From Martelella sp. HB161492 (GTDB taxonomy: Bacteria; Pseudomonadota; Alphaproteobacteria; Rhizobiales; Rhizobiaceae), in NCBI RefSeq assembly GCF_013184775.1, contig NZ_JAATVV010000016.1, positions 1 through 64,000 of the forward strand: a stretch of 64,000 bases of DNA, in the 5' to 3' direction. Of this stretch, positions 1 through 64,000 are shown piece by piece; position 1 is the first letter of the stretch, and each line of letters opens with the position of its first letter. A program made the translations under genes and the position numbers. Below the pieces are notes generated by a model. The model worked only from the letters and a program-made list of their open reading frames with translations. It was not told the origin of the DNA and did no database searches.

Positions 1-221
1 ATAGACCTACCTAACCAATACCGTCAACGCTATTTCTCCCCTTTTTCCCAAAAATCTCATAACACACTGGTTCTTTTGATCATTTTTCAAATTTTCGATG
101 GATTGCGGTTTCAGGATCGACGCGGCTTTGCCGTCTGCACAGGCAGATGGCAGACATGTAGGGTGCACACAAATTAGGCAGAAACTGCGGGCAAAACCGA
201 CGAATGACCGATGATATGCAT

Positions 222-1079
222 TCAGCAGAGATCTTCCAGGCGGCTGATCTGCCGTCTGACTTCAGCGATAGCCTCGGGCTGCGCCAATGAGGGCGCATGG
301 CCGCAATCGGCAAAGGCGGTAACGTCAGGTCTCGGGCCTTGGGCGCTCATTCTTGCGACGATGTCGGCCGTGAGAAGATCAGATTGCGTGCCCCAGATCA
401 GATGGGTTGGCAATGTGATCCGGCGATAGCGCTCCCAGCTCGTCAATTCGCTGGCCGATGCGGTGAACTGCACCACGATCTCAGGATCATAATGGGTCGT
501 CAGCCTGCCATCGCTGCACCGGCGCAGTGAGGTGCGGGTCATACGCGTCCAGAACGGCGCCGGCGCCGGTCCGAAGGGCAGATAGGCGGTGCGGAACCAG
601 TTTTCGGCCTCGTGCAGATAGGCGAAGACCGGCGCGCTGCCGGCATAGGCGATGATGCGATCGACCGCCGACTGCGGCAGTTCCGGCCCGATGTCGTTGA
701 CCACCAGAAAGGATAGCCGGGCGGCATAGGCGCCGGAGGCGATCCGCATGCCGATCAGCCCGCCCATGGATGTACCGAGCCAGCCGGCACGGGCGATCTG
801 ATAGTGATCCAGCATGCCGATGGCCAGATTGGCGTAGGATTTCAGCGAATAGTCGGTCTCCGGCGCCGGCGCCCAGCTGGACAGGCCACGCCCGATCGTA
901 TCCGGGCAGAGAACGAAATGGTCCTGCGAAAGTGCTGCCGCCAGTTCGTCGAAATCGCGGCCGGTGCGGGCGAGGCCATGCCAGAGCACGATGGCCGGCG
1001 CATCCCGCGCGCCCCATTCGGTGACATGAAGCTCGTGGCGGCCAACGGGCACAAAGGAAAAACGCGGTTGCTGCATCAT
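222..1079 (-). CDS. alpha/beta hydrolase at the end of a LIV-type ABC operon
   Basis: 285-residue alpha/beta-fold hydrolase. The nucleophile elbow GTSMGG puts the serine at residue 104. The early oxyanion motif is HGLARTG (34-40), and the catalytic histidine lies near the C-terminus in DCGHAPS. There is no signal peptide, so it is cytoplasmic. The chosen start (MMQQ) overlaps the livM stop by four bases (ATGA), which indicates translational coupling. A reading frame open further upstream only shadows livM. The family includes enol-lactone, C-C bond and ester hydrolases such as 3-oxoadipate enol-lactonase. Its position last in the importer operon, facing a CoA-transferase/thiolase operon, suggests it opens or cleaves the imported compound before thiolysis. 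The substrate is not determinable from sequence. Confidence 0.85.
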   Translation of the reverse strand: MMQQPRFSFVPVGRHELHVTEWGARDAPAIVLWHGLARTGRDFDELAAALSQDHFVLCPDTIGRGLSSWAPAPETDYSLKSYANLAIGMLDHYQIARAGWLGTSMGGLIGMRIASGAYAARLSFLVVNDIGPELPQSAVDRIIAYAGSAPVFAYLHEAENWFRTAYLPFGPAPAPFWTRMTRTSLRRCSDGRLTTHYDPEIVVQFTASASELTSWERYRRITLPTHLIWGTQSDLLTADIVARMSAQGPRPDVTAFADCGHAPSLAQPEAIAEVRRQISRLEDLC

Positions 1080-2146
1080 CGTTTGCCCTTTTCCATCGCC
1101 GTTCCGGCAATGCCCTTGGGGAAGAAGTAGACGAGGAGAATGAAGAGCAGGCCGAGCCAGAGCAGCCAGCGGTCCGGGTTCATCAGCGCAGCGGCCGGCG
1201 GTATTGGCGCAAGTGCCGTGGCGGCCGCTTCCATGATGTCGCGCAGATAGAACTGGGCCACGACCAAGAGCGCCGCACCGATCACCGCGCCCCACATCGT
1301 CCCCATGCCGCCAATGACGACCATCAGCAGGATATCGACCATGATGGCGAAGGAGAGCGTGGTATCCGGCCCGGTATATTTCAGCCAGACCGCATAGACC
1401 GAGCCGATCAGCGAGGCAGCAACGGCGGAGATCGTGAAGACGAAGGTGCGATAGGCCACCACCCGGTAGCCGATGGCCTCGGCCCGGCCCTCATTCTCGC
1501 GGATCGCCTTCAACACGGTACCAAGCGGAGAGAGCACCAGCCGCAGCATGGCGGCGAAGACGAGGCCTGAAAACACGAAGACGAAATAATAGGCCGCCAG
1601 CTTGCCATTGAGCTTCACGCCGAACAGGCTCACCACCTTGCCATGGGCATCGATGAGGAGCTTGGTCGCCGGTTTGAACAGCGCCGGCGCGGCATAGGTC
1701 ATACCGTCCTCGCCGCCGGTAAATTGCGACATCTGCGAGGCCAGCACCAGCACGACGGAACCGGCAGCAAGGGTGATCATGGCAAAGAAGATCGCCTTGA
1801 CGCGTAAACTCAGCAGGCCGATGGCCGCCGCCACAATCGCCGAGACGACAAGACCTGCCAGAGCGCCAAGGGCCACCTCTGCCCAGCCGGGACCATAATG
1901 CTTGAGTGCGATTGCCACACCATAGGCGCCGAAGCCGAAGAACATGGTGTGGGCAAAGGAGACGATGCCGGTATAGCCGATGAGGAGATCATAGCTTGCC
2001 ACAAGCGCGATGAAGATCAGCACGCGGGCGGCAACTTCGAGCGCGCGCACATCCTGAAACAGAAAGGGCGCGAAGAGCAGGACGGCCCAGATCAGCAGGG
2101 CTGCAATCTTGACGCCGAGCGCGCCATAGGTGATCCGGTTCATCAT
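1076..2146 (-). CDS. livM: LivM-type branched-chain amino acid ABC permease
   Basis: 356-residue inner-membrane permease with about ten hydrophobic segments and the LivM-family signature GYTGIVSFAHTMFFGFGAYG. It pairs with LivH to form the transmembrane channel of a type I importer. The start MMNRITYGAL was chosen because its ATG overlaps the livH stop by four bases. Frames open further upstream run through livH and are not real. A charged loop of about 60 residues in mid-protein (around the FKPATKLL stretch) is typical of LivM proteins. The transported solute need not be a branched-chain amino acid, because LIV-type systems carry many organic acids and amides. Confidence 0.9.
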   Translation of the reverse strand: MMNRITYGALGVKIAALLIWAVLLFAPFLFQDVRALEVAARVLIFIALVASYDLLIGYTGIVSFAHTMFFGFGAYGVAIALKHYGPGWAEVALGALAGLVVSAIVAAAIGLLSLRVKAIFFAMITLAAGSVVLVLASQMSQFTGGEDGMTYAAPALFKPATKLLIDAHGKVVSLFGVKLNGKLAAYYFVFVFSGLVFAAMLRLVLSPLGTVLKAIRENEGRAEAIGYRVVAYRTFVFTISAVAASLIGSVYAVWLKYTGPDTTLSFAIMVDILLMVVIGGMGTMWGAVIGAALLVVAQFYLRDIMEAAATALAPIPPAAALMNPDRWLLWLGLLFILLVYFFPKGIAGTAMEKGKR

Positions 2147-3135
2147 TTGACAGCAGGCCTCAATCCGTTGGGGCGCCACAGCAGGATCGCCGTCATCAGG
2201 ATCATGTTCGACGCCAGCGCCATTTTCGGCGCCAGGAAACCGACATAATTGGTGACGAGCCCGACCGTGATGGCGCCGAGCAGCGTGCCGCCGATGGAAC
2301 CAAGCCCGCCGATGATGACGACGATGAAGACGATGATCATCATCTGGCTGCCAAGGGCCGGCGTGATCAGCGTCTGATAGCCGCCCCACATGGCGCCGCC
2401 GAGTGCTGCCAGTGCCGAGCCGACCATGAAGACGGCAACGAACAGCCGGTCGACGCGAAAGCCGAGCGTCTCGACCATTTCGCGGTTCTCGACACCGGCG
2501 CGGATCAGCAGGCCGATGCGGGTATGGTTCAGCGCCATGTAGAGACCGACGAAGGCGATCAGGCCAAGCAGAAAGGCGAAGACGCGATAGATCTCGATCG
2601 ACACATCACCGATGATCCAGGCGCCCTCGAGAAAATGCGGCCTCGGGACGGCGATCGGCGTGCCGCCCCAGATTGCCAGAATGATCTGCTCCTCGACGAT
2701 CATCGCGCCCATGGTGATGAGGATCTGGCGCAGATGATCACGATAGACCGGCTTGATCACCACGGTTTCGAAGAACCAGCCCGCAGCCAGGCCAAAGGTG
2801 AGGGCCGCGACGAAGGCAAGCGCAAAGGCAAGGCCGGACAGAAACACGCTGTCGGCGCCGAGCCAGCCATTGAGGCCGGCCAGAACACTTGCGGCGATGA
2901 AGGCGCCGAAGGAGATGAAGGCGGCGTGGCCGAAATTCAGCACATCCATCATGCCGAAGACCAGCGACAGGCCGGAGGCCATCAGGAATACCATCATCCC
3001 CATGGCCAGCCCCGCAATCGTGAGCGTCGCGAAGGACGACGGCTGGCCGATCAGCGCGAAGGCAATGACTGCCAGGATAACCGGCAACAGATTGACCCCG
3101 CCAAGCCGTTCGAAGAATTTCATCAGTTCAGACAT
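2143..3135 (-). CDS. livH: LivH-type branched-chain amino acid ABC permease
   Basis: 330-residue polytopic permease. It carries the LivH-type segment GLSLVFGMMDVLNFGHAAFI and the coupling-helix region NREMVETLGF near residues 215-225. It is the second membrane subunit of the importer, partnering LivM, and sits in the inner membrane. It starts 9 bases after the livF stop and its own stop overlaps the livM start, so the operon is read LivG-LivF-LivH-LivM-hydrolase. The length is somewhat above the usual 290-310 residues because of a longer N-terminal segment (SELMKFFERLGG) before the first membrane helix. Confidence 0.9.
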   Translation of the reverse strand: MSELMKFFERLGGVNLLPVILAVIAFALIGQPSSFATLTIAGLAMGMMVFLMASGLSLVFGMMDVLNFGHAAFISFGAFIAASVLAGLNGWLGADSVFLSGLAFALAFVAALTFGLAAGWFFETVVIKPVYRDHLRQILITMGAMIVEEQIILAIWGGTPIAVPRPHFLEGAWIIGDVSIEIYRVFAFLLGLIAFVGLYMALNHTRIGLLIRAGVENREMVETLGFRVDRLFVAVFMVGSALAALGGAMWGGYQTLITPALGSQMMIIVFIVVIIGGLGSIGGTLLGAITVGLVTNYVGFLAPKMALASNMILMTAILLWRPNGLRPAVK

Positions 3136-3144
3136 AGCTTTCCC

Positions 3145-3852
3145 TCAGGCAGAAAGGCTCAAGAGCCGTTCCTGCAGATCCCGGTCGGCGGTGAAATCAG
3201 CCATCGTGCCCTGATGGACGACCTGACCGTCCTCGATCACGGCAACGTTCCGGCCGAGCCGGCGGGCGAAATGGAAGTTCTGCTCGACCAGCAGGATCGG
3301 TGTTGTTGCGGCGACCTCGGCAAAAGCATCGGCCATGGCGTCGATGATCGCCGGCGCCAGCCCCTTGGTCGGCTCGTCGATCAATATCAGCGCGCGCGGC
3401 TCGATAATGGCGCGGGCCACCGCCAGCATCTGCTTCTGTCCGCCCGAAAGCGCGCGCGCCGGTCTGGACCAGAATTTTTCGATGGCCGGGAAGAGTTCGA
3501 AAATGCGGCCAAGACGGGTGTCGTCCGGCACACCCGTTGCCGTTGCCAGCACCAGATTCTCCGCCACGGTGAGACCGCCGAAAATGCCCATATCCTCGGG
3601 CACATAGGCGATGCCGAGCCGGGCGATATCGGCTGTGTGCAGCCCGGTAATGTCGGTCCCACGAAACAGGACCGAGCCGGGTGATGGCTGCCACAGGCCC
3701 ATGATCGAGCGCAGCGTCGTGGTCTTGCCGGCACCATTGCGTCCCAGCAGAACGAAAACGCCCTCCTCCGGCACGGCAAAGGAGACATCATGCAGGACCT
3801 TATACTGGCCGATATCGGTCTTCATGTTCTGAACCGTCAGAAGCGCGCTCAT
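3145..3852 (-). CDS. livF: LivF-type ABC transporter ATP-binding protein
   Basis: 235-residue ATPase of LivF length. Motifs are Walker A GRNGAGKTT (about residue 38), signature LSGGQKQMLAVARA, Walker B ALILIDEPT followed by KGLAP (a LivF hallmark), and H-loop LLVEQNFHFA. It energises the importer from the cytoplasmic face, dimerising with LivG. Its ATG overlaps the livG stop by four bases. All nucleotide-binding motifs look intact. Confidence 0.9.
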   Translation of the reverse strand: MSALLTVQNMKTDIGQYKVLHDVSFAVPEEGVFVLLGRNGAGKTTTLRSIMGLWQPSPGSVLFRGTDITGLHTADIARLGIAYVPEDMGIFGGLTVAENLVLATATGVPDDTRLGRIFELFPAIEKFWSRPARALSGGQKQMLAVARAIIEPRALILIDEPTKGLAPAIIDAMADAFAEVAATTPILLVEQNFHFARRLGRNVAVIEDGQVVHQGTMADFTADRDLQERLLSLSA

Positions 3853-4616
3853 GCCGCCGCCTCCCCGGATTTGCCGAGATAGACATCGCGGACGATCTGG
3901 CTTGCCATCATCTCCGCTGGCGGACCATCGGCCAGAAGCGCGCCGTTATGCAGAACGATGATACGGTCGGCAAGCGCACGCACCACCTCCATCTTGTGCT
4001 CCACCAGCAGCACGGTCTTGGAATGGTCATGCTTGATCTCGGCAATCAGATCGAGCACATCGGGCGCGTGGTCGAGCGACATGCCGGCGGTCGGTTCATC
4101 AAACATGTAGATATCCGGCTCCATGGCCATCAACAGCGCCACTTCCAGCTTGCGCTGATCGCCATGCGGCAGCGAGGCAGCGGGCTTGTGGGCCGCTTCG
4201 GTCAGCCGCACGGCTTCGAGATAGCGTTCGGCCCGTGCATTGATGTCGCGGAAGGAGCCGACGCTTCTGAACATATGCCATCCGGCCCCTTCGCGGGCCT
4301 GCACGGCGAGGCGGATATTTTCCAGCACCGACAATGCCGGAAACAGATTGGTGAGCTGAAAGGCGCGGCCGACACCATGGCGCGCGCGCGCCGAGGGTGA
4401 CAGCCGGGTGATATCGGCGCCGTCCTTCATCACCCGGCCCGACGTCGCTTTCAGCTGGCCGGAAATCAGGTTGAAGAAGGTGGTCTTGCCGGCGCCGTTG
4501 GGGCCGACGATCACGGTCAGCTCGCCGGGCCTGAAAGCGCAGCTCACCTGGTCGACGGCCACATGGCCGCCGAACCGGATCGTCAGATCCTCGGTAACAA
4601 GAGAGGGATGTATCAC
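3849..4616 (-). CDS. livG: LivG-type ABC transporter ATP-binding protein
   Basis: 255-residue ATPase with Walker A GPNGAGKTTF, a diverged signature region at LPHGDQRKLEVALLMAM (the GDQR form common in urea- and LIV-like LivG proteins), Walker B IYMFDEPTAGMS and H-loop VLLVEHKMEVV. The C-terminal extension characteristic of LivG (PAEMMASQIVRDVYLG) is present and helps separate it from LivF. It lies 10 bases downstream of the binding-protein stop in the same transcription unit. The non-canonical signature also occurs in active family members, so loss of function is not implied. Confidence 0.9.
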   Translation of the reverse strand: MIHPSLVTEDLTIRFGGHVAVDQVSCAFRPGELTVIVGPNGAGKTTFFNLISGQLKATSGRVMKDGADITRLSPSARARHGVGRAFQLTNLFPALSVLENIRLAVQAREGAGWHMFRSVGSFRDINARAERYLEAVRLTEAAHKPAASLPHGDQRKLEVALLMAMEPDIYMFDEPTAGMSLDHAPDVLDLIAEIKHDHSKTVLLVEHKMEVVRALADRIIVLHNGALLADGPPAEMMASQIVRDVYLGKSGEAAA

Positions 4617-4626
4617 GAAACTACCG

Positions 4627-5829
4627 TCATTTCTGGTTGTTGCGGCCGATCGGGATATTCATCTCGTCGGGCTGAATGATACGGACCAGTTCGGGAATTG
4701 CCCAGTCGACATTCGGATCAACCTTGATCTTGAAGTGGATCATCGACTGCAGCGCCTGATGGTCTTCCGGACGGAAGGTCATTTCGCCCTTGGGCGTATC
4801 AAAGCTCATGCCTTCCATGGCCGTGATCAGACCTTCGGTATCAAGCGTTTTGGCCGTTTCGATCGCCTTGACCACGGCAAGCGCCGCCGCCATGCCGCCA
4901 GCGGTGAAGAAATCCGGCGGCGTGCCATAGCGCGCCTCATGGGTCTTCACCAGCCAGTCATTGATCGGATTGTCGTAGTCCTCGTAATAGTAATAGACCG
5001 CACCTTCCATGCCGGGCACGCGCTTATACGTCGGCAGCACCGAGAGAATATTGCCGGTGGTCGACAATTCGATGCCATAGCGGTCCGGCTCCATGGCGAG
5101 GATCTTGCCCATCGGGTCACCGCCGCCGGCGACATAGACGAGAATGACTTTGCGGCCCGGCTTGTCTTTCAGCGCGTTGAACATGCGTTCGGTGGCAGCG
5201 GTGAAATCGGTGGTGCCCTGCGGCACATATTCCTCATCAACGACCGTGGCGCCGGAGCCATCCAGTGCAGTCTTGAAGGCGGTGATGCCGTCACGGCCGA
5301 AGGCATAATCTTCCGCCAGCGTTGCGACATAAAGGTTTTCGTCCGGCTTCAGCGCCAGCGCCTGGGCCTGCATGTCCATAGACGAATTGCGCGAGGTCTT
5401 GAACACATAGCGGTTGCTGTCGGGCCCGGTCAGGCTGTCGGCAACGGCCGGCTCGACGATCAGCAGCTTTTCATATTCTTCGGCGACCGGCAGCATGGCC
5501 GCCGTGACACCGGATGATGTTGCCCCGACGGCCAGCAGGACATCGTCATCGCCATAGGCTTCCGCCAGCACTGCGCGGGCAACGTCCGGCTTGAACTGCG
5601 TATCCTTGTGGATGATCTCGATCGGATGGCCATTGATTTCGTTGGTGCCGTTGGTGGCATATTCCAGCCCGAGCTCGAAACCGGTCTCGCTCTGCTTGGA
5701 AAAAGTCTCAAACGTGCTGCCGGAAAGCCCGTGCACCAGGGCGATCTTGATCGGATCACCGGCATGGGCGCCCGTCGCCAGAGCCACGCCAAGAACAAGC
5801 GGCCCGAAGAGCCGCGACAGATTGGTCAT
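4627..5829 (-). CDS. LIV-type periplasmic substrate-binding protein
   Basis: 400-residue periplasmic binding protein of the leucine-binding (type I, Peripla_BP_6) fold. The N-terminus MTNLSRLF is followed by a hydrophobic stretch and a likely cleavage after AHA (about residue 23). The mature domain opens DPIKIALVHGLSG. It is the first gene of the operon and fixes specificity. The start at MTNLSR is preferred over an upstream MEETIM because it gives a normal signal peptide. Binding-site residues cannot be assigned to a known ligand. The neighbouring CoA-transferase and thiolase favour a compound giving a beta-keto acid over a simple amino acid, which is inference. Confidence 0.85.
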   Translation of the reverse strand: MTNLSRLFGPLVLGVALATGAHAGDPIKIALVHGLSGSTFETFSKQSETGFELGLEYATNGTNEINGHPIEIIHKDTQFKPDVARAVLAEAYGDDDVLLAVGATSSGVTAAMLPVAEEYEKLLIVEPAVADSLTGPDSNRYVFKTSRNSSMDMQAQALALKPDENLYVATLAEDYAFGRDGITAFKTALDGSGATVVDEEYVPQGTTDFTAATERMFNALKDKPGRKVILVYVAGGGDPMGKILAMEPDRYGIELSTTGNILSVLPTYKRVPGMEGAVYYYYEDYDNPINDWLVKTHEARYGTPPDFFTAGGMAAALAVVKAIETAKTLDTEGLITAMEGMSFDTPKGEMTFRPEDHQALQSMIHFKIKVDPNVDWAIPELVRIIQPDEMNIPIGRNNQK

Positions 5830-5907
5830 GATTGTCTCCTCCATGAAGGGCAAGCACGACAGTTGTCGGCACGCTTGCCCTGACATATCCTCCGGCGGGA
5901 AGACTAC

Positions 5908-6531
5908 ATGAGACCGGCAGGCTTGGGGAATATTGTGAGAATACGTATTGAGGACGCCTTTCGCGATGGCGACTTTGCCGAACTTGCCTTTACCTATGCG
6001 CCGGTCGGTCTTGTTGTTACCGAAAACCGGGTGATCCGCGACTGCAACCTGACCTTTGCCCGCATGTTCGGCTATGAGCGCGATGCCCTGAAGGAACAGA
6101 CCTTCTCCCTGCTCTATCCATCCGAAGCCGAATTCGTGAATATCCGCGATCGTGGCGTCGAACAGCTGAAACAGGGCAACAGCTACTGGGATGAGCGGAT
6201 CATGGCGAAAAAGGACGGCACGCTGTTCTGGTGCCGGGTACGCGGCCATTCCTTCACACCCGACGAACCGTTGCAGCGCGCGGTCTGGAGCTTTGCCGAC
6301 CTCTCCATCTCCCGCCCCTATCATGCGCTTACCCGGCGCGAGCGTGAGATCGTCTCATTGCTGTCGGAAGGACTGACCAGCAAGGAAATTGCGCAAAGGA
6401 TCGAGCTCTCCCACCGCACGGTCGAGGTCTATCGCGCCCGGATGCTGAAGAAGTTCGGCGTTGCCAATACCAGCGCCCTGCTGCAGGCGCTGGGCGATGC
6501 CGAAGCTGCCCATATCGTCGAACGCGGCTGA
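5908..6531 (+). CDS. PAS-LuxR transcriptional regulator, divergent from the LIV operon
   Basis: 207-residue regulator with an N-terminal PAS domain (about residues 25-130, including RDCNLTFARMFGYERDAL and FWCRVRG) and a C-terminal LuxR-type HTH (about 140-200: LTRREREIVSLLSEGLTSKEIA). It has no receiver domain, so it probably senses a ligand directly through PAS. The ATG has a GGGAAG ribosome-binding site six bases upstream. A GTG at 5935 with GGGGAA before it is an alternative start. It is divergent from the binding-protein gene across 78 bases, so it is the likely local activator. A perfect ten-base palindrome (AATACGTATT, 5940-5949) falls inside its first codons. Confidence 0.85.
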   Translation: MRPAGLGNIVRIRIEDAFRDGDFAELAFTYAPVGLVVTENRVIRDCNLTFARMFGYERDALKEQTFSLLYPSEAEFVNIRDRGVEQLKQGNSYWDERIMAKKDGTLFWCRVRGHSFTPDEPLQRAVWSFADLSISRPYHALTRREREIVSLLSEGLTSKEIAQRIELSHRTVEVYRARMLKKFGVANTSALLQALGDAEAAHIVERG

Positions 6532-6538
6532 ATGAACC

Positions 6539-7102
6539 TCACTGCTCGCTGTTGAGGAACCATGTCAAAAGCTCGGCGCTGTTGGCAAGGCCGAGGGCGC
6601 GGGTCAGTCGCAGCCGGTGCGCTTCAACAGTGCGGGCCGACAGCCCGATCTCGGCAGCGATCGCCGCATTGGTCTTGCCCTGCGAGACCAGCGTCAGGAT
6701 CTGCCGCTGCCGTCCCGTCAGCTTCATCGTGGCACCTGTCACCGGTCGGGTCATCGGTTCGAAACAGTAGAGCGCTGCAGCGAAGGGATCCGTGAGATCA
6801 TAGGAGCGGCCGCGCACCCGGCACCAGAAGCGCTGGCCTGAACTGGCGGCCATGATCCGCTCGTCATAATAGATGGCGTGTTCCGGCAGGTTCACCCGCC
6901 ACATCTCGCCGGTGCGGACGAAATCCTCCAGCCCCGGATAGAGACGCGAGAAACTGCGGTCGATCAGGCTTTCGCGCTCATAGCCGAAAACGGCGGCAAA
7001 TTCGGCGTTGCAATCGCGGATAATGCGATGCGTGGCATAGACCATGGGCACCGGGATATCGGCGAGCGGGAAGCGGTATGGTGCGGTTTGCGGTGTGGCC
7101 AT
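6539..7102 (-). CDS. second PAS-LuxR transcriptional regulator
   Basis: 187-residue regulator with the same architecture as the neighbour at 5908: a PAS domain (about 10-120, with RDCNAEFAAVFGYERESL and FWCRVRG) and a LuxR HTH (about 125-185, LTGRQRQILTLVSQGKTNAAIA). The two share clear similarity and converge tail to tail with only 7 bases between their stops, so they probably arose by duplication. This one faces the CoA-transferase operon across 82 bases, whereas the first faces the transporter. Each may control the operon it faces, or they may act as a heteromeric pair; the sequence cannot decide. Confidence 0.85.
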   Translation of the reverse strand: MATPQTAPYRFPLADIPVPMVYATHRIIRDCNAEFAAVFGYERESLIDRSFSRLYPGLEDFVRTGEMWRVNLPEHAIYYDERIMAASSGQRFWCRVRGRSYDLTDPFAAALYCFEPMTRPVTGATMKLTGRQRQILTLVSQGKTNAAIAAEIGLSARTVEAHRLRLTRALGLANSAELLTWFLNSEQ

Positions 7103-7103
7103 A

Positions 7104-7117
7104 TCGTAGAAATACGA
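7104..7117. promoter_or_regulatory. dyad operator candidate between PAS-LuxR 2 and the CoA-transferase operon
   Basis: Perfect inverted repeat TCGTA-GAAA-TACGA directly next to the regulator start codon, in the short intergenic region between two divergent genes. The TACG core recurs in the palindrome AATACGTATT at the start of the other PAS-LuxR gene. It is a plausible autoregulatory or shared LuxR-family site; binding is inferred only. Confidence 0.4.
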
Positions 7118-7184
7118 CTAACGCCTGACAAATATCAAGCCTATTTTAGTCTTCAGAAACGGTTGGAAACCGGGAGGAGACATC

Positions 7185-7898
7185 ATGAAAAAGCAATTTT
7201 CGTCTGCGGCGGAGGCGCTGGCCGGCGAGATCAGGGACGGCATGGTGATCATGTCGGGCGGCTTCGGCCTGTGCGGTATCCCCGAGGCACTGATCGAGGC
7301 CGTCGAGGCCTCTGGCGCGCGGGATCTGACAGTGATTTCCAATAATGCCGGCGTTGACGGGATCGGCCTTGGCCGGCTGCTGGCGACAAAGCAGATCCGC
7401 AAGATGATCTCGTCCTATGTCGGCGAGAACAAGCTGTTTGCCGAACAGTTTCTCTCCGGCGCGCTGGAGCTGGAATTCAACCCGCAGGGCACGCTGGCGG
7501 AGCGCATCCGCGCCGGTGGCGCCGGTATTCCTGCCTTCTTCACCAAAACGGGTGTCGGAACCATGATTGCCGAGGGCAAGGAAGTCCGGACATTTGACGG
7601 CGAAGACTATCTGATGGAGCGCTCGCTGTTTGCCGATATCGCACTGGTCCATGCCTATAAGGGCGATAGCGAAGGCAATCTTGTCTACCGCAAGACCGCG
7701 CGCAACTTCAATCCGATGATGGCAACCGCGGCGAAGCTGACAGTGGCGGAGGTCGAGCATCTGGTGCCCGCCGGCACCATCGATCCCGACCATATCCACA
7801 CGCCCGGCATTTTCGTCTCGCGTATCGTCGAGGTGCCGAACCCGAAGAAGCATATCGAGCAGCGCACCACCCGCAGCCGCACCGAGGAGGCAGTCTGA
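7185..7898 (+). CDS. 3-oxoacid CoA-transferase subunit A
   Basis: 237-residue alpha subunit of a family I CoA-transferase (SCOT, AtoD or PcaI type). The glycine-rich opening MVIMSGGFGLCGIPEALIEA and GAGIPAFFTKTGVGT are family hallmarks. With subunit B it moves CoA from succinyl-CoA or acetyl-CoA to a 3-oxo acid in the cytoplasm. A GGGAGG ribosome-binding site stands just upstream. The stop overlaps the subunit B start by one base, so the two subunits are made in stoichiometric amounts. Acetoacetate and 3-oxoadipate are both possible substrates; sequence motifs do not separate them. Confidence 0.9.
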   Translation: MKKQFSSAAEALAGEIRDGMVIMSGGFGLCGIPEALIEAVEASGARDLTVISNNAGVDGIGLGRLLATKQIRKMISSYVGENKLFAEQFLSGALELEFNPQGTLAERIRAGGAGIPAFFTKTGVGTMIAEGKEVRTFDGEDYLMERSLFADIALVHAYKGDSEGNLVYRKTARNFNPMMATAAKLTVAEVEHLVPAGTIDPDHIHTPGIFVSRIVEVPNPKKHIEQRTTRSRTEEAV

Positions 7899-8557
7899 TG
7901 GCCTGGACACGTGAACAGATGGCGGCCCGCGCGGCGCGTGAACTGCAGGATGGCTTCTATGTCAATCTCGGCATCGGCATTCCGACGCTGGTGGCCAATT
8001 ACATTCCCGAGGGCATGGATGTCCGCCTGCAGAGCGAGAACGGCATGATGGCCATGGGCCCCTTCCCCTTCGAGGGCGAGGAAGATGCCGACCTGATCAA
8101 TGCCGGCAAGCAGACGGTGACGGCGCTGCCGGAGACAAGCTATTTTTCCAGTGCCGACAGTTTCGCCATGATCCGCGGCGGCCATATCGATCTGTCGATC
8201 CTCGGTGCCATGCAGGTGGCGCAAAATGGCGACCTCGCCAACTGGATGATCCCCGGCAAGATGGTCAAGGGCATGGGCGGAGCGATGGACCTCGTCGCCG
8301 GCGTCAAGCGTGTCGTCGTCGTCATGGAGCATGAGGCCAAGGGCAAATCGAAACTGCTGAAACAGTGCGATCTGCCCTTGACCGGCAGCCGCGTCACCGA
8401 TCTCATCATCACCGATCTCGGCGTCTTCACCGTCGCCCGCCATGGACCGGCAAAACTGACGCTGATCGAGCTTGCCGATGGGGTGAGCCTTGAAGAAATC
8501 AGGGCGAAGACCGAAGCCGATTTCGATGTCGCTCTGACGGCGGGAGAACTGGCATGA
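7898..8557 (+). CDS. 3-oxoacid CoA-transferase subunit B
   Basis: 219-residue beta subunit carrying the catalytic glutamate in SENGMMAMGP (E47) and the family segments NLGIGIPTLVANYIP and GGHIDLSILGAMQV. It completes the heteromeric CoA-transferase with the upstream subunit. Its stop overlaps the thiolase start by four bases, so all three enzymes are one translationally coupled unit. Length and motifs are normal. Confidence 0.9.
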   Translation: MAWTREQMAARAARELQDGFYVNLGIGIPTLVANYIPEGMDVRLQSENGMMAMGPFPFEGEEDADLINAGKQTVTALPETSYFSSADSFAMIRGGHIDLSILGAMQVAQNGDLANWMIPGKMVKGMGGAMDLVAGVKRVVVVMEHEAKGKSKLLKQCDLPLTGSRVTDLIITDLGVFTVARHGPAKLTLIELADGVSLEEIRAKTEADFDVALTAGELA

Positions 8558-9729
8558 GTGATATCGTCATTGCCGGCGCCTGCCGCACCGCCGTCGGCGG
8601 TTTCATGCGGTCGCTGTCAACGGTGCCCGCCCACGAACTGGGTGCTGCCGTGATCCGCGAAGCGCTGTCCCGCTCAAATGTCTCGGGCCATGAGGTGGAC
8701 GAAGTCATTCTGGGCCAGGTGCTCACCGCCGGTCAGGGGCAGAACCCGGCCCGGCAAGCTGCGATGAAGGCCGGGATTTCCGAATCCGCCACCGCCTTCG
8801 GCATCAACCAGGTCTGCGGTTCGGGCCTGCGCGCCGTTGCCCTTGGCATGCAGCAGATCATTACCGGCGAAGCCCGGATCATGGTCGCAGGCGGCCAGGA
8901 GAACATGTCGCTTTCGCCCCATTGCCAGCATCTGCGCGGCGGCACCAAGATGGGCAATGCCACCATGGTCGACACCATGCTGAATGACGGGCTGATGGAT
9001 GCCTTCGGCGATTTCCACATGGGGATCACCGCGGAAAACATTGCCAGCCGCTATCAGATCAGCCGGGCACAGCAGGATGCCTTTGCGCTCGCCAGCCACC
9101 ACAAGGCAGCTGAAGCCGATCGTGAAAACCGCTTTGTTGACGAGATCGTGCCTTTTTCCGTGAAAAGCCGGCGCAGTGAAGTGATCTTTGACCGCGATGA
9201 ACAGATCCGTCCGGATGCCGACGAAACCACATTGGCCAAGCTTCGCCCTGCCTTTGATGAGAACGGCACGGTGACGGCCGGCAATGCCTCGGGGCTGAAC
9301 GACGGCGCTGCCGCGATGGTGCTGATGTCCGCGACCGAGGCCGATCTGCGCGGCATTCAGCCGATGGCCCGCATTGCTGCCTTCGCCACCGCCGGCGTCG
9401 ACCCGGCGATCATGGGCATCGGCCCGGTCAATGCCTCGCTGAAGGCGCTCGAGCGTGCCGGATGGTCGATTGATGATATTGATCTGGTCGAGGCCAATGA
9501 GGCCTTTGCCGCCCAGGCCTGCGCCGTCAACAGCGAGCTCGGCCTTGATCCGGCGAAGGTCAATGTCAATGGCGGGGCCATCGCGCTCGGCCATCCGATC
9601 GGCGCTTCGGGCGCGCGCGTTCTCGTCACGCTCTTGCACGAAATGAAGCGGCGGAACGTGCGGAAAGGTCTGGCAACGCTGTGCATCGGCGGCGGCATGG
9701 GCGTTGCCATGTGCGTCGAGCGGGGCTGA
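8554..9729 (+). CDS. acetyl-CoA acetyltransferase / thiolase
   Basis: 391-residue thiolase. The nucleophilic cysteine is C88 in NQVCGSGLRA, the active-site NEAFA loop is present, the catalytic histidine lies in NGGAIALGHPIGASGAR, and the C-terminal cysteine is in CIGGGMGVAMC. The length fits biosynthetic or degradative acetoacetyl-CoA thiolase better than the roughly 400-residue beta-ketoadipyl-CoA thiolases, but overlap is large. It cleaves the 3-ketoacyl-CoA made by the preceding transferase. The operon ends at a clear hairpin. Confidence 0.9.
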   Translation: MSDIVIAGACRTAVGGFMRSLSTVPAHELGAAVIREALSRSNVSGHEVDEVILGQVLTAGQGQNPARQAAMKAGISESATAFGINQVCGSGLRAVALGMQQIITGEARIMVAGGQENMSLSPHCQHLRGGTKMGNATMVDTMLNDGLMDAFGDFHMGITAENIASRYQISRAQQDAFALASHHKAAEADRENRFVDEIVPFSVKSRRSEVIFDRDEQIRPDADETTLAKLRPAFDENGTVTAGNASGLNDGAAAMVLMSATEADLRGIQPMARIAAFATAGVDPAIMGIGPVNASLKALERAGWSIDDIDLVEANEAFAAQACAVNSELGLDPAKVNVNGGAIALGHPIGASGARVLVTLLHEMKRRNVRKGLATLCIGGGMGVAMCVERG

Positions 9730-9742
9730 TTTTCCACAGCAG

Positions 9743-9773
9743 TCATACGCGGCCCTGCGGTCGCGTATGATTT
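9743..9773 (+). terminator. terminator after the thiolase operon
   Basis: Perfect nine-base stem, TCATACGCG (9743-9751) and CGCGTATGA (9762-9770), with a ten-base loop, followed by TTT. It sits 13 bases after the thiolase stop and separates this operon from the peptide cassette. Confidence 0.75.
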
Positions 9774-9863
9774 CCGCGCTCAGAACAATAGCTGACTGGA
9801 CCTTGTGGCCAGATTCATCTTTTCGGCCTCTAAATCGAACAATAAATCATTTAGTATTTAATA

Positions 9864-9885
9864 TTATTTATCTTCTGATAAATAA
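9864..9885. repeat. inverted repeat in the AT-rich region before the RiPP cassette
   Basis: Perfect nine-base arms TTATTTATC and GATAAATAA around TTCT, inside a markedly AT-rich stretch (about 9830-9960) that contrasts with the GC-rich surroundings. It is either an operator for the cassette or a small hairpin. No regulator gene is adjacent. Confidence 0.45.
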
Positions 9886-9921
9886 ATACCAGAATTCATA
9901 ACTGAAGATTTATTTCATATT

Positions 9922-9952
9922 TTGAAAATGAATATTATTTCTCTTATATAAT
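9922..9952 (+). promoter_or_regulatory. candidate promoter of the RiPP precursor gene
   Basis: TTGAAA (9922-9927) and TATAAT (9947-9952) with a 19-base spacer, ending 56 bases before the precursor ATG. The spacer is slightly long, so the -35 match is less certain than the perfect -10. No other gene lies between this site and the precursor. Confidence 0.45.
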
Positions 9953-10008
9953 TGATCCACCGCAAAACATCGATATGCATATAGACTTCCAGGAACAGTG
10001 AGGAAGTT

Positions 10009-10152
10009 ATGAAAGAGCAAATCGAAAACAACGATATTCTTGAAAACGAAGTGATGGACGACATTCGCGAAGAATTGCGCAAAAATGTCGAGGCCTATCT
10101 CGAGAGCCACGTGCTCGAGGCAAATCCCAGCAACATGATCATCCATCAGTAA
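10009..10152 (+). CDS. putative RiPP precursor peptide (47 aa)
   Basis: Short gene found by reading the gap. It is preceded by GAGG five bases before the ATG and encodes 47 residues. The first 37 residues are strongly charged and acidic, predicted helical (DDIREELRKN and EAYLESHVLE), and look like a leader. The last ten, ANPSNMIIHQ, are uncharged apart from one histidine and form the likely core. There are no cysteines and no aromatic residues except Y30. It is the first gene of a unit whose downstream products are a HExxH protein, a B12 radical SAM enzyme, a methyltransferase and an exporter, which is the usual order for RiPP operons. I recognise no precursor family. A structural or regulatory small protein is possible but less likely. 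Confidence 0.7.
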   Translation: MKEQIENNDILENEVMDDIREELRKNVEAYLESHVLEANPSNMIIHQ

Positions 10153-10162
10153 GGATGTGGCC

Positions 10163-10196
10163 ATGCGCCGCCGCACGCTTTGATGCGGCGGCGCAT
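10163..10196 (+). terminator. attenuator hairpin between precursor and modification genes
   Basis: Perfect 13-base stem, ATGCGCCGCCGCA (10163-10175) and TGCGGCGGCGCAT (10184-10196), around an eight-base loop, starting 10 bases after the precursor stop. No uridine run follows, so partial readthrough and 3'-end protection of the precursor mRNA are more likely than full termination. Such hairpins keep precursor levels well above enzyme levels. Confidence 0.75.
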
Positions 10197-10223
10197 CTGT
10201 CTTCAATTCAGGCGGACCAACCC

Positions 10224-11069
10224 ATGAACGGCGATCCTTTTCAGCTGCCCGTCTATAAGACGGAGACGGTTCTTTCTTCCATTGACGCACTTCTTAGCGT
10301 CGTCGACCCGGACAGAACGGGTGGGCAGACGCAACGTGCCCGCTTTTTTGCTTTTCTCAACAGGGTCCTCAAGGTTCCTGTCCCGCACGATCCCATCCAT
10401 GAGCGGCCGCTTCTGATCGCCCGGCCCAACACGCAGGACGAGGAAAAACTTCTGCATGCTCTGATGGGCAAGGGATCGGACGCCGATATTGCCACCGTTC
10501 TTTTCGAAGACAACGAGGTCCGCCTGCTGAAGGCGCGGATCAACGATGCACTGGATCAGATTGCGATCCTCTATCCCGAAACCTATCGCGGGATCACCGC
10601 CGTGGTCGGCGCCTTCGTCTTCGCCCGCGTCAAGGGCTATGGCGGCGGCACCTCGTCGGATGCGATCGGCGTTATCTGGTGCGGCATGCACAATCCGGCC
10701 GCCGACGTTGATGACTATATCGAGCTGATCCTGCACGAATATATGCATCAATGCCTGTTCATCGATGATCTCTGCCACCGGATCTTCCGCTATTCGATGA
10801 AGGTGCTCGAGAATTATCCTGCCCGTTCGGCGATCCTCAACCGCGAGCGCCCGCTCGACAAGGCGTATCACTCTGCATTCGTCGCCTATATCCTGATGCG
10901 CCACCGGCTCCACACGTCCGGCCAGGTGCTTGAATATCTGGATACGACGCGCCGCTGCCTTGAGGCAACGCGTGCGCAGGAAGCGGGCTTGACCGCCCAT
11001 GGCGCAGCCCGTCTCGGAGAACTCGAAGCGGCCTTTGCACGGCTCGAAAGGGAGCACGAGGCTGCATGA
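10224..11069 (+). CDS. HExxH-motif putative peptide-modification protein
   Basis: 281 residues. The motif HEYMH (171-175) lies in a hydrophobic helix, with a further conserved-looking histidine at H216 (AYHSAF) as a possible third metal ligand. No signal peptide or membrane helix is present, so it is cytoplasmic. HExxH proteins of this size next to RiPP radical SAM enzymes form a known family, now regarded as alpha-ketoglutarate-type peptide beta-hydroxylases. Assignment of this protein to that family comes from motif and context. A leader-cleaving zinc protease is the main alternative. The start at MNGDPF has AGGCGG eight bases upstream; the longer frame (MWPCAA) begins inside the hairpin. 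Its stop overlaps the next start (ATGA). Confidence 0.7.
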   Translation: MNGDPFQLPVYKTETVLSSIDALLSVVDPDRTGGQTQRARFFAFLNRVLKVPVPHDPIHERPLLIARPNTQDEEKLLHALMGKGSDADIATVLFEDNEVRLLKARINDALDQIAILYPETYRGITAVVGAFVFARVKGYGGGTSSDAIGVIWCGMHNPAADVDDYIELILHEYMHQCLFIDDLCHRIFRYSMKVLENYPARSAILNRERPLDKAYHSAFVAYILMRHRLHTSGQVLEYLDTTRRCLEATRAQEAGLTAHGAARLGELEAAFARLEREHEAA

Positions 11070-13027
11070 GCCGCATTGATATCGCACTGGTAAACCCGCC
11101 CTTCTGGCCGGCGCTCCATTCCTCGCTTGCGCTTGGCCTGCTTCAGGGCGGCCTGGAGGACCGGGGCTATCGTGCCCGCCAGTTCAGCCTCTATCTCGAT
11201 CTTGTCGAACGGCTCGGTGTTGAACATTATCTGAAAATCGGTGAGCTGCCCGGTGTTTCCTTCTTTCTCGGCGACTGGATCTTTGCCGAAGCGGTGTTCG
11301 GGGCGGATGCTGCGCGTGACGAAGCCTTTTTTGCCTATGCCCGCCAGCCTGACCGGGCCGACCGGACGGTAACCCGGCTTCCACAAGCACTTTTGAACCG
11401 CGCCCTGGCACTGCGGGGCGATATACCGGCCATGATCGCGCGCTGGGCCGACGCGCTGGCTGCTTCTGGCGCGCGCATTTTTGCCTTCTCCAATGTCTTC
11501 CAGCAGGCCCTCGCCGGCATTGCGATTGCCCGGGCGCTGAAACAGCGCGTGCCGGACTGTCTGATTGTCTTCGGCGGCGCCAATTGCGAGGGACCGGCCG
11601 GCCGCGTGCTGATCGACGCTTTCGGCGTTATCGATGTGGTCGTCAATGGCGAAGGCGACCTTGCCTTGCCTGAGATCGTATGCGCCTTCCTTGCAGACAA
11701 GCGGTCGGAAATCGCCAGTATTCCAGGCTGCATCACACGCGAGACAGCGCCCGGCCGCGCCGTTCCAGCGCAGGCGATCACCTGCCTCGACGATCTGCCC
11801 GAGCCGGTCTATCGCGATCTTTATCATGACCTCACCGCGCGCGGCCTGGCCGAAACGCTGCAGCCAAGCCTCGTCTTCGAGACGTCGCGCGGATGCTGGT
11901 GGGGGGCAAAGCACCACTGCACCTTTTGCGGCATCAATTCTGAACGCATGGCATTCCGCGCCAAGTCGCCGGAAACGGCGCTCAGGCAGATCAAAAACGC
12001 CGTTACAGCCCATCGCCCGGCCCGGATCTTCACCTCTGACAACATCATGGATGTGAAATATCTCGAAACATTCGTGCCGATGCTCGCCGAGGCCGGGCTT
12101 GATCTCGACATCTATTATGAGCTGAAATCCAACCTCAAGCGGCACTATCTGGCAAGTTTCCGCAAGGCCGGGATCCTGTCGATCCAGCCGGGCATTGAAG
12201 CGCTTGACGACGACATCCTCGCTCTGGTCGACAAGGGCGCTCATGCCGGTCAGCATGTGCGGCTTCTGAAGGGCTGTGACGAGGAAGCCCTTGAGTGCAA
12301 CTGGAACCTGCTGTTCGGCTTTCCCGGCGAACGCGCCCCCGCCTATCAGCGGACACTGGCGCTGCTGCCGCTACTGAGCCACCTGCCGCCGCCAGCCGAT
12401 TTCACCCGTTTCGTGCTGCTGCGCTTCAGCCCCTATTTTGAACGCAGCGCCAATTACGGTGTCAGAAACATCGCGCCCGATCCGGCATACCGGCATGTCT
12501 ATGCGCTCGACGACCGGCAGCTCAATGATCTCGCCTATTACTTCACCTTCGAACATGACGAGGTCGATGCCGATCTGCTCAAACCATTGTTTGCACGGCT
12601 CTACGACGCTGTCGCACAGTGGAAGAAGGCCTATCACTATACGATCCTGATGGCGGGAGAAGACGGACAGGGCGCGCTTCTGGTGCTCGACACCCGCGAT
12701 TGCGCCAAAACGCTGCGCCATCGCCTTGACCCGGCGACCGCAACCGTCGCCCGTGCCACCCGAGAGGGCGCAACGCCCGAAAAACTCTTCGAGAAACTGA
12801 ATGGTGTGCTGTCAAGATCCGAGATCGAGACAGCTCTGGAAACGCTGACCGCGCGCAACATGATGGCTCATGTTTCCGGGCAAAATATTTTTCTGCCGGT
12901 TGATGTCGATGCCTATGCCATTGGCGGGCGCCAGGCCATGCCGGCGCTCAGAACCTTCAAGCGGGATGCCTTCTACAAGGCCTTTCCCGAGATCGCAGCT
13001 TCGCAAGGCCAGAGGCTTTCCGCATGA
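11066..13027 (+). CDS. B12-binding radical SAM RiPP maturation protein
   Basis: 653 residues. Residues 1 to about 230 form a cobalamin-binding-like Rossmann region (opening ALVNPPFWP; GGANCEGP near 170; NGEGDLALPE near 194). The radical SAM core begins near 268 with the cluster motif GCWWGAKHHCTFCG (C277, C285, C288), a C-x7-C-x2-C spacing. That spacing and the CWWG/KHHCTFCG wording are typical of the RiPP-maturation radical SAM C-methyltransferase family. The C-terminal region beyond about 500 is less conserved and may bind the precursor. Expected chemistry is methylation of an unactivated carbon in the core peptide. It is translationally coupled to genes on both sides. Confidence 0.85.
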   Translation: MSRIDIALVNPPFWPALHSSLALGLLQGGLEDRGYRARQFSLYLDLVERLGVEHYLKIGELPGVSFFLGDWIFAEAVFGADAARDEAFFAYARQPDRADRTVTRLPQALLNRALALRGDIPAMIARWADALAASGARIFAFSNVFQQALAGIAIARALKQRVPDCLIVFGGANCEGPAGRVLIDAFGVIDVVVNGEGDLALPEIVCAFLADKRSEIASIPGCITRETAPGRAVPAQAITCLDDLPEPVYRDLYHDLTARGLAETLQPSLVFETSRGCWWGAKHHCTFCGINSERMAFRAKSPETALRQIKNAVTAHRPARIFTSDNIMDVKYLETFVPMLAEAGLDLDIYYELKSNLKRHYLASFRKAGILSIQPGIEALDDDILALVDKGAHAGQHVRLLKGCDEEALECNWNLLFGFPGERAPAYQRTLALLPLLSHLPPPADFTRFVLLRFSPYFERSANYGVRNIAPDPAYRHVYALDDRQLNDLAYYFTFEHDEVDADLLKPLFARLYDAVAQWKKAYHYTILMAGEDGQGALLVLDTRDCAKTLRHRLDPATATVARATREGATPEKLFEKLNGVLSRSEIETALETLTARNMMAHVSGQNIFLPVDVDAYAIGGRQAMPALRTFKRDAFYKAFPEIAASQGQRLSA

Positions 13028-13749
13028 GAGAGAGTATGAACCGGGTCTTCGGCGCGGCCATTGCCGGCTATTTCGCCGGCAATACCGATGAAAAGCTGAT
13101 CATCCATCGCGAAGACGGCTTTACGCAGCAATATGACATGGCGCAATATTTCGACAAGGAGCCGGCCGGCTTTGAATATCACGCCCTCAGCCGCGCATCC
13201 GGCCGCGTGTGGGATATTGGCTGCGGCGCCGGTCGCACCCTGCTTGCGCTCGCCGAGCGCGGCATTGCCGCAACCGGGATCGACTGTTCGCAAGAGGCGA
13301 TCGCCGTCTCGCGGGCACGTGGCGCTGCCAATGCCGTCCGGCTTGATATCCTCAATGCCCCGCTCGCCCCCCGCCAGGTCGACAGCTTCATGCTGTTCGG
13401 CAACAATATCGGTCTGGCCGGCTCATGGAGCGGTGCGCTCAGGCTGCTGGAGCGACTGCGTCTTGCGGCTGCCCCCGGTGCGCGGCTCTGGTGCGATTCC
13501 ATCGACATCTGTGCCCCCGCCCTGACACGGAGCCGCGACTATGCCCGCCGCAACATCGCCGCCGGGCGACCGCCGGGGCTCACCATTTCGCGCCTTCAGT
13601 ACAATTCGAGGCTCTCGCTCGCCGAGGGCTGGCTGTTTCTGTCGCTCGACGAGCTTCAGACCCTGGCCATTCAAACCGGCTGGACCATCGAAGAACAATG
13701 GCAGGATGTCGAAAAGGGGCCATGGCTCGCAGAACTGAGGGCGGACTGA
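13024..13749 (+). CDS. class I SAM-dependent methyltransferase of the RiPP cassette
   Basis: 241 residues. SAM-binding motif I is VWDIGCGAG (62-70), followed by the acidic end of beta-2 at GIDCSQEA (85-92). The ATG overlaps the radical SAM stop by four bases; a second ATG at 13036 after a GAGAGAG stretch could also serve. It probably modifies the peptide by O- or N-methylation, perhaps on a hydroxyl placed by the HExxH protein or on a carboxylate; this is inferred from context. It is soluble and cytoplasmic. A possible 35-residue gene begins at the base after its stop. Confidence 0.8.
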   Translation: MRESMNRVFGAAIAGYFAGNTDEKLIIHREDGFTQQYDMAQYFDKEPAGFEYHALSRASGRVWDIGCGAGRTLLALAERGIAATGIDCSQEAIAVSRARGAANAVRLDILNAPLAPRQVDSFMLFGNNIGLAGSWSGALRLLERLRLAAAPGARLWCDSIDICAPALTRSRDYARRNIAAGRPPGLTISRLQYNSRLSLAEGWLFLSLDELQTLAIQTGWTIEEQWQDVEKGPWLAELRAD

Positions 13750-13857
13750 ATGATGAAACAGAAACGGCTGCCCGGATTGCGCCGGTACCGGCAATGCCAT
13801 GGCCACGGCGATGGCACCGCCAGCAATCTGCCCGGATTTGATCTGACACCCCCCTGA
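13750..13857 (+). CDS. candidate second small peptide gene (35 aa)
   Basis: An ATGATG start begins on the base after the methyltransferase stop, with AGGGCGG about seven bases upstream. It encodes 35 residues: a basic N-terminal half (KQKRLPGLRRYRQ) and a glycine/histidine-rich part with a single cysteine (CHGHGDG), ending in DLTPP. It shows no similarity to the 47-residue precursor. It could be an alternative substrate, a coupling peptide or chance. The remaining 157 bases to the exporter contain no convincing gene. Confidence 0.3.
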   Translation: MMKQKRLPGLRRYRQCHGHGDGTASNLPGFDLTPP

Positions 13858-14014
13858 CGCATTGCGTTCATGAAAGGGCGCCGCCAGAGCGCTGGCACGC
13901 CCGATCTTCTCTGCAGCAGACAGGCAGACAAAGCCCGTCATCTGCAGCCAAAGGCAATTTGAATCCGATGCCCGGCAGCAGATCTGCAGCCTGGCAAGCA
14001 TCGAGGGGTAAGCC

Positions 14015-15424
14015 ATGACATTTCTCACGCAATCCTTGCCGGCTCAGGACCACCTGCCCGAACACCGCTATTCCGCGATCTTTACCTTTGCCCGGTTCGG
14101 ATCACCGCATTTCTTCGTCCTGCTTGGACTGACACTCGTGCAGCAATCGCTTGTCGGCGGAACGGTCTATTCACTGGCCGCTGTGGTCAAAAATGTTGCT
14201 GGCGGACAGAACCCATGGCCAATGCTGATATTGACCGCCTGCCTGTTTCTGCTGCCGCATCTACCGGCCTATTTCATTCAGCCGACCCAGGCGCGATGGC
14301 AGGTCGCCATCATGGTCGGCCAGGTGCAGCGCTATTCCAGGCGCTTTGCCCGGCAGCCGCTCGATTATGCCAACGGACCGGTGCGCGACCGCGCGCTCGC
14401 GGCGGCGGCGTCCGAGGCCTATGTCGTCGCCCAGTCAACCGTGACGATTGTCGAGGGTTTCCTGAGCAGCTTCTTCAATGCGCTCTTCACCATCGTGCCG
14501 ATCCTGATCTTTGTTGATGCGAAATATTTTCTCGCCTATGCGATGACGGCCGTGATTTCGCTCGTCACATTCCGCATTCTGCATCGCGATATCCGCGTCT
14601 GTTCCCGGGCCGCCCAGGAGGCCCGCGTCGCACTCGACAGGGGCATTCGCAGCAGCTGGACGCGGCTGACCATCGGCTCGCAGCGCCAGCGCCAGGCTGC
14701 CGCGCAGCGCATGAACGCCGCGCTGAACGACGCCGAACGACGCTTTTGCGCCCGCGAACGCCGGATTGCCGCCGGCACAAGTCTTGTCGGTGCGCTGGCG
14801 CTGGCACTGATCCTCACCATCACCTTCAGGCTGTTTTCAACCCATGCCGGCGACATCGCCTTTCTCAGCGTGCTGATCGCCAGCTTTCCCCGCCATATCC
14901 AGATCATTTCGCAGATCATCGGCGTGGCTCAGCTTTGCTTTTCCGCGCCACGGCTGCTTGAAGAGATCCGCAATATCGATCTCGACGACCTGCCGTCGCA
15001 AACGGAGAAGAATGTCAGCCGCCGCATCAGTGCCGACCGCATCACCATCAACCATGTACCGCTCGCCGGCGATCTCGAAACCATAGATGCCACCCGGTTT
15101 GCGCACGGGCGCCATCTGATCGAAGGGCCGAATGGCTGCGGCAAGTCGACCCTGCTTGCCCTGCTCGCGGCGCGGGCGGGGAAGAAGCCCTATGTGTTCA
15201 TACCCGCAGCGCCTGCCGCCCTTGCCGAACCGGATGCAACCGGCTCCACCGGCGAGATCATGCTCCGCCTGATCAATGAGATGCTGGACGACGATACGGT
15301 TGACCTGATCTTCCTGGATGAATGGGACGCCAATCTCGACGCCAATGCGCGCCGGACCATTGAGCACGCCCTTGACCGCCTTGCCGAACGGGTGACCGTG
15401 ATCGAGGTGCGGCACCCGCGCTGA
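14015..15424 (+). CDS. compact ABC exporter with degenerate ATPase domain
   Basis: 469 residues against the usual 570-600 for a half-exporter. Membrane helices occupy about 28-185 and 253-310. The ATPase part (about 335-469) is roughly half normal size: Walker A GPNGCGKST (371-379), Walker B LIFLDE (431-436) and a histidine at 467 in the H-loop position. The helical subdomain with a canonical LSGGQ is missing, replaced by a short GSTGE (410-414). There is no N-terminal C39 peptidase domain, so leader removal must happen elsewhere. The ribosome-binding site GAGGGG precedes the ATG. Probable role: export of the finished peptide, or self-immunity. Confidence 0.75.
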   Translation: MTFLTQSLPAQDHLPEHRYSAIFTFARFGSPHFFVLLGLTLVQQSLVGGTVYSLAAVVKNVAGGQNPWPMLILTACLFLLPHLPAYFIQPTQARWQVAIMVGQVQRYSRRFARQPLDYANGPVRDRALAAAASEAYVVAQSTVTIVEGFLSSFFNALFTIVPILIFVDAKYFLAYAMTAVISLVTFRILHRDIRVCSRAAQEARVALDRGIRSSWTRLTIGSQRQRQAAAQRMNAALNDAERRFCARERRIAAGTSLVGALALALILTITFRLFSTHAGDIAFLSVLIASFPRHIQIISQIIGVAQLCFSAPRLLEEIRNIDLDDLPSQTEKNVSRRISADRITINHVPLAGDLETIDATRFAHGRHLIEGPNGCGKSTLLALLAARAGKKPYVFIPAAPAALAEPDATGSTGEIMLRLINEMLDDDTVDLIFLDEWDANLDANARRTIEHALDRLAERVTVIEVRHPR

Positions 15425-15457
15425 GACGGCCGCCCGTGCATGGCTGCGCCCGTGAGT

Positions 15458-15482
15458 GCCGGTCTGGCGCCATCGGACCGGC
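15458..15482. terminator. hairpin between convergent exporter and GH2 genes
   Basis: Seven-base perfect stem GCCGGTC and GACCGGC around an 11-base loop, 34 bases after the exporter stop. No thymine run follows; it may act with the next hairpin. Confidence 0.4.
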
Positions 15483-15513
15483 GCGTAGATTCAATAAGAT
15501 GGAGCGTCCAGGT

Positions 15514-15529
15514 GCGTCCAAAAGGACGC
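15514..15529. terminator. bidirectional hairpin between convergent exporter and GH2 genes
   Basis: Perfect six-base stem GCGTCC and GGACGC with a tight AAAA loop, flanked by a further GAGCG and CGCTC pairing. It lies just after the GH2 stop on the minus strand and can serve either direction. Confidence 0.45.
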
Positions 15530-15537
15530 CCGGCGCT

Positions 15538-17808
15538 CTACCGGGTGATCCCGCCGGTCTCTGCCTCAGCCCCGCCTGCCGTTACCCTCACCCGTTTCGT
15601 TCCGAGCCCCGCATGGGAGACGGCGATGGTGATGACGCCAGGACCGCGGGCCGTGACCCAGAACCCGGCCGTTCCGCCATTCAGCGACCGCTGAGCGGGA
15701 CCGGCAAGTGCGCCCGGTCCCTCGATGCTGACCGAGATCGGCTCGAACAGATAGGGCAGCCTGTTGCCGGCCTGATCCAGCACCCGCACCATCACCCGGA
15801 CGCAGTCATCTTCGCCGATGGCCGCCGCATCGGGCGTCACCGACAGGTCGCTCGGCAGCGGATTGGATATGTAGCGGGCGGTCTTGACCGGTGCGCCATC
15901 GACATAGCCGGTGAAGGTGACATCCTGCCAGCCCATGCCCCAATGTCCGAATTCCGGCCCGGGATAATCCTCGCGACGGATGATCACCGGCGCGTGCGGC
16001 AGATGCTTGTAGAGCGCGCGGTCAGGCGTGAAGCGGCGTGGCGGATGACCGGCGAAATCGAGTTCCACCTCATCGCAATTGGTCAGGATGATCAGTGGCA
16101 GAACACCGCCATGATTGCGGTCGCCGCGCGTCCAGTAGGTCACCGGCATCAGCGTGACACCCTCCTGCGGGTCGCATTGGCTGGCATAGACATAGGCTGC
16201 GAATTTCGGCTCGCGATTCATATCCATGACGCCATGATGGCAGATCCGGTCGCCGGAGCCGAAATCCTTGTGGGTATTGTAGTCGAAGGCACACCAGCCG
16301 ATCGCGCCCGCAATCTCCGGATCGCCATAGGCGGCATCCAGAACCTCAAGATGGCGGGTGACATGTTCTGCCTGCCGCTGCTCCTGATCGTAGACCTTGG
16401 TCGGATACATATGGCCATTGAACTCGGTGATCAGATAGGGCACCGGCCGGTCCAGCCCCGTCACTTCTCGGCGTGGCCTGAGCGCCGTGCGCGGTCGCTG
16501 GCCGCTGATTTCCTCCATATTGAGGATGAAATCATTCATCGAATAGACGTCTTCCAGAAGCTCGCTGTCGGTGATGCAACGCACGCCGGTGGTCGGACGG
16601 GTGCTGTCCAGCGCATGGGCGACGCGGTTGGTTTCGGTGTAGAAGTCATGCACGTCGCGGCTTTCATTGATGCGCACGCCCCAGATGATGATCGAGGGGT
16701 GGTTCCAGTCGCGCCGGATCATGGCAGCGACATTGTCCACCGCCGCCGCCTGCCAGGCATCGTCGCCGACATGCTGCCAGCCGGGGATTTCCTCGAACAC
16801 CAGCAGGCCGATCTCATCACAGCGGTCGAGAAACCAGCTGGACTGAGGATAATGCGAGGTGCGGACGATATTGAGCTTCAGCTCATGCTTCAGGATCTCG
16901 GCATCGCGGATCTGGGCCGCACGGCCGAGCGCATAGCCGATATGGGGGAAGGACTGGTGGCGATTGAGCCCACGCAGTTTCAGCGGTCTGCCGTTCAGGC
17001 TGAAACCTTCGGCTTCGAAGGCGATAGCGCGGAAACCGAAGCGCACCGATCTGACGTCTTCACCGCTCGCCGTCGTCAGTTTCAGCGCCACGCGGTAAAG
17101 CACCGGGCTGTCGATATCCCAGAGTGCCACATCATCAAGCCCGTCAAAATCCAGCGTCACCTCTTCGCCAGAGACCGGCAGAGACCCGGTCGCAATCGCC
17201 ACGCCTGCCATCGTCTCGATCACCGCCTCGAGCCGGGCGCCATCCAGCGGGCGGGTCTGAGGATTGGCGATCGAAACCACCATGTGAACGCGTTTTGACG
17301 GTGCCAGCGCATCCGGCGTCTCGACCTTGCAGTTGGCGATCGATACCGGTGCCCGGACTTCCAGCCAGACATCGCGGTAGATGCCGGCATAGGTGAGATA
17401 ATCGATCCGCGCACCGAAAGGCGGTATGGCCTTGTTTTCCGAGCCGTCGACCTTGACGGTGAGCAGGTTGTCGCCGACGATGAGGTGCTCCGTCAGCCGC
17501 GCTTCGAAGGGCGTATAGCCATCCGGATGCGCTGCAATCTCAACGCCATTCAGATAGACCACGCTGTTGGCCATGGCGCCATCAAAAACCAGCACCACCT
17601 CCCGGCCCGCCCAGTCCGCATCTGCCGTGAAACGCTTCTGATAGGTGAATGCCTTCCAGTACGACGTCTCGTCGAGATAGGAAAAGGGCAGATCGACCGC
17701 ATTATGCGGCAGGGTAACGGCTGAGCCCTGGCAATCCGTGCCGGCAGCAGCGGCGTGAAAGCCGGGCGAGAAGGTCCAGTCCCGGTTGAAAGAGACAATT
17801 TTGCGCAT
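15538..17808 (-). CDS. glycoside hydrolase family 2 enzyme
   Basis: 756-residue GH2 enzyme of beta-galactosidase/beta-glucuronidase type. Domains in order: sugar-binding jelly roll (1-170, with YWKAFTYQKRF and GYTPFEARLTEHL), immunoglobulin-like domain (180-270), catalytic TIM barrel (about 275-560, starting LRGLNRHQSFPHIGYA) and C-terminal beta domains. The acid/base glutamate lies in WGVRINESRD and the nucleophile in LITEFNGH. There is no signal peptide, so it acts on imported oligosaccharide. It is the last gene of the ABC/heparinase operon. The exact sugar (galactoside, glucuronide or other) is not resolvable. Confidence 0.85.
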   Translation of the reverse strand: MRKIVSFNRDWTFSPGFHAAAAGTDCQGSAVTLPHNAVDLPFSYLDETSYWKAFTYQKRFTADADWAGREVVLVFDGAMANSVVYLNGVEIAAHPDGYTPFEARLTEHLIVGDNLLTVKVDGSENKAIPPFGARIDYLTYAGIYRDVWLEVRAPVSIANCKVETPDALAPSKRVHMVVSIANPQTRPLDGARLEAVIETMAGVAIATGSLPVSGEEVTLDFDGLDDVALWDIDSPVLYRVALKLTTASGEDVRSVRFGFRAIAFEAEGFSLNGRPLKLRGLNRHQSFPHIGYALGRAAQIRDAEILKHELKLNIVRTSHYPQSSWFLDRCDEIGLLVFEEIPGWQHVGDDAWQAAAVDNVAAMIRRDWNHPSIIIWGVRINESRDVHDFYTETNRVAHALDSTRPTTGVRCITDSELLEDVYSMNDFILNMEEISGQRPRTALRPRREVTGLDRPVPYLITEFNGHMYPTKVYDQEQRQAEHVTRHLEVLDAAYGDPEIAGAIGWCAFDYNTHKDFGSGDRICHHGVMDMNREPKFAAYVYASQCDPQEGVTLMPVTYWTRGDRNHGGVLPLIILTNCDEVELDFAGHPPRRFTPDRALYKHLPHAPVIIRREDYPGPEFGHWGMGWQDVTFTGYVDGAPVKTARYISNPLPSDLSVTPDAAAIGEDDCVRVMVRVLDQAGNRLPYLFEPISVSIEGPGALAGPAQRSLNGGTAGFWVTARGPGVITIAVSHAGLGTKRVRVTAGGAEAETGGITR

Positions 17809-17839
17809 TGGTTCACCTTGCGGAGCGGATCATTGAAGC

Positions 17840-17869
17840 GCCCGGCCGGTCGGGAGGAACCGGCCGGGC
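17840..17869 (-). terminator. hairpin between heparinase-like and GH2 genes
   Basis: Perfect 11-base GC stem, GCCCGGCCGGT and ACCGGCCGGGC, with an eight-base loop, 21 bases downstream of the heparinase-like stop. There is no T-run, so partial attenuation or mRNA end protection is more likely than termination. Confidence 0.55.
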
Positions 17870-17889
17870 AAGAATGGTCTTCGAAAGCG

Positions 17890-19830
17890 TCAGACGATGC
17901 TGATCTTCAGTCCGAAGACCGGATGGCTGAGGTCAATGGCCTCAAGACGGATCGTGAAGACCCGTGGTCCCCAGACTTCCAGATGACGCGGATCGGTGAT
18001 TTCGACCGGGTCGACGCCGGTGACTTTCAGATTGTCGGGCCTGATCAGCAATCCGCCTTCCCGACCGGCAATCCTCACGCTCCCATCCGCGTTGACGAGG
18101 ATGTCGCGGTCGGAGACATTCAGCGGCAATTGGAAGTCCGTCAGCGCTTCGCCAAGCGTAATCTCGTCGCGGATATCGATGGTTGCCGCCTGATGATCGA
18201 AACTGATCTGGCGGAAGAAGCGATTATCGCGCGGTTCACGGAAATAGGCAGGGCTGGCATCAAGCGACAGAAGGCTCATCGCCCCGTCATGACGGTAGAC
18301 GACATCACGCGCTTCAGCTCCGACGCCGGCAAATTGCAGCATGCCGTTGACGGCAGGAACATTATGTCCCCTGGAGCTGATATGCCACATATCATAGCGG
18401 GTTTCGGTAAAGGTAGCGCGGGAATAGGCGCCCTGACCGAGATCGATCAGCAGCGGCTCGCCGTCAAGACAGACGCTGAAATGGCCGACATCATTATGGG
18501 AGTGGTGATTGACATGCGGATCGTTGCTTCCGGCAATCGCACTCAGCATCAGCCCCTTGCCGGGGGTCGTGTCCGAGCGGGCGATCAGCATCTGCATGTC
18601 GGCAAGGAAGACGCTTTTTTCGCAGACCCGCGGCGAAATCGCATCCTTGTCCGGCGTCCAGTACAACAGCCGCGTCAGATGAACCAGAAACTGGCGGGCA
18701 TAGTCATTGCGGCCACGCGCGCGGCCGGGACTGGCGATCTTGCGGGCAGCGATCCGGTCGACATCCTCGCGCACCAGACTGGCAAGCTGGGCTGAACCGA
18801 TCAGTTGCGCATAGCGGCTGATCAGGCCCTGATCGAGATCGATCTTCAGGCCGCCATCGGCGAAGTTGACGAACAGGTTGCTGCCGATGTTGAGCGGCAG
18901 GATATGTTCGCCGAAATTGCGGAACTTCTCATTTTCGCCGGGCTTAAGATCGAGGCCGAAACGCTCCTGAACCAGGCTGACGAAACCGGCAAGCCGGCCG
19001 GCGCTGACGACCCAGTAGCCGGGTCCCTCAATGCACGCCCCTGACGGTTCGATCGTGTCAAAGAAACGCTGCATCGGCACCATCAGCTTCAGCGCGATAC
19101 TGGCCAGCCGCTGCGGATCATCGACGACATAGCAGGCGGTCAAAAGCAGATTATGAGAGCACCAGGCGGTCCAGTTGTTGCGGCCAAGATACCAGCCGTA
19201 AAGCTTCGGTCCCTCCAGGAGGCTCAGCACCCGGCGGTCGATCTCGCCATGGATGCGATAATAAAGCGAGGGAACCGTTTCAAGCAGCAGGCTTTTCAGC
19301 AGATAGCAGCTTTCCGCAAGCGTTGCCGCCGTCTCGCAGGCGAAGAGATCGAGATAGTCATCGCCGGGAACGGGCAGCGGATCATCCGCTTTCCACGGAT
19401 TGGGCGCTTTGAACATCACCATGTCATGCTGGCCGGCGAAATTATGCGCCGGCACGCACCAGCTGACCTCGCCGAGAATGTCCCAGATATAATCGATGAT
19501 CTTGGCGACATAGGTTCCCTTCGCCGTCAGACATTCGGCCATGACGAGATGAGAGAGTTCATAGCGGCGCCGGAAATAATTCTCCTCGTAGAAGACGCGG
19601 TCTCCATTGGTCATGAAATTCATGTACATGGAGCCGGTCAGAGGATCGATTTCCTCGTCCAGAATACTGTCGGCGACCGCCAGAATGCCTTTCACAGGCA
19701 GAGCAAGGTTCGGATCAGCGGCGATCGCGTCCCAGCGCGTCCGCTCTTCGATACCGGGAAAGGGTTTCCAGTCCGGCCTTTGCTTCAAGCCTTCGAGAAG
19801 CTGTTCGACCTTAAACGCTTCGTTAAACAT
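17890..19830 (-). CDS. heparinase II/III-family polysaccharide lyase-like protein
   Basis: 646 residues with an N-terminal alpha/alpha-toroid (about 60-380) and a C-terminal beta-sandwich carrying heparinase II/III signatures: NHHSHNDVGHFSVCLDGEPL and a DLGQGAYSR/HNVPAVNG region, with likely catalytic histidine and tyrosine residues. The family cleaves uronic-acid-containing glycans by beta-elimination and includes oligo-alginate and glycosaminoglycan lyases. The N-terminus (MFNEAFKVEQ) has no signal peptide, pointing to cytoplasmic cleavage of imported oligomers. It lies between the ABC ATPase and the GH2 gene in one operon. Confidence 0.8.
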   Translation of the reverse strand: MFNEAFKVEQLLEGLKQRPDWKPFPGIEERTRWDAIAADPNLALPVKGILAVADSILDEEIDPLTGSMYMNFMTNGDRVFYEENYFRRRYELSHLVMAECLTAKGTYVAKIIDYIWDILGEVSWCVPAHNFAGQHDMVMFKAPNPWKADDPLPVPGDDYLDLFACETAATLAESCYLLKSLLLETVPSLYYRIHGEIDRRVLSLLEGPKLYGWYLGRNNWTAWCSHNLLLTACYVVDDPQRLASIALKLMVPMQRFFDTIEPSGACIEGPGYWVVSAGRLAGFVSLVQERFGLDLKPGENEKFRNFGEHILPLNIGSNLFVNFADGGLKIDLDQGLISRYAQLIGSAQLASLVREDVDRIAARKIASPGRARGRNDYARQFLVHLTRLLYWTPDKDAISPRVCEKSVFLADMQMLIARSDTTPGKGLMLSAIAGSNDPHVNHHSHNDVGHFSVCLDGEPLLIDLGQGAYSRATFTETRYDMWHISSRGHNVPAVNGMLQFAGVGAEARDVVYRHDGAMSLLSLDASPAYFREPRDNRFFRQISFDHQAATIDIRDEITLGEALTDFQLPLNVSDRDILVNADGSVRIAGREGGLLIRPDNLKVTGVDPVEITDPRHLEVWGPRVFTIRLEAIDLSHPVFGLKISIV

Positions 19831-19915
19831 GGCTTACAATTTTCCACATTCTGGCACAGGCCACCGGCACGCCGGCCGGCAGCTGCGCATCTGTTTCATT
19901 TCTTCTCTTCGCGTC

Positions 19916-21010
19916 TCAGCTGTCTTCGCTGCGGCGGATGCGTTTCCCGCTCTCAGCATCAAAAACACGCACCTTTGACGGATCGGGAACGATGGTGATG
20001 TCCTGGCCGGCGGCAAGCGGGCGCTGTTCCTTGAACGCCGCCGTCATCCGGAAACCGTCCGCATCCGACAGGATCACCATGTCGGAACCGGTATTTTCGA
20101 CCGCGTGGATGGTGGCGCTGACGCCACCCGCCTGACGTCCATCGAGCACCCGGACATGTTCGGGCCGGATGCCGTAGAGGATCTGCTGTCCCGGAGCGAA
20201 GCCATGGCCCGCGCCGAGCGGCAGCAGCGTGCCGTCGACAAGCCTGGCCGCGGCTTCACCATTCGCCCCCTCGACCGTCGCCGCGATCAGATTGATCGAC
20301 GGCGTGCCGAGGAAACTGGCGACAAAGGTGTTGACCGGATCGTCATAGAGCTTCAGCGGCGCGCCGGCCTGTTCGACGCGGCCATCGCGCAGCACGACGA
20401 TCTTCTGACCAAGCGTCATCGCTTCGACCTGGTCGTGGGTGACATAGATCGACGTGGTGCCGAGGCGCTTGTGAAGATCGGCGATCTCGCCGCGCACCTG
20501 AACGCGCAGCTTGGCATCAAGATTTGACAGCGGTTCGTCGAACAGGAAAACCGACGGATCGCGGACGATCGCCCGGCCCATGGAAACACGCTGGCGCTGG
20601 CCGCCGGAAAGCGCCTTGGGCAGGCGTTCAAGCAGCGGCTCCAGTTCGAGCATGCGCGCCGTCTGCTGGACCTTTTCGGCGATTTTAGCCTTCGGCATGC
20701 CGGCAAGCTTCAGCGCGAAGCCCATATTTTCCGCCACCGTCATCTGCGGATAGAGCGCATAGGTCTGGAACACCATGGCGATATCACGCTGTTTGGGCGG
20801 CAGATCGGTCACATCCTTCCCGGCAATCGAGACGACCCCGCTCGTGACCTCTTCCAGACCGGCGATAATGCGTAACAGTGTTGACTTGCCCGACCCGGAA
20901 GGGCCGATCAGGACGCAGAATTCGCCATCTTCGATTTCCAGCGACACGTCGTGGATGACATCGACCGCGCCGAAGGATTTGTTGACGTTGCTAAGGCTTA
21001 CTGAACCCAT
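19916..21010 (-). CDS. UgpC/MsmK-type sugar ABC transporter ATP-binding protein
   Basis: 364-residue ATPase. Walker A is GPSGSGKST (about 37), signature LSGGQRQRVSMGRA, Walker B VFLFDEPLSNLDAK, and the C-terminal TOBE/OB region (about 240-345) carries GIRPEHV. This is the MalK/UgpC class used by carbohydrate importers, shared or dedicated. It follows the two permease genes with a 23-base gap. Confidence 0.9.
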   Translation of the reverse strand: MGSVSLSNVNKSFGAVDVIHDVSLEIEDGEFCVLIGPSGSGKSTLLRIIAGLEEVTSGVVSIAGKDVTDLPPKQRDIAMVFQTYALYPQMTVAENMGFALKLAGMPKAKIAEKVQQTARMLELEPLLERLPKALSGGQRQRVSMGRAIVRDPSVFLFDEPLSNLDAKLRVQVRGEIADLHKRLGTTSIYVTHDQVEAMTLGQKIVVLRDGRVEQAGAPLKLYDDPVNTFVASFLGTPSINLIAATVEGANGEAAARLVDGTLLPLGAGHGFAPGQQILYGIRPEHVRVLDGRQAGGVSATIHAVENTGSDMVILSDADGFRMTAAFKEQRPLAAGQDITIVPDPSKVRVFDAESGKRIRRSEDS

Positions 21011-21033
21011 GGTCTTAACCCGAACCTTTCGCT

Positions 21034-21873
21034 TTAACCCTTGACCGCGCCGGACATCAGCCCGCGGTTGAACTGTTTCTGAAGCAGGAGATAGACGACG
21101 ATGCAGGGCACCGTGGCGATAACCGTGACGGCGATGAAGATGTTCTGCTGCATGATTTCGTCGACGCGCAGCGAGCGCAGCACCACCGGCAATGTGTAGA
21201 GATTGCGATCATCGACAGCGATCAGCGGCAGCAGATACTGATCCCAGATCATCAGGAAGCCGAAGATCGTTGCCGTGCCGAGCGCCGGCTTGACCAGCGG
21301 CAGAACCACCCGCCAGAAGATCTGGAATTCGTTGGCTCCGTCGACACGGGCGGCGTCCTCCAGATCGCGCGGGATCGCCTTCATGAATTCCGTCAGCAGG
21401 AAGACCGAGAAGGCCCAGCCAACCACCGGCAGGATCATCGCCGCATAGGTGTTGTAAAGCGTGGTGTGCAGAACCGGCAGCTTGGCATGCAGGATCAGGT
21501 AGAGCGGGATTGCAATCACCTCATCCGGCAGCATCATGGTCGACAGGATCGCCAGGCTGACAATCGCGGCACCACGGAACTTCTTGCGCGCCAGTGCATA
21601 GGCGGCAAGTGCGCTCACCAGTGTCTGCAACACCGTGCCGATGACGACGACAAAGAGCGAGTTGAACAGATAGACCCACACCCTGACCTTGGTCCAGGCA
21701 TAGGCGAAGTGGTCGAGGGTCGGCTCACTTGGCCAGAGCACCAGCTGTCCGGGCTGCACCGTATTCTTGGTGAAGGCCGTGGCGAGAATGCCCCAGAAGG
21801 GACCGCAGAAGACAATGACCAGCAGCGCATAGACGATGCCGCGCGCGATCATTTGCGGAAGCGTGATTTTCAT
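21034..21873 (-). CDS. MalG-type carbohydrate ABC permease
   Basis: 279-residue inner-membrane permease with six predicted helices. The EAA coupling loop reads EDAARVDGANEFQIFWRVVLPLVKPAL. Together with the upstream MalF-type permease it forms the channel of a CUT1 carbohydrate importer. It lies 10 bases after the partner permease stop. Confidence 0.9.
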   Translation of the reverse strand: MKITLPQMIARGIVYALLVIVFCGPFWGILATAFTKNTVQPGQLVLWPSEPTLDHFAYAWTKVRVWVYLFNSLFVVVIGTVLQTLVSALAAYALARKKFRGAAIVSLAILSTMMLPDEVIAIPLYLILHAKLPVLHTTLYNTYAAMILPVVGWAFSVFLLTEFMKAIPRDLEDAARVDGANEFQIFWRVVLPLVKPALGTATIFGFLMIWDQYLLPLIAVDDRNLYTLPVVLRSLRVDEIMQQNIFIAVTVIATVPCIVVYLLLQKQFNRGLMSGAVKG

Positions 21874-21883
21874 CGGATCCTCC

Positions 21884-22765
21884 TTACGTCCTGTCGATGC
21901 GGTTCTTCACGGTGACATGCAGGATGGTCAGGCACACGGTGAAGGCAAACAGCATGAAGGAAACCGCTGCGGCATAGCCGTAATCGAATTTCTCGAAACC
22001 GGTTTTGAAGATGCTGGTCATGATGACTTCGGTCGCATTGGCAGGGCCGCCGCCGGTTGTGGTGTAGATCTCTGTGAAGACGCGGAAACCGCGGATAAGC
22101 GAGAGCATGATGACCACGGAGAAGGCCGGAACCAGGCCCGGAATGGTGACATGCCAGAGCTTGCGAAAGGCACTTGCGCCATCAACGGCAGCCGCATCGT
22201 AGAGTTCGCGATTGATGCCGGCGAGGCCTGCAATGAAGATCACCATGTTGTAGGGGACATTCTTCCAGATCTGCAGCAGGATGACGATATAAAGCGCCTG
22301 ATCGGGATTGGACATGAAGCCCTGCGGCGCCACGCCAAAGACACCGAGAATCTGGTTCACGACACCATCGGCACCAGGATAAAACAAGATGCGCCAGATC
22401 TCCGCCAGAACCGCAATGGAGGTCACGGCGGGGAAAAAGATCGCCGTGCGGATCAGGCGGATATGGCGCGCCTGGCCTTCAAGCGCCAGCGCCACGGCAA
22501 AGGCGAAGATGCCGCCGACCAGCGTTGTCGTGATCACGTAAATCAGAGTGTTGAGCACGGCGGCATGCAGCGCCGTATCGGAGAAGGCACGCTCGAAATT
22601 GGCCAGCCCGACCCATTGATCTGCTCCGACGAACTTCACCTTGTAAAAGCTCATGATCAGCCCCTTGATGATGGGGATGAACTTGAACCAGGTGAAGACG
22701 ATCAGGGCAGGCGCCAGAAACAGCCAGGGAATGAGCCATCTGGCGTTTTTTGATTGAACACGCAT
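21884..22765 (-). CDS. MalF-type carbohydrate ABC permease
   Basis: 293-residue permease with six helices. The EAA loop reads YDAAAVDGASAFRKLWHVTIPGL. The N-terminal FLAPALIVFTWFKFIPIIKG stretch is typical of CUT1 permeases. It is the first membrane subunit after the binding protein, separated from it by a 76-base gap that holds a strong hairpin. Confidence 0.9.
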   Translation of the reverse strand: MRVQSKNARWLIPWLFLAPALIVFTWFKFIPIIKGLIMSFYKVKFVGADQWVGLANFERAFSDTALHAAVLNTLIYVITTTLVGGIFAFAVALALEGQARHIRLIRTAIFFPAVTSIAVLAEIWRILFYPGADGVVNQILGVFGVAPQGFMSNPDQALYIVILLQIWKNVPYNMVIFIAGLAGINRELYDAAAVDGASAFRKLWHVTIPGLVPAFSVVIMLSLIRGFRVFTEIYTTTGGGPANATEVIMTSIFKTGFEKFDYGYAAAVSFMLFAFTVCLTILHVTVKNRIDRT

Positions 22766-22784
22766 GTGTTCCTCCTGTCATGGC

Positions 22785-22823
22785 AGGCACCGGCATCTCA
22801 TGCGAAAGATGATGCCGGTGCCT
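22785..22823 (-). terminator. attenuator hairpin after the sugar-binding protein gene
   Basis: Perfect 13-base stem, AGGCACCGGCATC (22785-22797) and GATGCCGGTGCCT (22811-22823), just downstream of the binding-protein stop on the minus strand. It likely lowers permease expression relative to the binding protein. Confidence 0.6.
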
Positions 22824-22841
22824 TACCGGCGCGGTTGAAGC

Positions 22842-24146
22842 TTATTTCGCAAGCACGCCCTGGCTTGAAAGCTCCGCATCGATCAGCGTGTCAGTATCTT
22901 CAAGACCGGACATCACGTCTGAATCGCAGCTCGACAGAACCGTGTTGAGCCCGTCGGACGCCGCCTGACGGATCGGCTTCCAGTTCGGAACCCGCGGGAA
23001 ATAGCGGGCCGTCGTGCCATAGAGATCGGCAAAGGTGCCCCAGGCCGGATCGGGCTGGATCTTGGTCACATCGACATTCTTGTTGACCGACAGACGCACG
23101 ATGGCGTTGTCGCCGGTCCCGGCAGCCATGCCGGTTTCCTGCCCCTCGGGCGAGATCAGATATTCGATGAATTGCTGCGCCTCGGCGGCATGCTCGGAGG
23201 TGGACATGATGAAGGCGGCTTCGCCTTCTGCCAGCTCTGCCTGGCCGGCGGGACCGGATGGCGGGGCGACAACTTCGAACTTGTCACGGCCCGGTTCACG
23301 GACGAAAGCGGCAATGTGATAGGGACCGGAGCGGTAGATACCGGCCTGCCCCGAGGAGAACACCGGTGTGGCGTCGCCCGTGGTCGAGGTGATGGCCGCA
23401 GGCTGGGCATAGCCATCGCAGATCATCTTGCGGGCAAAATCAATGGCTTTCGCTGTTTCCGGCGTGGCCAGTGATGCCTTGTAGCCATCGCCCTGCTTTT
23501 CAAGGAATGAGCCGCCAGCCTGCCAGATCAGATCCGACATGAACCAGGCGGTATAGCCGCGTGTTGACGAAAGCGGCATGACATAGCCATAGGTGTCAGC
23601 CTTGCCGTCGCCATCGGGGTCATCTTCGGTAAAGGCCTTGGCCAGATTATAGAGGTCGTCCCAGGTTTTCGGCACGTCATAGCCCAGCTTCTCGCGCCAG
23701 TCCTTGCGGATGAAGACGGCAAAGGCCTGCGCCGATGTCGGCACGCCATAATAATTACCATCCGGAGCCTCGACACTCTGCCAGGCAATATCATGCAGCT
23801 GATCACCGCCCTTGACCGAAGCACGGTCGATCTGCTTGACGATGCCCATGTCCTGAAGCTGACCCATGGACGTGGCGTCATTGATGATCATATCCGGCAG
23901 GTCGCCGCCGGCAGCCGCGCGGGCAAGCCGCGTTTCAAAATCGATATTGGCCAGAAACAGGTCGACCTTGATGCCCGTTTCGGCCGTAAAACCATCGATG
24001 ATACGCTCAATGGTCGGCCGTTCGGCATCGCCATAACGCATCCAGACATTGATTGTGTCGGCGGCATAGGCCGTGGAAGCCATGGCCGTACTTACCAGCG
24101 CTGCGGAAACCAGCGCGCCAATGATTCTCATCGGAATCCTCCTCAA
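22842..24146 (-). CDS. extracellular sugar-binding protein of a CUT1 ABC importer
   Basis: 434-residue family 1 solute-binding protein. A signal peptide ends near STAYAAD (about residue 29). The mature start DTINVWMRYGDAERPTIERII is typical, and aromatic-rich sections around residues 195-240 suit sugar stacking. It is the first gene of the operon and is divergent from lacI across 290 bases containing two matching LacI-type sites. The probable ligand is an oligosaccharide with uronic acid, inferred from the heparinase-like and GH2 genes downstream. Confidence 0.88.
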   Translation of the reverse strand: MRRIPMRIIGALVSAALVSTAMASTAYAADTINVWMRYGDAERPTIERIIDGFTAETGIKVDLFLANIDFETRLARAAAGGDLPDMIINDATSMGQLQDMGIVKQIDRASVKGGDQLHDIAWQSVEAPDGNYYGVPTSAQAFAVFIRKDWREKLGYDVPKTWDDLYNLAKAFTEDDPDGDGKADTYGYVMPLSSTRGYTAWFMSDLIWQAGGSFLEKQGDGYKASLATPETAKAIDFARKMICDGYAQPAAITSTTGDATPVFSSGQAGIYRSGPYHIAAFVREPGRDKFEVVAPPSGPAGQAELAEGEAAFIMSTSEHAAEAQQFIEYLISPEGQETGMAAGTGDNAIVRLSVNKNVDVTKIQPDPAWGTFADLYGTTARYFPRVPNWKPIRQAASDGLNTVLSSCDSDVMSGLEDTDTLIDAELSSQGVLAK

Positions 24147-24256
24147 AGCGACGTTCTACCCCGCACGCCTCCAGAATGCGTTCTAACTGCGATTCTCGGC
24201 GGGGTGTCCTGTAATTGGACGCGTCGACTATAGACACAGTTTGTTTCCTGAATCAA

Positions 24257-24270
24257 GAAAACGTTTACCT
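24257..24270. promoter_or_regulatory. LacI-type operator upstream of the sugar-binding protein gene
   Basis: GAAAACGTTTACCT, with the near-palindromic AAACGTTTA core common to LacI/GalR regulators. It matches a second copy 162 bases away beside the lacI-type gene. It lies 111 bases before the binding-protein start. Confidence 0.5.
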
Positions 24271-24418
24271 AAAATAATCTGGTGCCTGCGAACACATTTT
24301 ATGATAGATTTCGACAACCAGATCGCGAAATCGAATTAAAGACGGGTTTGCAGCGACTTTTCGCGCGGGTTGCAGTTTCGACTCCCTTCCCGGTCTGGCA
24401 GAAATTTGATTGCGTTCA

Positions 24419-24434
24419 GGAAAGCGTTTACTTT
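24419..24434. promoter_or_regulatory. LacI-type operator overlapping the regulator's translation start region
   Basis: GGAAAGCGTTTACTTT ends three bases before the regulator ATG and shares the CGTTTAC core with the site at 24257. Its position predicts autorepression, and the pair could form a loop over the divergent promoters. Confidence 0.5.
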
Positions 24435-24436
24435 AG

Positions 24437-25444
24437 ATGAGCCGCCCAAGAAGAGCCACGATCCGGGATGTCGCCGCCAAGGCCGGCGTCTCCATCGCGA
24501 CCGTGTCGAAATATGTCAACGGCCAGCAATCCTTTTCCAAACCTGTCGAAGACAAGCTGCGCCTGGCGATCGACGCCCTTGGCTACAGCCAGAACCCGCT
24601 GGCCCGCTCGATGGTGACGGGGCGGACAACGGCGATCGGGCTGGCCGTCATGGATATCGCCAACCCGCATTATGCCAATGTGGTAAAAGGCGCCAACCGC
24701 GTGGCGCTGGCCAATGGCTATAATCTCTTTGTTGTGGACATGGAGGAAAGCATTGCCGCCGCCCGGCCCCTGCTCGAGGCCCTGACGCCGCGCACGGACG
24801 GACTGATCGTCAGCGCCCGCATTCCCGCCGAGGTGGCAGACTGGCTCGCAGGTCTCGACAAGCCGGTCGCCTTTCTCGGCCAGCCCGAGCACGAAAACGT
24901 GCTGACCGTCGGGACGGACAGTGTCGAGGTTGCGGCCCTGCTTGCCAATTACCTGGTCCGCCAGGGTTTCACCCGCTTCGGCTATGTCGGCTATTCCCGC
25001 GCCGCATGGAATGTCGAGCGCCTGCGCGGATTGCGGCGCGTGCTCGAGCCCGCCGGTGCCAAGCTGATGGTATTCGATGTCGAGGAGCCGACCAGCGAGG
25101 CCGGAGAACGCGCCGCCGCGCGGATCCTTCTGCGCCCGGACCGGCCGGAAGTCATCATCGGCTGCAATGATCTCGTCGCCATCGGCGTGATGAGCGAAGC
25201 CACGGCCCTTGGCTTCAAGGTACCGGACGACGTCGCCTTTGCCGGCATCGACAATATTCCGATCAGCCGCTACGTCTCGCCGCCCCTGACCACGGTCGAT
25301 GTCTGCAGCCAGGCAACCGGCGAAGTGGTGATGAAGAAAATCATGGCGCTGATCGAGGATCTTCCCCCGCCGGATGACCTGGTTCTCGAACCGGCGCTGA
25401 TCATCCGCGATTCGACACAGCGCAAGGCTCCCGACAACCGGTAG
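24437..25444 (+). CDS. LacI-family transcriptional regulator
   Basis: 335 residues. The N-terminal HTH (ATIRDVAAKAGVSIATVSKYVNG) is followed by a periplasmic-binding-protein-like ligand domain (about 60-330), ending in the usual FAGIDNIPISRYVSPPLTTV pattern. It is divergent from the carbohydrate ABC operon, so it is almost certainly its repressor, probably released by an oligosaccharide or uronate derivative. The ATG falls immediately after an operator-like CGTTTAC sequence, which leaves no strong ribosome-binding site. Confidence 0.9.
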   Translation: MSRPRRATIRDVAAKAGVSIATVSKYVNGQQSFSKPVEDKLRLAIDALGYSQNPLARSMVTGRTTAIGLAVMDIANPHYANVVKGANRVALANGYNLFVVDMEESIAAARPLLEALTPRTDGLIVSARIPAEVADWLAGLDKPVAFLGQPEHENVLTVGTDSVEVAALLANYLVRQGFTRFGYVGYSRAAWNVERLRGLRRVLEPAGAKLMVFDVEEPTSEAGERAAARILLRPDRPEVIIGCNDLVAIGVMSEATALGFKVPDDVAFAGIDNIPISRYVSPPLTTVDVCSQATGEVVMKKIMALIEDLPPPDDLVLEPALIIRDSTQRKAPDNR

Positions 25445-25452
25445 AACCAGCC

Positions 25453-26133
25453 TCAGCTGACAGCGACAACAAGATCGGCGTCAATGCCGGACTGGCGTAC
25501 CAGTCTGGCATTGACGAGATCATTCTCACGCGCCCGCCGTTGCGCCGCCGCCAGGGTGAAACCCTGCTCCAGCCAGCGCGCCACCAACCGGTCTTCCAGA
25601 ACCGCCAAGGGAACATCAAGCGCCACCGTCAGATCGAAATGCCGCCGGATCGCCGACCAGGGCGCCTGATCCAGAAGCAGATAATTCCCCTCGACCAGAA
25701 TGATCGGGCAGTTGCGGCTGATCAGCCGCGCCCCGGCGCGCGCAATCTCCAGATCACGATCAAACAGCGGTACGGCAATTGCATCCTCATCGTTGCGGGC
25801 AAGTCGGCCGAGCAGGGCATCGAGGCCGCCGAAATCAAAGGTGAACGGCGCACCCTTGCGCGCCAGCATGCCCTGTTGCGTCAGCACGGTGTCGTCCAGA
25901 TGGAAACCATCCATCGGCACGACCGCTGCCGCCGGGGTCTTCGCTGCCGCGCCATTGAGCCGGTCACACAGACGGCTACTCAAGGTTGACTTGCCGCTTC
26001 CCGGCGCCCCGGCAATCGCGACAAGAAGCCGCGACCGGCCATCCGCCAGCACCCTTATCCGCTCGGCGAGATCATCGACCGCCGCGTGTTGTTCAGCATA
26101 TGCGCTCATCATCCGTTCGGCCCCGGCCGGCAT
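25453..26133 (-). CDS. FrcK-like nucleoside/sugar kinase-fold ATPase
   Basis: 226 residues as listed; an internal MMSAYAEQ start at 26112 (219 residues) is equally possible. The P-loop AIAGAPGSGKST and the uridine/pantothenate-kinase-like features VVPMDGFHLDD and LVEGNYLLLD are clear. The family includes FrcK, the kinase-like protein encoded in rhizobial fructose transport operons. Here it converges with lacI (stops 8 bases apart) and lies 32 kb from the frcACB genes, which lack a kinase gene of their own. Whether it phosphorylates a sugar or a nucleoside is unknown. Confidence 0.75.
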   Translation of the reverse strand: MPAGAERMMSAYAEQHAAVDDLAERIRVLADGRSRLLVAIAGAPGSGKSTLSSRLCDRLNGAAAKTPAAAVVPMDGFHLDDTVLTQQGMLARKGAPFTFDFGGLDALLGRLARNDEDAIAVPLFDRDLEIARAGARLISRNCPIILVEGNYLLLDQAPWSAIRRHFDLTVALDVPLAVLEDRLVARWLEQGFTLAAAQRRARENDLVNARLVRQSGIDADLVVAVS

Positions 26134-26319
26134 CCCGTCGGAATGCTCAGGCCCGCCCCTATCCTTTCCTCAGATTTGGCCCTTTGGGACCGCCACGCAA
26201 CACAGGCCCCTTGCCCGAGACATGAACCGCACGCCTGATCGCCCGCCGCCAGAAACCGACATCCTGCGGTTAACGGCCGGGCCGTCTGTTCCGCTCAGCA
26301 GAAGAAACCAGCAGCACCG

Positions 26320-26361
26320 GCCTGTCAATAATAATTCATTATGAAGTTATTATTGACAGGC
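26320..26361. repeat. perfect 15-bp inverted repeat in a 340-base gene-free stretch
   Basis: Arms GCCTGTCAATAATAA (26320-26334) and TTATTATTGACAGGC (26347-26361) with a 12-base spacer that itself contains TTCA and TGAA. It lies between the kinase start and the IclR stop (26134-26473). No T-run follows on either strand, so it may be a terminator, an operator or a small mobile-element relic. Nothing else recognisable was seen in this gap. Confidence 0.6.
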
Positions 26362-26473
26362 AAAATTTACACCCCGGTAGGCCAGCGCTGGTAGCAGACC
26401 ACCTCGGGCTTGCAATGACGGTATCAGGCCCGCACCCTTTTCGCGGCGCCAGAAAGAGCAGTGCCCGCAACCG

Positions 26474-27259
26474 TCAATCAAGATAGTCGAGCGCCTGCGA
26501 GGCCTCGCCCGTCGCCTTCTTCAGCGCCGCGATGTAATCCGCCTTCTTTGCCTCATCGAAGCGGAACAGCGGGAAGGAAATGCTGACGGCGGCGACGGAA
26601 TGGCCAACATGGTTGAGGATCGGCGCGGCAATGCATCGCACACCTGCCTCGCTTTCCTCGATTTCCTCGGCATAGCCGTTCAGCCGGGCCTGATGCAGCT
26701 GATCAAGAAGGACCTGTTTGTCGCGGATGGTATTCGGCGCGGCAGGCTCCATGGCCATCTTTGCCATCCGCTCGGCAATCTCGTCATCATCCCGGAACGC
26801 CAGCAACGCCTTGCCAAGCGAGGTCGAATGCAGCGGATTGCGCATGCCAAGCGTCGAATTCATCGAAAGGCTATAGGTCGAATCATATTGGTGGATATAG
26901 ACGACGCGCTGTTCGCGCCCGTCCAGCACACCGAGATTGAGCGATTCACCCGTCACCCGCGACAGCTTGCCCATCACCTTGTCGGCAACCCGCAGGATAT
27001 CGGCCTGGCTCTTGAGTGATCGCGCGGCAAGACTGAAAAGCCGCAGCGACAGCGCGTATTTCTCGGTATCAGGGTCCTGCTCGACATAACCGAGGTCAAT
27101 CATGGTCTGAAGGAGACGATGGGTCGTGCTTTTCGAGGTCATGGCGCATTGCGCGACTTCGGCAAGACCGCTTGCGCGATTTTCCGCCAGCGTTTCGAGC
27201 ACGGCAAAAACTTTCAGAACCGCTGCGACATTTTCCGTTTTGGACGGCGCTTGTGCCAT
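26474..27259 (-). CDS. IclR-family transcriptional regulator
   Basis: 261 residues. The winged HTH (about 10-75: VLKVFAVLETLAENRASGLAEVAQ and KSTTHRLLQTMIDLGYVEQ) precedes the IclR effector domain (about 85-250, including STSLGKALLAF and AGVRCIAAPILNH). It is divergent from the GH105/TRAP operon across 205 AT-rich bases. The best-known relatives in this setting are KdgR-type regulators of pectin and uronate catabolism, so a ketodeoxyuronate-type inducer is plausible but inferred. Confidence 0.88.
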   Translation of the reverse strand: MAQAPSKTENVAAVLKVFAVLETLAENRASGLAEVAQCAMTSKSTTHRLLQTMIDLGYVEQDPDTEKYALSLRLFSLAARSLKSQADILRVADKVMGKLSRVTGESLNLGVLDGREQRVVYIHQYDSTYSLSMNSTLGMRNPLHSTSLGKALLAFRDDDEIAERMAKMAMEPAAPNTIRDKQVLLDQLHQARLNGYAEEIEESEAGVRCIAAPILNHVGHSVAAVSISFPLFRFDEAKKADYIAALKKATGEASQALDYLD

Positions 27260-27267
27260 TTTTTGTG

Positions 27268-27284
27268 TTCCATCTTTTTTGGAA
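27268..27284. promoter_or_regulatory. IclR-type operator candidate
   Basis: TTCCA and TGGAA arms around a seven-base T-rich spacer, nine bases from the IclR start codon. Further TGGAA and TTCCA half-sites occur at about 27324 and 27373 in the same divergent region, consistent with IclR-family sites controlling both directions. Confidence 0.4.
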
Positions 27285-27464
27285 TAGCATTCTGAAAAAT
27301 GAAGAAGACAATGTCAATACTTTTGGAATGAAAGTTTAACACACTGAAAAATAAACAAAAATCAATTTGAAATTCCATCACAGAAATGGGTTGCATGGCG
27401 TTTCGAATTGTGATCACATAAAAAACGGAATTGAATTTCATTTTTTTCGGTCTGGGAGGCCAGA

Positions 27465-28589
27465 ATGGTGATGCACCCGCTTCTGCGTCAAAAAGAACAC
27501 TTCATCACCCGGGACGCAGTCTGCGGCCTGATCGACCGGCTTGCCGACAATCTCGTCCACATCAAGGATGAAACGGGGGACTTCCTGTTGCGCCTCGATG
27601 ATGGAAGGGTGATCGACACCAAGGGCTGGGCGGGCTGGGAATGGACCCATGGCATCGGCCTTTATGGGCTGTTCAAATACTGGCAGCTCACCGGCAACAA
27701 GGCTGCCTTTAAGATCATCACGGACTGGTTCTCGGCGCGTCTTGCCGAAGGGACGCCGACGAAGAATGTCAATACCGTTGCGCCGTTCCTGACGCTGGCC
27801 TTCCTTTACGAGCAGAACCCCAATCCGGTGTGGAAGCCCTATCTGGAAACCTGGGCGGAATGGGTCATGCATGAAATGCCCAAGACCCGCGAGCAGGGCA
27901 TCCAGCACATCGTCTACAACAGCGTCAACGATCAGCAGATGTGGGACGACACGCTGATGATGAGCGTGCTGCCGCTGACCAAGATCGGCCAGGTTCTCAA
28001 CCGGCCGGACTATATCGAGGAAGCAAAATACCAGTTCCTGATCCACACCCATTATCTCGCCGACCGCGCGACCGGCCTCTGGTATCACGGCTGGAGCTTT
28101 GACGGGAACCACAACTTCGCCAAAGCGCTGTGGGCACGCGGCAATTCCTGGATCACCATCGCCATTCCCGAATTTCTTGATCTCCTGCAGCCGGCGGACA
28201 ATGACCCGATCCGCCGCCACCTCGTCTCCACCTTTGCCCGGCAGGCAAAAACACTGAAGGAAACGCAGGATGAAAGCGGCCTCTGGCACACACTGATCGA
28301 TGACCCGTCAAGCTATGTCGAAACCTCGGCCACCGCCGGTTTCGCCTATGGATTGATGAAGGGTCTCAGAATGCGGCTCTTAAGCGAGGACTATCGTGAG
28401 ACGGCCGAAACGGCGGTCCGCGCCGTCATTGCCAATATCAGCGAAGACGGCGAGCTGAAAAACGTCTCCTTCGGAACCGCCATGGGGGCCGATCTCGACT
28501 ATTACCGGCAGATCAAACTGACCTCCATGCCCTATGGGCAGGCGATGGCGATGTTCTGCCTGTCTGAATATCTGCGCGCCTTCATCTGA
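27465..28589 (+). CDS. GH105-type unsaturated glucuronyl/galacturonyl hydrolase
   Basis: 374-residue (alpha/alpha)6-barrel enzyme of the GH88/GH105 superfamily. It carries the WEWTHGIGLYGL opening, MWDDTLMMSVLPL (the aspartate in the DDT element is the usual catalytic position), WARGNSWI and ETSATAGFAYG. The enzyme hydrates the 4,5-double bond left by lyases on uronic acid oligomers, releasing a ketodeoxyuronate. It has no signal peptide. It heads the TRAP operon, so lyase products made by the neighbouring heparinase-like protein or taken up by the TRAP system are likely substrates. Confidence 0.85.
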   Translation: MVMHPLLRQKEHFITRDAVCGLIDRLADNLVHIKDETGDFLLRLDDGRVIDTKGWAGWEWTHGIGLYGLFKYWQLTGNKAAFKIITDWFSARLAEGTPTKNVNTVAPFLTLAFLYEQNPNPVWKPYLETWAEWVMHEMPKTREQGIQHIVYNSVNDQQMWDDTLMMSVLPLTKIGQVLNRPDYIEEAKYQFLIHTHYLADRATGLWYHGWSFDGNHNFAKALWARGNSWITIAIPEFLDLLQPADNDPIRRHLVSTFARQAKTLKETQDESGLWHTLIDDPSSYVETSATAGFAYGLMKGLRMRLLSEDYRETAETAVRAVIANISEDGELKNVSFGTAMGADLDYYRQIKLTSMPYGQAMAMFCLSEYLRAFI

Positions 28590-28638
28590 GGCCCGCAGCA
28601 CCACCCTTATTCCAATTGATCATGCTGGGAGGACTGAG

Positions 28639-29616
28639 ATGATCAAGACAATAGCATTGCTGGCAACCGTCAGCATATTGGCAAGCGTGTCGGCGGCAGA
28701 GGCAAGAAGCCTGCGCTTCGCCTATGCGAGCAACGCCACGCCGACCGTTCAGGCGATGGAAAAATTCGGCGAGCTTCTATCGGAAAAAACCAATGGCGAA
28801 CTGACGGTGGAATATTTTCCCGATGGTCAGCTCGGCGGCGAACGCGAGCTGGTCGAGATGGTGCAGTCCGGCCTGCTGGACATGACCAAAGTGTCGGGCG
28901 GCCTGATGGAGAGCTTCTCACCGGTCTACGGCGTATTCTCCATGCCCTATCTGTTCGACAATCAGGATCATTTCTACAAGGCGATGGATGATGCGGCGAT
29001 CATGGACCCGATCTACCAGTCGACCGCCAGCCAGGGCATGCTGGGCCTGACCTATTATGACAGCGGCGCCCGGTCCTTCTATACCTCCAAGGTGCCGGTT
29101 CAGCATGTCGCGGACCTGAAGGGCCTGAAAATTCGCGTGCTGCAGAGCCCGACCTCAATCAAGATGGTCGAAATGCTGGGCGGTTCGCCGATCGCCATGG
29201 CCCAGGATGAGGTCTATACCTCTATTCAGCAGGGCGTTCTCGATGGAGCCGAGAACAATGAATTCGCGCTCACCATCGCCCGCCACGGCGAAGTGGCCAA
29301 GAACTACTCCTATGACATGCATACCCGCATTCCGGATATCATGCTGATCTCCAAGAAGACCTTCGACAGCCTGACGCCGGATGAGCAGAAGGCTGTGGTA
29401 GAGGCGGCCAAGGAATCAACCGAATTCCAGAAGGGCGTCTGGGGCGAGGCCGTTGCTGCCACCAAGCAAGAAGCCGCCGACAAGTTCGGTGTCACCTATT
29501 ATTACCCGGACGTTTCCGAATTCCAGGCAGCGGTGCAGCCGATGTATGACGATCTGAAATCGGATCCGGAAAAGTACAAGGTTTATGAGGAGATCCGCGC
29601 GGACGCGGGTAAGTAA
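28639..29616 (+). CDS. dctP: TRAP transporter substrate-binding protein DctP
   Basis: 325-residue DctP-family periplasmic protein with a signal peptide ending near SAAEARS. The conserved arginine that salt-bridges ligand carboxylates lies in LKGLKIRVLQSP, and the AENNEF asparagine is in place. The start MIKTIALL has a strong GGGAGGA ribosome-binding site; a longer frame runs into the GH105 gene and is rejected. A carboxylate-bearing sugar (a uronate or unsaturated uronate) is the likely ligand from context. Confidence 0.9.
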   Translation: MIKTIALLATVSILASVSAAEARSLRFAYASNATPTVQAMEKFGELLSEKTNGELTVEYFPDGQLGGERELVEMVQSGLLDMTKVSGGLMESFSPVYGVFSMPYLFDNQDHFYKAMDDAAIMDPIYQSTASQGMLGLTYYDSGARSFYTSKVPVQHVADLKGLKIRVLQSPTSIKMVEMLGGSPIAMAQDEVYTSIQQGVLDGAENNEFALTIARHGEVAKNYSYDMHTRIPDIMLISKKTFDSLTPDEQKAVVEAAKESTEFQKGVWGEAVAATKQEAADKFGVTYYYPDVSEFQAAVQPMYDDLKSDPEKYKVYEEIRADAGK

Positions 29617-29618
29617 AG

Positions 29619-30131
29619 ATGCGGATCATCCGTCGGATCCTGGATGGCATCGTGGCGTCGGCCATGGCTATCCTGCTCTCCGCCATGGTGGCGGTTCTCG
29701 CCTGGCAGGTATTCAGCCGCTATGTGCTGAATGCACCCTCGACCTTTTCGGAAGAGTTTCTGCGGTTCGGCGTGATCTGGCTCTCACTTCTGGGCGCGGC
29801 CTTTTCCACCGGCCGCGGCACCCATATGGCCATCGACCTCCTGACCGAGATGGCCCATGGCAGGACAAAGGCGGCGCTGATGGCGCTGGTACCGGTGTCC
29901 TTCATCATCTTCTCGGTGCTGGTGCTGATCATCGGCGGCATGCGCGGCGTCAATATCGCCGCGCATCAGACCAGCCCGGTGCTGGGCGTGCCGATGGGCC
30001 TCATCTATGCCAGCCTGCCGGTCTCCGGCGTGCTGATGCTGATCTACAGCCTGCTAAACCTCGTTGACCTCATGACCGGGAAACGGTCCCTGCCGGATAC
30101 GATCGACAGGGCCGTGACCGCGGGAGACTGA
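29619..30131 (+). CDS. dctQ: TRAP transporter small membrane subunit DctQ
   Basis: 170 residues with four predicted helices, including the DctQ pattern WQVFSRYVLNAPSTFSEEFLRF. It couples the binding protein to the large permease. It starts two bases after the dctP stop and ends four bases before dctM. Confidence 0.9.
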   Translation: MRIIRRILDGIVASAMAILLSAMVAVLAWQVFSRYVLNAPSTFSEEFLRFGVIWLSLLGAAFSTGRGTHMAIDLLTEMAHGRTKAALMALVPVSFIIFSVLVLIIGGMRGVNIAAHQTSPVLGVPMGLIYASLPVSGVLMLIYSLLNLVDLMTGKRSLPDTIDRAVTAGD

Positions 30132-30135
30132 TATC

Positions 30136-31434
30136 ATGGCCGGACCCGCCAGCCTTATCCTGATTGCCGTCTTCGGCGTTCTGGCCCTTCTCGGCATTCC
30201 GCTTGCCGTTTCGCTTGTGGCCGCCGCCCTTTCGGCCGTCGTCCTCATCGCCCCCTTCGACATGGCGCTGTTCACCTCGGCGCAGAAGATGCTCGCCAGC
30301 CTCGACAGCTTCTCGCTGCTGGCCGTACCCTTTTTCATCCTGTCCGGCGTGATGATGAATTCCGGCGGCATCGCCGTGCGCCTCGTCAACTTCGCCAAGC
30401 TGATCGCCGGCCGCATTCCCGGCTCGCTTGCCCAGACCAATATCGCCGGCAATATGCTGTTCGGCTGCATTTCCGGCTCGGCGATCGCCGCCTCCACGTC
30501 AATCGGCGGCGTCATGGTGCCGATGCAGGCGGAGGAAGGCTATGACCGTGATTTCGCCGCCGCCGTCAACATCGCCTCGGCGCCGACCGGCATGCTGATC
30601 CCGCCGACGACGGCTTTCATCATCTATTCGCTGGTTTCCGGCGGCACCTCGATTGCGGCGCTTTTCCTGGCTGGCGCTGTCGCCGGTACCGCCTGGGGGC
30701 TTGGCATGATGACGCTGACCGGCCTCATCGCCTGGAAGCGCGGCTACAGGACATCCGGCTGGGTCGGCATGCGCGCCGCCTGGCAGATCACAATCGAGGC
30801 ACTGCCGAGCCTGATGCTGATCGTTATCATTATCGGCGGCATCATGAGCGGGATCTTTACCGCCGTGGAGGCCTCCGGCATCGCCGTCATCTATACGATG
30901 CTGCTGACCTTCGTCATCCATCGCACCCGTCCGCCGAAGGCCTTCTTCGCCTTTCTGGTCGAGACGGCGCAGATGACCGGCACGATCATGCTGCTGCTGG
31001 CGGCTTCGGCGGCCCTTTCCTTCACCATGGCCTTCACCGGCATTCCCGCCGCCGTTACAGCGCTGATCCTCGGCGTGTCCGACAATCCGATCATCGTTTT
31101 CCTGATCATCAATGCCCTGCTTCTGGTGATCGGCTGCTTCATGGATATCGGCCCGGCGATCCTGATCTTCACCCCGATCCTGCTGCCGATCTTCGTCAAG
31201 ATGGGCGGCGATCCGATCCATTTCGGGGTGATCATGGTGTTCAATCTGGCGATCGGAACGATCACGCCACCGGTAGGCACCGGGCTTTTCGTCGGCGCCA
31301 GCGTCGCCAAGGTGAAAGTCGAACGCTGCATCCGCGCCCTCGGCCCCTATTACATCCTGCTGTTCGCTCTGCTGATGCTGGTCACCTACTGGCCGGCGCT
31401 CACGCTCTGGCTGCCGCGTCACGCAGGTCTGTAA
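30136..31434 (+). CDS. dctM: TRAP transporter large permease DctM
   Basis: 432-residue polytopic permease of normal DctM length. Family features are FFILSGVMMNSGGIA, a NMLFGCISGSAIAASTSIGGVM stretch, SAPTGMLIPPTTAFI and a C-terminal GTITPPVGTGLFV. It carries out sodium- or proton-driven uptake of the DctP-bound acid. It is the last gene of the GH105-DctPQM operon. Confidence 0.9.
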   Translation: MAGPASLILIAVFGVLALLGIPLAVSLVAAALSAVVLIAPFDMALFTSAQKMLASLDSFSLLAVPFFILSGVMMNSGGIAVRLVNFAKLIAGRIPGSLAQTNIAGNMLFGCISGSAIAASTSIGGVMVPMQAEEGYDRDFAAAVNIASAPTGMLIPPTTAFIIYSLVSGGTSIAALFLAGAVAGTAWGLGMMTLTGLIAWKRGYRTSGWVGMRAAWQITIEALPSLMLIVIIIGGIMSGIFTAVEASGIAVIYTMLLTFVIHRTRPPKAFFAFLVETAQMTGTIMLLLAASAALSFTMAFTGIPAAVTALILGVSDNPIIVFLIINALLLVIGCFMDIGPAILIFTPILLPIFVKMGGDPIHFGVIMVFNLAIGTITPPVGTGLFVGASVAKVKVERCIRALGPYYILLFALLMLVTYWPALTLWLPRHAGL

Positions 31435-31437
31435 AAT

Positions 31438-31471
31438 ATGTTCTGCGCTATCAAACTATGGCGCAGAGCAT
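31438..31471. terminator. hairpin after the TRAP operon
   Basis: A 14-base stem with two G-U pairs joins 31438-31451 and 31458-31471 (cores TCTGCGC and GCGCAGA) around a six-base loop, starting three bases after the dctM stop. It is followed by AAAA rather than T on the plus strand. Confidence 0.55.
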
Positions 31472-31606
31472 AAAACGCGAATTTCCGCCAAAGATTGAAT
31501 TAAATTTTTCTTCCAATCCGCATTCCGGCGAAACGTTTTCTTGGTTGCAATCATCGACTTTTCTAGATTGTGGCTGTTTTAGGACAGCCAACAGATCGGT
31601 TCATCG

Positions 31607-32605
31607 ATGAAAAAGACCCTCCTCGCCGCCATCGGCGCCGCCCTCTTGATGATCGCGCCCGCCAGGGCCGACGATCAGGTGGAAATTCTCAACGTTTCCT
31701 ATGATATTGCGCGCGAACTCTACGCGACGATCAACCCGGCCTTCGCCGAATACTGGAAGGGCGAGACGGGGCAGGATGTGACCATCAAGCAGTCGCATGC
31801 CGGCTCCTCCAAACAGGCCCGCGCCATCATGCAGGGGCTGAAGGCCGATCTCGTCACCTTCAACCAGGTGCTTGACGTTCAGGTTCTGGCCGATAACGGC
31901 TTTGTCGCCAAGGACTGGCAGCAGGCGCTCCCGAACAATGCTTCGCCCTACTATTCGCTGCCGGCCTTTCTGGTGCGCAAGGGCAATCCCAAGGGTATCA
32001 AGGACTGGAGCGACCTCGCCCGCGACGATGTCCAGCTCGTGTTCCCGAATCCGAAAACCTCCGGCAATGCCCGCTATACCTATCTCGCCGCCTACGCCTA
32101 TGCGCTGGAGCAGAATGGCGGCGATGACGCCAAGGCGCGCGATTTCGTAGCCAAGATGCTCGGCAATGTCGCCGTCTTCGATACCGGCGGGCGCGGCGCC
32201 ACCACCACCTTTGTCGAACGCGGCATCGGCGACGTGCTGATCACCTTCGAGGCCGAAGTGGAAAATATCCGCAAGGAGTATGGCGAGGACGAATATGAAC
32301 GCGTCGTGCCGTCCATGTCGCTGCTTGCAGAATTCCCGGTCGCCGTTGTCGACAAGGTTGCCAAGGAACGCGGCACGGAAGAGATTTCCAAGGCCTATCT
32401 CGAATATCTCTACAGCGAGCCCGGTCAGGAGATCCTCGCCTCCTTCAACAACCGCGTCCATAACCCGGAAGTGGTGGCAAAATATGCCGACAAGTTCCCG
32501 GATGTGAAGCTTGTCACCGTCGAGGATGTCTTCGGCGGCTGGGAAAAGGCCAATGAAACCCACTTCGCCGACGGCGGCGTGCTGGACCAGCTTCTGGCAA
32601 AATAA
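31607..32605 (+). CDS. sulfate/thiosulfate-binding protein
   Basis: 332-residue periplasmic binding protein of the Sbp/CysP family with a signal peptide ending at APARADD. Family motifs include [37 protein letters not shown] and [18 protein letters not shown], whose backbone and side chains cradle the oxyanion. It begins the cys-type operon and is followed by a hairpin before the permeases. Sulfate and thiosulfate binders are not separable here. Confidence 0.92.
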
Positions 32606-32665
32606 CACTGCCGGGGAGATCGCGGCCCGCCGCCATCCCGCAGCAGATCGTCTTCGACGGCCGTT

Positions 32666-32688
32666 CCTCCGCCTGGTCATGGCGGAGG
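32666..32688 (+). terminator. attenuator between the sulfate-binding protein and permease genes
   Basis: Perfect eight-base stem CCTCCGCC (32666-32673) and GGCGGAGG (32681-32688) with a seven-base loop, followed after eight bases by TTTT. It probably gives more binding protein than permease. Confidence 0.65.
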
Positions 32689-32727
32689 ATCATCTGTTTT
32701 AACCGCGCTTTCACACCAAGGGTTGAT

Positions 32728-33585
32728 ATGAGCCTTTTCATGCCATCAGCAGCGCGCCGTGCCAGCCGCAGCGTCATGCCGGGTTTCGGCCTGACACTCG
32801 GCATCACGCTTCTCTTCGTGGCGCTGATCATCCTGCTGCCGCTCAGCGCGCTGTTCTTCCAGATCGGTCAGCTCGGTCCGGCCGACTACTGGCGTATCAT
32901 CTCCAATGACCGCACGCTCGCCGCCTTCCGGGTGACGATCTCGGCCGCAGCCCTTGCCACGGTCTTCAACGCCTGTTTCGGCCTGCTGCTTGCCTATGTG
33001 ATCACGCGCTACACCTTCCCCGGCAAGCGGCTGATCGATGCGCTGATCGACCTGCCCTTCGCACTGCCGACCGCCGTTGCCGGTATCGCGCTGGTGGCGC
33101 TTTATGACCGCAATGGCTGGATGGGCATGCTCCTGTCCGAGGTCAACATCAAGGTCGCCTATACCTGGTGGGGGATTGCGCTCGCCATGACCTTCACCTC
33201 CGTTCCCTTCGGCGTTCGCACCGTCCAGCCAGTGCTGGAAAGCCTTGAGACTGATCGCGAAGAGGCGGCCCGCACCCTGGGCGCGAGCGATTTTCAGGTG
33301 TTTCGCACCATCATCTTCCCGCAGCTTTTCCCAAGCTTCATCATGGGGGCCTCGCTGGCCTTCGCCCGCTCGCTTGGTGAGTTCGGCGCCGTCATCTTCA
33401 TTGCCGGCAATATGCCCTACAAGACCGAGATTGCATCGCTGCTGATCATGATCCGCCTGGATGAATATGATTTCCCCGCGGCAAGCGCGATTGCAGGAAC
33501 GATCCTGGCACTGGCGCTCATCGTGCTGATTGCCGCCAATATCGCCCAGGCAAGGGCCGCACGTCACCTGAACCGGGGAGCCTGA
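32728..33585 (+). CDS. cysT: sulfate ABC transporter permease CysT
   Basis: 285-residue permease with six helices. The coupling loop DREEAARTLGASDFQVFRTIIFPQLFPSF and the SLGEFGAVIFIAGNMPYKTEIASLLI signature are diagnostic of CysT (CysU). It forms the membrane channel with CysW and lies 2 bases before it. Confidence 0.92.
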   Translation: MSLFMPSAARRASRSVMPGFGLTLGITLLFVALIILLPLSALFFQIGQLGPADYWRIISNDRTLAAFRVTISAAALATVFNACFGLLLAYVITRYTFPGKRLIDALIDLPFALPTAVAGIALVALYDRNGWMGMLLSEVNIKVAYTWWGIALAMTFTSVPFGVRTVQPVLESLETDREEAARTLGASDFQVFRTIIFPQLFPSFIMGASLAFARSLGEFGAVIFIAGNMPYKTEIASLLIMIRLDEYDFPAASAIAGTILALALIVLIAANIAQARAARHLNRGA

Positions 33586-33587
33586 CC

Positions 33588-34439
33588 ATGACACACCAGA
33601 CCGTCACCCATCCCGGTGTCAAGGCGCTTATCCGGCGCCAGCGGGCCAAGAGGCTGGCCCTTGTCCTGATCGCCATCCTGTTTGCCGCCCTCGTCATGGG
33701 CCTGCCGAGCCTTGCCATTTTCGTCCGCGCCTTTTCGCAAGGGCTCTCGACCTATGGCGCTGCGATCTCCGAGCCGGAAACGCTGCATGCCATCAAGCTC
33801 ACCGTGCTGACGGCGCTGATCGCCCTGCCGATCAATATTGCCTTCGGCCTGTCCGCCGCCTGGGCGGTGACCCGCTTCCGCTTTCCCGGCCGGCGCATCC
33901 TGATGACCGTGATCGAACTGCCCTTTTCGATCTCCCCGATCGTTGCCGGTCTGTGCTATCTGCTGGTCTATGGCGCGACCGGGCTTGTCGGCCAATATGC
34001 CGATCTTTACGGCATCCAGCTGATGTTCAACCTCACCGGCATCGTGCTGGTATCGCTGTTCGTCACCTGCCCCTTCGTCGCCCGCGAGGTTATTCCCCTG
34101 ATGGAGGTGAGCGGGCAGGACCAGGAAGAGGCCGCGCTGACGCTCGGCGCCACCGGTTGGCAGACCTTCTTCTTCGTCACCCTGCCGAATATCCGCTGGG
34201 CGCTGCTTTATGGCGCCATCCTCGCCAATGCCCGTGTCATCGGTGAGTTCGGCGCCGTCAGCGTCGTATCCGGCAATATCCGCGGCGAGACCATGACCCT
34301 GCCGCTGCAGGTGCAGCTCCTCTATGACGATTACAACGTTACCGGCGCCTTTGCTGCCGCCACCATTCTGACCGTGATTGCTGTCATCACCCTCATTCTC
34401 CGCTCGGTGATCGAGGCACGGCATCCCGCCACGCACTGA
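33588..34439 (+). CDS. cysW: sulfate ABC transporter permease CysW
   Basis: 283-residue permease with six helices. The CysW pattern ELPFSISPIVAGLCYLLVYG is present, with the coupling loop DQEEAALTLGATGWQTFFFVTLPNI and VIGEFGAVSVVSGNIRGETMTLPL. It is the heterodimer partner of CysT in the inner membrane. Confidence 0.92.
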   Translation: MTHQTVTHPGVKALIRRQRAKRLALVLIAILFAALVMGLPSLAIFVRAFSQGLSTYGAAISEPETLHAIKLTVLTALIALPINIAFGLSAAWAVTRFRFPGRRILMTVIELPFSISPIVAGLCYLLVYGATGLVGQYADLYGIQLMFNLTGIVLVSLFVTCPFVAREVIPLMEVSGQDQEEAALTLGATGWQTFFFVTLPNIRWALLYGAILANARVIGEFGAVSVVSGNIRGETMTLPLQVQLLYDDYNVTGAFAAATILTVIAVITLILRSVIEARHPATH

Positions 34440-34457
34440 GTTTCAAGGACGACCACA

Positions 34458-35210
34458 ATGGCCCTCAACATTGAAAACATCTCGAAATCCTATGGCGGCA
34501 ACCCGGTCCTGAACGATGTCCGCCTTGACATCGCCGCCGGTGAGTTTGTTGCCCTTCTCGGCCCCTCCGGTTCCGGCAAGACCACGCTTCTGCGCATTAT
34601 TGCCGGCCTGCAATATGCCGAGGCCGGGCGACTTCTATTCGACGGCGAGGATATTACCGGCGTTGAGGCACGCCTGCGCCGTTTCGGCATGGTGTTTCAG
34701 AGCTACGCGCTGTTCGAACATATGAGCGTTGAAGCCAATGTTGCTTTCGGTCTGAAAATGCGCCCGCGCGCCACTCGGCCAGCACGGCCGGCCATCGCAG
34801 CGAAAGCCCGTGACTTGCTGGAACTTGCCGAAATCGGCCATCTCGCCAAGCGCTATCCGTCCCAGCTTTCCGGCGGGCAGCGCCAGCGCGTCGCGCTTGC
34901 CCGCGCCCTTGCGATCGAGCCGCGCATGCTGCTGCTTGACGAACCCTTCAGCGCACTCGACGCCAAGATCCGCAAGGGCCTGCGCGGTGCGCTCCGCGAC
35001 ATGCAGAAGCGGGTCGGCATCTCCGCCATTCTTGTGACCCACGATCAGGAGGAGGCATTCGAGATTGCCGACCGGATCGCGGTGATGTCGGAGGGACGGA
35101 TCGAACAGGTGGGTACGGCTGATGAATTGCTACGCCGGCCGGCAACGCCTTTCGTCGCCGAATTCCTCGAAGGCATGGCCAACTACCAGAGCCAGGGCGC
35201 CGGGATCTGA
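34458..35210 (+). CDS. cysA: sulfate ABC transporter ATP-binding protein CysA, short form
   Basis: 250-residue ATPase with Walker A GPSGSGKTT, signature LSGGQRQRVALARA, Walker B MLLLDEPFSALDAK and H-loop VTHDQEEA. CysA proteins usually run to about 340-360 residues with a C-terminal TOBE regulatory domain. This one stops soon after the ATPase core (EFLEGMANYQSQGAGI), so the regulatory domain is absent. The operon is otherwise complete, and short forms can be functional. Confidence 0.88.
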   Translation: MALNIENISKSYGGNPVLNDVRLDIAAGEFVALLGPSGSGKTTLLRIIAGLQYAEAGRLLFDGEDITGVEARLRRFGMVFQSYALFEHMSVEANVAFGLKMRPRATRPARPAIAAKARDLLELAEIGHLAKRYPSQLSGGQRQRVALARALAIEPRMLLLDEPFSALDAKIRKGLRGALRDMQKRVGISAILVTHDQEEAFEIADRIAVMSEGRIEQVGTADELLRRPATPFVAEFLEGMANYQSQGAGI

Positions 35211-35223
35211 CCTTTGCCCTCGC

Positions 35224-36075
35224 CTATCGCGGCTCGTCAGCCGGATAGACGTCATCGGCGGCGATGTCGAGCGCGGCGACGGCATCGTCGATCTTGCGTC
35301 CCAGAACCACGTCATCCCCCGCAATTTCAGCGAGCGGCACCAGCACGAAGGCGCGTTCGAACATCTGCGGATGCGGCAAGGAAAGTTGTGGTGAGTTGAT
35401 GACCCTGTCATTGGCGTAAAGCAGATCGATATCGATCAGCCGCGGCCCCCAGCGCTCGGCCGGCACGCGCTCCATGCGCAGCTCGATCCGTTTGAAGGCC
35501 TTCAGAAGGTCGAGCGGTGCGCGTGTTGTGCGGGCAATCGCACAGGTATTGAGAAACCAGTCCTGATCCTCGTTGCCCCAGGGCGCGGTGCGATAGAAGC
35601 GCGATACCGCCGTGATCTCGAAATCATCCTCGGTGGCAAGATGAGCGAGCGCTGTCTTCAGATTGACCGCCTTGTCGCCGATATTCGTGCCGAGCGACAT
35701 GGCAACCCGGTACTGGCGCCGTCTGTCGACCGAAACGCCGACATGATCAAAATCTGCGGCAACCGGCGCGGAAGGCTTGCGCACCCGGACCACCACCCGC
35801 TCCAGCCGCGGGAATTCCTGAAGCGCGGCATCGGCAATGCGCGAGGCCAGCGTCTCGATCAGCTTGAACGGCGCGCCGCTGGCAATTTCGATCGCCCGGC
35901 GGGACAGGGCACCATAGCAGACGGATTTTTCATATTCATCATTGGCAGCGCAATCCGTCATATCGAGCGCACAATCGAGATCGATGTAAAAACGCTGTCC
36001 CAGCCGGGTCTCCTCGGGCAAAACGCCATGGAAACCATAGACACAGAGGTTCTTGATATTGATCCAGTCGCTCAT
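35224..36075 (-). CDS. FolB-FolK fusion: dihydroneopterin aldolase and HPPK
   Basis: 283 residues combining two folate enzymes. Residues 1 to about 118 are dihydroneopterin aldolase (FolB: YGFHGVLPEE and the lysine in FKLIETLA). About 123 to 283 are 6-hydroxymethyl-dihydropterin pyrophosphokinase (FolK: SLGTNIGD at the start, NEDQDWFLN, and RWGPRLIDIDLLY). The reading frame is continuous between the two. It catalyses consecutive cytoplasmic steps from dihydroneopterin to the pyrophosphate ester used by FolP. The ATG overlaps the folP stop by four bases. In most Rhizobiaceae these are separate genes, so the fusion is notable. Confidence 0.9.
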   Translation of the reverse strand: MSDWINIKNLCVYGFHGVLPEETRLGQRFYIDLDCALDMTDCAANDEYEKSVCYGALSRRAIEIASGAPFKLIETLASRIADAALQEFPRLERVVVRVRKPSAPVAADFDHVGVSVDRRRQYRVAMSLGTNIGDKAVNLKTALAHLATEDDFEITAVSRFYRTAPWGNEDQDWFLNTCAIARTTRAPLDLLKAFKRIELRMERVPAERWGPRLIDIDLLYANDRVINSPQLSLPHPQMFERAFVLVPLAEIAGDDVVLGRKIDDAVAALDIAADDVYPADEPR

Positions 36076-36899
36076 CGGGCACTCGCTGTCCTGCTGAAAA
36101 TCCTGACGGCATCCACGTGCTCAGCAACATCGTGAACCCGGATGATATTAGCGCCGCCACAAAGGCCGAGCATATTGGCGGCAAGCGTCCCGGCCACGCG
36201 CTGATCGGTCGGACGGCCGGTTGCCTCACCAATCATGCGCTTGCGCGACAGGCCGAGAAGGATCGGCCGGTCGAAGCAGCTGAGCCTCTCAAGCCGGGCG
36301 AGAACGGCATAATTCTGCTCCGGCGTCTTGGCAAAACCGATACCCGGATCGAGAATGACATGATGCTCAGCGATACCCGCCTTTCGGGCAATCGTAAGGC
36401 TTTGCTCAAAGAAGCGCAGAATGTCATCGATGATGTCGCGATCTGCGTCAATATCATGCCGGTTGTGCATGACGATCACCGCGCACTGGCTGGCCGCCGC
36501 CACCGCCGCCATCGCCGGATCGCCCTGCAGACCCCAGATATCGTTGATGATGGCTGCACCGAGCTCAGCCGATCGCCGCGCGACCGGCGCCTTGTAGGTA
36601 TCGACAGAAATGGCGACCGGGCTTGCGGCACAGATTGCAGCCAAAACCGGCTCCACCCGGGCCAGCTCGTCTTCCAGCGAAACCGGATCGGCGCCCGGCC
36701 GCGTCGATTCCGCGCCGACGTCGACCACCGCGGCCCCGGCGCTCGCAATCGCCGCGGCCCGCGCGACAGCGTCGTCCGGCCCGTTGAAGCGCCCGCCATC
36801 GGAGAAGGAATCCGGCGTGATATTGAGGATCCCCATCACCACGGGACCGGCCTTCACCGCATCCAGAAACCGGTCACGTTTTGCCAGACGGTCAGTCAT
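36072..36899 (-). CDS. folP: dihydropteroate synthase
   Basis: 275-residue TIM-barrel enzyme joining 4-aminobenzoate to the pterin pyrophosphate; it is the sulfonamide target. Motifs are MGILNITPDSFSDGG, VDVGAESTRPGA, AAIINDIWG, VIMHNR, DPGIGFAKT, GLSRKRMIG and C-terminal RVHDV. The start MTDRLAKRD fits the family; an upstream in-frame start would add 14 residues with no homology. It is the first gene of the two-gene fol unit. Confidence 0.92.
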   Translation of the reverse strand: MTDRLAKRDRFLDAVKAGPVVMGILNITPDSFSDGGRFNGPDDAVARAAAIASAGAAVVDVGAESTRPGADPVSLEDELARVEPVLAAICAASPVAISVDTYKAPVARRSAELGAAIINDIWGLQGDPAMAAVAAASQCAVIVMHNRHDIDADRDIIDDILRFFEQSLTIARKAGIAEHHVILDPGIGFAKTPEQNYAVLARLERLSCFDRPILLGLSRKRMIGEATGRPTDQRVAGTLAANMLGLCGGANIIRVHDVAEHVDAVRIFSRTASAR

Positions 36900-37003
36900 C
36901 AAAAGCCCTTCCCTGCTTGCCCGGAGAAAGCCTTGAACCACAGTTCGCAGCCGTTGGCGACCCCTGGAACACGTTGTAAACCGGAGACAATGCCTTTGAT
37001 GGC

Positions 37004-37020
37004 CGGGCAGGGCTTGCCCG
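37004..37020 (-). terminator. weak hairpin after the carbamoylase operon
   Basis: CGGGCA and TGCCCG with a five-base loop abut the stop of the PLP-enzyme gene, in the 121-base gap before folP. There is no T-run; it could separate the two minus-strand units. Confidence 0.3.
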
Positions 37021-38184
37021 TCAGCCGATCCTGTTTCGCGTCACCATATCGGCTGCATCGACGCCAAGCCGGGTCGCCCTGCCATCGCCAAGGAAGGCAA
37101 GATGCGGTGCCAGATTGACAACGACGCAGGCATGGTTGGGATAGATGAGCAGCCGCTCGCCGATTGCCAGATCGCTGCCGTCACGCCGGACCATGCCGTG
37201 CTCCTCGGAGAGCTTGGCGACGCTCAGCGGCGCTTCGAGCCTGCTGCTCCATGCTTCGCCGAAGCCTGCGCCCGTGCCGACACTGTGCGCGCCAAGGTCG
37301 GAACTCAATGTCTTGGACCCGGCATCGATGATGTAGAAATCGCTGTTTTTCGAAATGATCGTTGCCGAAACGGCCAGCGCAAGCTGATCGCGGGTTGCGA
37401 TACCCAGCCTGACCGCCGTCATATCGAAAAACACGTAATTACCCGGCCGCACCTCGTCGAGGCCGTCGAAGCCGGCATTGGCAATCAGCGATGGCGTGCT
37501 GCCAACCGAGATTTTCGGCACGTCGACGCCCTGCCGCCTGAGGATCTCGCGAAAGTCGAGAAGCAAGCGTCGCTCATCTTCGGCCACCGCGCGCACGGTT
37601 TCAGCCGTGCCTGCGGCATAGGCATGGCCGGCATGCGACAGCAGGCCGGCAAAGCCGAGCGACGAGGCGGCCAGCCGCACAACCAGTGCAACGCTTCCGG
37701 CGGCCAGCGGATCAACGCCGCAACGGTGCAGGCCGACATCGACCTTGATGAAGACGTCCGGCGCAATTCCGGCAGCAATGGCCCCGCGCTCCAGCGCCTC
37801 CAGACCGACAGCACTGTCGGCGATAAAGCGCACGGCAACCCCATGGTCCTGCCCGAGCCGTAGCAATGCCGCCACCGGCTCCGGGTGCACCAGCGGATAG
37901 GCGAGCGTGACCGGCGAAAAGCCGGCGCGGATGAAGACGGCCGCTTCACCCGGATGCGAGGCCGTCACGCCGCGCGCGCCGGCATCGCGCTGCATGCCGG
38001 CAATGGCGAGCGATTTGTGTGTCTTGATATGCGGATGCATGGCGACATTGCCGGCATCGGCAATCGCCTGAACCGCAGCGATGTTGGCGGTGAGCCTTGC
38101 GGTATCGACGACGACACAGGGCGTTTCAAGCGCGTCTGCACCGGCAAAACCGGGTTGTGACGGCATTTCAGGATGAATCGTCAT
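37021..38184 (-). CDS. D-threonine aldolase / D-serine dehydratase-like PLP enzyme
   Basis: 387-residue fold-type III PLP enzyme. The PLP lysine lies in MHPHIKTHKS. Residues KVDVGLHRCGVDP and SVGSTPS belong to the alanine-racemase-like barrel, and the C-terminal region carries the metal-binding histidine and cysteine (PNHACVVVN) of eukaryotic-type D-serine dehydratases and D-threonine aldolases. It acts on D-amino acids in the cytoplasm. It is the last gene of a unit with an N-carbamoyl-D-amino-acid hydrolase, so it may consume the D-amino acid that enzyme frees. Confidence 0.82.
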   Translation of the reverse strand: MTIHPEMPSQPGFAGADALETPCVVVDTARLTANIAAVQAIADAGNVAMHPHIKTHKSLAIAGMQRDAGARGVTASHPGEAAVFIRAGFSPVTLAYPLVHPEPVAALLRLGQDHGVAVRFIADSAVGLEALERGAIAAGIAPDVFIKVDVGLHRCGVDPLAAGSVALVVRLAASSLGFAGLLSHAGHAYAAGTAETVRAVAEDERRLLLDFREILRRQGVDVPKISVGSTPSLIANAGFDGLDEVRPGNYVFFDMTAVRLGIATRDQLALAVSATIISKNSDFYIIDAGSKTLSSDLGAHSVGTGAGFGEAWSSRLEAPLSVAKLSEEHGMVRRDGSDLAIGERLLIYPNHACVVVNLAPHLAFLGDGRATRLGVDAADMVTRNRIG

Positions 38185-38187
38185 CGC

Positions 38188-40035
38188 CTACCAGACCACC
38201 TTATGTGTTGCACCGGTGGCGACATTGACGAGGCCTTCGGGGGCATAGTCGGAGGGCGCCACGAGCACCCAGCGCCAGGGCGCACAGGTCAGTGTCGCGA
38301 AGGCAAGCCGCTCGGGAAAACCCGCCCACCAGCGCGGCGAGGAGGATGGCTCAAACATCCACTCGATCTTCTCGCCCTCGGCATAGAGCGCGCGCATGTC
38401 GGCATCGAGCGCCTCGGCCGAACGTTGTGACATCAGCCCGGCAATCTCGTAACGCACCGTGGCAACCACCTTGTTGTCATTGACCAGCGCCCAGCCGCCA
38501 CCGATCTTGCGAAGCGCATTGACCGCTTCGGCCATGGCCTCGTCAGAAGAGCCGACGCACCAGATATTGTGCTTGTCATGGGCCAGCGAACTTGCCAGCG
38601 CACAATTGGGCGTCTTTGGTCCCGTGCCAGCCCAGAACATTTTCGAGACGGATTTTTTGCCCGAAAAGCGGTCGACAATGGCGAATTTGGTGATGTTACG
38701 TGACGTATCGCGCTGAACCTGCCCGTCTGCGACCGGCAGTTCATAAGTGAGGAAATCGTCCTCCCAGTGGAAGGGGCGCAGGACGGCCGCCGTCATCATT
38801 GCCCGGCCCGGTTCGGCGGCAATGGCGAAGTCCGCCGCGTTGAAGGCACCGCCCGTCTGCACGGTATCGCGTGCCCAGTCGGGCCAGTCAATCTCGGGCA
38901 CGGGCAGGATATAATCGCTACCCTTCGAGACCTGCCTGCCATCCGCCCAGACCTCGGCGATGGTGAATGTTTCGAGATCGGACAGGAGCACGACATCGGC
39001 AAACCGGCCTGGCGCGATCGTGCCGACCCAGGGGGTGAGCCGCATGTGGCGCGCCGGATTGATGGTGACACACTGAATGGCGATTTCCGGCTGCAAGCCG
39101 GACTGGATAGCGAGGCGGACATTGTAATCCGTCGCGCCCTTGGACAGCGTTTCCGATGCACTGCGATCATCGGTGGCAAAGGCGATCTGCGACCAGTCGG
39201 CAAGGCCACGCTGCAGCAGTCCCTTGATGACATCCGGCATGGAATGCGGCCGCAGCTCGGCGAAAAGGCCATGGGTGAGCTTGTCCCAGAACTCCTCTGC
39301 CGTCCATGCTTCATGGTCGGAGGCAAGCCCGGCCGCCGCGAAGGCGTTGATGGTCGGCAGATCCTTCAGGCCCGCCGCGTGGCCTTCGACGACGCCGCGT
39401 GCGGCAAAGGTCGCCTCGATCATGCCCCAGAGCCGGTCGTGGGAGGCATTGTCCGGATTCCAGACGGCCGGCCAGTCCATCACCTCGTCCAGGCCTGCCA
39501 CCATCAGGCTGCCGGCGAGGAAATCGCGCTGCTCATCATAGCCCAGATAGCCGCCGCCATGTTCATAGGCCGTTGGCGGCACGGCAGAGCCCGGCAGCGG
39601 GAAAATCTTCAGCGGCGAGCCATGCTGACGGGCTGTCATCCAGAAATCCAGCGTCCTCGACCCGCGCACATTGGAAAATTCGTGGCTTGCCTCGCAGGTC
39701 CAGGTATTTCCGCGCGGCATGACCAGAGCCGCTTCCCATTCCGGTGTCAGATGCGAGCTTTCGATATGCTTGTGGACTTCGCCAAGGCCGGGAATGGCCA
39801 TCAGATCAGGCCGCTCATCAATGATCTCGCAGTCGCCGGGCCAGGAGCCGGCCGGCCCGACATAGGCGATCCGCGCACCCTTGATGACGATCTCGGCATT
39901 ATCGCTCCATGTGCGTGTCGCCGTATCGAGCAGCCGCCCGACCCTCAAGATCCGGTCTGCGGGTTGCTTGCCGAGCGCGACAAGGGTCAGCTGCTGGCGC
40001 AGCCGGACTTCGGATTTAGCATCGATCATGATCAC
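38188..40035 (-). CDS. adenine-deaminase-like amidohydrolase
   Basis: 615-residue amidohydrolase of the adenine deaminase (Ade) family. The metal-binding region is GEVHKHIESSHLTP (where adenine deaminases have a VDAHVHIESS form), followed by EASHEFSNV. The DVVLLSDLETF segment and the C-terminal Ade domain are present. The first metal histidine pattern departs from the HxH consensus (HKH is retained, but the preceding residues differ), and the gene sits among carbamoyl/D-amino-acid enzymes, so an altered substrate is possible. The start overlaps the XRE regulator stop (ATGA). Confidence 0.8.
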   Translation of the reverse strand: MIMIDAKSEVRLRQQLTLVALGKQPADRILRVGRLLDTATRTWSDNAEIVIKGARIAYVGPAGSWPGDCEIIDERPDLMAIPGLGEVHKHIESSHLTPEWEAALVMPRGNTWTCEASHEFSNVRGSRTLDFWMTARQHGSPLKIFPLPGSAVPPTAYEHGGGYLGYDEQRDFLAGSLMVAGLDEVMDWPAVWNPDNASHDRLWGMIEATFAARGVVEGHAAGLKDLPTINAFAAAGLASDHEAWTAEEFWDKLTHGLFAELRPHSMPDVIKGLLQRGLADWSQIAFATDDRSASETLSKGATDYNVRLAIQSGLQPEIAIQCVTINPARHMRLTPWVGTIAPGRFADVVLLSDLETFTIAEVWADGRQVSKGSDYILPVPEIDWPDWARDTVQTGGAFNAADFAIAAEPGRAMMTAAVLRPFHWEDDFLTYELPVADGQVQRDTSRNITKFAIVDRFSGKKSVSKMFWAGTGPKTPNCALASSLAHDKHNIWCVGSSDEAMAEAVNALRKIGGGWALVNDNKVVATVRYEIAGLMSQRSAEALDADMRALYAEGEKIEWMFEPSSSPRWWAGFPERLAFATLTCAPWRWVLVAPSDYAPEGLVNVATGATHKVVW

Positions 40036-40664
40036 ACCGTCAGATGGTCCGGCGCTTCACCGGAACCGGAATAGCAGATGGAAAGGATTTGCGCCTTGCC
40101 GGAACCGGCAGAGTAAAAGCCATGTTCGGAGGCAGCATCGAAATAGACCGTGTCACCGGTCGAAAGCGTCATCGGCGCATATGGCGCCATTTCGAACACC
40201 ACTTCGCCGGACAGCACATAGACAAACTCCTCGCCGGAATGAGCGCTGCGGGCTGGTTCCACCCCTTCCGCGCGCGGCGGCACTTCTATCACCATCGGCG
40301 TCAGCGCCTTGGCGGCGAGTTCGGTCGACAGCACACGGTAGAGCCCCATCTCATTGGTGAGCCGTTTGCCCTCACCCGCACGGGTGACAGCCCGCGCCGC
40401 CCTGGCAAAGCTTGCCCTTTGCCCCCTGCCTTCAAGCAGATCGGCGAAATCCAGCCCCAGGCCGGCGGAAAGCCGGGTGAGCACGGAATAGGCCGGCTGG
40501 CTCTGACCGTTCTCGATCTTCGACAGCGCCGAGATCGAAACCCCGGTTCTTTTCGAGACCTCGGCCAGCGTCCAGCCATTTTCCCGGCGCAGTTCGGAGA
40601 GGATGCGGGCTATGGAGCCGCCCTCGTTTGCCTCGCTTTCGCGCATCGCGTCCGGCTGGCTCAT
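40032..40664 (-). CDS. XRE-family regulator with C-terminal cupin
   Basis: 210 residues. The N-terminal HTH (about 18-75: LSELRRENGWTLAEVSKRTGVSISALSKIENG) and C-terminal cupin (about 125-205: EVPPRAEGVEPARSAHSGEEFVYVLSGEV) match the PuuR-like class that senses small metabolites. It is encoded inside the operon it probably controls, between the carbamoylase and the amidohydrolase. Confidence 0.88.
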   Translation of the reverse strand: MSQPDAMRESEANEGGSIARILSELRRENGWTLAEVSKRTGVSISALSKIENGQSQPAYSVLTRLSAGLGLDFADLLEGRGQRASFARAARAVTRAGEGKRLTNEMGLYRVLSTELAAKALTPMVIEVPPRAEGVEPARSAHSGEEFVYVLSGEVVFEMAPYAPMTLSTGDTVYFDAASEHGFYSAGSGKAQILSICYSGSGEAPDHLTV

Positions 40665-40700
40665 GAACTCATCCCCTTTTGAATGCCCCGTATCAACATC

Positions 40701-41633
40701 TCACTCCGTCACCGGTCCCCTGGTCTCGACGATCAGTCTATAGTGATCCGGCTCGCGATGGCGGGCAAAATCGAAAATGGTCCGGCGATAAAGGGCTGCC
40801 ATATCGAGATCGCATCGGGCAACAACGACTTCATCCGCCGTCGAGACCGCCATGGCAACAATCTGGCCGGACGGCGCGACAATCATCGACTGGCCGATCA
40901 GGTTCGAACCTTCTTCATGGCCGGCCTTGGCTGTTGCCACCACCCAGTTGGAATTCTGGTAGGCACCGGCCTGAATCGACAGCTGATTGTGAAACTGGGT
41001 CAGGCTGTCGAAATCGAAATTGCCGGTATGGTCATCCGGCGTGTTGTAGCCAACCAGGATCATTTCCGAGCCCTTCAGCGCCATGACCCGATAGGTTTCC
41101 GGCCAGCGGCGATCGTTGCAGATCGCCATGCCGATCCGCGTGCCCATGGTCTTGAACACGTTGAAGCCAAGATTGCCCGGCTCGAAATAATATTTCTCCA
41201 GATGCTGAGCCGCGAGATCCGGCTGCGGCCTGTCCCAGCCCGGCAGGTGGATCTTGCGGTATTTGCCGACAATTTCGCCATCACGATCCACCAGAACAGA
41301 TGTGTTGAAGCGATGCCGGATGCCGTCTTCAACCACCAGCTCGGCATAGCCGAGATAAAAGCCGATCTTCAGCCGCTTTGCCGCATCAAAGAGCGGCTGC
41401 GTTTCGGCGCCCGGCATTTCGGTTTCGTAGAACGCGTCGATCTCCGCCGGGTCGGTCATATGCCAGCGCGGGAAAAAGGTCGTCAGCGTCAGCTCAGGAA
41501 AGACAACCAGTTCGGCGCCGCGCGATGCCGCTTCGCCCAGAAGCGCGATCAGCCGCTTGACAACCGCCGGGCGCGTATCTGAACGCGCGATCGGGCCCAT
41601 CTGCGCGGCGGCGGCAACAATTGTCCGGCTCAT
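40701..41633 (-). CDS. N-carbamoyl-D-amino-acid hydrolase
   Basis: 310-residue nitrilase-superfamily enzyme. The catalytic triad falls exactly at Agrobacterium-type positions: E47 (VVFPELTL), K127 (YRKIHLPG) and C172 (AICNDRRWPE). It hydrolyses N-carbamoyl-D-amino acids to D-amino acid, CO2 and ammonia. Adjacent residues YNTPDDH and QNSNWVVA also match the family. Its start overlaps the ABC ATPase stop by four bases, tying it to a polyamine-type importer and giving a likely uptake route for the carbamoyl compound. Confidence 0.9.
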   Translation of the reverse strand: MSRTIVAAAAQMGPIARSDTRPAVVKRLIALLGEAASRGAELVVFPELTLTTFFPRWHMTDPAEIDAFYETEMPGAETQPLFDAAKRLKIGFYLGYAELVVEDGIRHRFNTSVLVDRDGEIVGKYRKIHLPGWDRPQPDLAAQHLEKYYFEPGNLGFNVFKTMGTRIGMAICNDRRWPETYRVMALKGSEMILVGYNTPDDHTGNFDFDSLTQFHNQLSIQAGAYQNSNWVVATAKAGHEEGSNLIGQSMIVAPSGQIVAMAVSTADEVVVARCDLDMAALYRRTIFDFARHREPDHYRLIVETRGPVTE

Positions 41634-42706
41634 AATTTCGTTCCTTCATCCTTCAGAATGCAGCATTGGCCAAAATCGAACGCCAGTCCGACATTCTCTC
41701 CCGTGGCAATCGGGTTCTGCAGCGCGCCATTTGCAATCAGCACCCCGGCCGCCGTTTCAACCTTATACTGGTAGGCACGACCGAGATAGGAGCGCATCAG
41801 CGCCGCCCCGGCAATGGTATTGGCCTCTCCCGCACCGGCCAGCCGCAGGCCCTCTGGCCGCGCACCGATGACAAAGCGATCCGGCAGGGCACCGGTCTCG
41901 GCCTCATCCAGCACGATCTCGGTCCCGTCGTCGAGCCGCGCCGTGACCTTGCCGCCCGCCCTTGCGCAAACATGCATCGCGATCAGATTGTCGAAACCGA
42001 CAAAGCGGGCGACGAAAGCGTTGACCGGCCGCGTATACAGCACTTCCGGCGTATCGAGCTGGACGATATTGCCGGCATTCATGATCGCCACCCGGTCAGA
42101 AATCGAAAAGGCCTCTTCCTGGTCATGGGTGACATAGATTGCAGTGCGGCCGTTTGCCTTCTGCAGCTCGCGGATTTCCACCCGCATGTCGACGCGCAAT
42201 TTGGCATCAAGATTGGACAGCGGCTCATCGAACATCAGAAGCGGCGGGTCGATGGCCAGCGCCCGGGCAACGGCGACACGCTGGCGCTGGCCGCCGGAAA
42301 GGGCAGCCGGCAAGCGGTCGGCAAAGGCTGAAAGCCCGACGCGGGCCAGCATATCGCTCACCCGCTTCTGACGTTCGGCGGCCCCCACATTTCGCTGTTT
42401 CAGCCCGAAACCGACATTTTCGGCGACGGTCAGATGTGGAAACAGCGCATAGTTCTGAAACACGATGCCGGCATCGCGCTTGTGCGGCGGCAGGCCGGTG
42501 ACATCGCGCCCGGCCACTGAAATCGTGCCGCCGGTCGGCTGCAGAAAACCCGCCAAAAGGCGCAGCGTCGTGGTCTTGCCGCAACCGGATGAGCCCAGCA
42601 ATGACACAAGCTCGCCCTCGCCGACGGAAAGGTTCAGACCATGCAGGACCTGGGTTGCCCCGTAATGGGCGGTCACATTGTTCAAGATGACGGCGTTTTC
42701 AGCCAT
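41630..42706 (-). CDS. PotA-type ABC transporter ATP-binding protein
   Basis: 358-residue ATPase with Walker A GSSGCGKTT, signature LSGGQRQRVAVARA, Walker B LLMFDEPLSNLDAK and a C-terminal TOBE domain (about 280-355, with IGARPEGLRLA). It is the class used for polyamine, iron and putrescine-like importers. It follows the permeases with an 8-base gap. Confidence 0.88.
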   Translation of the reverse strand: MAENAVILNNVTAHYGATQVLHGLNLSVGEGELVSLLGSSGCGKTTTLRLLAGFLQPTGGTISVAGRDVTGLPPHKRDAGIVFQNYALFPHLTVAENVGFGLKQRNVGAAERQKRVSDMLARVGLSAFADRLPAALSGGQRQRVAVARALAIDPPLLMFDEPLSNLDAKLRVDMRVEIRELQKANGRTAIYVTHDQEEAFSISDRVAIMNAGNIVQLDTPEVLYTRPVNAFVARFVGFDNLIAMHVCARAGGKVTARLDDGTEIVLDEAETGALPDRFVIGARPEGLRLAGAGEANTIAGAALMRSYLGRAYQYKVETAAGVLIANGALQNPIATGENVGLAFDFGQCCILKDEGTKL

Positions 42707-42714
42707 TGGAACTC

Positions 42715-43506
42715 CTATTGAACGGTCTTGCTGAGACCAAGGCTGCGTTCGATCAGCACCATGACGAGAATGGTAACGCCCATCAGCAGCACCGAAACGG
42801 CACTCACCGTCGGGTCGAAGAATTGCTGCACATAGGTGAAGACTTCGATCGGCAGCGTCGAGATACCCGGTCCGGTCAGGAACAGCGCCACCGCCATGTC
42901 GTTCAGCGAGGTGATGAAGGCCAGCACCATGCCGGCAATCACACCGGAGCGGATATTCGGCAGGACGATGGTCCAGAACGCCTTGACCGGATGCATGCCG
43001 AGGCTGACGGCCGCCTCCTGGATCGAGAAATCAAAGCCTGAGAGAGAGGCGCCGATGACCCGTACCATATAGGGCAGACACAGGATGGCATGGCCGAGGA
43101 TCAGTGACGGCAGGATCGGCAGCTGCAGCTGCACGATCAGGGTTTTCAGAAGCGAAAAACCGAACACGATTTCCGGGATGAAGAAAGGCAGGAAGAAGAC
43201 CGAGCCATACCAGCCGGGAATCTTCATCTTGTAACGTGTCAGCGCATAGGCCGCGGCTAGCCCGGTGACCAGTGCGATCAGCGTCCCGCCGAGCGCCACT
43301 TCCATCGAGATGATGAAGGTATCGAGGAAGCCCGAATGATTGAAAACATTGGCATACCATTTCAGCGTGAAGCCCTGCGGCGGAAAGGCGAGATAGGGCG
43401 TATTGCTGATCGAGGTGCCGATGACGATGACAATCGGCCCGGCGAGAAACAGGATGACAAGCCAGCCGAACAGGCGGGAGAGCGGATGAATGGAACGTCC
43501 GGTCAA
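42715..43506 (-). CDS. PotC-type ABC transporter permease
   Basis: 263 residues with six helices. The coupling loop reads IQEAAVSLGMHPVKAFWTIVLPNIRSG, and the SLNDMAVALFLTGPGISTLP element is typical of PotC. It overlaps the upstream permease by four bases. Confidence 0.88.
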   Translation of the reverse strand: MTGRSIHPLSRLFGWLVILFLAGPIVIVIGTSISNTPYLAFPPQGFTLKWYANVFNHSGFLDTFIISMEVALGGTLIALVTGLAAAYALTRYKMKIPGWYGSVFFLPFFIPEIVFGFSLLKTLIVQLQLPILPSLILGHAILCLPYMVRVIGASLSGFDFSIQEAAVSLGMHPVKAFWTIVLPNIRSGVIAGMVLAFITSLNDMAVALFLTGPGISTLPIEVFTYVQQFFDPTVSAVSVLLMGVTILVMVLIERSLGLSKTVQ

Positions 43507-44363
43507 TGGATGGTCCTCCGTGCCGAAAGCCTGCCGGCAATGGTGCCGAGCACGACAACACAGAAGATCGCCGTGGCCATCATGATGGCGGCAATCGTGT
43601 TGGCGACACCCCAGTCAAAGGAGATCATCGCCTTCTGGTACAGCAGCGTCGCAAGCGTCATCTGCGGTTCGCCGCCCAGAAGCGTCGGAGTGACAAAGGT
43701 CGCCAGCGAGCCGGTGAAGACCAGGATCGAGCCGACCATCATGCCCGGCACGGCAAGCGGCAGCGTCACCTGGAAGAAGACGGCAACCGGCGAAGCCCCG
43801 AGCGAACCGGCAGCCAGATAAAGATCGTCCTCGATATTTTCCAGGACGCCGACCAGCGACAGGATCATCAGCGGCGTGAAGAGATAGGCAAGACCGGCAA
43901 TCACCGCGCCCTGCGTGAACAGCATTTCCAGCGGCTGATCGATAATCCCGGCCTTGATCAGCAGCGAATTCACCACACCGTTGCGGCCAAGGATCGCCAT
44001 GAAGGAAAAGGACCGCACCACAACACTGGTGAGGAGCGGGAAGACGGACAGGATCAGAAGCACACGCTTCAGCCCAAGCGATGCATTGGCGATCATATAG
44101 GCGCCGCCGAAGCCTAAAATGAGCGATGTGACCGTTGATAGAAAGGCGATGCGGAAGGAACGGATCATCACCGTGCGATTATAGCTGTCAGCGAAGAAAT
44201 CCCGGTAATTGGCGAAATAGCCGGCCGGGTTTGCAAAACTTTCCGCCAGCGTGCCGGCGACAGGTACCACCAGAATGAACAGAAGCACCGCGGTTGCCGG
44301 TAGAACCAGCAACCACGGGCCAAGCGCCGCCAGACGCTGCGCAAAGGAGAGACGGGCCTTCAA
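43503..44363 (-). CDS. PotB-type ABC transporter permease
   Basis: 286 residues with six helices. The EAA-type loop reads EDDLYLAAGSLGASPVAVFFQVTLPLAVPGM, followed by TGSLATFVTPTLLGG. It pairs with the PotC-type subunit. It lies 11 bases downstream of the binding-protein gene. Confidence 0.88.
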   Translation of the reverse strand: MKARLSFAQRLAALGPWLLVLPATAVLLFILVVPVAGTLAESFANPAGYFANYRDFFADSYNRTVMIRSFRIAFLSTVTSLILGFGGAYMIANASLGLKRVLLILSVFPLLTSVVVRSFSFMAILGRNGVVNSLLIKAGIIDQPLEMLFTQGAVIAGLAYLFTPLMILSLVGVLENIEDDLYLAAGSLGASPVAVFFQVTLPLAVPGMMVGSILVFTGSLATFVTPTLLGGEPQMTLATLLYQKAMISFDWGVANTIAAIMMATAIFCVVVLGTIAGRLSARRTIH

Positions 44364-44374
44364 TGTCGGATCCG

Positions 44375-45412
44375 TCAGTGACCGAAGACGTCGTTCCAGC
44401 GACGTTCCCAGTCATCATTGACCTTCAGAAGCTTGTCATAGGGCGTCGGCTGCAGGCTGAGGACGGCCTTTTCGCCATAGACGAGCTTGGATGACTGTTC
44501 CGGCGTCAGCTCGACCAGCTTGTTGACCGGGCCGGAGCCGCCGCCAAGCTGAACCGATGCATCCTTCTGCGCCTGCTGCGAGATTGAGAAATCGATAAAG
44601 GCCAGCGCCAGATCCTTGTGCTTGGCATTTTTCGGGATGTTGTAGGTGTTCATCATCCGGAAGTCGCCTTCGGAAAGCTCCGCCCAGCCGATATTCGGAT
44701 TGGCCGCCTGGATCGCAGGAAAGGCATAGTCCTGTGCAAGACCGATATAGGCCTCGCCCGTGGACAGGAGATTGGTGAGTTCAGAACCGGAGGAGAAGGT
44801 CTTGACGATGTTCGGCTTCAGCTCGCCCATCTTCTTGAAGGCGGTGTCGGGATCTTCAAAGGCATCGGAGCCGGCGCATTTGGCCGCCATCATCACCGTC
44901 AGCGGTCCGCCGGTGGTATTGAAGGCCGGCATGGCGATGGCATTGGCGAATTCCGGACGCCACAGATCGCACCAGGAGGTGATCGGCTTATCGGTGCGGG
45001 TCTTGTCATAGACAATGCCATAGCGGCCGAATGTATAGGCCGGGCCGTAATCGCCCTGCGGATGCTGCGCGGATTCGTAAAGCTCGTCGAAATTGCTCAT
45101 TTTCGAGGAATCGATCTTCTCGAAGGCGCCCTGATCGATGCCGATCTGGGAGAACTTGTCGGTCAGCAGGATGACATCGACGCCGCCACGGATGCGGGCC
45201 TTGTTGAGCCGCTCCGGCGCACCGCCGGTCTCGACCACGATCTTGACGTCATGCGCCTTCTCGAAGGGCTCGAAAATGTAGGGCTGATAGAAATCGTTCG
45301 AATAACCCCAGTTGGAAACGACAAAAGTATCCTGGGCTTCGGCCGAAAGCGCCGGCAGGGTGAGAAGCGCGGCAACGGCTGTTGCACGAGCAAGGCGGGA
45401 CATTTGCGACAT
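44375..45412 (-). CDS. PotD-like periplasmic substrate-binding protein
   Basis: 345-residue family 1 binding protein with a signal peptide ending near LSAEAQD. The mature portion opens TFVVSNWGYSNDFYQPYIF, and SWCDLWRPEFANAIAMPAF matches the spermidine/putrescine-binding group. It is first in the operon of carbamoylase, amidohydrolase and PLP-enzyme genes, so its ligand may be a carbamoyl- or ureido-type nitrogen compound rather than a polyamine. A 363-base region with a dyad precedes it. Confidence 0.85.
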   Translation of the reverse strand: MSQMSRLARATAVAALLTLPALSAEAQDTFVVSNWGYSNDFYQPYIFEPFEKAHDVKIVVETGGAPERLNKARIRGGVDVILLTDKFSQIGIDQGAFEKIDSSKMSNFDELYESAQHPQGDYGPAYTFGRYGIVYDKTRTDKPITSWCDLWRPEFANAIAMPAFNTTGGPLTVMMAAKCAGSDAFEDPDTAFKKMGELKPNIVKTFSSGSELTNLLSTGEAYIGLAQDYAFPAIQAANPNIGWAELSEGDFRMMNTYNIPKNAKHKDLALAFIDFSISQQAQKDASVQLGGGSGPVNKLVELTPEQSSKLVYGEKAVLSLQPTPYDKLLKVNDDWERRWNDVFGH

Positions 45413-45423
45413 GCAGTATAATC

Positions 45424-45462
45424 CTCTAGATCTCGGATCGGAAAACTTTTTTCCATCTAGAG
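45424..45462. promoter_or_regulatory. paired dyad operator upstream of the PotD-like gene
   Basis: CTCTAGAT (45424-45431) and ATCTAGAG (45455-45462) form a perfect eight-base inverted repeat, each holding the six-base palindrome TCTAGA. The copies are 31 bases apart, about three helical turns, which would put two bound dimers on one face. They start 11 bases before the gene start. The remaining gap (to 45775) holds only a possible 20-codon frame. Confidence 0.45.
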
Positions 45463-45675
45463 AATTTTTCGAATTATGTCAAATTTTATGCAAGGCGATT
45501 TTTGCACAATCTGTGGGCAATCTCTGCTGGTGAATTGATCCGTTTCCGGGCTCTGCTGCAAAAATTCTGCCGCTGTCCGAAAGAGTGCTGACAATTTTCA
45601 GCGCGACTTTTGCTGAGCGATTTCAGTTGGCGCCAGGATCGCCCGGGTGCCCGCCCGTCCCTGAGGAGCACCGCA

Positions 45676-45738
45676 ATGCTGGATCTCGAAAATCAGTCCC
45701 GAGGTGGCAAGGCGCGTCCTTTCGCCTTTCAGGCGTGA
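45676..45738 (+). CDS. possible 20-residue small ORF in the gap before the toxin gene
   Basis: An ATG with GAGGAG seven to ten bases upstream encodes a 20-residue basic peptide (starts MLDLENQSRG, ends PFAFQA) and closes 38 bases before the vapC stop. It may be a leader peptide, the start of a lost gene, or chance. Confidence 0.2.
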   Translation: MLDLENQSRGGKARPFAFQA

Positions 45739-45775
45739 CACATCCCGGCAATCTCATCCTGCAGCCATTTCGGGA

Positions 45776-46180
45776 TCATCGACCGGGCGTGATCAGATCG
45801 ACGGTCGGAAAATAGCCTCGATAGCGACCGCCGTCGCGGGTCAGCAGTGGCAGCCTTTCAACGGCGGCCTGTGCGCCGATGAAAAAATCCGGCAGCACCC
45901 CCGCGCGTGTTCCCCCTGCCCTGCGATAGCGCGTGAAAACCCTGCCCGCCAGAAACAGAGACGGTCGCGACAGTGGAAGAAAGCGGATGCTGGCCCGATC
46001 AATGAAGGCATCAAGCGCCTCTATCTGCTGATAGCGGACGGCAAGTTCGGCATAGATCACGTCATTGATCAAAAGCGGCCCGGCAAGGCTGGCCGTTTCC
46101 AGCTGATCGATCGACCAGTCAGCCCAGACGGGATCATCGGTCACCAGATCGAGCAGCACATTGGTATCGACGAGGGTCAT
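45776..46180 (-). CDS. vapC: VapC-type PIN-domain toxin
   Basis: 134-residue PIN ribonuclease with the acidic residues in place: D5 in LVDTNVLLD, E45 in VIYAELA, and aspartates in LPDFFIGAQA and LLTRDGGRY. VapC toxins cut RNA in the cytoplasm unless held by VapB. The ATG overlaps the antitoxin stop by four bases as usual, but the antitoxin has lost its N-terminus, so this copy is either silent or held by another antitoxin. Confidence 0.85.
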   Translation of the reverse strand: MTLVDTNVLLDLVTDDPVWADWSIDQLETASLAGPLLINDVIYAELAVRYQQIEALDAFIDRASIRFLPLSRPSLFLAGRVFTRYRRAGGTRAGVLPDFFIGAQAAVERLPLLTRDGGRYRGYFPTVDLITPGR

Positions 46181-46341
46181 TCTTCGCCGCGCGTCAACGC
46201 CATGATCGCATCCGTATCAAGTCCGGCCCCGGCATGGCCGCGCAGCTTGCGCAGCGGGCTTTCTGCCAGACCGGTTGCTTCTGTGGTCAGCAAGATCCTG
46301 CCATCTTCGGTGCGCTTGAAATCAACCCTGCTGCCCGGCCG
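46177..46341 (-). pseudogene. vapB: vapB antitoxin truncated by an IS6 fragment
   Basis: The C-terminal half of an AbrB-type antitoxin remains, starting at RPGSRVDFKRTEDGRI and ending LTRGEE. The DNA-binding N-terminus, which should carry the SKGQ-type beta strand and initiator, is gone; just upstream the sequence is transposase debris. An in-frame ATG at 46359 could express the remnant. The toxin-binding C-terminus may be intact, but autoregulation should be lost. Confidence 0.7.
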
Positions 46342-46345
46342 GCCA

Positions 46346-46603
46346 GAGCCTGACGCCATTGATCATGGCCACGACTTCATCAAGGTGCCATTTGTCGCGG
46401 CAAAAGGGGCGGTCACATTTGATGCAGCCGGCAAATTGATGACCAAAGCGGTTCGCCCTGAGGCGGATCGTTTCACGGCTGACGATGACGCCGCGCTCAG
46501 CCAGAAGATCCGCCACAAAGGCCCATGCGGCGATGCTCATTGCAAACCGGTCAAAGGCCCATGCGGCATAAGCGATAATCTCATGCGGGAAGCCCAAATC
46601 AGC
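46346..46603 (-). pseudogene. IS6-family transposase N-terminal fragment
   Basis: Residues equivalent to the start of an IS6 transposase: FPHEIIAYAAWAFDRF, DLLAERGVIVSRETIRL and DKWHLDEVVAMINGVRLW, where the first DDE aspartate sits. The segment before DLLAERG is scrambled, and the frame runs out before the other catalytic residues. It cuts into vapB. Confidence 0.75.
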
Positions 46604-46735
46604 TTGGCAATGCCCCGCGACGGCCTGTGCCAACTTCAAACCGTCGCCTGATCCGGCGTCGTCAGCTTTCGGCGATCTCTCTCGACAAAATCCGGGCCGC
46701 CGCGTAAGCTTCATCAGTGTCTCGATAACCCTAGG

Positions 46736-47650
46736 GTGATACACGCCTTCAATGGACAGTCGATCGCATCCGGGCCAACCAATATGGTGAATTCATCAAG
46801 ATCGCTTCCTCCGGAAGCAGACAGACGGAGCCCGCTTGGTTGCACTCCGCCCCCGGTTTCTCCTTCGCCATGCAACGCCTCTCCGCGACAATCTGCCCGG
46901 GTGGTTGGCTCCAGCACGCCGGAGAGAAACCAAACGCTAAGTTCTCTTCTGTCCGCGCACCATGCCAATGCTCAGGCCACTTCCGGACTATCGAACAGGT
47001 CGGATATGCCCGCCCCTACCAATCCACCGTGGCGCGCTAACCGCACCGTTTCCGGCGAAACACGCGAGCAAACCGAAGCTCAATGGCGGCGCCCGAGCAG
47101 CAGTCCCGACACGGCCATCGCCGTTCAGAGTGGTGCACCGCGAGGCGCGGCAGATGATATGGCTGGACTATGGAATAGCAACCATAATTGCTATGCCTAT
47201 GCGATGAAATGTATTTCTCCTCGCGGTTATGGCTGCAATGCCAGGCCGGGGAAATTTGCAGGACAACCTGTTGCGACAGGAAATTTTGCGGCGGGCGTTG
47301 TGAATGACGGCGCAGCCCAGAATATTCATATCGAGATAGTCCGTTTTGGCGGATCACCGATGCCTGTGCCCCCACGATTCACGGATGGTACATATCTTGT
47401 CGCATTGCTGGCGAATAACGTCGGCTACCATTTCCTGCGGCGCAATGAGGCAAGTGGCCTATGGTTCCACAAGAATGGAGCATCGGCTTCCCCCGAATCC
47501 TGGTTCGTTGATTTTAATACCCAAAGAACTCATCAATTGACCGATGACGTAGCAGGCAATCTCCTACAGCAGCCTGCACTACTCGGATGTGCAATGCGCT
47601 TTCAGGCTTACTTGAAGGTTCCCGATCAGGGGGTTCAGGTGACAGGGTAG
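46736..47650 (+). CDS. putative cysteine-hydrolase domain protein, effector-like
   Basis: 304 residues as listed; starts at 46784 or 47006 are possible. Residues 1 to about 135 are low-complexity, rich in Ser, Pro, Arg and Thr, with no hydrophobic signal. The C-terminal domain (140-304) has NCYAYA (C152), a GYHFLRR histidine (H232) and GLWFHKNG (H245). This recalls a little-characterised bacterial and phage domain with NCYAYA, YHWYR and WSHKPG motifs. A Cys-His hydrolase activity is inferred only. The disordered N-terminus would suit a secreted effector. IS6 fragments lie on both sides, and base composition is lower in GC than neighbouring genes. Confidence 0.65.
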   Translation: MIHAFNGQSIASGPTNMVNSSRSLPPEADRRSPLGCTPPPVSPSPCNASPRQSARVVGSSTPERNQTLSSLLSAHHANAQATSGLSNRSDMPAPTNPPWRANRTVSGETREQTEAQWRRPSSSPDTAIAVQSGAPRGAADDMAGLWNSNHNCYAYAMKCISPRGYGCNARPGKFAGQPVATGNFAAGVVNDGAAQNIHIEIVRFGGSPMPVPPRFTDGTYLVALLANNVGYHFLRRNEASGLWFHKNGASASPESWFVDFNTQRTHQLTDDVAGNLLQQPALLGCAMRFQAYLKVPDQGVQVTG

Positions 47651-47663
47651 CTGTGGGGGCGGC

Positions 47664-47744
47664 ATTGTTCAGGTATTTGACCTGCCGATGCACCGGTTCA
47701 TCAGGGCATTTGCCTTCGGCCTTCAACGGCGCGATGGCATCTGA
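47664..47744 (-). pseudogene. IS6-family transposase C-terminal fragment
   Basis: A 27-residue stretch ending EGKCPDEPVHRQVKYLNN, a hallmark of the IS6 transposase region before its final catalytic glutamate. The frame around it is otherwise unrelated. On the minus strand it lies upstream of the N-terminal fragment at 46346, so the two are separate relics and not one interrupted gene. Confidence 0.6.
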
Positions 47745-47882
47745 TGTGAACGGACCCTCATTCACGGAGCCAGCACTGCCCCAGGCATTGCATTGCGGAT
47801 CATCGCCGATTTCCGCGTCGGAAACCGGGCGATCCCTCAGATTTCCGACAAGAGGGATTTGCGCCGACAAAGGTGATGCAGG

Positions 47883-48563
47883 TCAGCTCTGAGCCACCGC
47901 AATACCGTGGGCGACAACGGACAGGCACGATTCGAGATAGGTCGCGCGGTCTTCTCCACCAGGCCATCCCGGCTCATGGCCCGATTTCAGGCTCGCGGCG
48001 CCGAAGACAATATCCATCAGCATCTGCGCCAGAACAGGCGCCGGAACATGTCTGATCCGGCCTTTCTGTTGCTGTCTTTCCAGCCAGCCACACAGAAGCG
48101 TGCGCGAATGCGTTGGTCCATGCTGATCAAGCACTGCGCGCAATTCCGGGAACTGCTGGCTCTCCAGATGGAGCCGCGCCATCAGGGTCGCACGCTCCTG
48201 CTCCTCGCTTCGGGTGGCATTGACCCGAAAGATGGCCATCAGCGCCTTATAGACAGGCAGGTGATCGTAGTCCCCCGGCAGCGCAATGATGGTCTCGCGA
48301 TGACGCGAGACAATTGCACCGAAGAGCTCCGGCTTGGCTGGGAAAAGCCGGTAGATGGTGCTGAGAGAAACATGTGCTGCGGCGGCCACATCCTTCATCG
48401 TCGTTTTCTTGTAACCGCAGTCGAGCACGAATTTCGACGCGACATCGGCTATTGCCGCGCGCTGGATTTCATCGGAGGCCGGTTTCGGTCTGCCGCGTCC
48501 CCGCGCTTGCATCTGGTTCTGCCCTTGAGGATGCTGACTTTTCTTTTCCGAATTCTGATCCAT
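47883..48563 (-). CDS. TetR-family regulator of the RND efflux genes
   Basis: 226 residues. The N-terminal HTH (about 33-80: IADVASKFVLDCGYKKTTMKDVAAAAHVSLSTIYRLFPAKPELF) precedes a variable ligand domain. The first 25 residues are a polar, glutamine-rich extension. It is divergent from the efflux operon with a 135-base gap to the adaptor start, which is the AcrR arrangement, so local repression is likely. Inducers are unknown. Confidence 0.88.
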   Translation of the reverse strand: MDQNSEKKSQHPQGQNQMQARGRGRPKPASDEIQRAAIADVASKFVLDCGYKKTTMKDVAAAAHVSLSTIYRLFPAKPELFGAIVSRHRETIIALPGDYDHLPVYKALMAIFRVNATRSEEQERATLMARLHLESQQFPELRAVLDQHGPTHSRTLLCGWLERQQQKGRIRHVPAPVLAQMLMDIVFGAASLKSGHEPGWPGGEDRATYLESCLSVVAHGIAVAQS

Positions 48564-48606
48564 GTATCACCACAAAAAGGCCATGAATGACTTGCCTATA
48601 GTTAGG

Positions 48607-48620
48607 GTAATTGTAATTAC
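48607..48620. promoter_or_regulatory. TetR operator candidate
   Basis: GTAATT and AATTAC arms separated by GT, followed by a partial third half-site GTAAATAC. It is placed midway between the regulator and efflux genes, where it could control both. Confidence 0.4.
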
Positions 48621-48698
48621 TGTAAATACTGCCTATCAATGACACGCAGCCTGAGCCTAAGGCCGGAATCTGCCGAAACCAAGGAGCTTCTAGATCTC

Positions 48699-49901
48699 AT
48701 GAAATCGGGATTTGGTTTGACGATCATGGCCTGCCTGACCTTGCTGGCGGCCTGCAGCCAGAAGGATGACCAGGCCGCTGCACCATCGGGCACCAGCACG
48801 GAGGTTGGCTATGTCACGCTTCAATCCGGTTCGGTTCCCCTGACCGTAAGCCTTCACGGGCGTGTTGTCGCCTCGGCAGTGGCTGAGGTCCGCCCGCAGG
48901 TCGACGGTATTGTCCGCCAGATCCTGTTCACCGAAGGCGGAACCGTTGCCGAAGGCGACGCGCTTTACCAGATCGACGACCGGAAGTTCAAAGCCGCTTA
49001 CGCCGCAGCCGAAGCCGCGCTGAAAAAGGCGCAGGCCGCGACGACGAGTGCCCAGACGACCTATGACCGGAACGAGAAGCTGTCAAAGACGGAAGCGGTC
49101 AGCACGCAGACACTCGACGATGCCCGGTCCGACCTGTTGCAGGCCCAGGCTTCCGAAGCGGCAGCACAGGCTGATCTCGATACCGCCCAGATCGATCTCG
49201 ACAATACGAAAATACTGGCTCCGCTTGACGGCTCGATCGGCGCGTCAGAAGTCAGCGTCGGCGCACTGATCACGAGTGAGCAGACCGATGCCATGGCGAC
49301 GATCCGCAAGGTCGATACCGTCTATGTCGATCTGGTCGACAGCAGCACCAATTTCCTCAGGATCCGGGATCGGGTTGAGGCGGGGAAGCTGGAGCAGCGA
49401 CCCAATGGCCCCCTGCCGATCACCCTGACGCTGGATGACGGCAAGGCCTACGAAAAGACGGGAGAGATCTCCTTTGCCGATATGGTCGTTTCCCAGACGA
49501 CCGGTACGTTCACGGTTCGCGCAAAATTCGACAACCCCGACAACGTCCTGATCCCCGGCATGTTTGTCACCGCAAGTGTCGACATGGGGCTGATCCCCGG
49601 GGCCTTTCTCGTTCCCCAGCGGGCGGTGACACGTGACGAAAGCGGCAATGCGACAGTCTATCTGGTCTCTGATGACAACAAGGCTGAGCAGCGCACGATC
49701 ACGACCAATGGCACGCAGGACAATGACTGGATCGTCGTTGATGGCCTGACGGACGGCGACAGGCTGATAGTCGACGGCTTTCAGAAATTCTCGGCAGGTG
49801 CCGCTGTTTCTCCTGTCGAGGTGACGATCGATGAGGATGGCGTCGTCGAACAGAACGGCAGCAGCGATGCCGCCGGGTCGTCCGGGGAGAATGCGCAGTG
49901 A
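48699..49901 (+). CDS. RND efflux periplasmic adaptor, AcrA type
   Basis: 400-residue membrane-fusion lipoprotein. The signal peptide ends in the lipobox-like LLAAC (cysteine near 18). Then come a barrel-sandwich hybrid (RPQVDGIVRQILFTEGGTVAEGD), an alpha hairpin (about 85-160, coiled coil) and beta-barrel/membrane-proximal domains. The start MKSGFG with AAGGAG 12 bases upstream is chosen for the clean lipoprotein signal; an in-frame ATG at 48639 would add 20 polar residues. It couples the RND pump to an outer-membrane channel not encoded here. Confidence 0.88.
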   Translation: MKSGFGLTIMACLTLLAACSQKDDQAAAPSGTSTEVGYVTLQSGSVPLTVSLHGRVVASAVAEVRPQVDGIVRQILFTEGGTVAEGDALYQIDDRKFKAAYAAAEAALKKAQAATTSAQTTYDRNEKLSKTEAVSTQTLDDARSDLLQAQASEAAAQADLDTAQIDLDNTKILAPLDGSIGASEVSVGALITSEQTDAMATIRKVDTVYVDLVDSSTNFLRIRDRVEAGKLEQRPNGPLPITLTLDDGKAYEKTGEISFADMVVSQTTGTFTVRAKFDNPDNVLIPGMFVTASVDMGLIPGAFLVPQRAVTRDESGNATVYLVSDDNKAEQRTITTNGTQDNDWIVVDGLTDGDRLIVDGFQKFSAGAAVSPVEVTIDEDGVVEQNGSSDAAGSSGENAQ

Positions 49902-52900
49902 ACCCGATGTCCCGCCGCAATGCCCTTGCGAGCTTCTTCATTGCCCGCCCCGTCTTCGCCATTGTTCTGGCGATCAGCACTATGCTGGCGGGCGTCATGG
50001 CGATCTATTCGCTGTCGATCTCCCAGTATCCTGACATCGCGCCGGTAACCGTGCGCGTCAGCGCCACCTATTCCGGTGCCACGGCCGAAGCCGTCGAAAA
50101 CTCGGTCACGAAGAAAATCGAAAGCGCCATGACGGGTCTCGACGGTCTTCTTTACATGGAATCGACCTCGAGCACAGGCTCGGCATCGATCACGCTCACC
50201 TTTGAAAACGGCGTGGATCCGGATCTGGCGCAGGTTCAGGTTCAGAACAAGGTTTCCGGCGTCGAAAGCCAGCTGCCCGATGCGGTGATCGATGCCGGCG
50301 TTTCTGTCAACCGTTCGCCTTCCGGCATTCTGATGATCGGCAACATCATCTCGCGCGACGGCCGTTACTCTTCCGATCAGCTGGCGGACATCATGTCCAG
50401 CCAGATCGAGGACCGTATCGAGCGGCTGGACGGCGTCGGTTCGGTGCAGTCCTTCGGCTCCGGCTATGCGATGCGGATATGGCTGGATCCCAAGGCGCTG
50501 CAGAAATATCAGCTGGTGCCGAGTGATGTGACATCGGCGATCAGCGCCCAGAACATTCAGGTTGCCGCAGGCTCGATCGGCTCGACGCCGGTGGTCAAGG
50601 GGCAGCAGCTGAAGGCCAGTCTCATTGTCCGCACGCAGATGACCTCGGCCGATCAGTTCGAAAGGATCATTCTCAAGACGGAATCCGACGGATCCATTGT
50701 CCGGCTCGCCGATGTGGCGCGTGTGGAGGTGGGGCTGGAAAGCTATGGCCAGAGCTCGACCTATAACGGCATGCCGGCCGCTGGTTTCGGCGTTCAGCTT
50801 GCATCGGGCGCCAATGCCATCACCACGGCGGGGCTTGTTCATGCAGAGCTCGACAGTCTTGCCGGCTCGCTTCCCGAAGGGGTGGAAATCGCCTATTCCT
50901 ACGAGACCACGCCCTTCGTCGAGCTTTCGATCGAGAAGGTGGTCCACACGCTGATTGAGGCCATCATCCTCGTCTTTCTGGTCCTGCTGCTGTTCCTGCA
51001 GAATCTCCGGGCCACCCTCATTCCGATGATCGCTGTTCCCGTCGTGCTCATGGGCACGTTCGGGGTTCTCGCCCTTCTCGGCTATTCCATCAACATGCTC
51101 ACCATGTTTGCCATGGTTCTGGCAATCGGCCTCCTGGTCGATGACGCCATTGTGGTCGTGGAAAATGTCGAGCGCATCATGCGTGATGAAAAGCTGCCGG
51201 TGCGCGAAGCCACGGAAAAATCCATGGGCGAGATTACCGGTGCGCTGATCGGAATCGCCCTGGTCCTGACCGCCGTCTTCATTCCGATGGCCTTCTTCTC
51301 GGGCTCGGTCGGTGTGATCTACCGCCAGTTCTCGGTGACGATCGCCAGCGCCATGCTGCTCTCGGTGCTTGTCGCGATCATCTTGACCCCTGCCCTCTGC
51401 GTACTTCTGCTGCGCCCCACCCATGACGGTTTCTTCGCCCGCTGGCTGGGCTGGTTCGACCGGGGTTTTTCTCGCCTGACCGGCCGCTATGCCACAACGG
51501 TTGAGAAGCTTGTCGTTCGTCCGCTGCGCATGTTTCTGGTCTTCGCCATTCTGCTGGTCGCAGCCTTCGGGCTCTACCGGGAACTGCCGACCTCCTTTTT
51601 CCCGGAAGAGGATCAGGGCGTGCTGATGACGCAGATCACATTGCCCGACGGCGCCAATGCCGCCCGCACGGAAGCGGTCATCAAGACCGTCGAGGACTAC
51701 TTCCTGAACGAGGAAAGCGACGCCGTCGCAAGCGTGTTTATGACACTTGGTTTCGGCTTTGGCGGTTCAGGGGAAAATCAGGCTCAGGCCTTTGTCCGGC
51801 TCAAGGATTTCGACCAGCGCACGGATGACAGCCTCTCGGCTTCGGCGGTGATGCAGCGTGCCTCGGCCGCTTTCGCCAAGATCCGTGATGCCAATGTATT
51901 CGTCGTGGCGCCGCCCGCTATTCAGGGGCTGGGCCAGACCAATGGCTTCTCGATGTATCTTGAGGATACGGGCAATCAGGGGCGGGACGCGCTGCGCGCT
52001 GCCGGCAATCAGCTGGCCGACAACGCTAAGGGCAACGCGGTTATCGAGAATATCCGCGGCAACACCCGTACACTGGAATCCCAGCTGAAGATCAATGTCG
52101 ATGAAGACAAGGCAACCGCTCTTGGCGTCGATCTCTCCGACATCGACAGTCTGGTGACGACGGTGTTTTCGGGAACCGACGTCAATGACTTTGTCTATGA
52201 TGGCGAGATCAAGCCGGTCTATGTTCAGGGCGACGCGCCCTATCGGATGCAGCCAGGCGACATCGATCTCTGGTGGGCCAAGAACAGCGATGGCGAGATG
52301 GTGCCTTTCTCCGCCTTCACCTCGACCGAATGGGTTCAGGGCTCACCCTCCCTTGCGCGCTTCAACGGAACCGCCGCCATTGCCATCAACGGTTCTGCCG
52401 CCGATGGCAGCAGTTCGGGCGACGCAATGGATGAGGCCGAGCGGCTGGTCAGCCAGCTGGACGGTGGCTACACCGCCTCGTGGTCCGGCCTGTCCTATCA
52501 GGAAAGGCTGGCCGGTTCTCAGGAAGTGCTGCTCTACGCTGTATCGCTGGTTGTCGTGTTCCTGTGCCTGGCGGCGCTTTATGAAAGCTGGTCGATCCCG
52601 TTTGCGGTCATTCTCGCCGTGCCGGTCGGCATTTTCGGAGCGCTGCTCTTTGCCAAAGGGTTCGGCCAGGAAAATGACGTCTATTTCAAGGTCGGCCTGC
52701 TGATGACGATGGGGCTGACGGCGAAGAACGCGATCCTGATCGTCGAGTTCGCCCGCGACCTGAGGCAGCAGGGGCTAAGCATTGTTGAAGCGGTGACACG
52801 GGCCGCACGCATGCGACTGCGTCCGATCGTGATGACCTCGCTTGCCTTCGTTCTCGGCGTACTGCCGCTGGCCATGGCAACCGGGGCAGGCTCCGCGGCA

Positions 52901-53026
52901 CAGAACGCAATCGGCATCGGTGTTGTCGGCGGCATGCTGGCGGCCACCATCCTCGGCATCTACTTTGTACCGCTGTTCTTCGTCACGATCAGCCGGTTAC
53001 AGCGTGATCGCCAGCCGCGAGATTGA
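49898..53026 (+). CDS. RND multidrug efflux transporter, AcrB/MexB type
   Basis: 1042-residue HAE1 pump with 12 helices and two large periplasmic loops. The proton-relay aspartates lie in AIGLLVDDAIVVVENVERI and the essential lysine in GLTAKNAILIVEFA. The N-terminal FFIARPVFAIVLAI and SQYPDIAPVTV are family standards. It overlaps the adaptor gene by four bases. It exports hydrophobic drugs, dyes or plant-type compounds from the inner membrane and periplasm using proton force. There is no tolC-type gene in the window. Confidence 0.93.
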   Translation: MNPMSRRNALASFFIARPVFAIVLAISTMLAGVMAIYSLSISQYPDIAPVTVRVSATYSGATAEAVENSVTKKIESAMTGLDGLLYMESTSSTGSASITLTFENGVDPDLAQVQVQNKVSGVESQLPDAVIDAGVSVNRSPSGILMIGNIISRDGRYSSDQLADIMSSQIEDRIERLDGVGSVQSFGSGYAMRIWLDPKALQKYQLVPSDVTSAISAQNIQVAAGSIGSTPVVKGQQLKASLIVRTQMTSADQFERIILKTESDGSIVRLADVARVEVGLESYGQSSTYNGMPAAGFGVQLASGANAITTAGLVHAELDSLAGSLPEGVEIAYSYETTPFVELSIEKVVHTLIEAIILVFLVLLLFLQNLRATLIPMIAVPVVLMGTFGVLALLGYSINMLTMFAMVLAIGLLVDDAIVVVENVERIMRDEKLPVREATEKSMGEITGALIGIALVLTAVFIPMAFFSGSVGVIYRQFSVTIASAMLLSVLVAIILTPALCVLLLRPTHDGFFARWLGWFDRGFSRLTGRYATTVEKLVVRPLRMFLVFAILLVAAFGLYRELPTSFFPEEDQGVLMTQITLPDGANAARTEAVIKTVEDYFLNEESDAVASVFMTLGFGFGGSGENQAQAFVRLKDFDQRTDDSLSASAVMQRASAAFAKIRDANVFVVAPPAIQGLGQTNGFSMYLEDTGNQGRDALRAAGNQLADNAKGNAVIENIRGNTRTLESQLKINVDEDKATALGVDLSDIDSLVTTVFSGTDVNDFVYDGEIKPVYVQGDAPYRMQPGDIDLWWAKNSDGEMVPFSAFTSTEWVQGSPSLARFNGTAAIAINGSAADGSSSGDAMDEAERLVSQLDGGYTASWSGLSYQERLAGSQEVLLYAVSLVVVFLCLAALYESWSIPFAVILAVPVGIFGALLFAKGFGQENDVYFKVGLLMTMGLTAKNAILIVEFARDLRQQGLSIVEAVTRAARMRLRPIVMTSLAFVLGVLPLAMATGAGSAAQNAIGIGVVGGMLAATILGIYFVPLFFVTISRLQRDRQPRD

Positions 53027-53099
53027 CGAGGGCCGAAGCCCGATCCTGTCCACGGGCCGGGCTTCGCCCCCCACCTGAACAGCGCCTTTCGCAAATGAC

Positions 53100-53137
53100 A
53101 CGGAGGCATCGGACCCGGACGGGCCCGGTGCCTCCGT
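53100..53137 (+). terminator. terminator after the RND efflux operon
   Basis: A 13-base stem with one mismatch, ACGGAGGCATCGG (53100-53112) and CCGGTGCCTCCGT (53125-53137), 73 bases after the pump stop, followed by CAGTTTC. The gap 53027-53495 also holds a prolyl-oligopeptidase relic and the hip operator. Confidence 0.6.
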
Positions 53138-53149
53138 CAGTTTCAGCCA

Positions 53150-53254
53150 CCGATCGGACTGCGCCTGCCTGACAGGCGGATCATTGGCCCCCTGAAGGAT
53201 CTGCAACGGCCGCTCGATATCCGCCACCCTGTTGAGCTGCGACCGTTCCTGCCG
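53150..53254 (-). pseudogene. remnant of an S9 prolyl-oligopeptidase C-terminus
   Basis: About 35 residues reading RQERSQLNRVADIERPLQIL then QGANDPPVRQAQSDR match the region of S9 peptidases around the catalytic aspartate (usually RPLLVIQGANDPRVKQAESD). No serine or histidine motif and no full-length frame are present, so it is a short decayed fragment. Confidence 0.5.
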
Positions 53255-53443
53255 CATGGCCCGGCCTTCCTCCGTCCTCGGAGATGCGCCAGCCGCACGC
53301 ACCATCGTCCGACTGATGACGCCAGACAGCAGAGAACGAGGGACCTTCTTTGCCAGCTGTTTTTTTGCGACAGGGCCGTTTCCGTATCATTTTTCGCATG
53401 ATTGATCTGTTTTCATATCTTCACAACGTTTATCCATTATGGC

Positions 53444-53468
53444 ATGATATGTATGCGGATCATATCAT
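53444..53468. promoter_or_regulatory. hipBA operator
   Basis: Perfect eight-base arms ATGATATG (53444-53451) and CATATCAT (53461-53468) with a nine-base spacer, 27 bases before the likely hipB start and inside an AT-rich promoter region. HipB proteins repress their own operon through such dyads. Confidence 0.65.
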
Positions 53469-53495
53469 TGCCTCATGATCCCTATAGGTATCGTC

Positions 53496-53804
53496 ATGAA
53501 AACAGATTCTGATGTTCTTCACAGCATCGGCGAGACGCTGAGACAAGCACGGCTGGCGGCCGGACTAACGCAAGAAGCGCTGGCCAGCCGCGCTGGCATA
53601 TCGCGCCCGCGCTACCGCGATATCGAGACGGGCTCTGCGGCGGCACGGACGACGACGCTGATCAATGTCGCCCGTGCGCTGGGGCTGGAGATGATGCTGG
53701 TTCCGCAGGCTGTCGTCCCCGCTGTCCTGGCCCTGATCGAGCCCGATGACGACAACGACCGCCCGGCCTTCCTTGCCTTGCCCGACGAGGATGACAATGG
53801 CTGA
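53496..53804 (+). CDS. hipB: HipB-type XRE antitoxin/repressor
   Basis: 102 residues with an XRE HTH (about 10-65: IGETLRQARLAAGLTQEALASRAGISRPRYRDIETG). The C-terminal tail is acidic (EPDDDNDRP and PDEDDNG). The start at MKTDSD has AGG eight bases upstream; an ATG at 53475 would add seven residues. Its stop overlaps the hipA start by eight bases. It binds HipA and the operator upstream. Confidence 0.88.
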   Translation: MKTDSDVLHSIGETLRQARLAAGLTQEALASRAGISRPRYRDIETGSAAARTTTLINVARALGLEMMLVPQAVVPAVLALIEPDDDNDRPAFLALPDEDDNG

Positions 53805-55044
53805 AACGCCGAGGCCAGCACGCGACATCAGCGCGCTCACCATCTCGCTCAACGGACTGCCGGTCGGCACCATCGTTCGGACGCCGGGTGATTTCAACGC
53901 CTTCAATTTCGACGCCGGCTACCGGGCAACGGGCGGCTTCCCGGTTCTCAGCCTGTCCTTCCGCGCGGCCTCCGGCGGCCTGCGCCGAGACCCGAAGCCG
54001 CTTGCGGGTGCGCTGCCACCGTTTTTCGCCAATCTCTTGCCGGAAGACCGTCTACGTGACGCGATGGAGCGCCACCATGCCGGCGCCGTGCGGCCGGGCA
54101 ATGATTTCGATCTTCTGGCTGCCCTCGGCGCCGATCTCCCCGGTGCGGTCCGCGCCCTGCCAGCTGAGGCAATGGTGAGGGATCCTGTGGCGACCGCAAG
54201 GCCCAGGGCCCGCTTCTCGCTGGCCGGCGTCCAGATGAAGCTCTCGGTGATGAAGAATACCGGCAAGGGCGGCGGCCTGACCGTGCCGCTCGGCGATGGC
54301 GAGGGCGAATATATCGCCAAATTCCCGTCCACCGCCTTTCCCGGTGTCTCGGAAAATGAATATGCCAATCTGGCACTTGCCCGCCGGCTTGGCATGGAAG
54401 TGCCGGATTGCGAGCTGGTGGAGCAAGCCGATTTCGAGGGCATTCCGGAGGATTTCAACACTTTGTCGGAGGGGCGGGTGCTGCTGGTCAAGCGCTTTGA
54501 TCGCGCCGACGGACACCGCATTCACATCGAGGATTTCGCCCAGGTCTTCGGCATCTATCCCAACCGGAAATATGACGGCGCCGCCTATCACGACATCGCT
54601 GCCGCCCTCGGCATGGCGGTTTCGCCGGAGGCCGGACTGGAATTCGTACGCCGCCTGACAATGATGGCACTGACCGGCAATGGTGACATGCATCTGAAAA
54701 ACTGGTCCCTCATCTATCGCGGCGAAGGCAAAAGCCCGGAACTGGCCCCGGTCTATGACGTGCTTTCGACCGTGCCCTATCTTCCCGCAGACCGGCTGGC
54801 CCTGTCGCTGGGCGGCGAGCGCAGCTTCAGGGCGCTGAGTGTGGAACGCTGGAAGAGCTTTGCCAATCGCGCCCGCCTGCCCGAACCCGCCGTGCTGCGG
54901 ACGGTTGCCGAAATGGCGGAACAGATCAACGATTGCTGGTGGACCCTTCCCGAACGCGCCGCCATCCCGGAAAGAGTGCGCCGTCGTATCGATGCCCATG
55001 TCGAAGCCATGACGCCCATCTTGCAGGGCTGCGCCAGGCGGTGA
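53797..55044 (+). CDS. hipA: HipA-type serine/threonine kinase toxin
   Basis: 415 residues with an N-terminal HipA_N domain (about 10-110) and the kinase-like HipA_C domain. Motifs are VQMKLSVM (near the ATP-binding start), EYIAKFP, LLVKRFDR, the catalytic loop GNGDMHLKNWSLI (aspartate and asparagine present) and the metal-binding APVYDVLST. HipA phosphorylates glutamyl-tRNA synthetase in E. coli and causes growth arrest; targets differ between homologues. The start MAETPRP was chosen because it overlaps hipB. All key residues are intact, so the module looks active. Confidence 0.88.
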   Translation: MAETPRPARDISALTISLNGLPVGTIVRTPGDFNAFNFDAGYRATGGFPVLSLSFRAASGGLRRDPKPLAGALPPFFANLLPEDRLRDAMERHHAGAVRPGNDFDLLAALGADLPGAVRALPAEAMVRDPVATARPRARFSLAGVQMKLSVMKNTGKGGGLTVPLGDGEGEYIAKFPSTAFPGVSENEYANLALARRLGMEVPDCELVEQADFEGIPEDFNTLSEGRVLLVKRFDRADGHRIHIEDFAQVFGIYPNRKYDGAAYHDIAAALGMAVSPEAGLEFVRRLTMMALTGNGDMHLKNWSLIYRGEGKSPELAPVYDVLSTVPYLPADRLALSLGGERSFRALSVERWKSFANRARLPEPAVLRTVAEMAEQINDCWWTLPERAAIPERVRRRIDAHVEAMTPILQGCARR

Positions 55045-55050
55045 TCCCGC

Positions 55051-58000
55051 TCAGGCGCTGGTGATGGCATCACCGGCGGCAGCGCCACGGAGCGCACGGG
55101 CGGCATCGACATAAGCGCGCGTGTCGATCGTGCGGTCGAAGCCCATCCGGCCGTCAGATCCGGCGCCACGCCCCGCAGGCCGCGCCCTCTCCTGATCAAG
55201 GATTTCCAGACTGAGCGCGGACCGGAAGGGACCGACCGAGCCCGCAACCATCTGCAGCAATCGCTGTGAAAAGGCGTCAAAACCCTGCTGGGGTTTGTCG
55301 CAGGCACCGACATAGACGGGCAGCAGCCGGATCAGCGCCCGTCGGGCGCGGTAGGCAGCACCGGACTGGTTGGCAACGGTCACCGGCCCGAGGCAGGTTA
55401 TCGCCCGATCAAGGATCTTACGCATGCCGGTCTCGGAAAACGGATGGCTTTGAGACAGCGTCCGGCACCATCTGTCGTCAAGCTCGGCCAGCACCGTATC
55501 GAACAGATCGGCCATGACCGCCTCGTCGCCGGCCCATTTGAATTCCACCGCCTTCTTTATGATGTCATCCAGTGCATCGAGATAGCGCTCCTCCAGCTGC
55601 CGCGCGCTGTGTTTCTGCCTGGAAACCGCATCCGCTGCGGCCAGAGTGCCGTCGTTCACAAGCCGGTTCAGCTGCTGCTTCTCCCGCCTGTAGAGACCGA
55701 CGAGATGGCTGATATTGCGCGCCGCCTGCTTGAGGCAGTCATGACGCCGTGGTGCTGACTGACGGTCAGCTTCCTGCAGCCAGAAATCATTCTGATCGAT
55801 GAGCCGCCTGCTTTGCTGGAGACCCGGAAGAGCTGTCGGGCTCCATCTGCGCGCCATCAACCGCAACATGGCATCGCGCTGTTCGTCATCCTCTATTCTG
55901 ACAACGCGCGCCATCACGGCCGTCCATGCCGGCGACATGTCAGCACCCAGGCGATCTTCTGCATGACCGAGCGATCTGACAAAATCGGGGAGAACCGTCC
56001 GGCAGCAGGCATCTGACAGATCTGCCAGACTGTCAGCCTGCCGGTTCAAGCGCGGCATGGCTGTCCGCTCGCGCTCGTGCGGCCGCAGATAGGTGAGCAA
56101 CGCCTCGAGCGCCGCCCCTTTATCCCCCCGCGAGGCGAGAACGCGATCATGCAGCCTGTCGAACCGGGACCACGCCTCTTGCGTCGCGCCGGTAAACAGC
56201 GGCTGCACCGTCGTGTCGCCGCAACGCTCGATCAGCCGCCCGGCCAGAGGCTGATAGGGCGATGCCTGCACGGGTTCCCCACTGCAATCCGGCCTGTTGA
56301 GATCGTCAGAAAGCGCCAGCATCTCATCAAAGAGGCCATCCTTGATGTCCTGATCGAAGGGATTTGCGTTCATTTCCTGGTAGAAGCAGCCTGGCCTGAT
56401 CCTTGCCAGGATCTCCAGACGTTCCGCCCGCGTCAGCACATCGGGCCGATCGCCTTCGAGGGGCGCTGCCGCAAACACGGCCCGCAGATTGTCCAGTCCC
56501 CGGCGGCTATGCGTATCGCCGATGAAACCTGCGACATTCTTCAGCAGCCTGACCCAGTCTGCATGGTCGGCGGCCTGGCCATTTTCACCGAAAAAAGCAT
56601 CCGCCGAAAGACATCGCCCGCCCGGATTGCCGGGCATGCGTGCTTCAATGAACTGGCGCATCTGGTCGACGACAGGATCGGCCGCAGCGCCGGCAGGAAG
56701 TGCACGGGCCAATGCATCCAGCCCCAATGACCGGTAAGGTTCGGCACTGGCATCGATATAGCCAAGAACACGCTCGCAGGATGGCGCGAGCACTGGCGCC
56801 AGGGGCTGGCCGAAATCCAGCGCCGAGCGGATCATGAGCGGAAATGCCCCCATCAGGTGTCCGAAGGCCGACGTGAAAGAAGCAGGATCGATGGCCGAGA
56901 GCGGGCGCATGAATTGGCCGGTCACCGCATCGAGGAATTCGTTCATGATCAGGGAGTTCAGCGCGCCATTCCATCCAGCATTTGGGCAGAACTGCCCGAG
57001 CGCCGCGAAAAGAGCATCATTGCGCGCGCGAAGCTGAGTATCGTCCTCCGCATTGACACCGATCTCTCGCCTCAACTGCTCGAACATCTCCGTCCGGAAC
57101 GTAACATTGGCGCCGTCATTTCCGATATGGCTTGAAAACGCGGCCAGTCTTTGTGCACAGAGCTGCAGGCCAGCCGTCTTGGCCGGATCCGGCAGCGTCC
57201 TGGCGATGTTGAACGCAAAGAGCAGGCCCTGCTCCAGCACACGCGGATTGATCCCCCGGTCGGCGATATCCGCAAGCCCGACCAGCGTGTCGAACACGCG
57301 ACCTATGGTGTCCTGCTGAACCTGCGGACCCTGTTCGCCGATCATCCGGCTGATCCGTTCGCGTTCATCCTCAGGGATATTGCCTCCCGATCTTATCCGC
57401 TGGCGCACCTGCGGGATGATCACCTGCTGCAGGATCTCCCGGTGTTGATCACCTGAAAAGCGACTGGCTGCCTCAAGGCAACTGGACAGAAACCCCTCGT
57501 CGAACCAGCCCTCGGCTTCATGCAGGTGTTTCGCCAGCAGAGCTGCGTCATCGCGCGCGCCGCCCGAAAGCGCCTCGGTCAATGCGGCAGAGAGTTCTGC
57601 ACGGAAGGCCTGATCTCTCTCATAAAAGCGGCCCTGTAATCCGCGAACCAGGCCGCCATAGGGACTATGCTCCAGCGCTAAACCCTGCCTGGTCTTTCCC
57701 ATGATATCGTCGGCCAGCGCCCAGGCGCGGCGCATAAGCCCTGGCACGCGATCACGCGGATCTTCCGCCTGGAAGGACAATTGGCTGAGCACCCTGGCCT
57801 TTTCACGCGGCGACAGCCGGCCATGCGCGGATCCGTCGGCATTTTCCAGCGCGCTGAGCACGATCTCGCCGAGATAGCCGGAGCCGAGCTTTTCGGCCTC
57901 GGCGGCAAGCGCATAGAGAGTTTCGAAATTGCGCCGCTTTTCATTGGACCGCGTTGGCGGATCGGAGAACTGCTGCGACGCCCCCATCAGGGCGGCAAAA

Positions 58001-58209
58001 TCCCGCGTCGTCAGATATTTCTCGAAGGAGGGAATGTGACGCAGAATGTCGCCGAGGCCAGGTTCGGCCGCTCCCGCCGCCGTTCCTGAGTTCACCGGAA
58101 CCGCTCCGGCGTTGCAGCGGCGCCCGTCTTCACCCTGGCCGACAGAACAGGGCGGGGCCGGACTGGTCTCAACACCGGCCGGACGACTGACCGAAGTCAA
58201 TTTCTGCAT
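55051..58209 (-). CDS. large helical protein with F-box-like segment, unknown function
   Basis: 1052 residues with no signal peptide and no membrane helix. Residues 1-50 are disordered and Pro/Ala/Gly/Ser-rich (SRPAGVETSPAPPCS). Residues 51-82 read like an F-box core (LGDILRHIPSFEKYL then TTRDFAALMGASQQF). The rest is alpha-helical throughout with alternating amphipathic helices, suggesting a solenoid, and has no recognisable catalytic motif. A disordered N-terminus, F-box and helical repeats are the layout of some secreted effectors that act in eukaryotic hosts; this is inference. It converges with hipA (6 bases between stops). The 194-base region upstream is AT-rich with no obvious promoter box. 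Confidence 0.8.
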   Translation of the reverse strand: MQKLTSVSRPAGVETSPAPPCSVGQGEDGRRCNAGAVPVNSGTAAGAAEPGLGDILRHIPSFEKYLTTRDFAALMGASQQFSDPPTRSNEKRRNFETLYALAAEAEKLGSGYLGEIVLSALENADGSAHGRLSPREKARVLSQLSFQAEDPRDRVPGLMRRAWALADDIMGKTRQGLALEHSPYGGLVRGLQGRFYERDQAFRAELSAALTEALSGGARDDAALLAKHLHEAEGWFDEGFLSSCLEAASRFSGDQHREILQQVIIPQVRQRIRSGGNIPEDERERISRMIGEQGPQVQQDTIGRVFDTLVGLADIADRGINPRVLEQGLLFAFNIARTLPDPAKTAGLQLCAQRLAAFSSHIGNDGANVTFRTEMFEQLRREIGVNAEDDTQLRARNDALFAALGQFCPNAGWNGALNSLIMNEFLDAVTGQFMRPLSAIDPASFTSAFGHLMGAFPLMIRSALDFGQPLAPVLAPSCERVLGYIDASAEPYRSLGLDALARALPAGAAADPVVDQMRQFIEARMPGNPGGRCLSADAFFGENGQAADHADWVRLLKNVAGFIGDTHSRRGLDNLRAVFAAAPLEGDRPDVLTRAERLEILARIRPGCFYQEMNANPFDQDIKDGLFDEMLALSDDLNRPDCSGEPVQASPYQPLAGRLIERCGDTTVQPLFTGATQEAWSRFDRLHDRVLASRGDKGAALEALLTYLRPHERERTAMPRLNRQADSLADLSDACCRTVLPDFVRSLGHAEDRLGADMSPAWTAVMARVVRIEDDEQRDAMLRLMARRWSPTALPGLQQSRRLIDQNDFWLQEADRQSAPRRHDCLKQAARNISHLVGLYRREKQQLNRLVNDGTLAAADAVSRQKHSARQLEERYLDALDDIIKKAVEFKWAGDEAVMADLFDTVLAELDDRWCRTLSQSHPFSETGMRKILDRAITCLGPVTVANQSGAAYRARRALIRLLPVYVGACDKPQQGFDAFSQRLLQMVAGSVGPFRSALSLEILDQERARPAGRGAGSDGRMGFDRTIDTRAYVDAARALRGAAAGDAITSA

Positions 58210-58403
58210 TTCAATTCTCCGACAATTTTCCGGAGAAAATCTGTGACATCGTCCCTATAAAACAATCAGATTCTTCAATGCACCTGATATAAGCCGTTAT
58301 TTTTTAATACTATTTCTATTCTTGCCATCATATTCGCGCGCAAGCACAGGCGTCGGCCGCGCCGGAGGCGTCCCGCTGCGGCCGTTCGCATGCGCTGCCT
58401 GCT

Positions 58404-59192
58404 TCAGGCGAGATGCTCCATGTGCGGCGGTTCCTTGGCGCCAGTCATGAAGGCAACGGCATCAGCCATCGCATAATCCTTTGGATTGATCACACAGAGC
58501 CTGCGGCCGAGGCGATGAACATGAATGCGATCCGCCACTTCGAAGACATGCGGCATATTGTGGCTGATCAGCACGATCGGAATGCCCCGTGCGCGCACAT
58601 CCTGGATGAGTTCCAGCACCTTGCGCGATTCCTTCACCCCCAGGGCCGCTGTCGGCTCGTCGAGAATGATGACTTTCGAGCCGAATGCTGCGGCACGCGC
58701 CACAGCAACGCCCTGACGCTGCCCTCCGGACAGGGTTTCAACGGCCTGATTGATATCCTGAATCGTCATCAGACCGAGATCGGAGAGCTTTTCGCGGGCA
58801 AACTGCTCCATCGCCTTGTGATCCAGCATGCGCAGCCAGCGGCCGAGCGGTCCGGGTCTGCGCCGCTGCCGACCGATGAACATATTATCGGTAATCGACA
58901 GCGCCGGCGAGAGTGCAAGCGTCTGATAGACGGTCTCGATACCCGCCTCACGGGCCTCCAGCGGCGAGCTGAACCGGATCGGCGCATCCTCGAGATACAT
59001 CTCGCCGTCATCAATCTGGACGGCACCCGAAAGGGCCTTGATCAGCGATGACTTTCCTGCGCCATTATCCCCGATCACTGCCAGGATCTCCCCCGGATAG
59101 AGATCGAAATCGGCGTGATCGAGCGCCACGACACGGCCATAGCGCTTGACGATGTTGCGCGCCCTGAGAATGGGTTTTGCGTTCTTGGTCAT
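58404..59192 (-). CDS. frcA: fructose ABC transporter ATP-binding protein FrcA
   Basis: 262-residue single-domain CUT2 ATPase. Motifs are Walker A GDNGAGKSS, signature LSGGQRQGVAVARA, Walker B VIILDEPTAALGVKE and H-loop VLISHNMPHV. Single-domain ATPases of this length are typical of FrcA, unlike the double RbsA type. The start MTKNAKP overlaps the frcC stop by four bases; an upstream in-frame ATG lies inside frcC. Confidence 0.88.
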   Translation of the reverse strand: MTKNAKPILRARNIVKRYGRVVALDHADFDLYPGEILAVIGDNGAGKSSLIKALSGAVQIDDGEMYLEDAPIRFSSPLEAREAGIETVYQTLALSPALSITDNMFIGRQRRRPGPLGRWLRMLDHKAMEQFAREKLSDLGLMTIQDINQAVETLSGGQRQGVAVARAAAFGSKVIILDEPTAALGVKESRKVLELIQDVRARGIPIVLISHNMPHVFEVADRIHVHRLGRRLCVINPKDYAMADAVAFMTGAKEPPHMEHLA

Positions 59193-60268
59193 GCGGCTGC
59201 CTTTCTGATCCACTGGTCGATCGCGACCGCGATAATGATGAGCCATCCGATGGCGAAGACCTGCCAGAGCACATCAACACCCGCCAGACGAAGGCCTGAC
59301 TGGAAAACGCCGACGATCAGCGCGCCAAACAGCGCCCCCATGACCGATCCGCGTCCGCCGAACAATGAAATGCCGCCAATGACCACAGCCGTGATCGACT
59401 GCAGATTGCCATCATAGAAGGCCTGCGGACTGATGGAGCCGACCCGGCCGATGGAAGACCAGGCAGCGAGCGCACAGACGAGACCGGCCATCATGTAGAC
59501 GGAGATCAGGATGCGGTTGGTGCGGATACCGGCGAGCTCCGCCGCCTCCTTGTCGTCGCCGGTGGCATAGACATGCCGGCCCCAGGCGGTCTTGTTCAGC
59601 ATGTACCAGAGCGCGATATAGGTGACGACCATGAGGATCGAGCCATAGGTCAGCCGCGCATCGCCGATCTTCAGCGATTCCCCGAAGAATTTGAGAACCG
59701 GGGCCGCCGTGTCGATATCCTGGCTGCGAATGGACTGGGCGCCGGACAGCCAGAGGTCGAGCGCGTAGAAAACATTCCAGGTCCCGAGCGTCGTGATGAA
59801 GGGAGGAAGCTTGATCCTGGTGATCAGAAAGCCGTTCAGCGCACCGGCCGCAGCACCGCCGACGAAGCCAACAACAATGGCCAGCGGCGCCGGCACACCA
59901 AGATAGACGGCGAGATTGCCCATGATGACGGCCATCAGCACCATGATCGCCGCAACAGAGAGATCAATCCCCGCGGTGATGATCACGAGGCTTTGCGCCG
60001 CGGCCAGCATGCCGATGATCGACACTTGCTGCATGATCAGCGTCAGATTGAAGGGGGAGAAGAACCGCTCTCCGGCGACAAAACCGAAAGCGATGATGCT
60101 GACCAGAAGAACGATAATCGGCACCAGCGTCGGATTGCCGTGCAGAAGGTTGCGCAGCCGGTCAATGGCGGTCGGCGCATCATCATCGAAATGGACCTGA
60201 TCGCGGTTGCTCTCGGCCAGGCTCGCCTCAAAATCGCTTCCGGCCGTCTTTGTGTTCTGCTCGCTCAT
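59189..60268 (-). CDS. frcC: fructose ABC transporter permease FrcC
   Basis: 359-residue CUT2 permease with about ten helices. The family patterns MLAAAQSLVIITAGIDLSV and GGISLFGGRGSVMGALFGAL are present. A charged cytoplasmic N-terminal extension of about 45 residues (QNTKTAGSDFEASLAE) precedes the first helix, as in rhizobial FrcC. The start MSEQNT is chosen because longer frames lack homology. Confidence 0.88.
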   Translation of the reverse strand: MSEQNTKTAGSDFEASLAESNRDQVHFDDDAPTAIDRLRNLLHGNPTLVPIIVLLVSIIAFGFVAGERFFSPFNLTLIMQQVSIIGMLAAAQSLVIITAGIDLSVAAIMVLMAVIMGNLAVYLGVPAPLAIVVGFVGGAAAGALNGFLITRIKLPPFITTLGTWNVFYALDLWLSGAQSIRSQDIDTAAPVLKFFGESLKIGDARLTYGSILMVVTYIALWYMLNKTAWGRHVYATGDDKEAAELAGIRTNRILISVYMMAGLVCALAAWSSIGRVGSISPQAFYDGNLQSITAVVIGGISLFGGRGSVMGALFGALIVGVFQSGLRLAGVDVLWQVFAIGWLIIIAVAIDQWIRKAAA

Positions 60269-60348
60269 GCTTCTATCCCCGAAGGGGCATATCCAAAGCC
60301 CACTGTGAAACCGGGCCGGCATCTTCCCACGCCGGACATGAATGACTG

Positions 60349-60371
60349 CCGGATGCCCTGCGGGCATCCGG
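60349..60371 (-). terminator. attenuator hairpin between frcB and frcC
   Basis: Perfect ten-base stem CCGGATGCCC (60349-60358) and GGGCATCCGG (60362-60371) with a three-base loop, 16 bases downstream of the frcB stop on the minus strand. It probably raises binding-protein yield relative to the membrane subunits. Confidence 0.65.
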
Positions 60372-60386
60372 TCTGCTGCTCAGGCA

Positions 60387-61403
60387 TCAGCCCCAGCACT
60401 TGTCGAGGCCTTCCTGAACCGAGATCGACGGCACGCCGTCGACGGGCTTGTCGGTCACCAGGTTGACGCCGGTATTGTAGAAGTCGAGACCCGGCGTGGT
60501 TTCAGGCTTGGTGCCGTCAGCAGCGAATGCGGCAATCGCCTCAATGCCCTTGGAGGCCATCAGCAGGGGATATTGCTGCGACGTTGCGCCGATAATGCCT
60601 TCCTTGACATTTTCGACCCCCGGGCAGCCGCCATCGACCGATGCGATGATGACATCCTTCTCGCGCCCCATCGCCTTCAGCGCCTCATAGGCGCCGGCCG
60701 CCGCAGGCTCGTTGATCGTGTAGACGACATTGATGGTCGGGTCCTGCTGCAGCAGGTTTTCCATCGCCCGCCGGCCCCCCTCTTCATTGCCGTCCGTCAC
60801 ATCATGTCCGGCAATCCGCTTGTCATCTTCATCGCCGATCTTGGTCGGATCCTTGATGTCGATCCCGAACCCCTTCATGAAGCCCTGATCGCGCAGATAA
60901 TCGACGGAAACCTGCGACGGATTGAGATCCAGAAAGGCAATTCGGGCATCACCCGCCTTGTCGCCGAGCGTGCCCAGCGCCCATTCGCCGATCAGTTCAC
61001 CAGCCTTGAAATTGTCGGTGGCAAAGGTGGCATCGGCAACATCGGCGGGTTCAAACGGCGTGTCGAGCGCGATCACCAGAAGTCCGGCATCCTTGGCCTC
61101 CTTGATCACCGGCGTCAGAGCGCGGCTGTCGGACGGCGTGATCAGGATGCCGCTGGCACCGGCGGCGATGCAGGTCTCCACCGCCGCGATCTGGGTCTCG
61201 ACATCACCGTCGATCTTGCCCGCATAGGTATTGAGCTCAATGCCCATGGCCTTGGCCTGTGCCGTCGCGCCCTCCTTCATCTTGACGAAGAAGGGGTTCG
61301 TGTCGGTTTTCGTGATCAGGCATGCACTGCCCTGCGCGGAAGCCGCGCCGGCTGCACCAAGGGATGCCATCAGGCTGAAAGCAGCCAGTTTCAGAATTTT
61401 CAT
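60387..61403 (-). CDS. frcB: fructose-binding periplasmic protein FrcB
   Basis: 338-residue family 2 sugar-binding protein with a signal peptide ending at GAASAQG. Signatures are [38 protein letters not shown] and [17 protein letters not shown], and the paired cysteines (CLITK and the C-terminal KCWG) match FrcB proteins. It is first in the frcBCA operon and divergent from the ROK regulator. Confidence 0.9.
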
Positions 61404-61433
61404 GATCCTCTCCCATATCGGTTTCCGCCCGCA

Positions 61434-61471
61434 CGGACATTAATATTTCATAGGGAAGTATTTAATGTCCG
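61434..61471. promoter_or_regulatory. frc operator candidate
   Basis: Perfect ten-base arms CGGACATTAA (61434-61443) and TTAATGTCCG (61462-61471) with an 18-base AT-rich spacer, 31 bases before the frcB start. The rest of the 324-base divergent region (61404-61727) is a plain AT-rich promoter area; no other gene is seen. Confidence 0.55.
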
Positions 61472-61727
61472 AGAGATCATCCAGATCGGTCTCCTCACCG
61501 CTGCTGATCCCATTCGCCGGACAGTCTCCTCCCTGCCGCGAAGGCTGCAGCAAGGCTAGGTTGAAGCAGAAAAACTGTCAATAAAAACTTTTGAATGAAA
61601 TATTAATTAGCTGACGCGCACCGTAATATCTTGTGCAGCCCGTGAAGCAGCCCTATGATCCGGGCACGCGCGAGCCGTCTCGCTGGCGCCCGGTCAGGCC
61701 AACCCAACATATTGGAAAAAAACGATA

Positions 61728-62933
61728 ATGAACGCAGCCGACAAAGAAGACCGCCTGCTTTCGACGCCGATCAGGGGATCGAACCAGACGACGGTGCGTG
61801 GCTTCAATGAGCGTCTGGTCCTGCATCTTGTCCGTCAGTATGGCGCGCTTACCAAGGCAGAGGCGACACGCGCCACCGGGCTTTCACCCAACGCCGTTTC
61901 GGTCATCTTCAATGCGCTGGAGGCCGATCAGCTGCTTTTGCGCCGGACACCCATTCGCGGGCGCGTCGGCCAGCCATCCGTGCCCATGTGCCTCAATCCC
62001 GATGCAAGGCATTATATCGGTCTGAAGGTTGGTCGCCGCAGTTTCGACATGGTGATCGCCAATTTCACCGGCGCCGTGGTCGCACGGCGAAACCGGCAGC
62101 ACAATTATCCGACGCCGGAAGGACTGCTCGATTTCGTCAAGACCAATCTTGCGCCGCTGTTGCGCTCGGCGCACAAGAAGCGCGAAGAGATTTCCGGCTT
62201 CAGCGTCGCCATGCCGTCGGAAATCTGGCACTGGCGCGATATCTTCGATGCCCCGCGCCAGGAGATGGGCAGCTGGCGCAGCTTCGATATCGTCTCTGCG
62301 CTGCAGGGCTTCGTTCCCGGCCCCGTCATCTGCGAGAATGATGGCACGGCGGCCTGCCGTTGCGAGCTCGTGTTCGGACCGCAGACCCACAAGCAGGATT
62401 TCATCTATTTCTTCGCGGGAACATTCATCGGCGGCGGCATAGTCCTCAATGGCGGTGTCTTTACCGGACGCAACGGCAATTCCGGCGGTTTCGGCCCCTT
62501 GCGGATCCCCGACGAGCCGGGCGGCCACCGGTTGATCGACCATGCGTCGCTTATCGTTCTGGAACGCCAGATTGCCGCGTCCGGCGGCAATCCCGACGCG
62601 CTTTATGTCGAAAATCCGGACTGGCAGCAATTCGAGCCGCTGGTCAGCAACTGGATCGCCCGGGCGGGGCGCAGCCTTGGCCATGCGATCGTTTCAACCC
62701 TTGCGGTGATCGATTTCGAAGCGGTGATCATCGACGGCGCCTTTCCCGAAGGCATCCGTACCCGCCTCGTTGACGAGGTGACAAGACAGATGGGCCGGCT
62801 CGACCTGCAGGGCGTTTCCCGGCCGGAGATCAGCGCCGGGCATTTTGGTGCCGTGGCCCGCGCGCTGGGCGCGGCAGCCTACGACATCTCCACCGACTGC
62901 ATGATCGACCAGAACACGCTGCAGAGGAAGTGA
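61728..62933 (+). CDS. frcR: ROK-family transcriptional regulator FrcR
   Basis: 401 residues. A winged HTH (about 20-80: FNERLVLHLVRQYGALTKAEATRATGLSPNAVSVIFNALE) is followed by a ROK domain (about 85-390, with CENDGTAACRCEL, FAGTFIGGGIVLNG and GNSGGFGPLRIP). ROK repressors of this type control fructose and other sugar operons. The ROK cysteine zinc cluster is reduced here. It is divergent from frcB with a long operator in between. Confidence 0.88.
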   Translation: MNAADKEDRLLSTPIRGSNQTTVRGFNERLVLHLVRQYGALTKAEATRATGLSPNAVSVIFNALEADQLLLRRTPIRGRVGQPSVPMCLNPDARHYIGLKVGRRSFDMVIANFTGAVVARRNRQHNYPTPEGLLDFVKTNLAPLLRSAHKKREEISGFSVAMPSEIWHWRDIFDAPRQEMGSWRSFDIVSALQGFVPGPVICENDGTAACRCELVFGPQTHKQDFIYFFAGTFIGGGIVLNGGVFTGRNGNSGGFGPLRIPDEPGGHRLIDHASLIVLERQIAASGGNPDALYVENPDWQQFEPLVSNWIARAGRSLGHAIVSTLAVIDFEAVIIDGAFPEGIRTRLVDEVTRQMGRLDLQGVSRPEISAGHFGAVARALGAAAYDISTDCMIDQNTLQRK

Positions 62934-62952
62934 ACCGGAAGACAGCGCCGCC

Positions 62953-63402
62953 TCAGATCTGACAACCGGCCAGCCATTTCTCCATGCAGACTGATTCGGA
63001 CCGGCCAGCATATTTTCCGAAATTGGCGATCCGCTGGTAGCCGTGCCTCGCATAAAAGCCCACGGCACGACGGTTGACGATGCGGGTCGACAGAACGATC
63101 CGGGAAAAGCCGAAGTCACGGGCAGCATTTTCCAGATAATGCAGGATTTCCGCGCCGCAGCCGGCTTCAGCATACATTCTCTTCAGCTCCGCGGTATCGT
63201 CTGCGATCGGCCTGATCGCACCGCATCCGACCGGCACGTCCTTGTCTCTGGCGATCACGAACAGCGCGCGCGCACAACTGACATCCCTGACATCGAAAGA
63301 GCTTTCACCGCTGTCGCCGGTGATCTCACGCAACACCAGAGACAATGTTTCGATCAGGGCCAGGGCGTCGGGATGGCCAGGATCCGATGGTACGACAATC
63401 AT
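62953..63402 (-). CDS. GNAT N-acetyltransferase with shortened acetyl-CoA loop
   Basis: 149 residues from MIVVPSDPG. GNAT features include VPVGCGAIRPI, DTAELKRMY and RRAVGFYARHGYQRI. The usual motif A (V-x-P-x-x-R-G-x-G) between the ELKRMY strand and the following helix is reduced to AEAGCGAE, about six residues short, which should weaken acetyl-CoA binding. It may be inactive or an odd variant. The start is uncertain because the ribosome-binding site is poor. It converges with frcR. Confidence 0.7.
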   Translation of the reverse strand: MIVVPSDPGHPDALALIETLSLVLREITGDSGESSFDVRDVSCARALFVIARDKDVPVGCGAIRPIADDTAELKRMYAEAGCGAEILHYLENAARDFGFSRIVLSTRIVNRRAVGFYARHGYQRIANFGKYAGRSESVCMEKWLAGCQI

Positions 63403-63580
63403 TGGCAAAATGTCCGTGTTGGGCGCCGTCGACAGCGGCTTCGCGATTGAAACAATAATGGCGGCAAATTTCGCTCTCCGCCGCGTGATCGGAGAGAAAT
63501 TCAGGCTTCCTTTACCATATGGCTTTAGCAGGCCACTCCCCGGCACTTTTGCCGGCAACGATGATGAAATCTAGACTGAC

Positions 63581-63970
63581 ATGCAAACCCAGACTGCCGC
63601 ATCCCTTCACTTCCAGCGTAAAATCGCCGAATTCTGCAATCTCCGCATCGCACCGCTCGTGCCAAAACAGACCCTCGACAATATCAGACCCTATCTCACC
63701 CATCTGATCACCTGCCGCCAGCGCCCGCCGAAGAAGCGTAACGGCATTGACTGGCAGTCGATCAGCGACGGCTGCTGCCTTGACGGCGAGATGACGGACG
63801 CGCTGAAACGCAATCTCCAGTCGGGCCTGGAAGCCATTGCGCGCTGGGTCGACAGTGAGGAAGCCAGAAGCGTTTCCCGCACGCTCCCGGCGCGCTCGCC
63901 GGCGGCATCCTTTGCCCGCAAGCCTGCGGCCGCCGCGCAGAAGAGCCGCAGCACGGCATCGGCGCGATAG
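63581..63970 (+). CDS. hypothetical protein, 129 aa
   Basis: 129 residues. The first 90 look like a folded helical domain (KIAEFCNLRIAPLVPKQTLDN, then GIDWQSISDGCCLDGEM and ALKRNLQSGLEAIARWVD). The last 35 are Ala/Ser/Arg/Lys-rich and likely disordered. The amphipathic helices resemble N-terminal core-binding domains of integrase-like proteins, but I do not recognise a family. No convincing ribosome-binding site is seen. Confidence 0.45.
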   Translation: MQTQTAASLHFQRKIAEFCNLRIAPLVPKQTLDNIRPYLTHLITCRQRPPKKRNGIDWQSISDGCCLDGEMTDALKRNLQSGLEAIARWVDSEEARSVSRTLPARSPAASFARKPAAAAQKSRSTASAR

Positions 63971-64000
63971 CTTCGCGCCGCAGCGTCCGTCTTCCGGCCT

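Follow-up and report, generated by a model that had tools for sequence, protein, structure and literature searches.

A compact group of five genes in Martelella sp. HB161492 raises the question of which product an unusual set of peptide-modifying enzymes could make. The window, a stretch of 64,000 nucleotides, carries on its forward strand a 47-codon precursor gene followed by genes for a predicted aKG-HExxH hydroxylase, a B12-type radical SAM enzyme, a class I methyltransferase and an ABC exporter. Most likely, this cassette serves to make a very short peptide, to decorate it chemically and to export it, and the best reading is that it represents a more elaborate offshoot of a minimal RiPP family that is apparently undescribed. 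All the features named in the sequence-only reading are present (47-residue ORF, HEYMH protein, CWWG radical SAM protein, methyltransferase and ABC protein). Three lines of evidence support its interpretation as a compact RiPP cassette with a hydroxylase, a C-methyltransferase, a second methyltransferase and an exporter: matches to curated profiles, synteny with Martelella alba, and core-bearing small ORFs at 18 of 21 related enzyme loci.

Enzymes and exporter of the cassette

The HExxH and radical SAM genes overlap by 4 bases, as do the radical SAM and methyltransferase genes. Tight coupling, earlier attributed to four genes, is thus limited to these three because the ABC gene lies 265 bases beyond the methyltransferase gene. 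Similarly, the AT-rich break that had been described covers a short stretch 5' of the precursor (judged by eye) and the precursor gene itself (GC 0.45), whereas the four other genes have a GC of 0.59-0.64, like the window. A defence-system annotation of the locus was rejected, being founded on weak partial matches alone.

The listed ORF of the HExxH protein (10155-11069, 304 aa) exceeds the gene proper. Its start was placed at 10224 since the M. alba ORF opens at the corresponding ATG, giving 281 aa in both species. The protein thus delimited (10224-11069, HEYMH) matches TIGR04267 with 55.2 bits (cut-off 40), a model matched at E <= 0.01 by all 17 members of the HExxH alignment A3, and in the predicted structure its metal motif sits within the ChlB fold (ChlB-HExxH fold). 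It belongs to the aKG-HExxH family, with peptide beta-hydroxylation as the predicted activity. For enzymes of this family, hydroxylation has been published at His, Asp, Phe, Gln and Pro of RiPP precursors (PMC12636437, PMC13060819), and they are also able to cut peptide backbones (PMC12636437).

The second enzyme (11066-13027, 653 aa) is a predicted cobalamin-type radical SAM C-methyltransferase. It matches TIGR03975 (rSAM_ocin_1) with 551 bits (cut-off 281.85) over profile positions 1-606 of 606 and carries CWWGAKHHCTFCG; the three-Cys cluster motif RGCWWGxKxHCxFC is found in this protein and in all ten relatives read. The cobalamin-binding model PF02310 scores 19.6 bits, below its gathering threshold of 32.1, and TokK (7kdx, E 3.7e-10) is the sole solved relative at E <= 0.01. 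The class I SAM-dependent methyltransferase (13024-13749, 241 aa) matches Methyltransf_25 and Methyltransf_11 above gathering. Among solved structures, 9khp and 9klx are related to it (E about 1e-23), both carrying no more specific name than class I methyltransferase. The structure model of the window protein (pLDDT 40.5, built on two sequences) is too poor for a fold search. The putative exporter (14015-15424, 469 aa), to which standard ABC models match weakly, has a shortened ATPase domain ending ...LDEWDANLD...EVRHPR. Over its length, it shares 22% identity with an ABC protein of Acinetobacter encoded next to a HExxH gene, and ABC relatives adjoin HExxH genes in three Acinetobacter loci.

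The precursor gene and its history in Martelella

The precursor (10009-10152, 47 aa, MKEQIENNDILENEVMDDIREELRKNVEAYLESHVLEANPSNMIIHQ) includes a leader block, NVEAYLESH, and a core ending in MIIHQ. It is preceded by an AT-rich leader/promoter stretch (9894-10008) with the ribosome-binding site AGTGAGGAAG immediately 5' of the ATG; a promoter scan of this stretch gave no sigma-70-type match above threshold. The blastn alignment of the window with M. alba breaks off at 9729 and resumes at 9894. Between the precursor and enzyme genes stands a 13-bp stem-loop (10163-10196); the 74 bases around it have a folding z of -3.1. M. alba has a 12-bp stem-loop at the equivalent place (z = -3.0), and the element is possibly an attenuator or an mRNA end.

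M. alba carries the same cassette at the same place, with the precursor 5' of the HExxH gene as in the window. The small ORF might have been absent where the four enzymes are kept; it is present in M. alba, the sole such relative found. Compared with its M. alba orthologue, the precursor shows a dN of 0.096 and a dS of 0.995 (dN/dS about 0.10), with changes by codon position of 4/4/16, and a dN of 0.044 against a dS of 1.59 over codons 19-47. The precursor is under purifying selection. Searches of NCBIfam and Pfam placed it in no known leader family, including the NHLP/proteusin type, which is a usual partner of TIGR03975 enzymes.

The cassette occurs in two of 13 genomes of the genus. This patchy spread, together with a synonymous divergence from M. 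alba higher than in three flanking genes, suggests that the cassette was gained by transfer, as proposed earlier. Such a gain is plausible, but the GC of the enzyme genes is ordinary and an empty insertion site was not found among the matches listed for the 13 genomes. In one genome (G1185), both flanks are on a single strand and keep their order but are about 15 kb apart; the interval holds other genes and nothing cassette-like beyond short ATPase-motif matches.

Small precursors beside related HExxH genes

Small ORFs also lie next to genes for relatives of the window HExxH enzyme, which come from Bacillota, Acinetobacter and staphylococcal plasmids. These ORFs carry one or both of two motifs, the leader block being N-I-x-x-[YF]-x3-[HY] and the C-terminal core either M-x-[IL]-H or P-L-R-M-x-A-[YT]. 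Of 21 HExxH loci, 18 have a small upstream ORF with this core or a variant of it. This count leaves out L023 and L041 (Cytobacillus near-duplicates of L040, the HExxH enzyme of L023 being split across two annotated ORFs), truncated or fragmentary loci (L035/L054/L060, L039, L058) and partial, more distant matches (L020, L062/L067). The final H/Y ranks with the most constant positions of the core, and a Cohnella precursor has the core twice. The L036 precursor ends in RIMY, and L037 has the leader block without the core; a separate precursor is lacking at L064, and none could be found at L066. In Acinetobacter, the leader block is hard to make out.

Both motifs occur together in 12 of 4829 small ORFs, all of them these precursors, from 10 distinct loci; about 0.17 would be expected if the motifs were independent, the motifs having been written after seeing the sequences. 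The regular expression used passes over L028, L034 and L063, which have a variant leader or a longer tail, as well as cores of the Acinetobacter type. The window precursor carries both family motifs, and its core, NPSNMIIHQ, is without the P-L-R found in many relatives. With a profile built from 12 non-Martelella precursors, by which 860 small ORFs were scored, the M. alba ORF ranks first (5.4 bits), the window ORF second (2.9 bits, E 3.3) and an unrelated ORF third (1.9 bits). By profile score, the window precursor thus resembles the others weakly. The view of this precursor as an unfamiliar orphan was nevertheless overturned, as it joins a small-peptide family of Bacillota and Moraxellaceae. 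A plasmid search with one Geobacillus precursor returned one chance match (E 6), and among the matches listed in the open-licence literature none described the precursor family, an 'MQIH' core or a RiPP from Martelella.

In most Bacillota loci, a single HExxH gene stands beside a gene for a precursor about 36-45 residues long, whose core spans a few residues. An exporter is close to 18 of 20 loci (MFS at 14, ABC at four). The one MFS protein scanned, from an S. aureus plasmid, scores 233.7 bits against the ryptide exporter model NF041056, under the equivalog cut-off of 575. RRNPP-like regulators are near three of the 23 loci searched. Among the HExxH loci examined, the radical SAM and methyltransferase genes are added solely in the two Martelella cassettes, and no relative of either was found in 24 other HExxH records searched, some truncated or near-duplicates. 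By gene content, the Martelella cassette appears to resemble the Acinetobacter set of precursor, HExxH and ABC genes, with the radical SAM/methyltransferase pair between HExxH and exporter. On balance, we lean slightly towards an undescribed family of very short RiPP precursors, with NIxx[YF] leaders and either of the above cores, shared by Bacillota, staphylococcal plasmids, Acinetobacter and Martelella. Bacillota would hold a single-enzyme minimal system (precursor, HExxH and MFS), sometimes near quorum-sensing-type regulators, while Martelella would have gained the B12 radical SAM C-methyltransferase and a second methyltransferase, yielding a hydroxylated, multiply methylated His end.

Proposed product, alternatives and significance

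The product of the cassette is probably (at about 70%) a short, linear, exported RiPP made by the following steps. The leader block NVEAYLESH would be read by the HExxH enzyme and probably by the other cassette enzymes too. The HExxH enzyme would add a beta-hydroxyl to the core, for which the near-terminal His of M-I-I-H is the likeliest site. C-methylation of an unactivated core carbon, with Ile or Met as candidates, would fall to the B12 radical SAM enzyme. The class I enzyme would put a methyl on a heteroatom, for example that of the imidazole or of the new hydroxyl, and export of the product would be the task of the ABC protein. The leader would be removed by a protease encoded elsewhere, as none of the five cassette genes looks like one. 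As to its role, one may guess at a secreted signal or a competition peptide.

Three other explanations were weighed. The HExxH enzyme might mainly cut the backbone near the C-terminus, oxidatively or hydrolytically, as PflC and PosC do at ARMD, with L-R-M, K-M or N-M as the cleavage signal and the H/Y end as a discarded tail. Indeed, both enzymes cut before ARMD, PflC hydrolyses without a leader (PMC12636437), and many relatives have a P-L-[RK]-M block similar to A-R-M. This is unlikely, as PosC cutting is decided by Ala, with Arg, Met and Asp individually dispensable (PMC12636437), and the window peptide has no Ala at the corresponding place. Moreover, the supposed tail holds one of the most constant core positions, and in Martelella its loss would strip much of the substrate for the two methyl-adding enzymes.

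Those two enzymes could instead act on another molecule as chance neighbours of a HExxH enzyme that handles the 47-residue peptide. Their lack of counterparts in the 24 other HExxH records agrees with this, as does the greater length (68-130 aa) of candidate precursors at other TIGR03975 loci. The 4-base overlaps joining the three genes, the conservation of this block in both Martelella species and the fact that TIGR03975 is itself a RiPP maturation family make it somewhat less probable still. That the ORF is a chance or regulatory one, with the true substrate elsewhere, finds support in the weak profile score alone and is very improbable given the dN/dS of 0.10 and third-position excess, the ribosome-binding site, the same place before HExxH in both species and the presence of both family motifs.

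The following known systems come closest to the cassette. Nine other TIGR03975 RiPP loci encode enzymes 29-36% identical to the window protein. Their upstream candidate precursors measure 68-130 aa in eight of nine (none is clear in L013), one being annotated as Os1348/NHLP type and two more having its SDGVIRPRC end; no relative of the HExxH, methyltransferase or ABC proteins adjoins them. In ChlB-type cyclophane RiPPs (structure 8s5f), HExxH is fused to a radical SAM domain that forms the cyclophane, whereas the Martelella radical SAM protein stands alone and belongs to a C-methyltransferase family. In streptococci, short RiPPs of the ryptide type combine a tiny precursor, a modifying enzyme and an MFS exporter. 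The Bacillota relatives share this arrangement, but their modifying enzyme is HExxH, and the Martelella exporter is of the ABC type. As in the pfl/pos clusters of Pseudomonas, a RiPP precursor accompanies an aKG-HExxH hydroxylase and separate transporters, with no protease gene described nearby (PMC12636437). Those clusters have an NHLP-type leader, a Gln-run/ARMD core, an MNIO-nitroreductase fusion and an acetyltransferase (PMC12636437), whereas Martelella has a 47-aa precursor ending in M-I-I-H-Q, a B12 radical SAM enzyme and a class I methyltransferase.

If this reading is true, the spread across phyla would point to a common use of the peptide family. MNIO and aKG-HExxH transformations are reported to be at present beyond prediction (PMC13060819). 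The family would provide small, simple substrates for aKG-HExxH enzymes, and its chemistry would be directly testable because the short Bacillota precursors adjoin a single HExxH gene. As Martelella would add radical SAM C-methylation on the same tiny core, a single short peptide could serve to work out in which order the two modifications arise and whether one depends on the other.

Cassette organization and coding status of the precursor

All five features that the sequence-only reading assembled into a compact RiPP cassette are found in the window. The precursor ORF (10009-10152, forward strand as for the whole cassette) encodes 47 amino acids and precedes the gene of the aKG-HExxH hydroxylase. 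As the homologous ORF of Martelella alba starts at an ATG matching window position 10224, this ATG is taken as the start of the HExxH gene, which is thus shorter than the 304-residue ORF listed and encodes 281 amino acids in both species. Four-base overlaps join the radical SAM gene (11066-13027) to the HExxH gene on one side and to the methyltransferase gene (13024-13749) on the other, and the ABC gene (14015-15424) lies 265 bases past the methyltransferase gene. A 13-bp stem-loop (10163-10196, forward strand) stands between precursor and HExxH; the corresponding stem in M. alba has 12 bp.

The 47-codon precursor ORF is a genuine gene. Compared with M. alba, its codons display a dN of 0.096 and a dS of 0.995, with 4, 4, and 16 changes at codon positions 1, 2, and 3, respectively; for codons 19-47, these values are 0.044 and 1.59.

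Precursor relatives beside other HExxH genes

Relatives were collected in three ways: querying plasmids with the HExxH protein (8 records), scanning genomes with six aligned HExxH proteins (16 loci), and searching Bacilli (8/398 genomes, of which G394, G395, and G399 were earlier matches and G510 resembles the genome of locus L035). Small ORFs stand upstream of HExxH in Geobacillus (ENIKRYVEHYLKSNAQMSLVVQPLRMQIHLTK), Laceyella (ERILLYSKNHYESKSPALLVMMIHDENKKK), and a Staphylococcus aureus plasmid (DNINSFAESHFNPDEAMKVVVQNMQIHDEE), the window counterpart being KNVEAYLESHVLEANPSNMIIHQ. Among the 21 loci holding the 22 enzymes of the HExxH tree (L065 and L066 share one genome), 18 include a small ORF with the C-terminal core or a variant: M-x-[IL]-H at 13, PLRM-x-A-[YT] at four, and PLRIMY at one. 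The 13 former loci also carry the leader block N-I-x-x-[YF]-x3-[HY], in L028 as a variant RILLY block. The core reads PLRMIAY[EN]D at three Acinetobacter loci and PLRMFATD in one Bacilli genome. In Cohnella ginsengisoli (L034, 6656-6886), LLKMKIH occurs twice in one precursor (SLLKMKIHE, VLLKMKIHE), possibly a natural two-core substrate of one HExxH enzyme.

No core ORF was found at L037, L064, and L066. The Binatia locus L037 has the leader block without a core, and L066 no precursor-like small ORF. In L064 (G670), where no separate precursor was seen, the HExxH frame has an N-terminal extension holding the leader-like NMLRFMKNHL, a possible precursor-enzyme fusion or decayed precursor. On the reverse strand of L067 (G1140), LSLKEGKPIGPVRF / LSLKEGKPNGPSRF units are repeated within a small ORF (5139-5375) upstream of a distant HExxH protein, and this ORF may be another multi-core precursor.

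When the 860 small ORFs found in the window and in the M. alba region were scored with a profile made solely from 12 precursors outside Martelella, the M. alba ORF came first and the window ORF second, with weak scores of 5.4 bits (E 0.55) and 2.9 bits (E 3.3) and a narrow margin to the third (1.9 bits). Of 4829 small ORFs from the window and 35 loci, the leader motif occurs in 25 and the core motif in 32. Both coincide in 12 ORFs (0.17 expected if independent), every one of them a precursor of this set, with 10 distinct loci represented; the motifs were defined post hoc from inspected sequences that include the window peptide. The constant position ahead of HExxH strengthens the link. Of 17 precursors, only that of the window had an NCBIfam match, a single 12.5-bit one to a chemotaxis model (cut-off 1000). 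Three Pfam families were matched, by one member each (best DUF2470, 9e-4), and none of them by the window precursor.

Predicted modifications

In the HExxH tree, for which the program issued a long-branch warning that includes the Martelella pair, this pair groups with Bacillota and Binatia, and a branch with support 100/99 separates them from Acinetobacter and G489. The two sides differ for the most part in the final residue of the core, which is Tyr or Thr on the Acinetobacter side and His on the other, where L036 has Tyr and L037 and L064 have none.

PMC12636437 and PMC13060819 describe aKG-HExxH enzymes that introduce a beta-hydroxyl group on His, Asp, Phe, Gln, or Pro; two of these enzymes additionally cut the peptide backbone. 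Backbone cleavage is the main rival to hydroxylation as the HExxH activity here. As the near-terminal His/Tyr ranks among the most constant core residues, its beta-hydroxylation would be the first choice. Besides this hydroxylation, the radical SAM enzyme would C-methylate and the class I enzyme would add a methyl, as expected from their families, and the leader block, given its conservation, may be the recognition element. We consider this a genuine RiPP-type cassette, in which known enzyme families would act on a precursor family apparently not yet described.

Distribution, possible transfer, and associated functions

HExxH is present in 2/13 genomes of the genus, and the cassette has the same neighbour genes on either side in the window and M. 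alba. Across the family, the radical SAM protein was matched in 9/394 genomes and HExxH in 3/394, the third being a weak partial match with an internal stop; a HExxH profile matched 2/385 genomes of the class, the second partially (48 bits). DNA identity to the M. alba region (L010) is about 93% in the flanks (window 1-9729 and 15574-20021) and 82-83% in the cassette, and the high-identity flank alignment stops at the atoB stop codon. Synonymous divergence between both species reaches 0.60-1.11 across the five cassette genes versus 0.17, 0.35, and 0.31 for three flanking genes; the cassette copies are therefore more diverged than their neighbours, which would fit either in-place exchange for a divergent copy or faster evolution of the cassette genes. 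Gain by transfer, as initially proposed, is consistent with this excess and is plausible but unproven. No empty site was seen among the matches listed for the 13 genomes of the genus; in G1185, other genes fill the roughly 15 kb that separate the flanks. Bacillota HExxH cassettes look mobile from their gene surroundings: Tn3-type transposases lie near them (L028 8618-11587, L041 4080-7046, L065 322-3336; two of the three scanned), in agreement with the plasmid carriage of others.

Proteins related to the radical SAM enzyme and methyltransferase of the window occur in M. alba alone among the 25 HExxH records searched (20 + 5, some truncated or near-duplicates). An MFS protein of one cluster is found at 14/20 loci compared (over two ORFs in L034), with a second MFS member in L032 and L036, and an ABC-type exporter at 4/20 (three Acinetobacter and M. 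alba); neither was seen in the stretch covered of L037 and L040. A conventional ABC ATPase cluster recurs in three loci. What looks like another type of minimal peptide cassette, devoid of HExxH, is present on two plasmids, where a shortened ABC exporter of the cassette type adjoins a tiny ORF and a DUF6875 protein: one from Methylophaga (L096 4342-6555; ORF ending CGWGGGWSW) and one from Moraxella (L095 4760-6951; ORF ending PPVTPWRW).

HTH_3/TPR regulators of RRNPP-like make-up recur near three Bacillota cassettes (L030 800-2050, L032 5090-6343, L033 614-1927, the last on the minus strand); L030 and L032 have small GerE-type HTH ORFs ahead of the precursor as well. The ryptide exporter model scores 233.7 bits against the S. 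aureus plasmid MFS, below its cut-off of 575. Given this likeness and the RRNPP-like regulators, a signalling or density-controlled role is thinkable in Bacillota.
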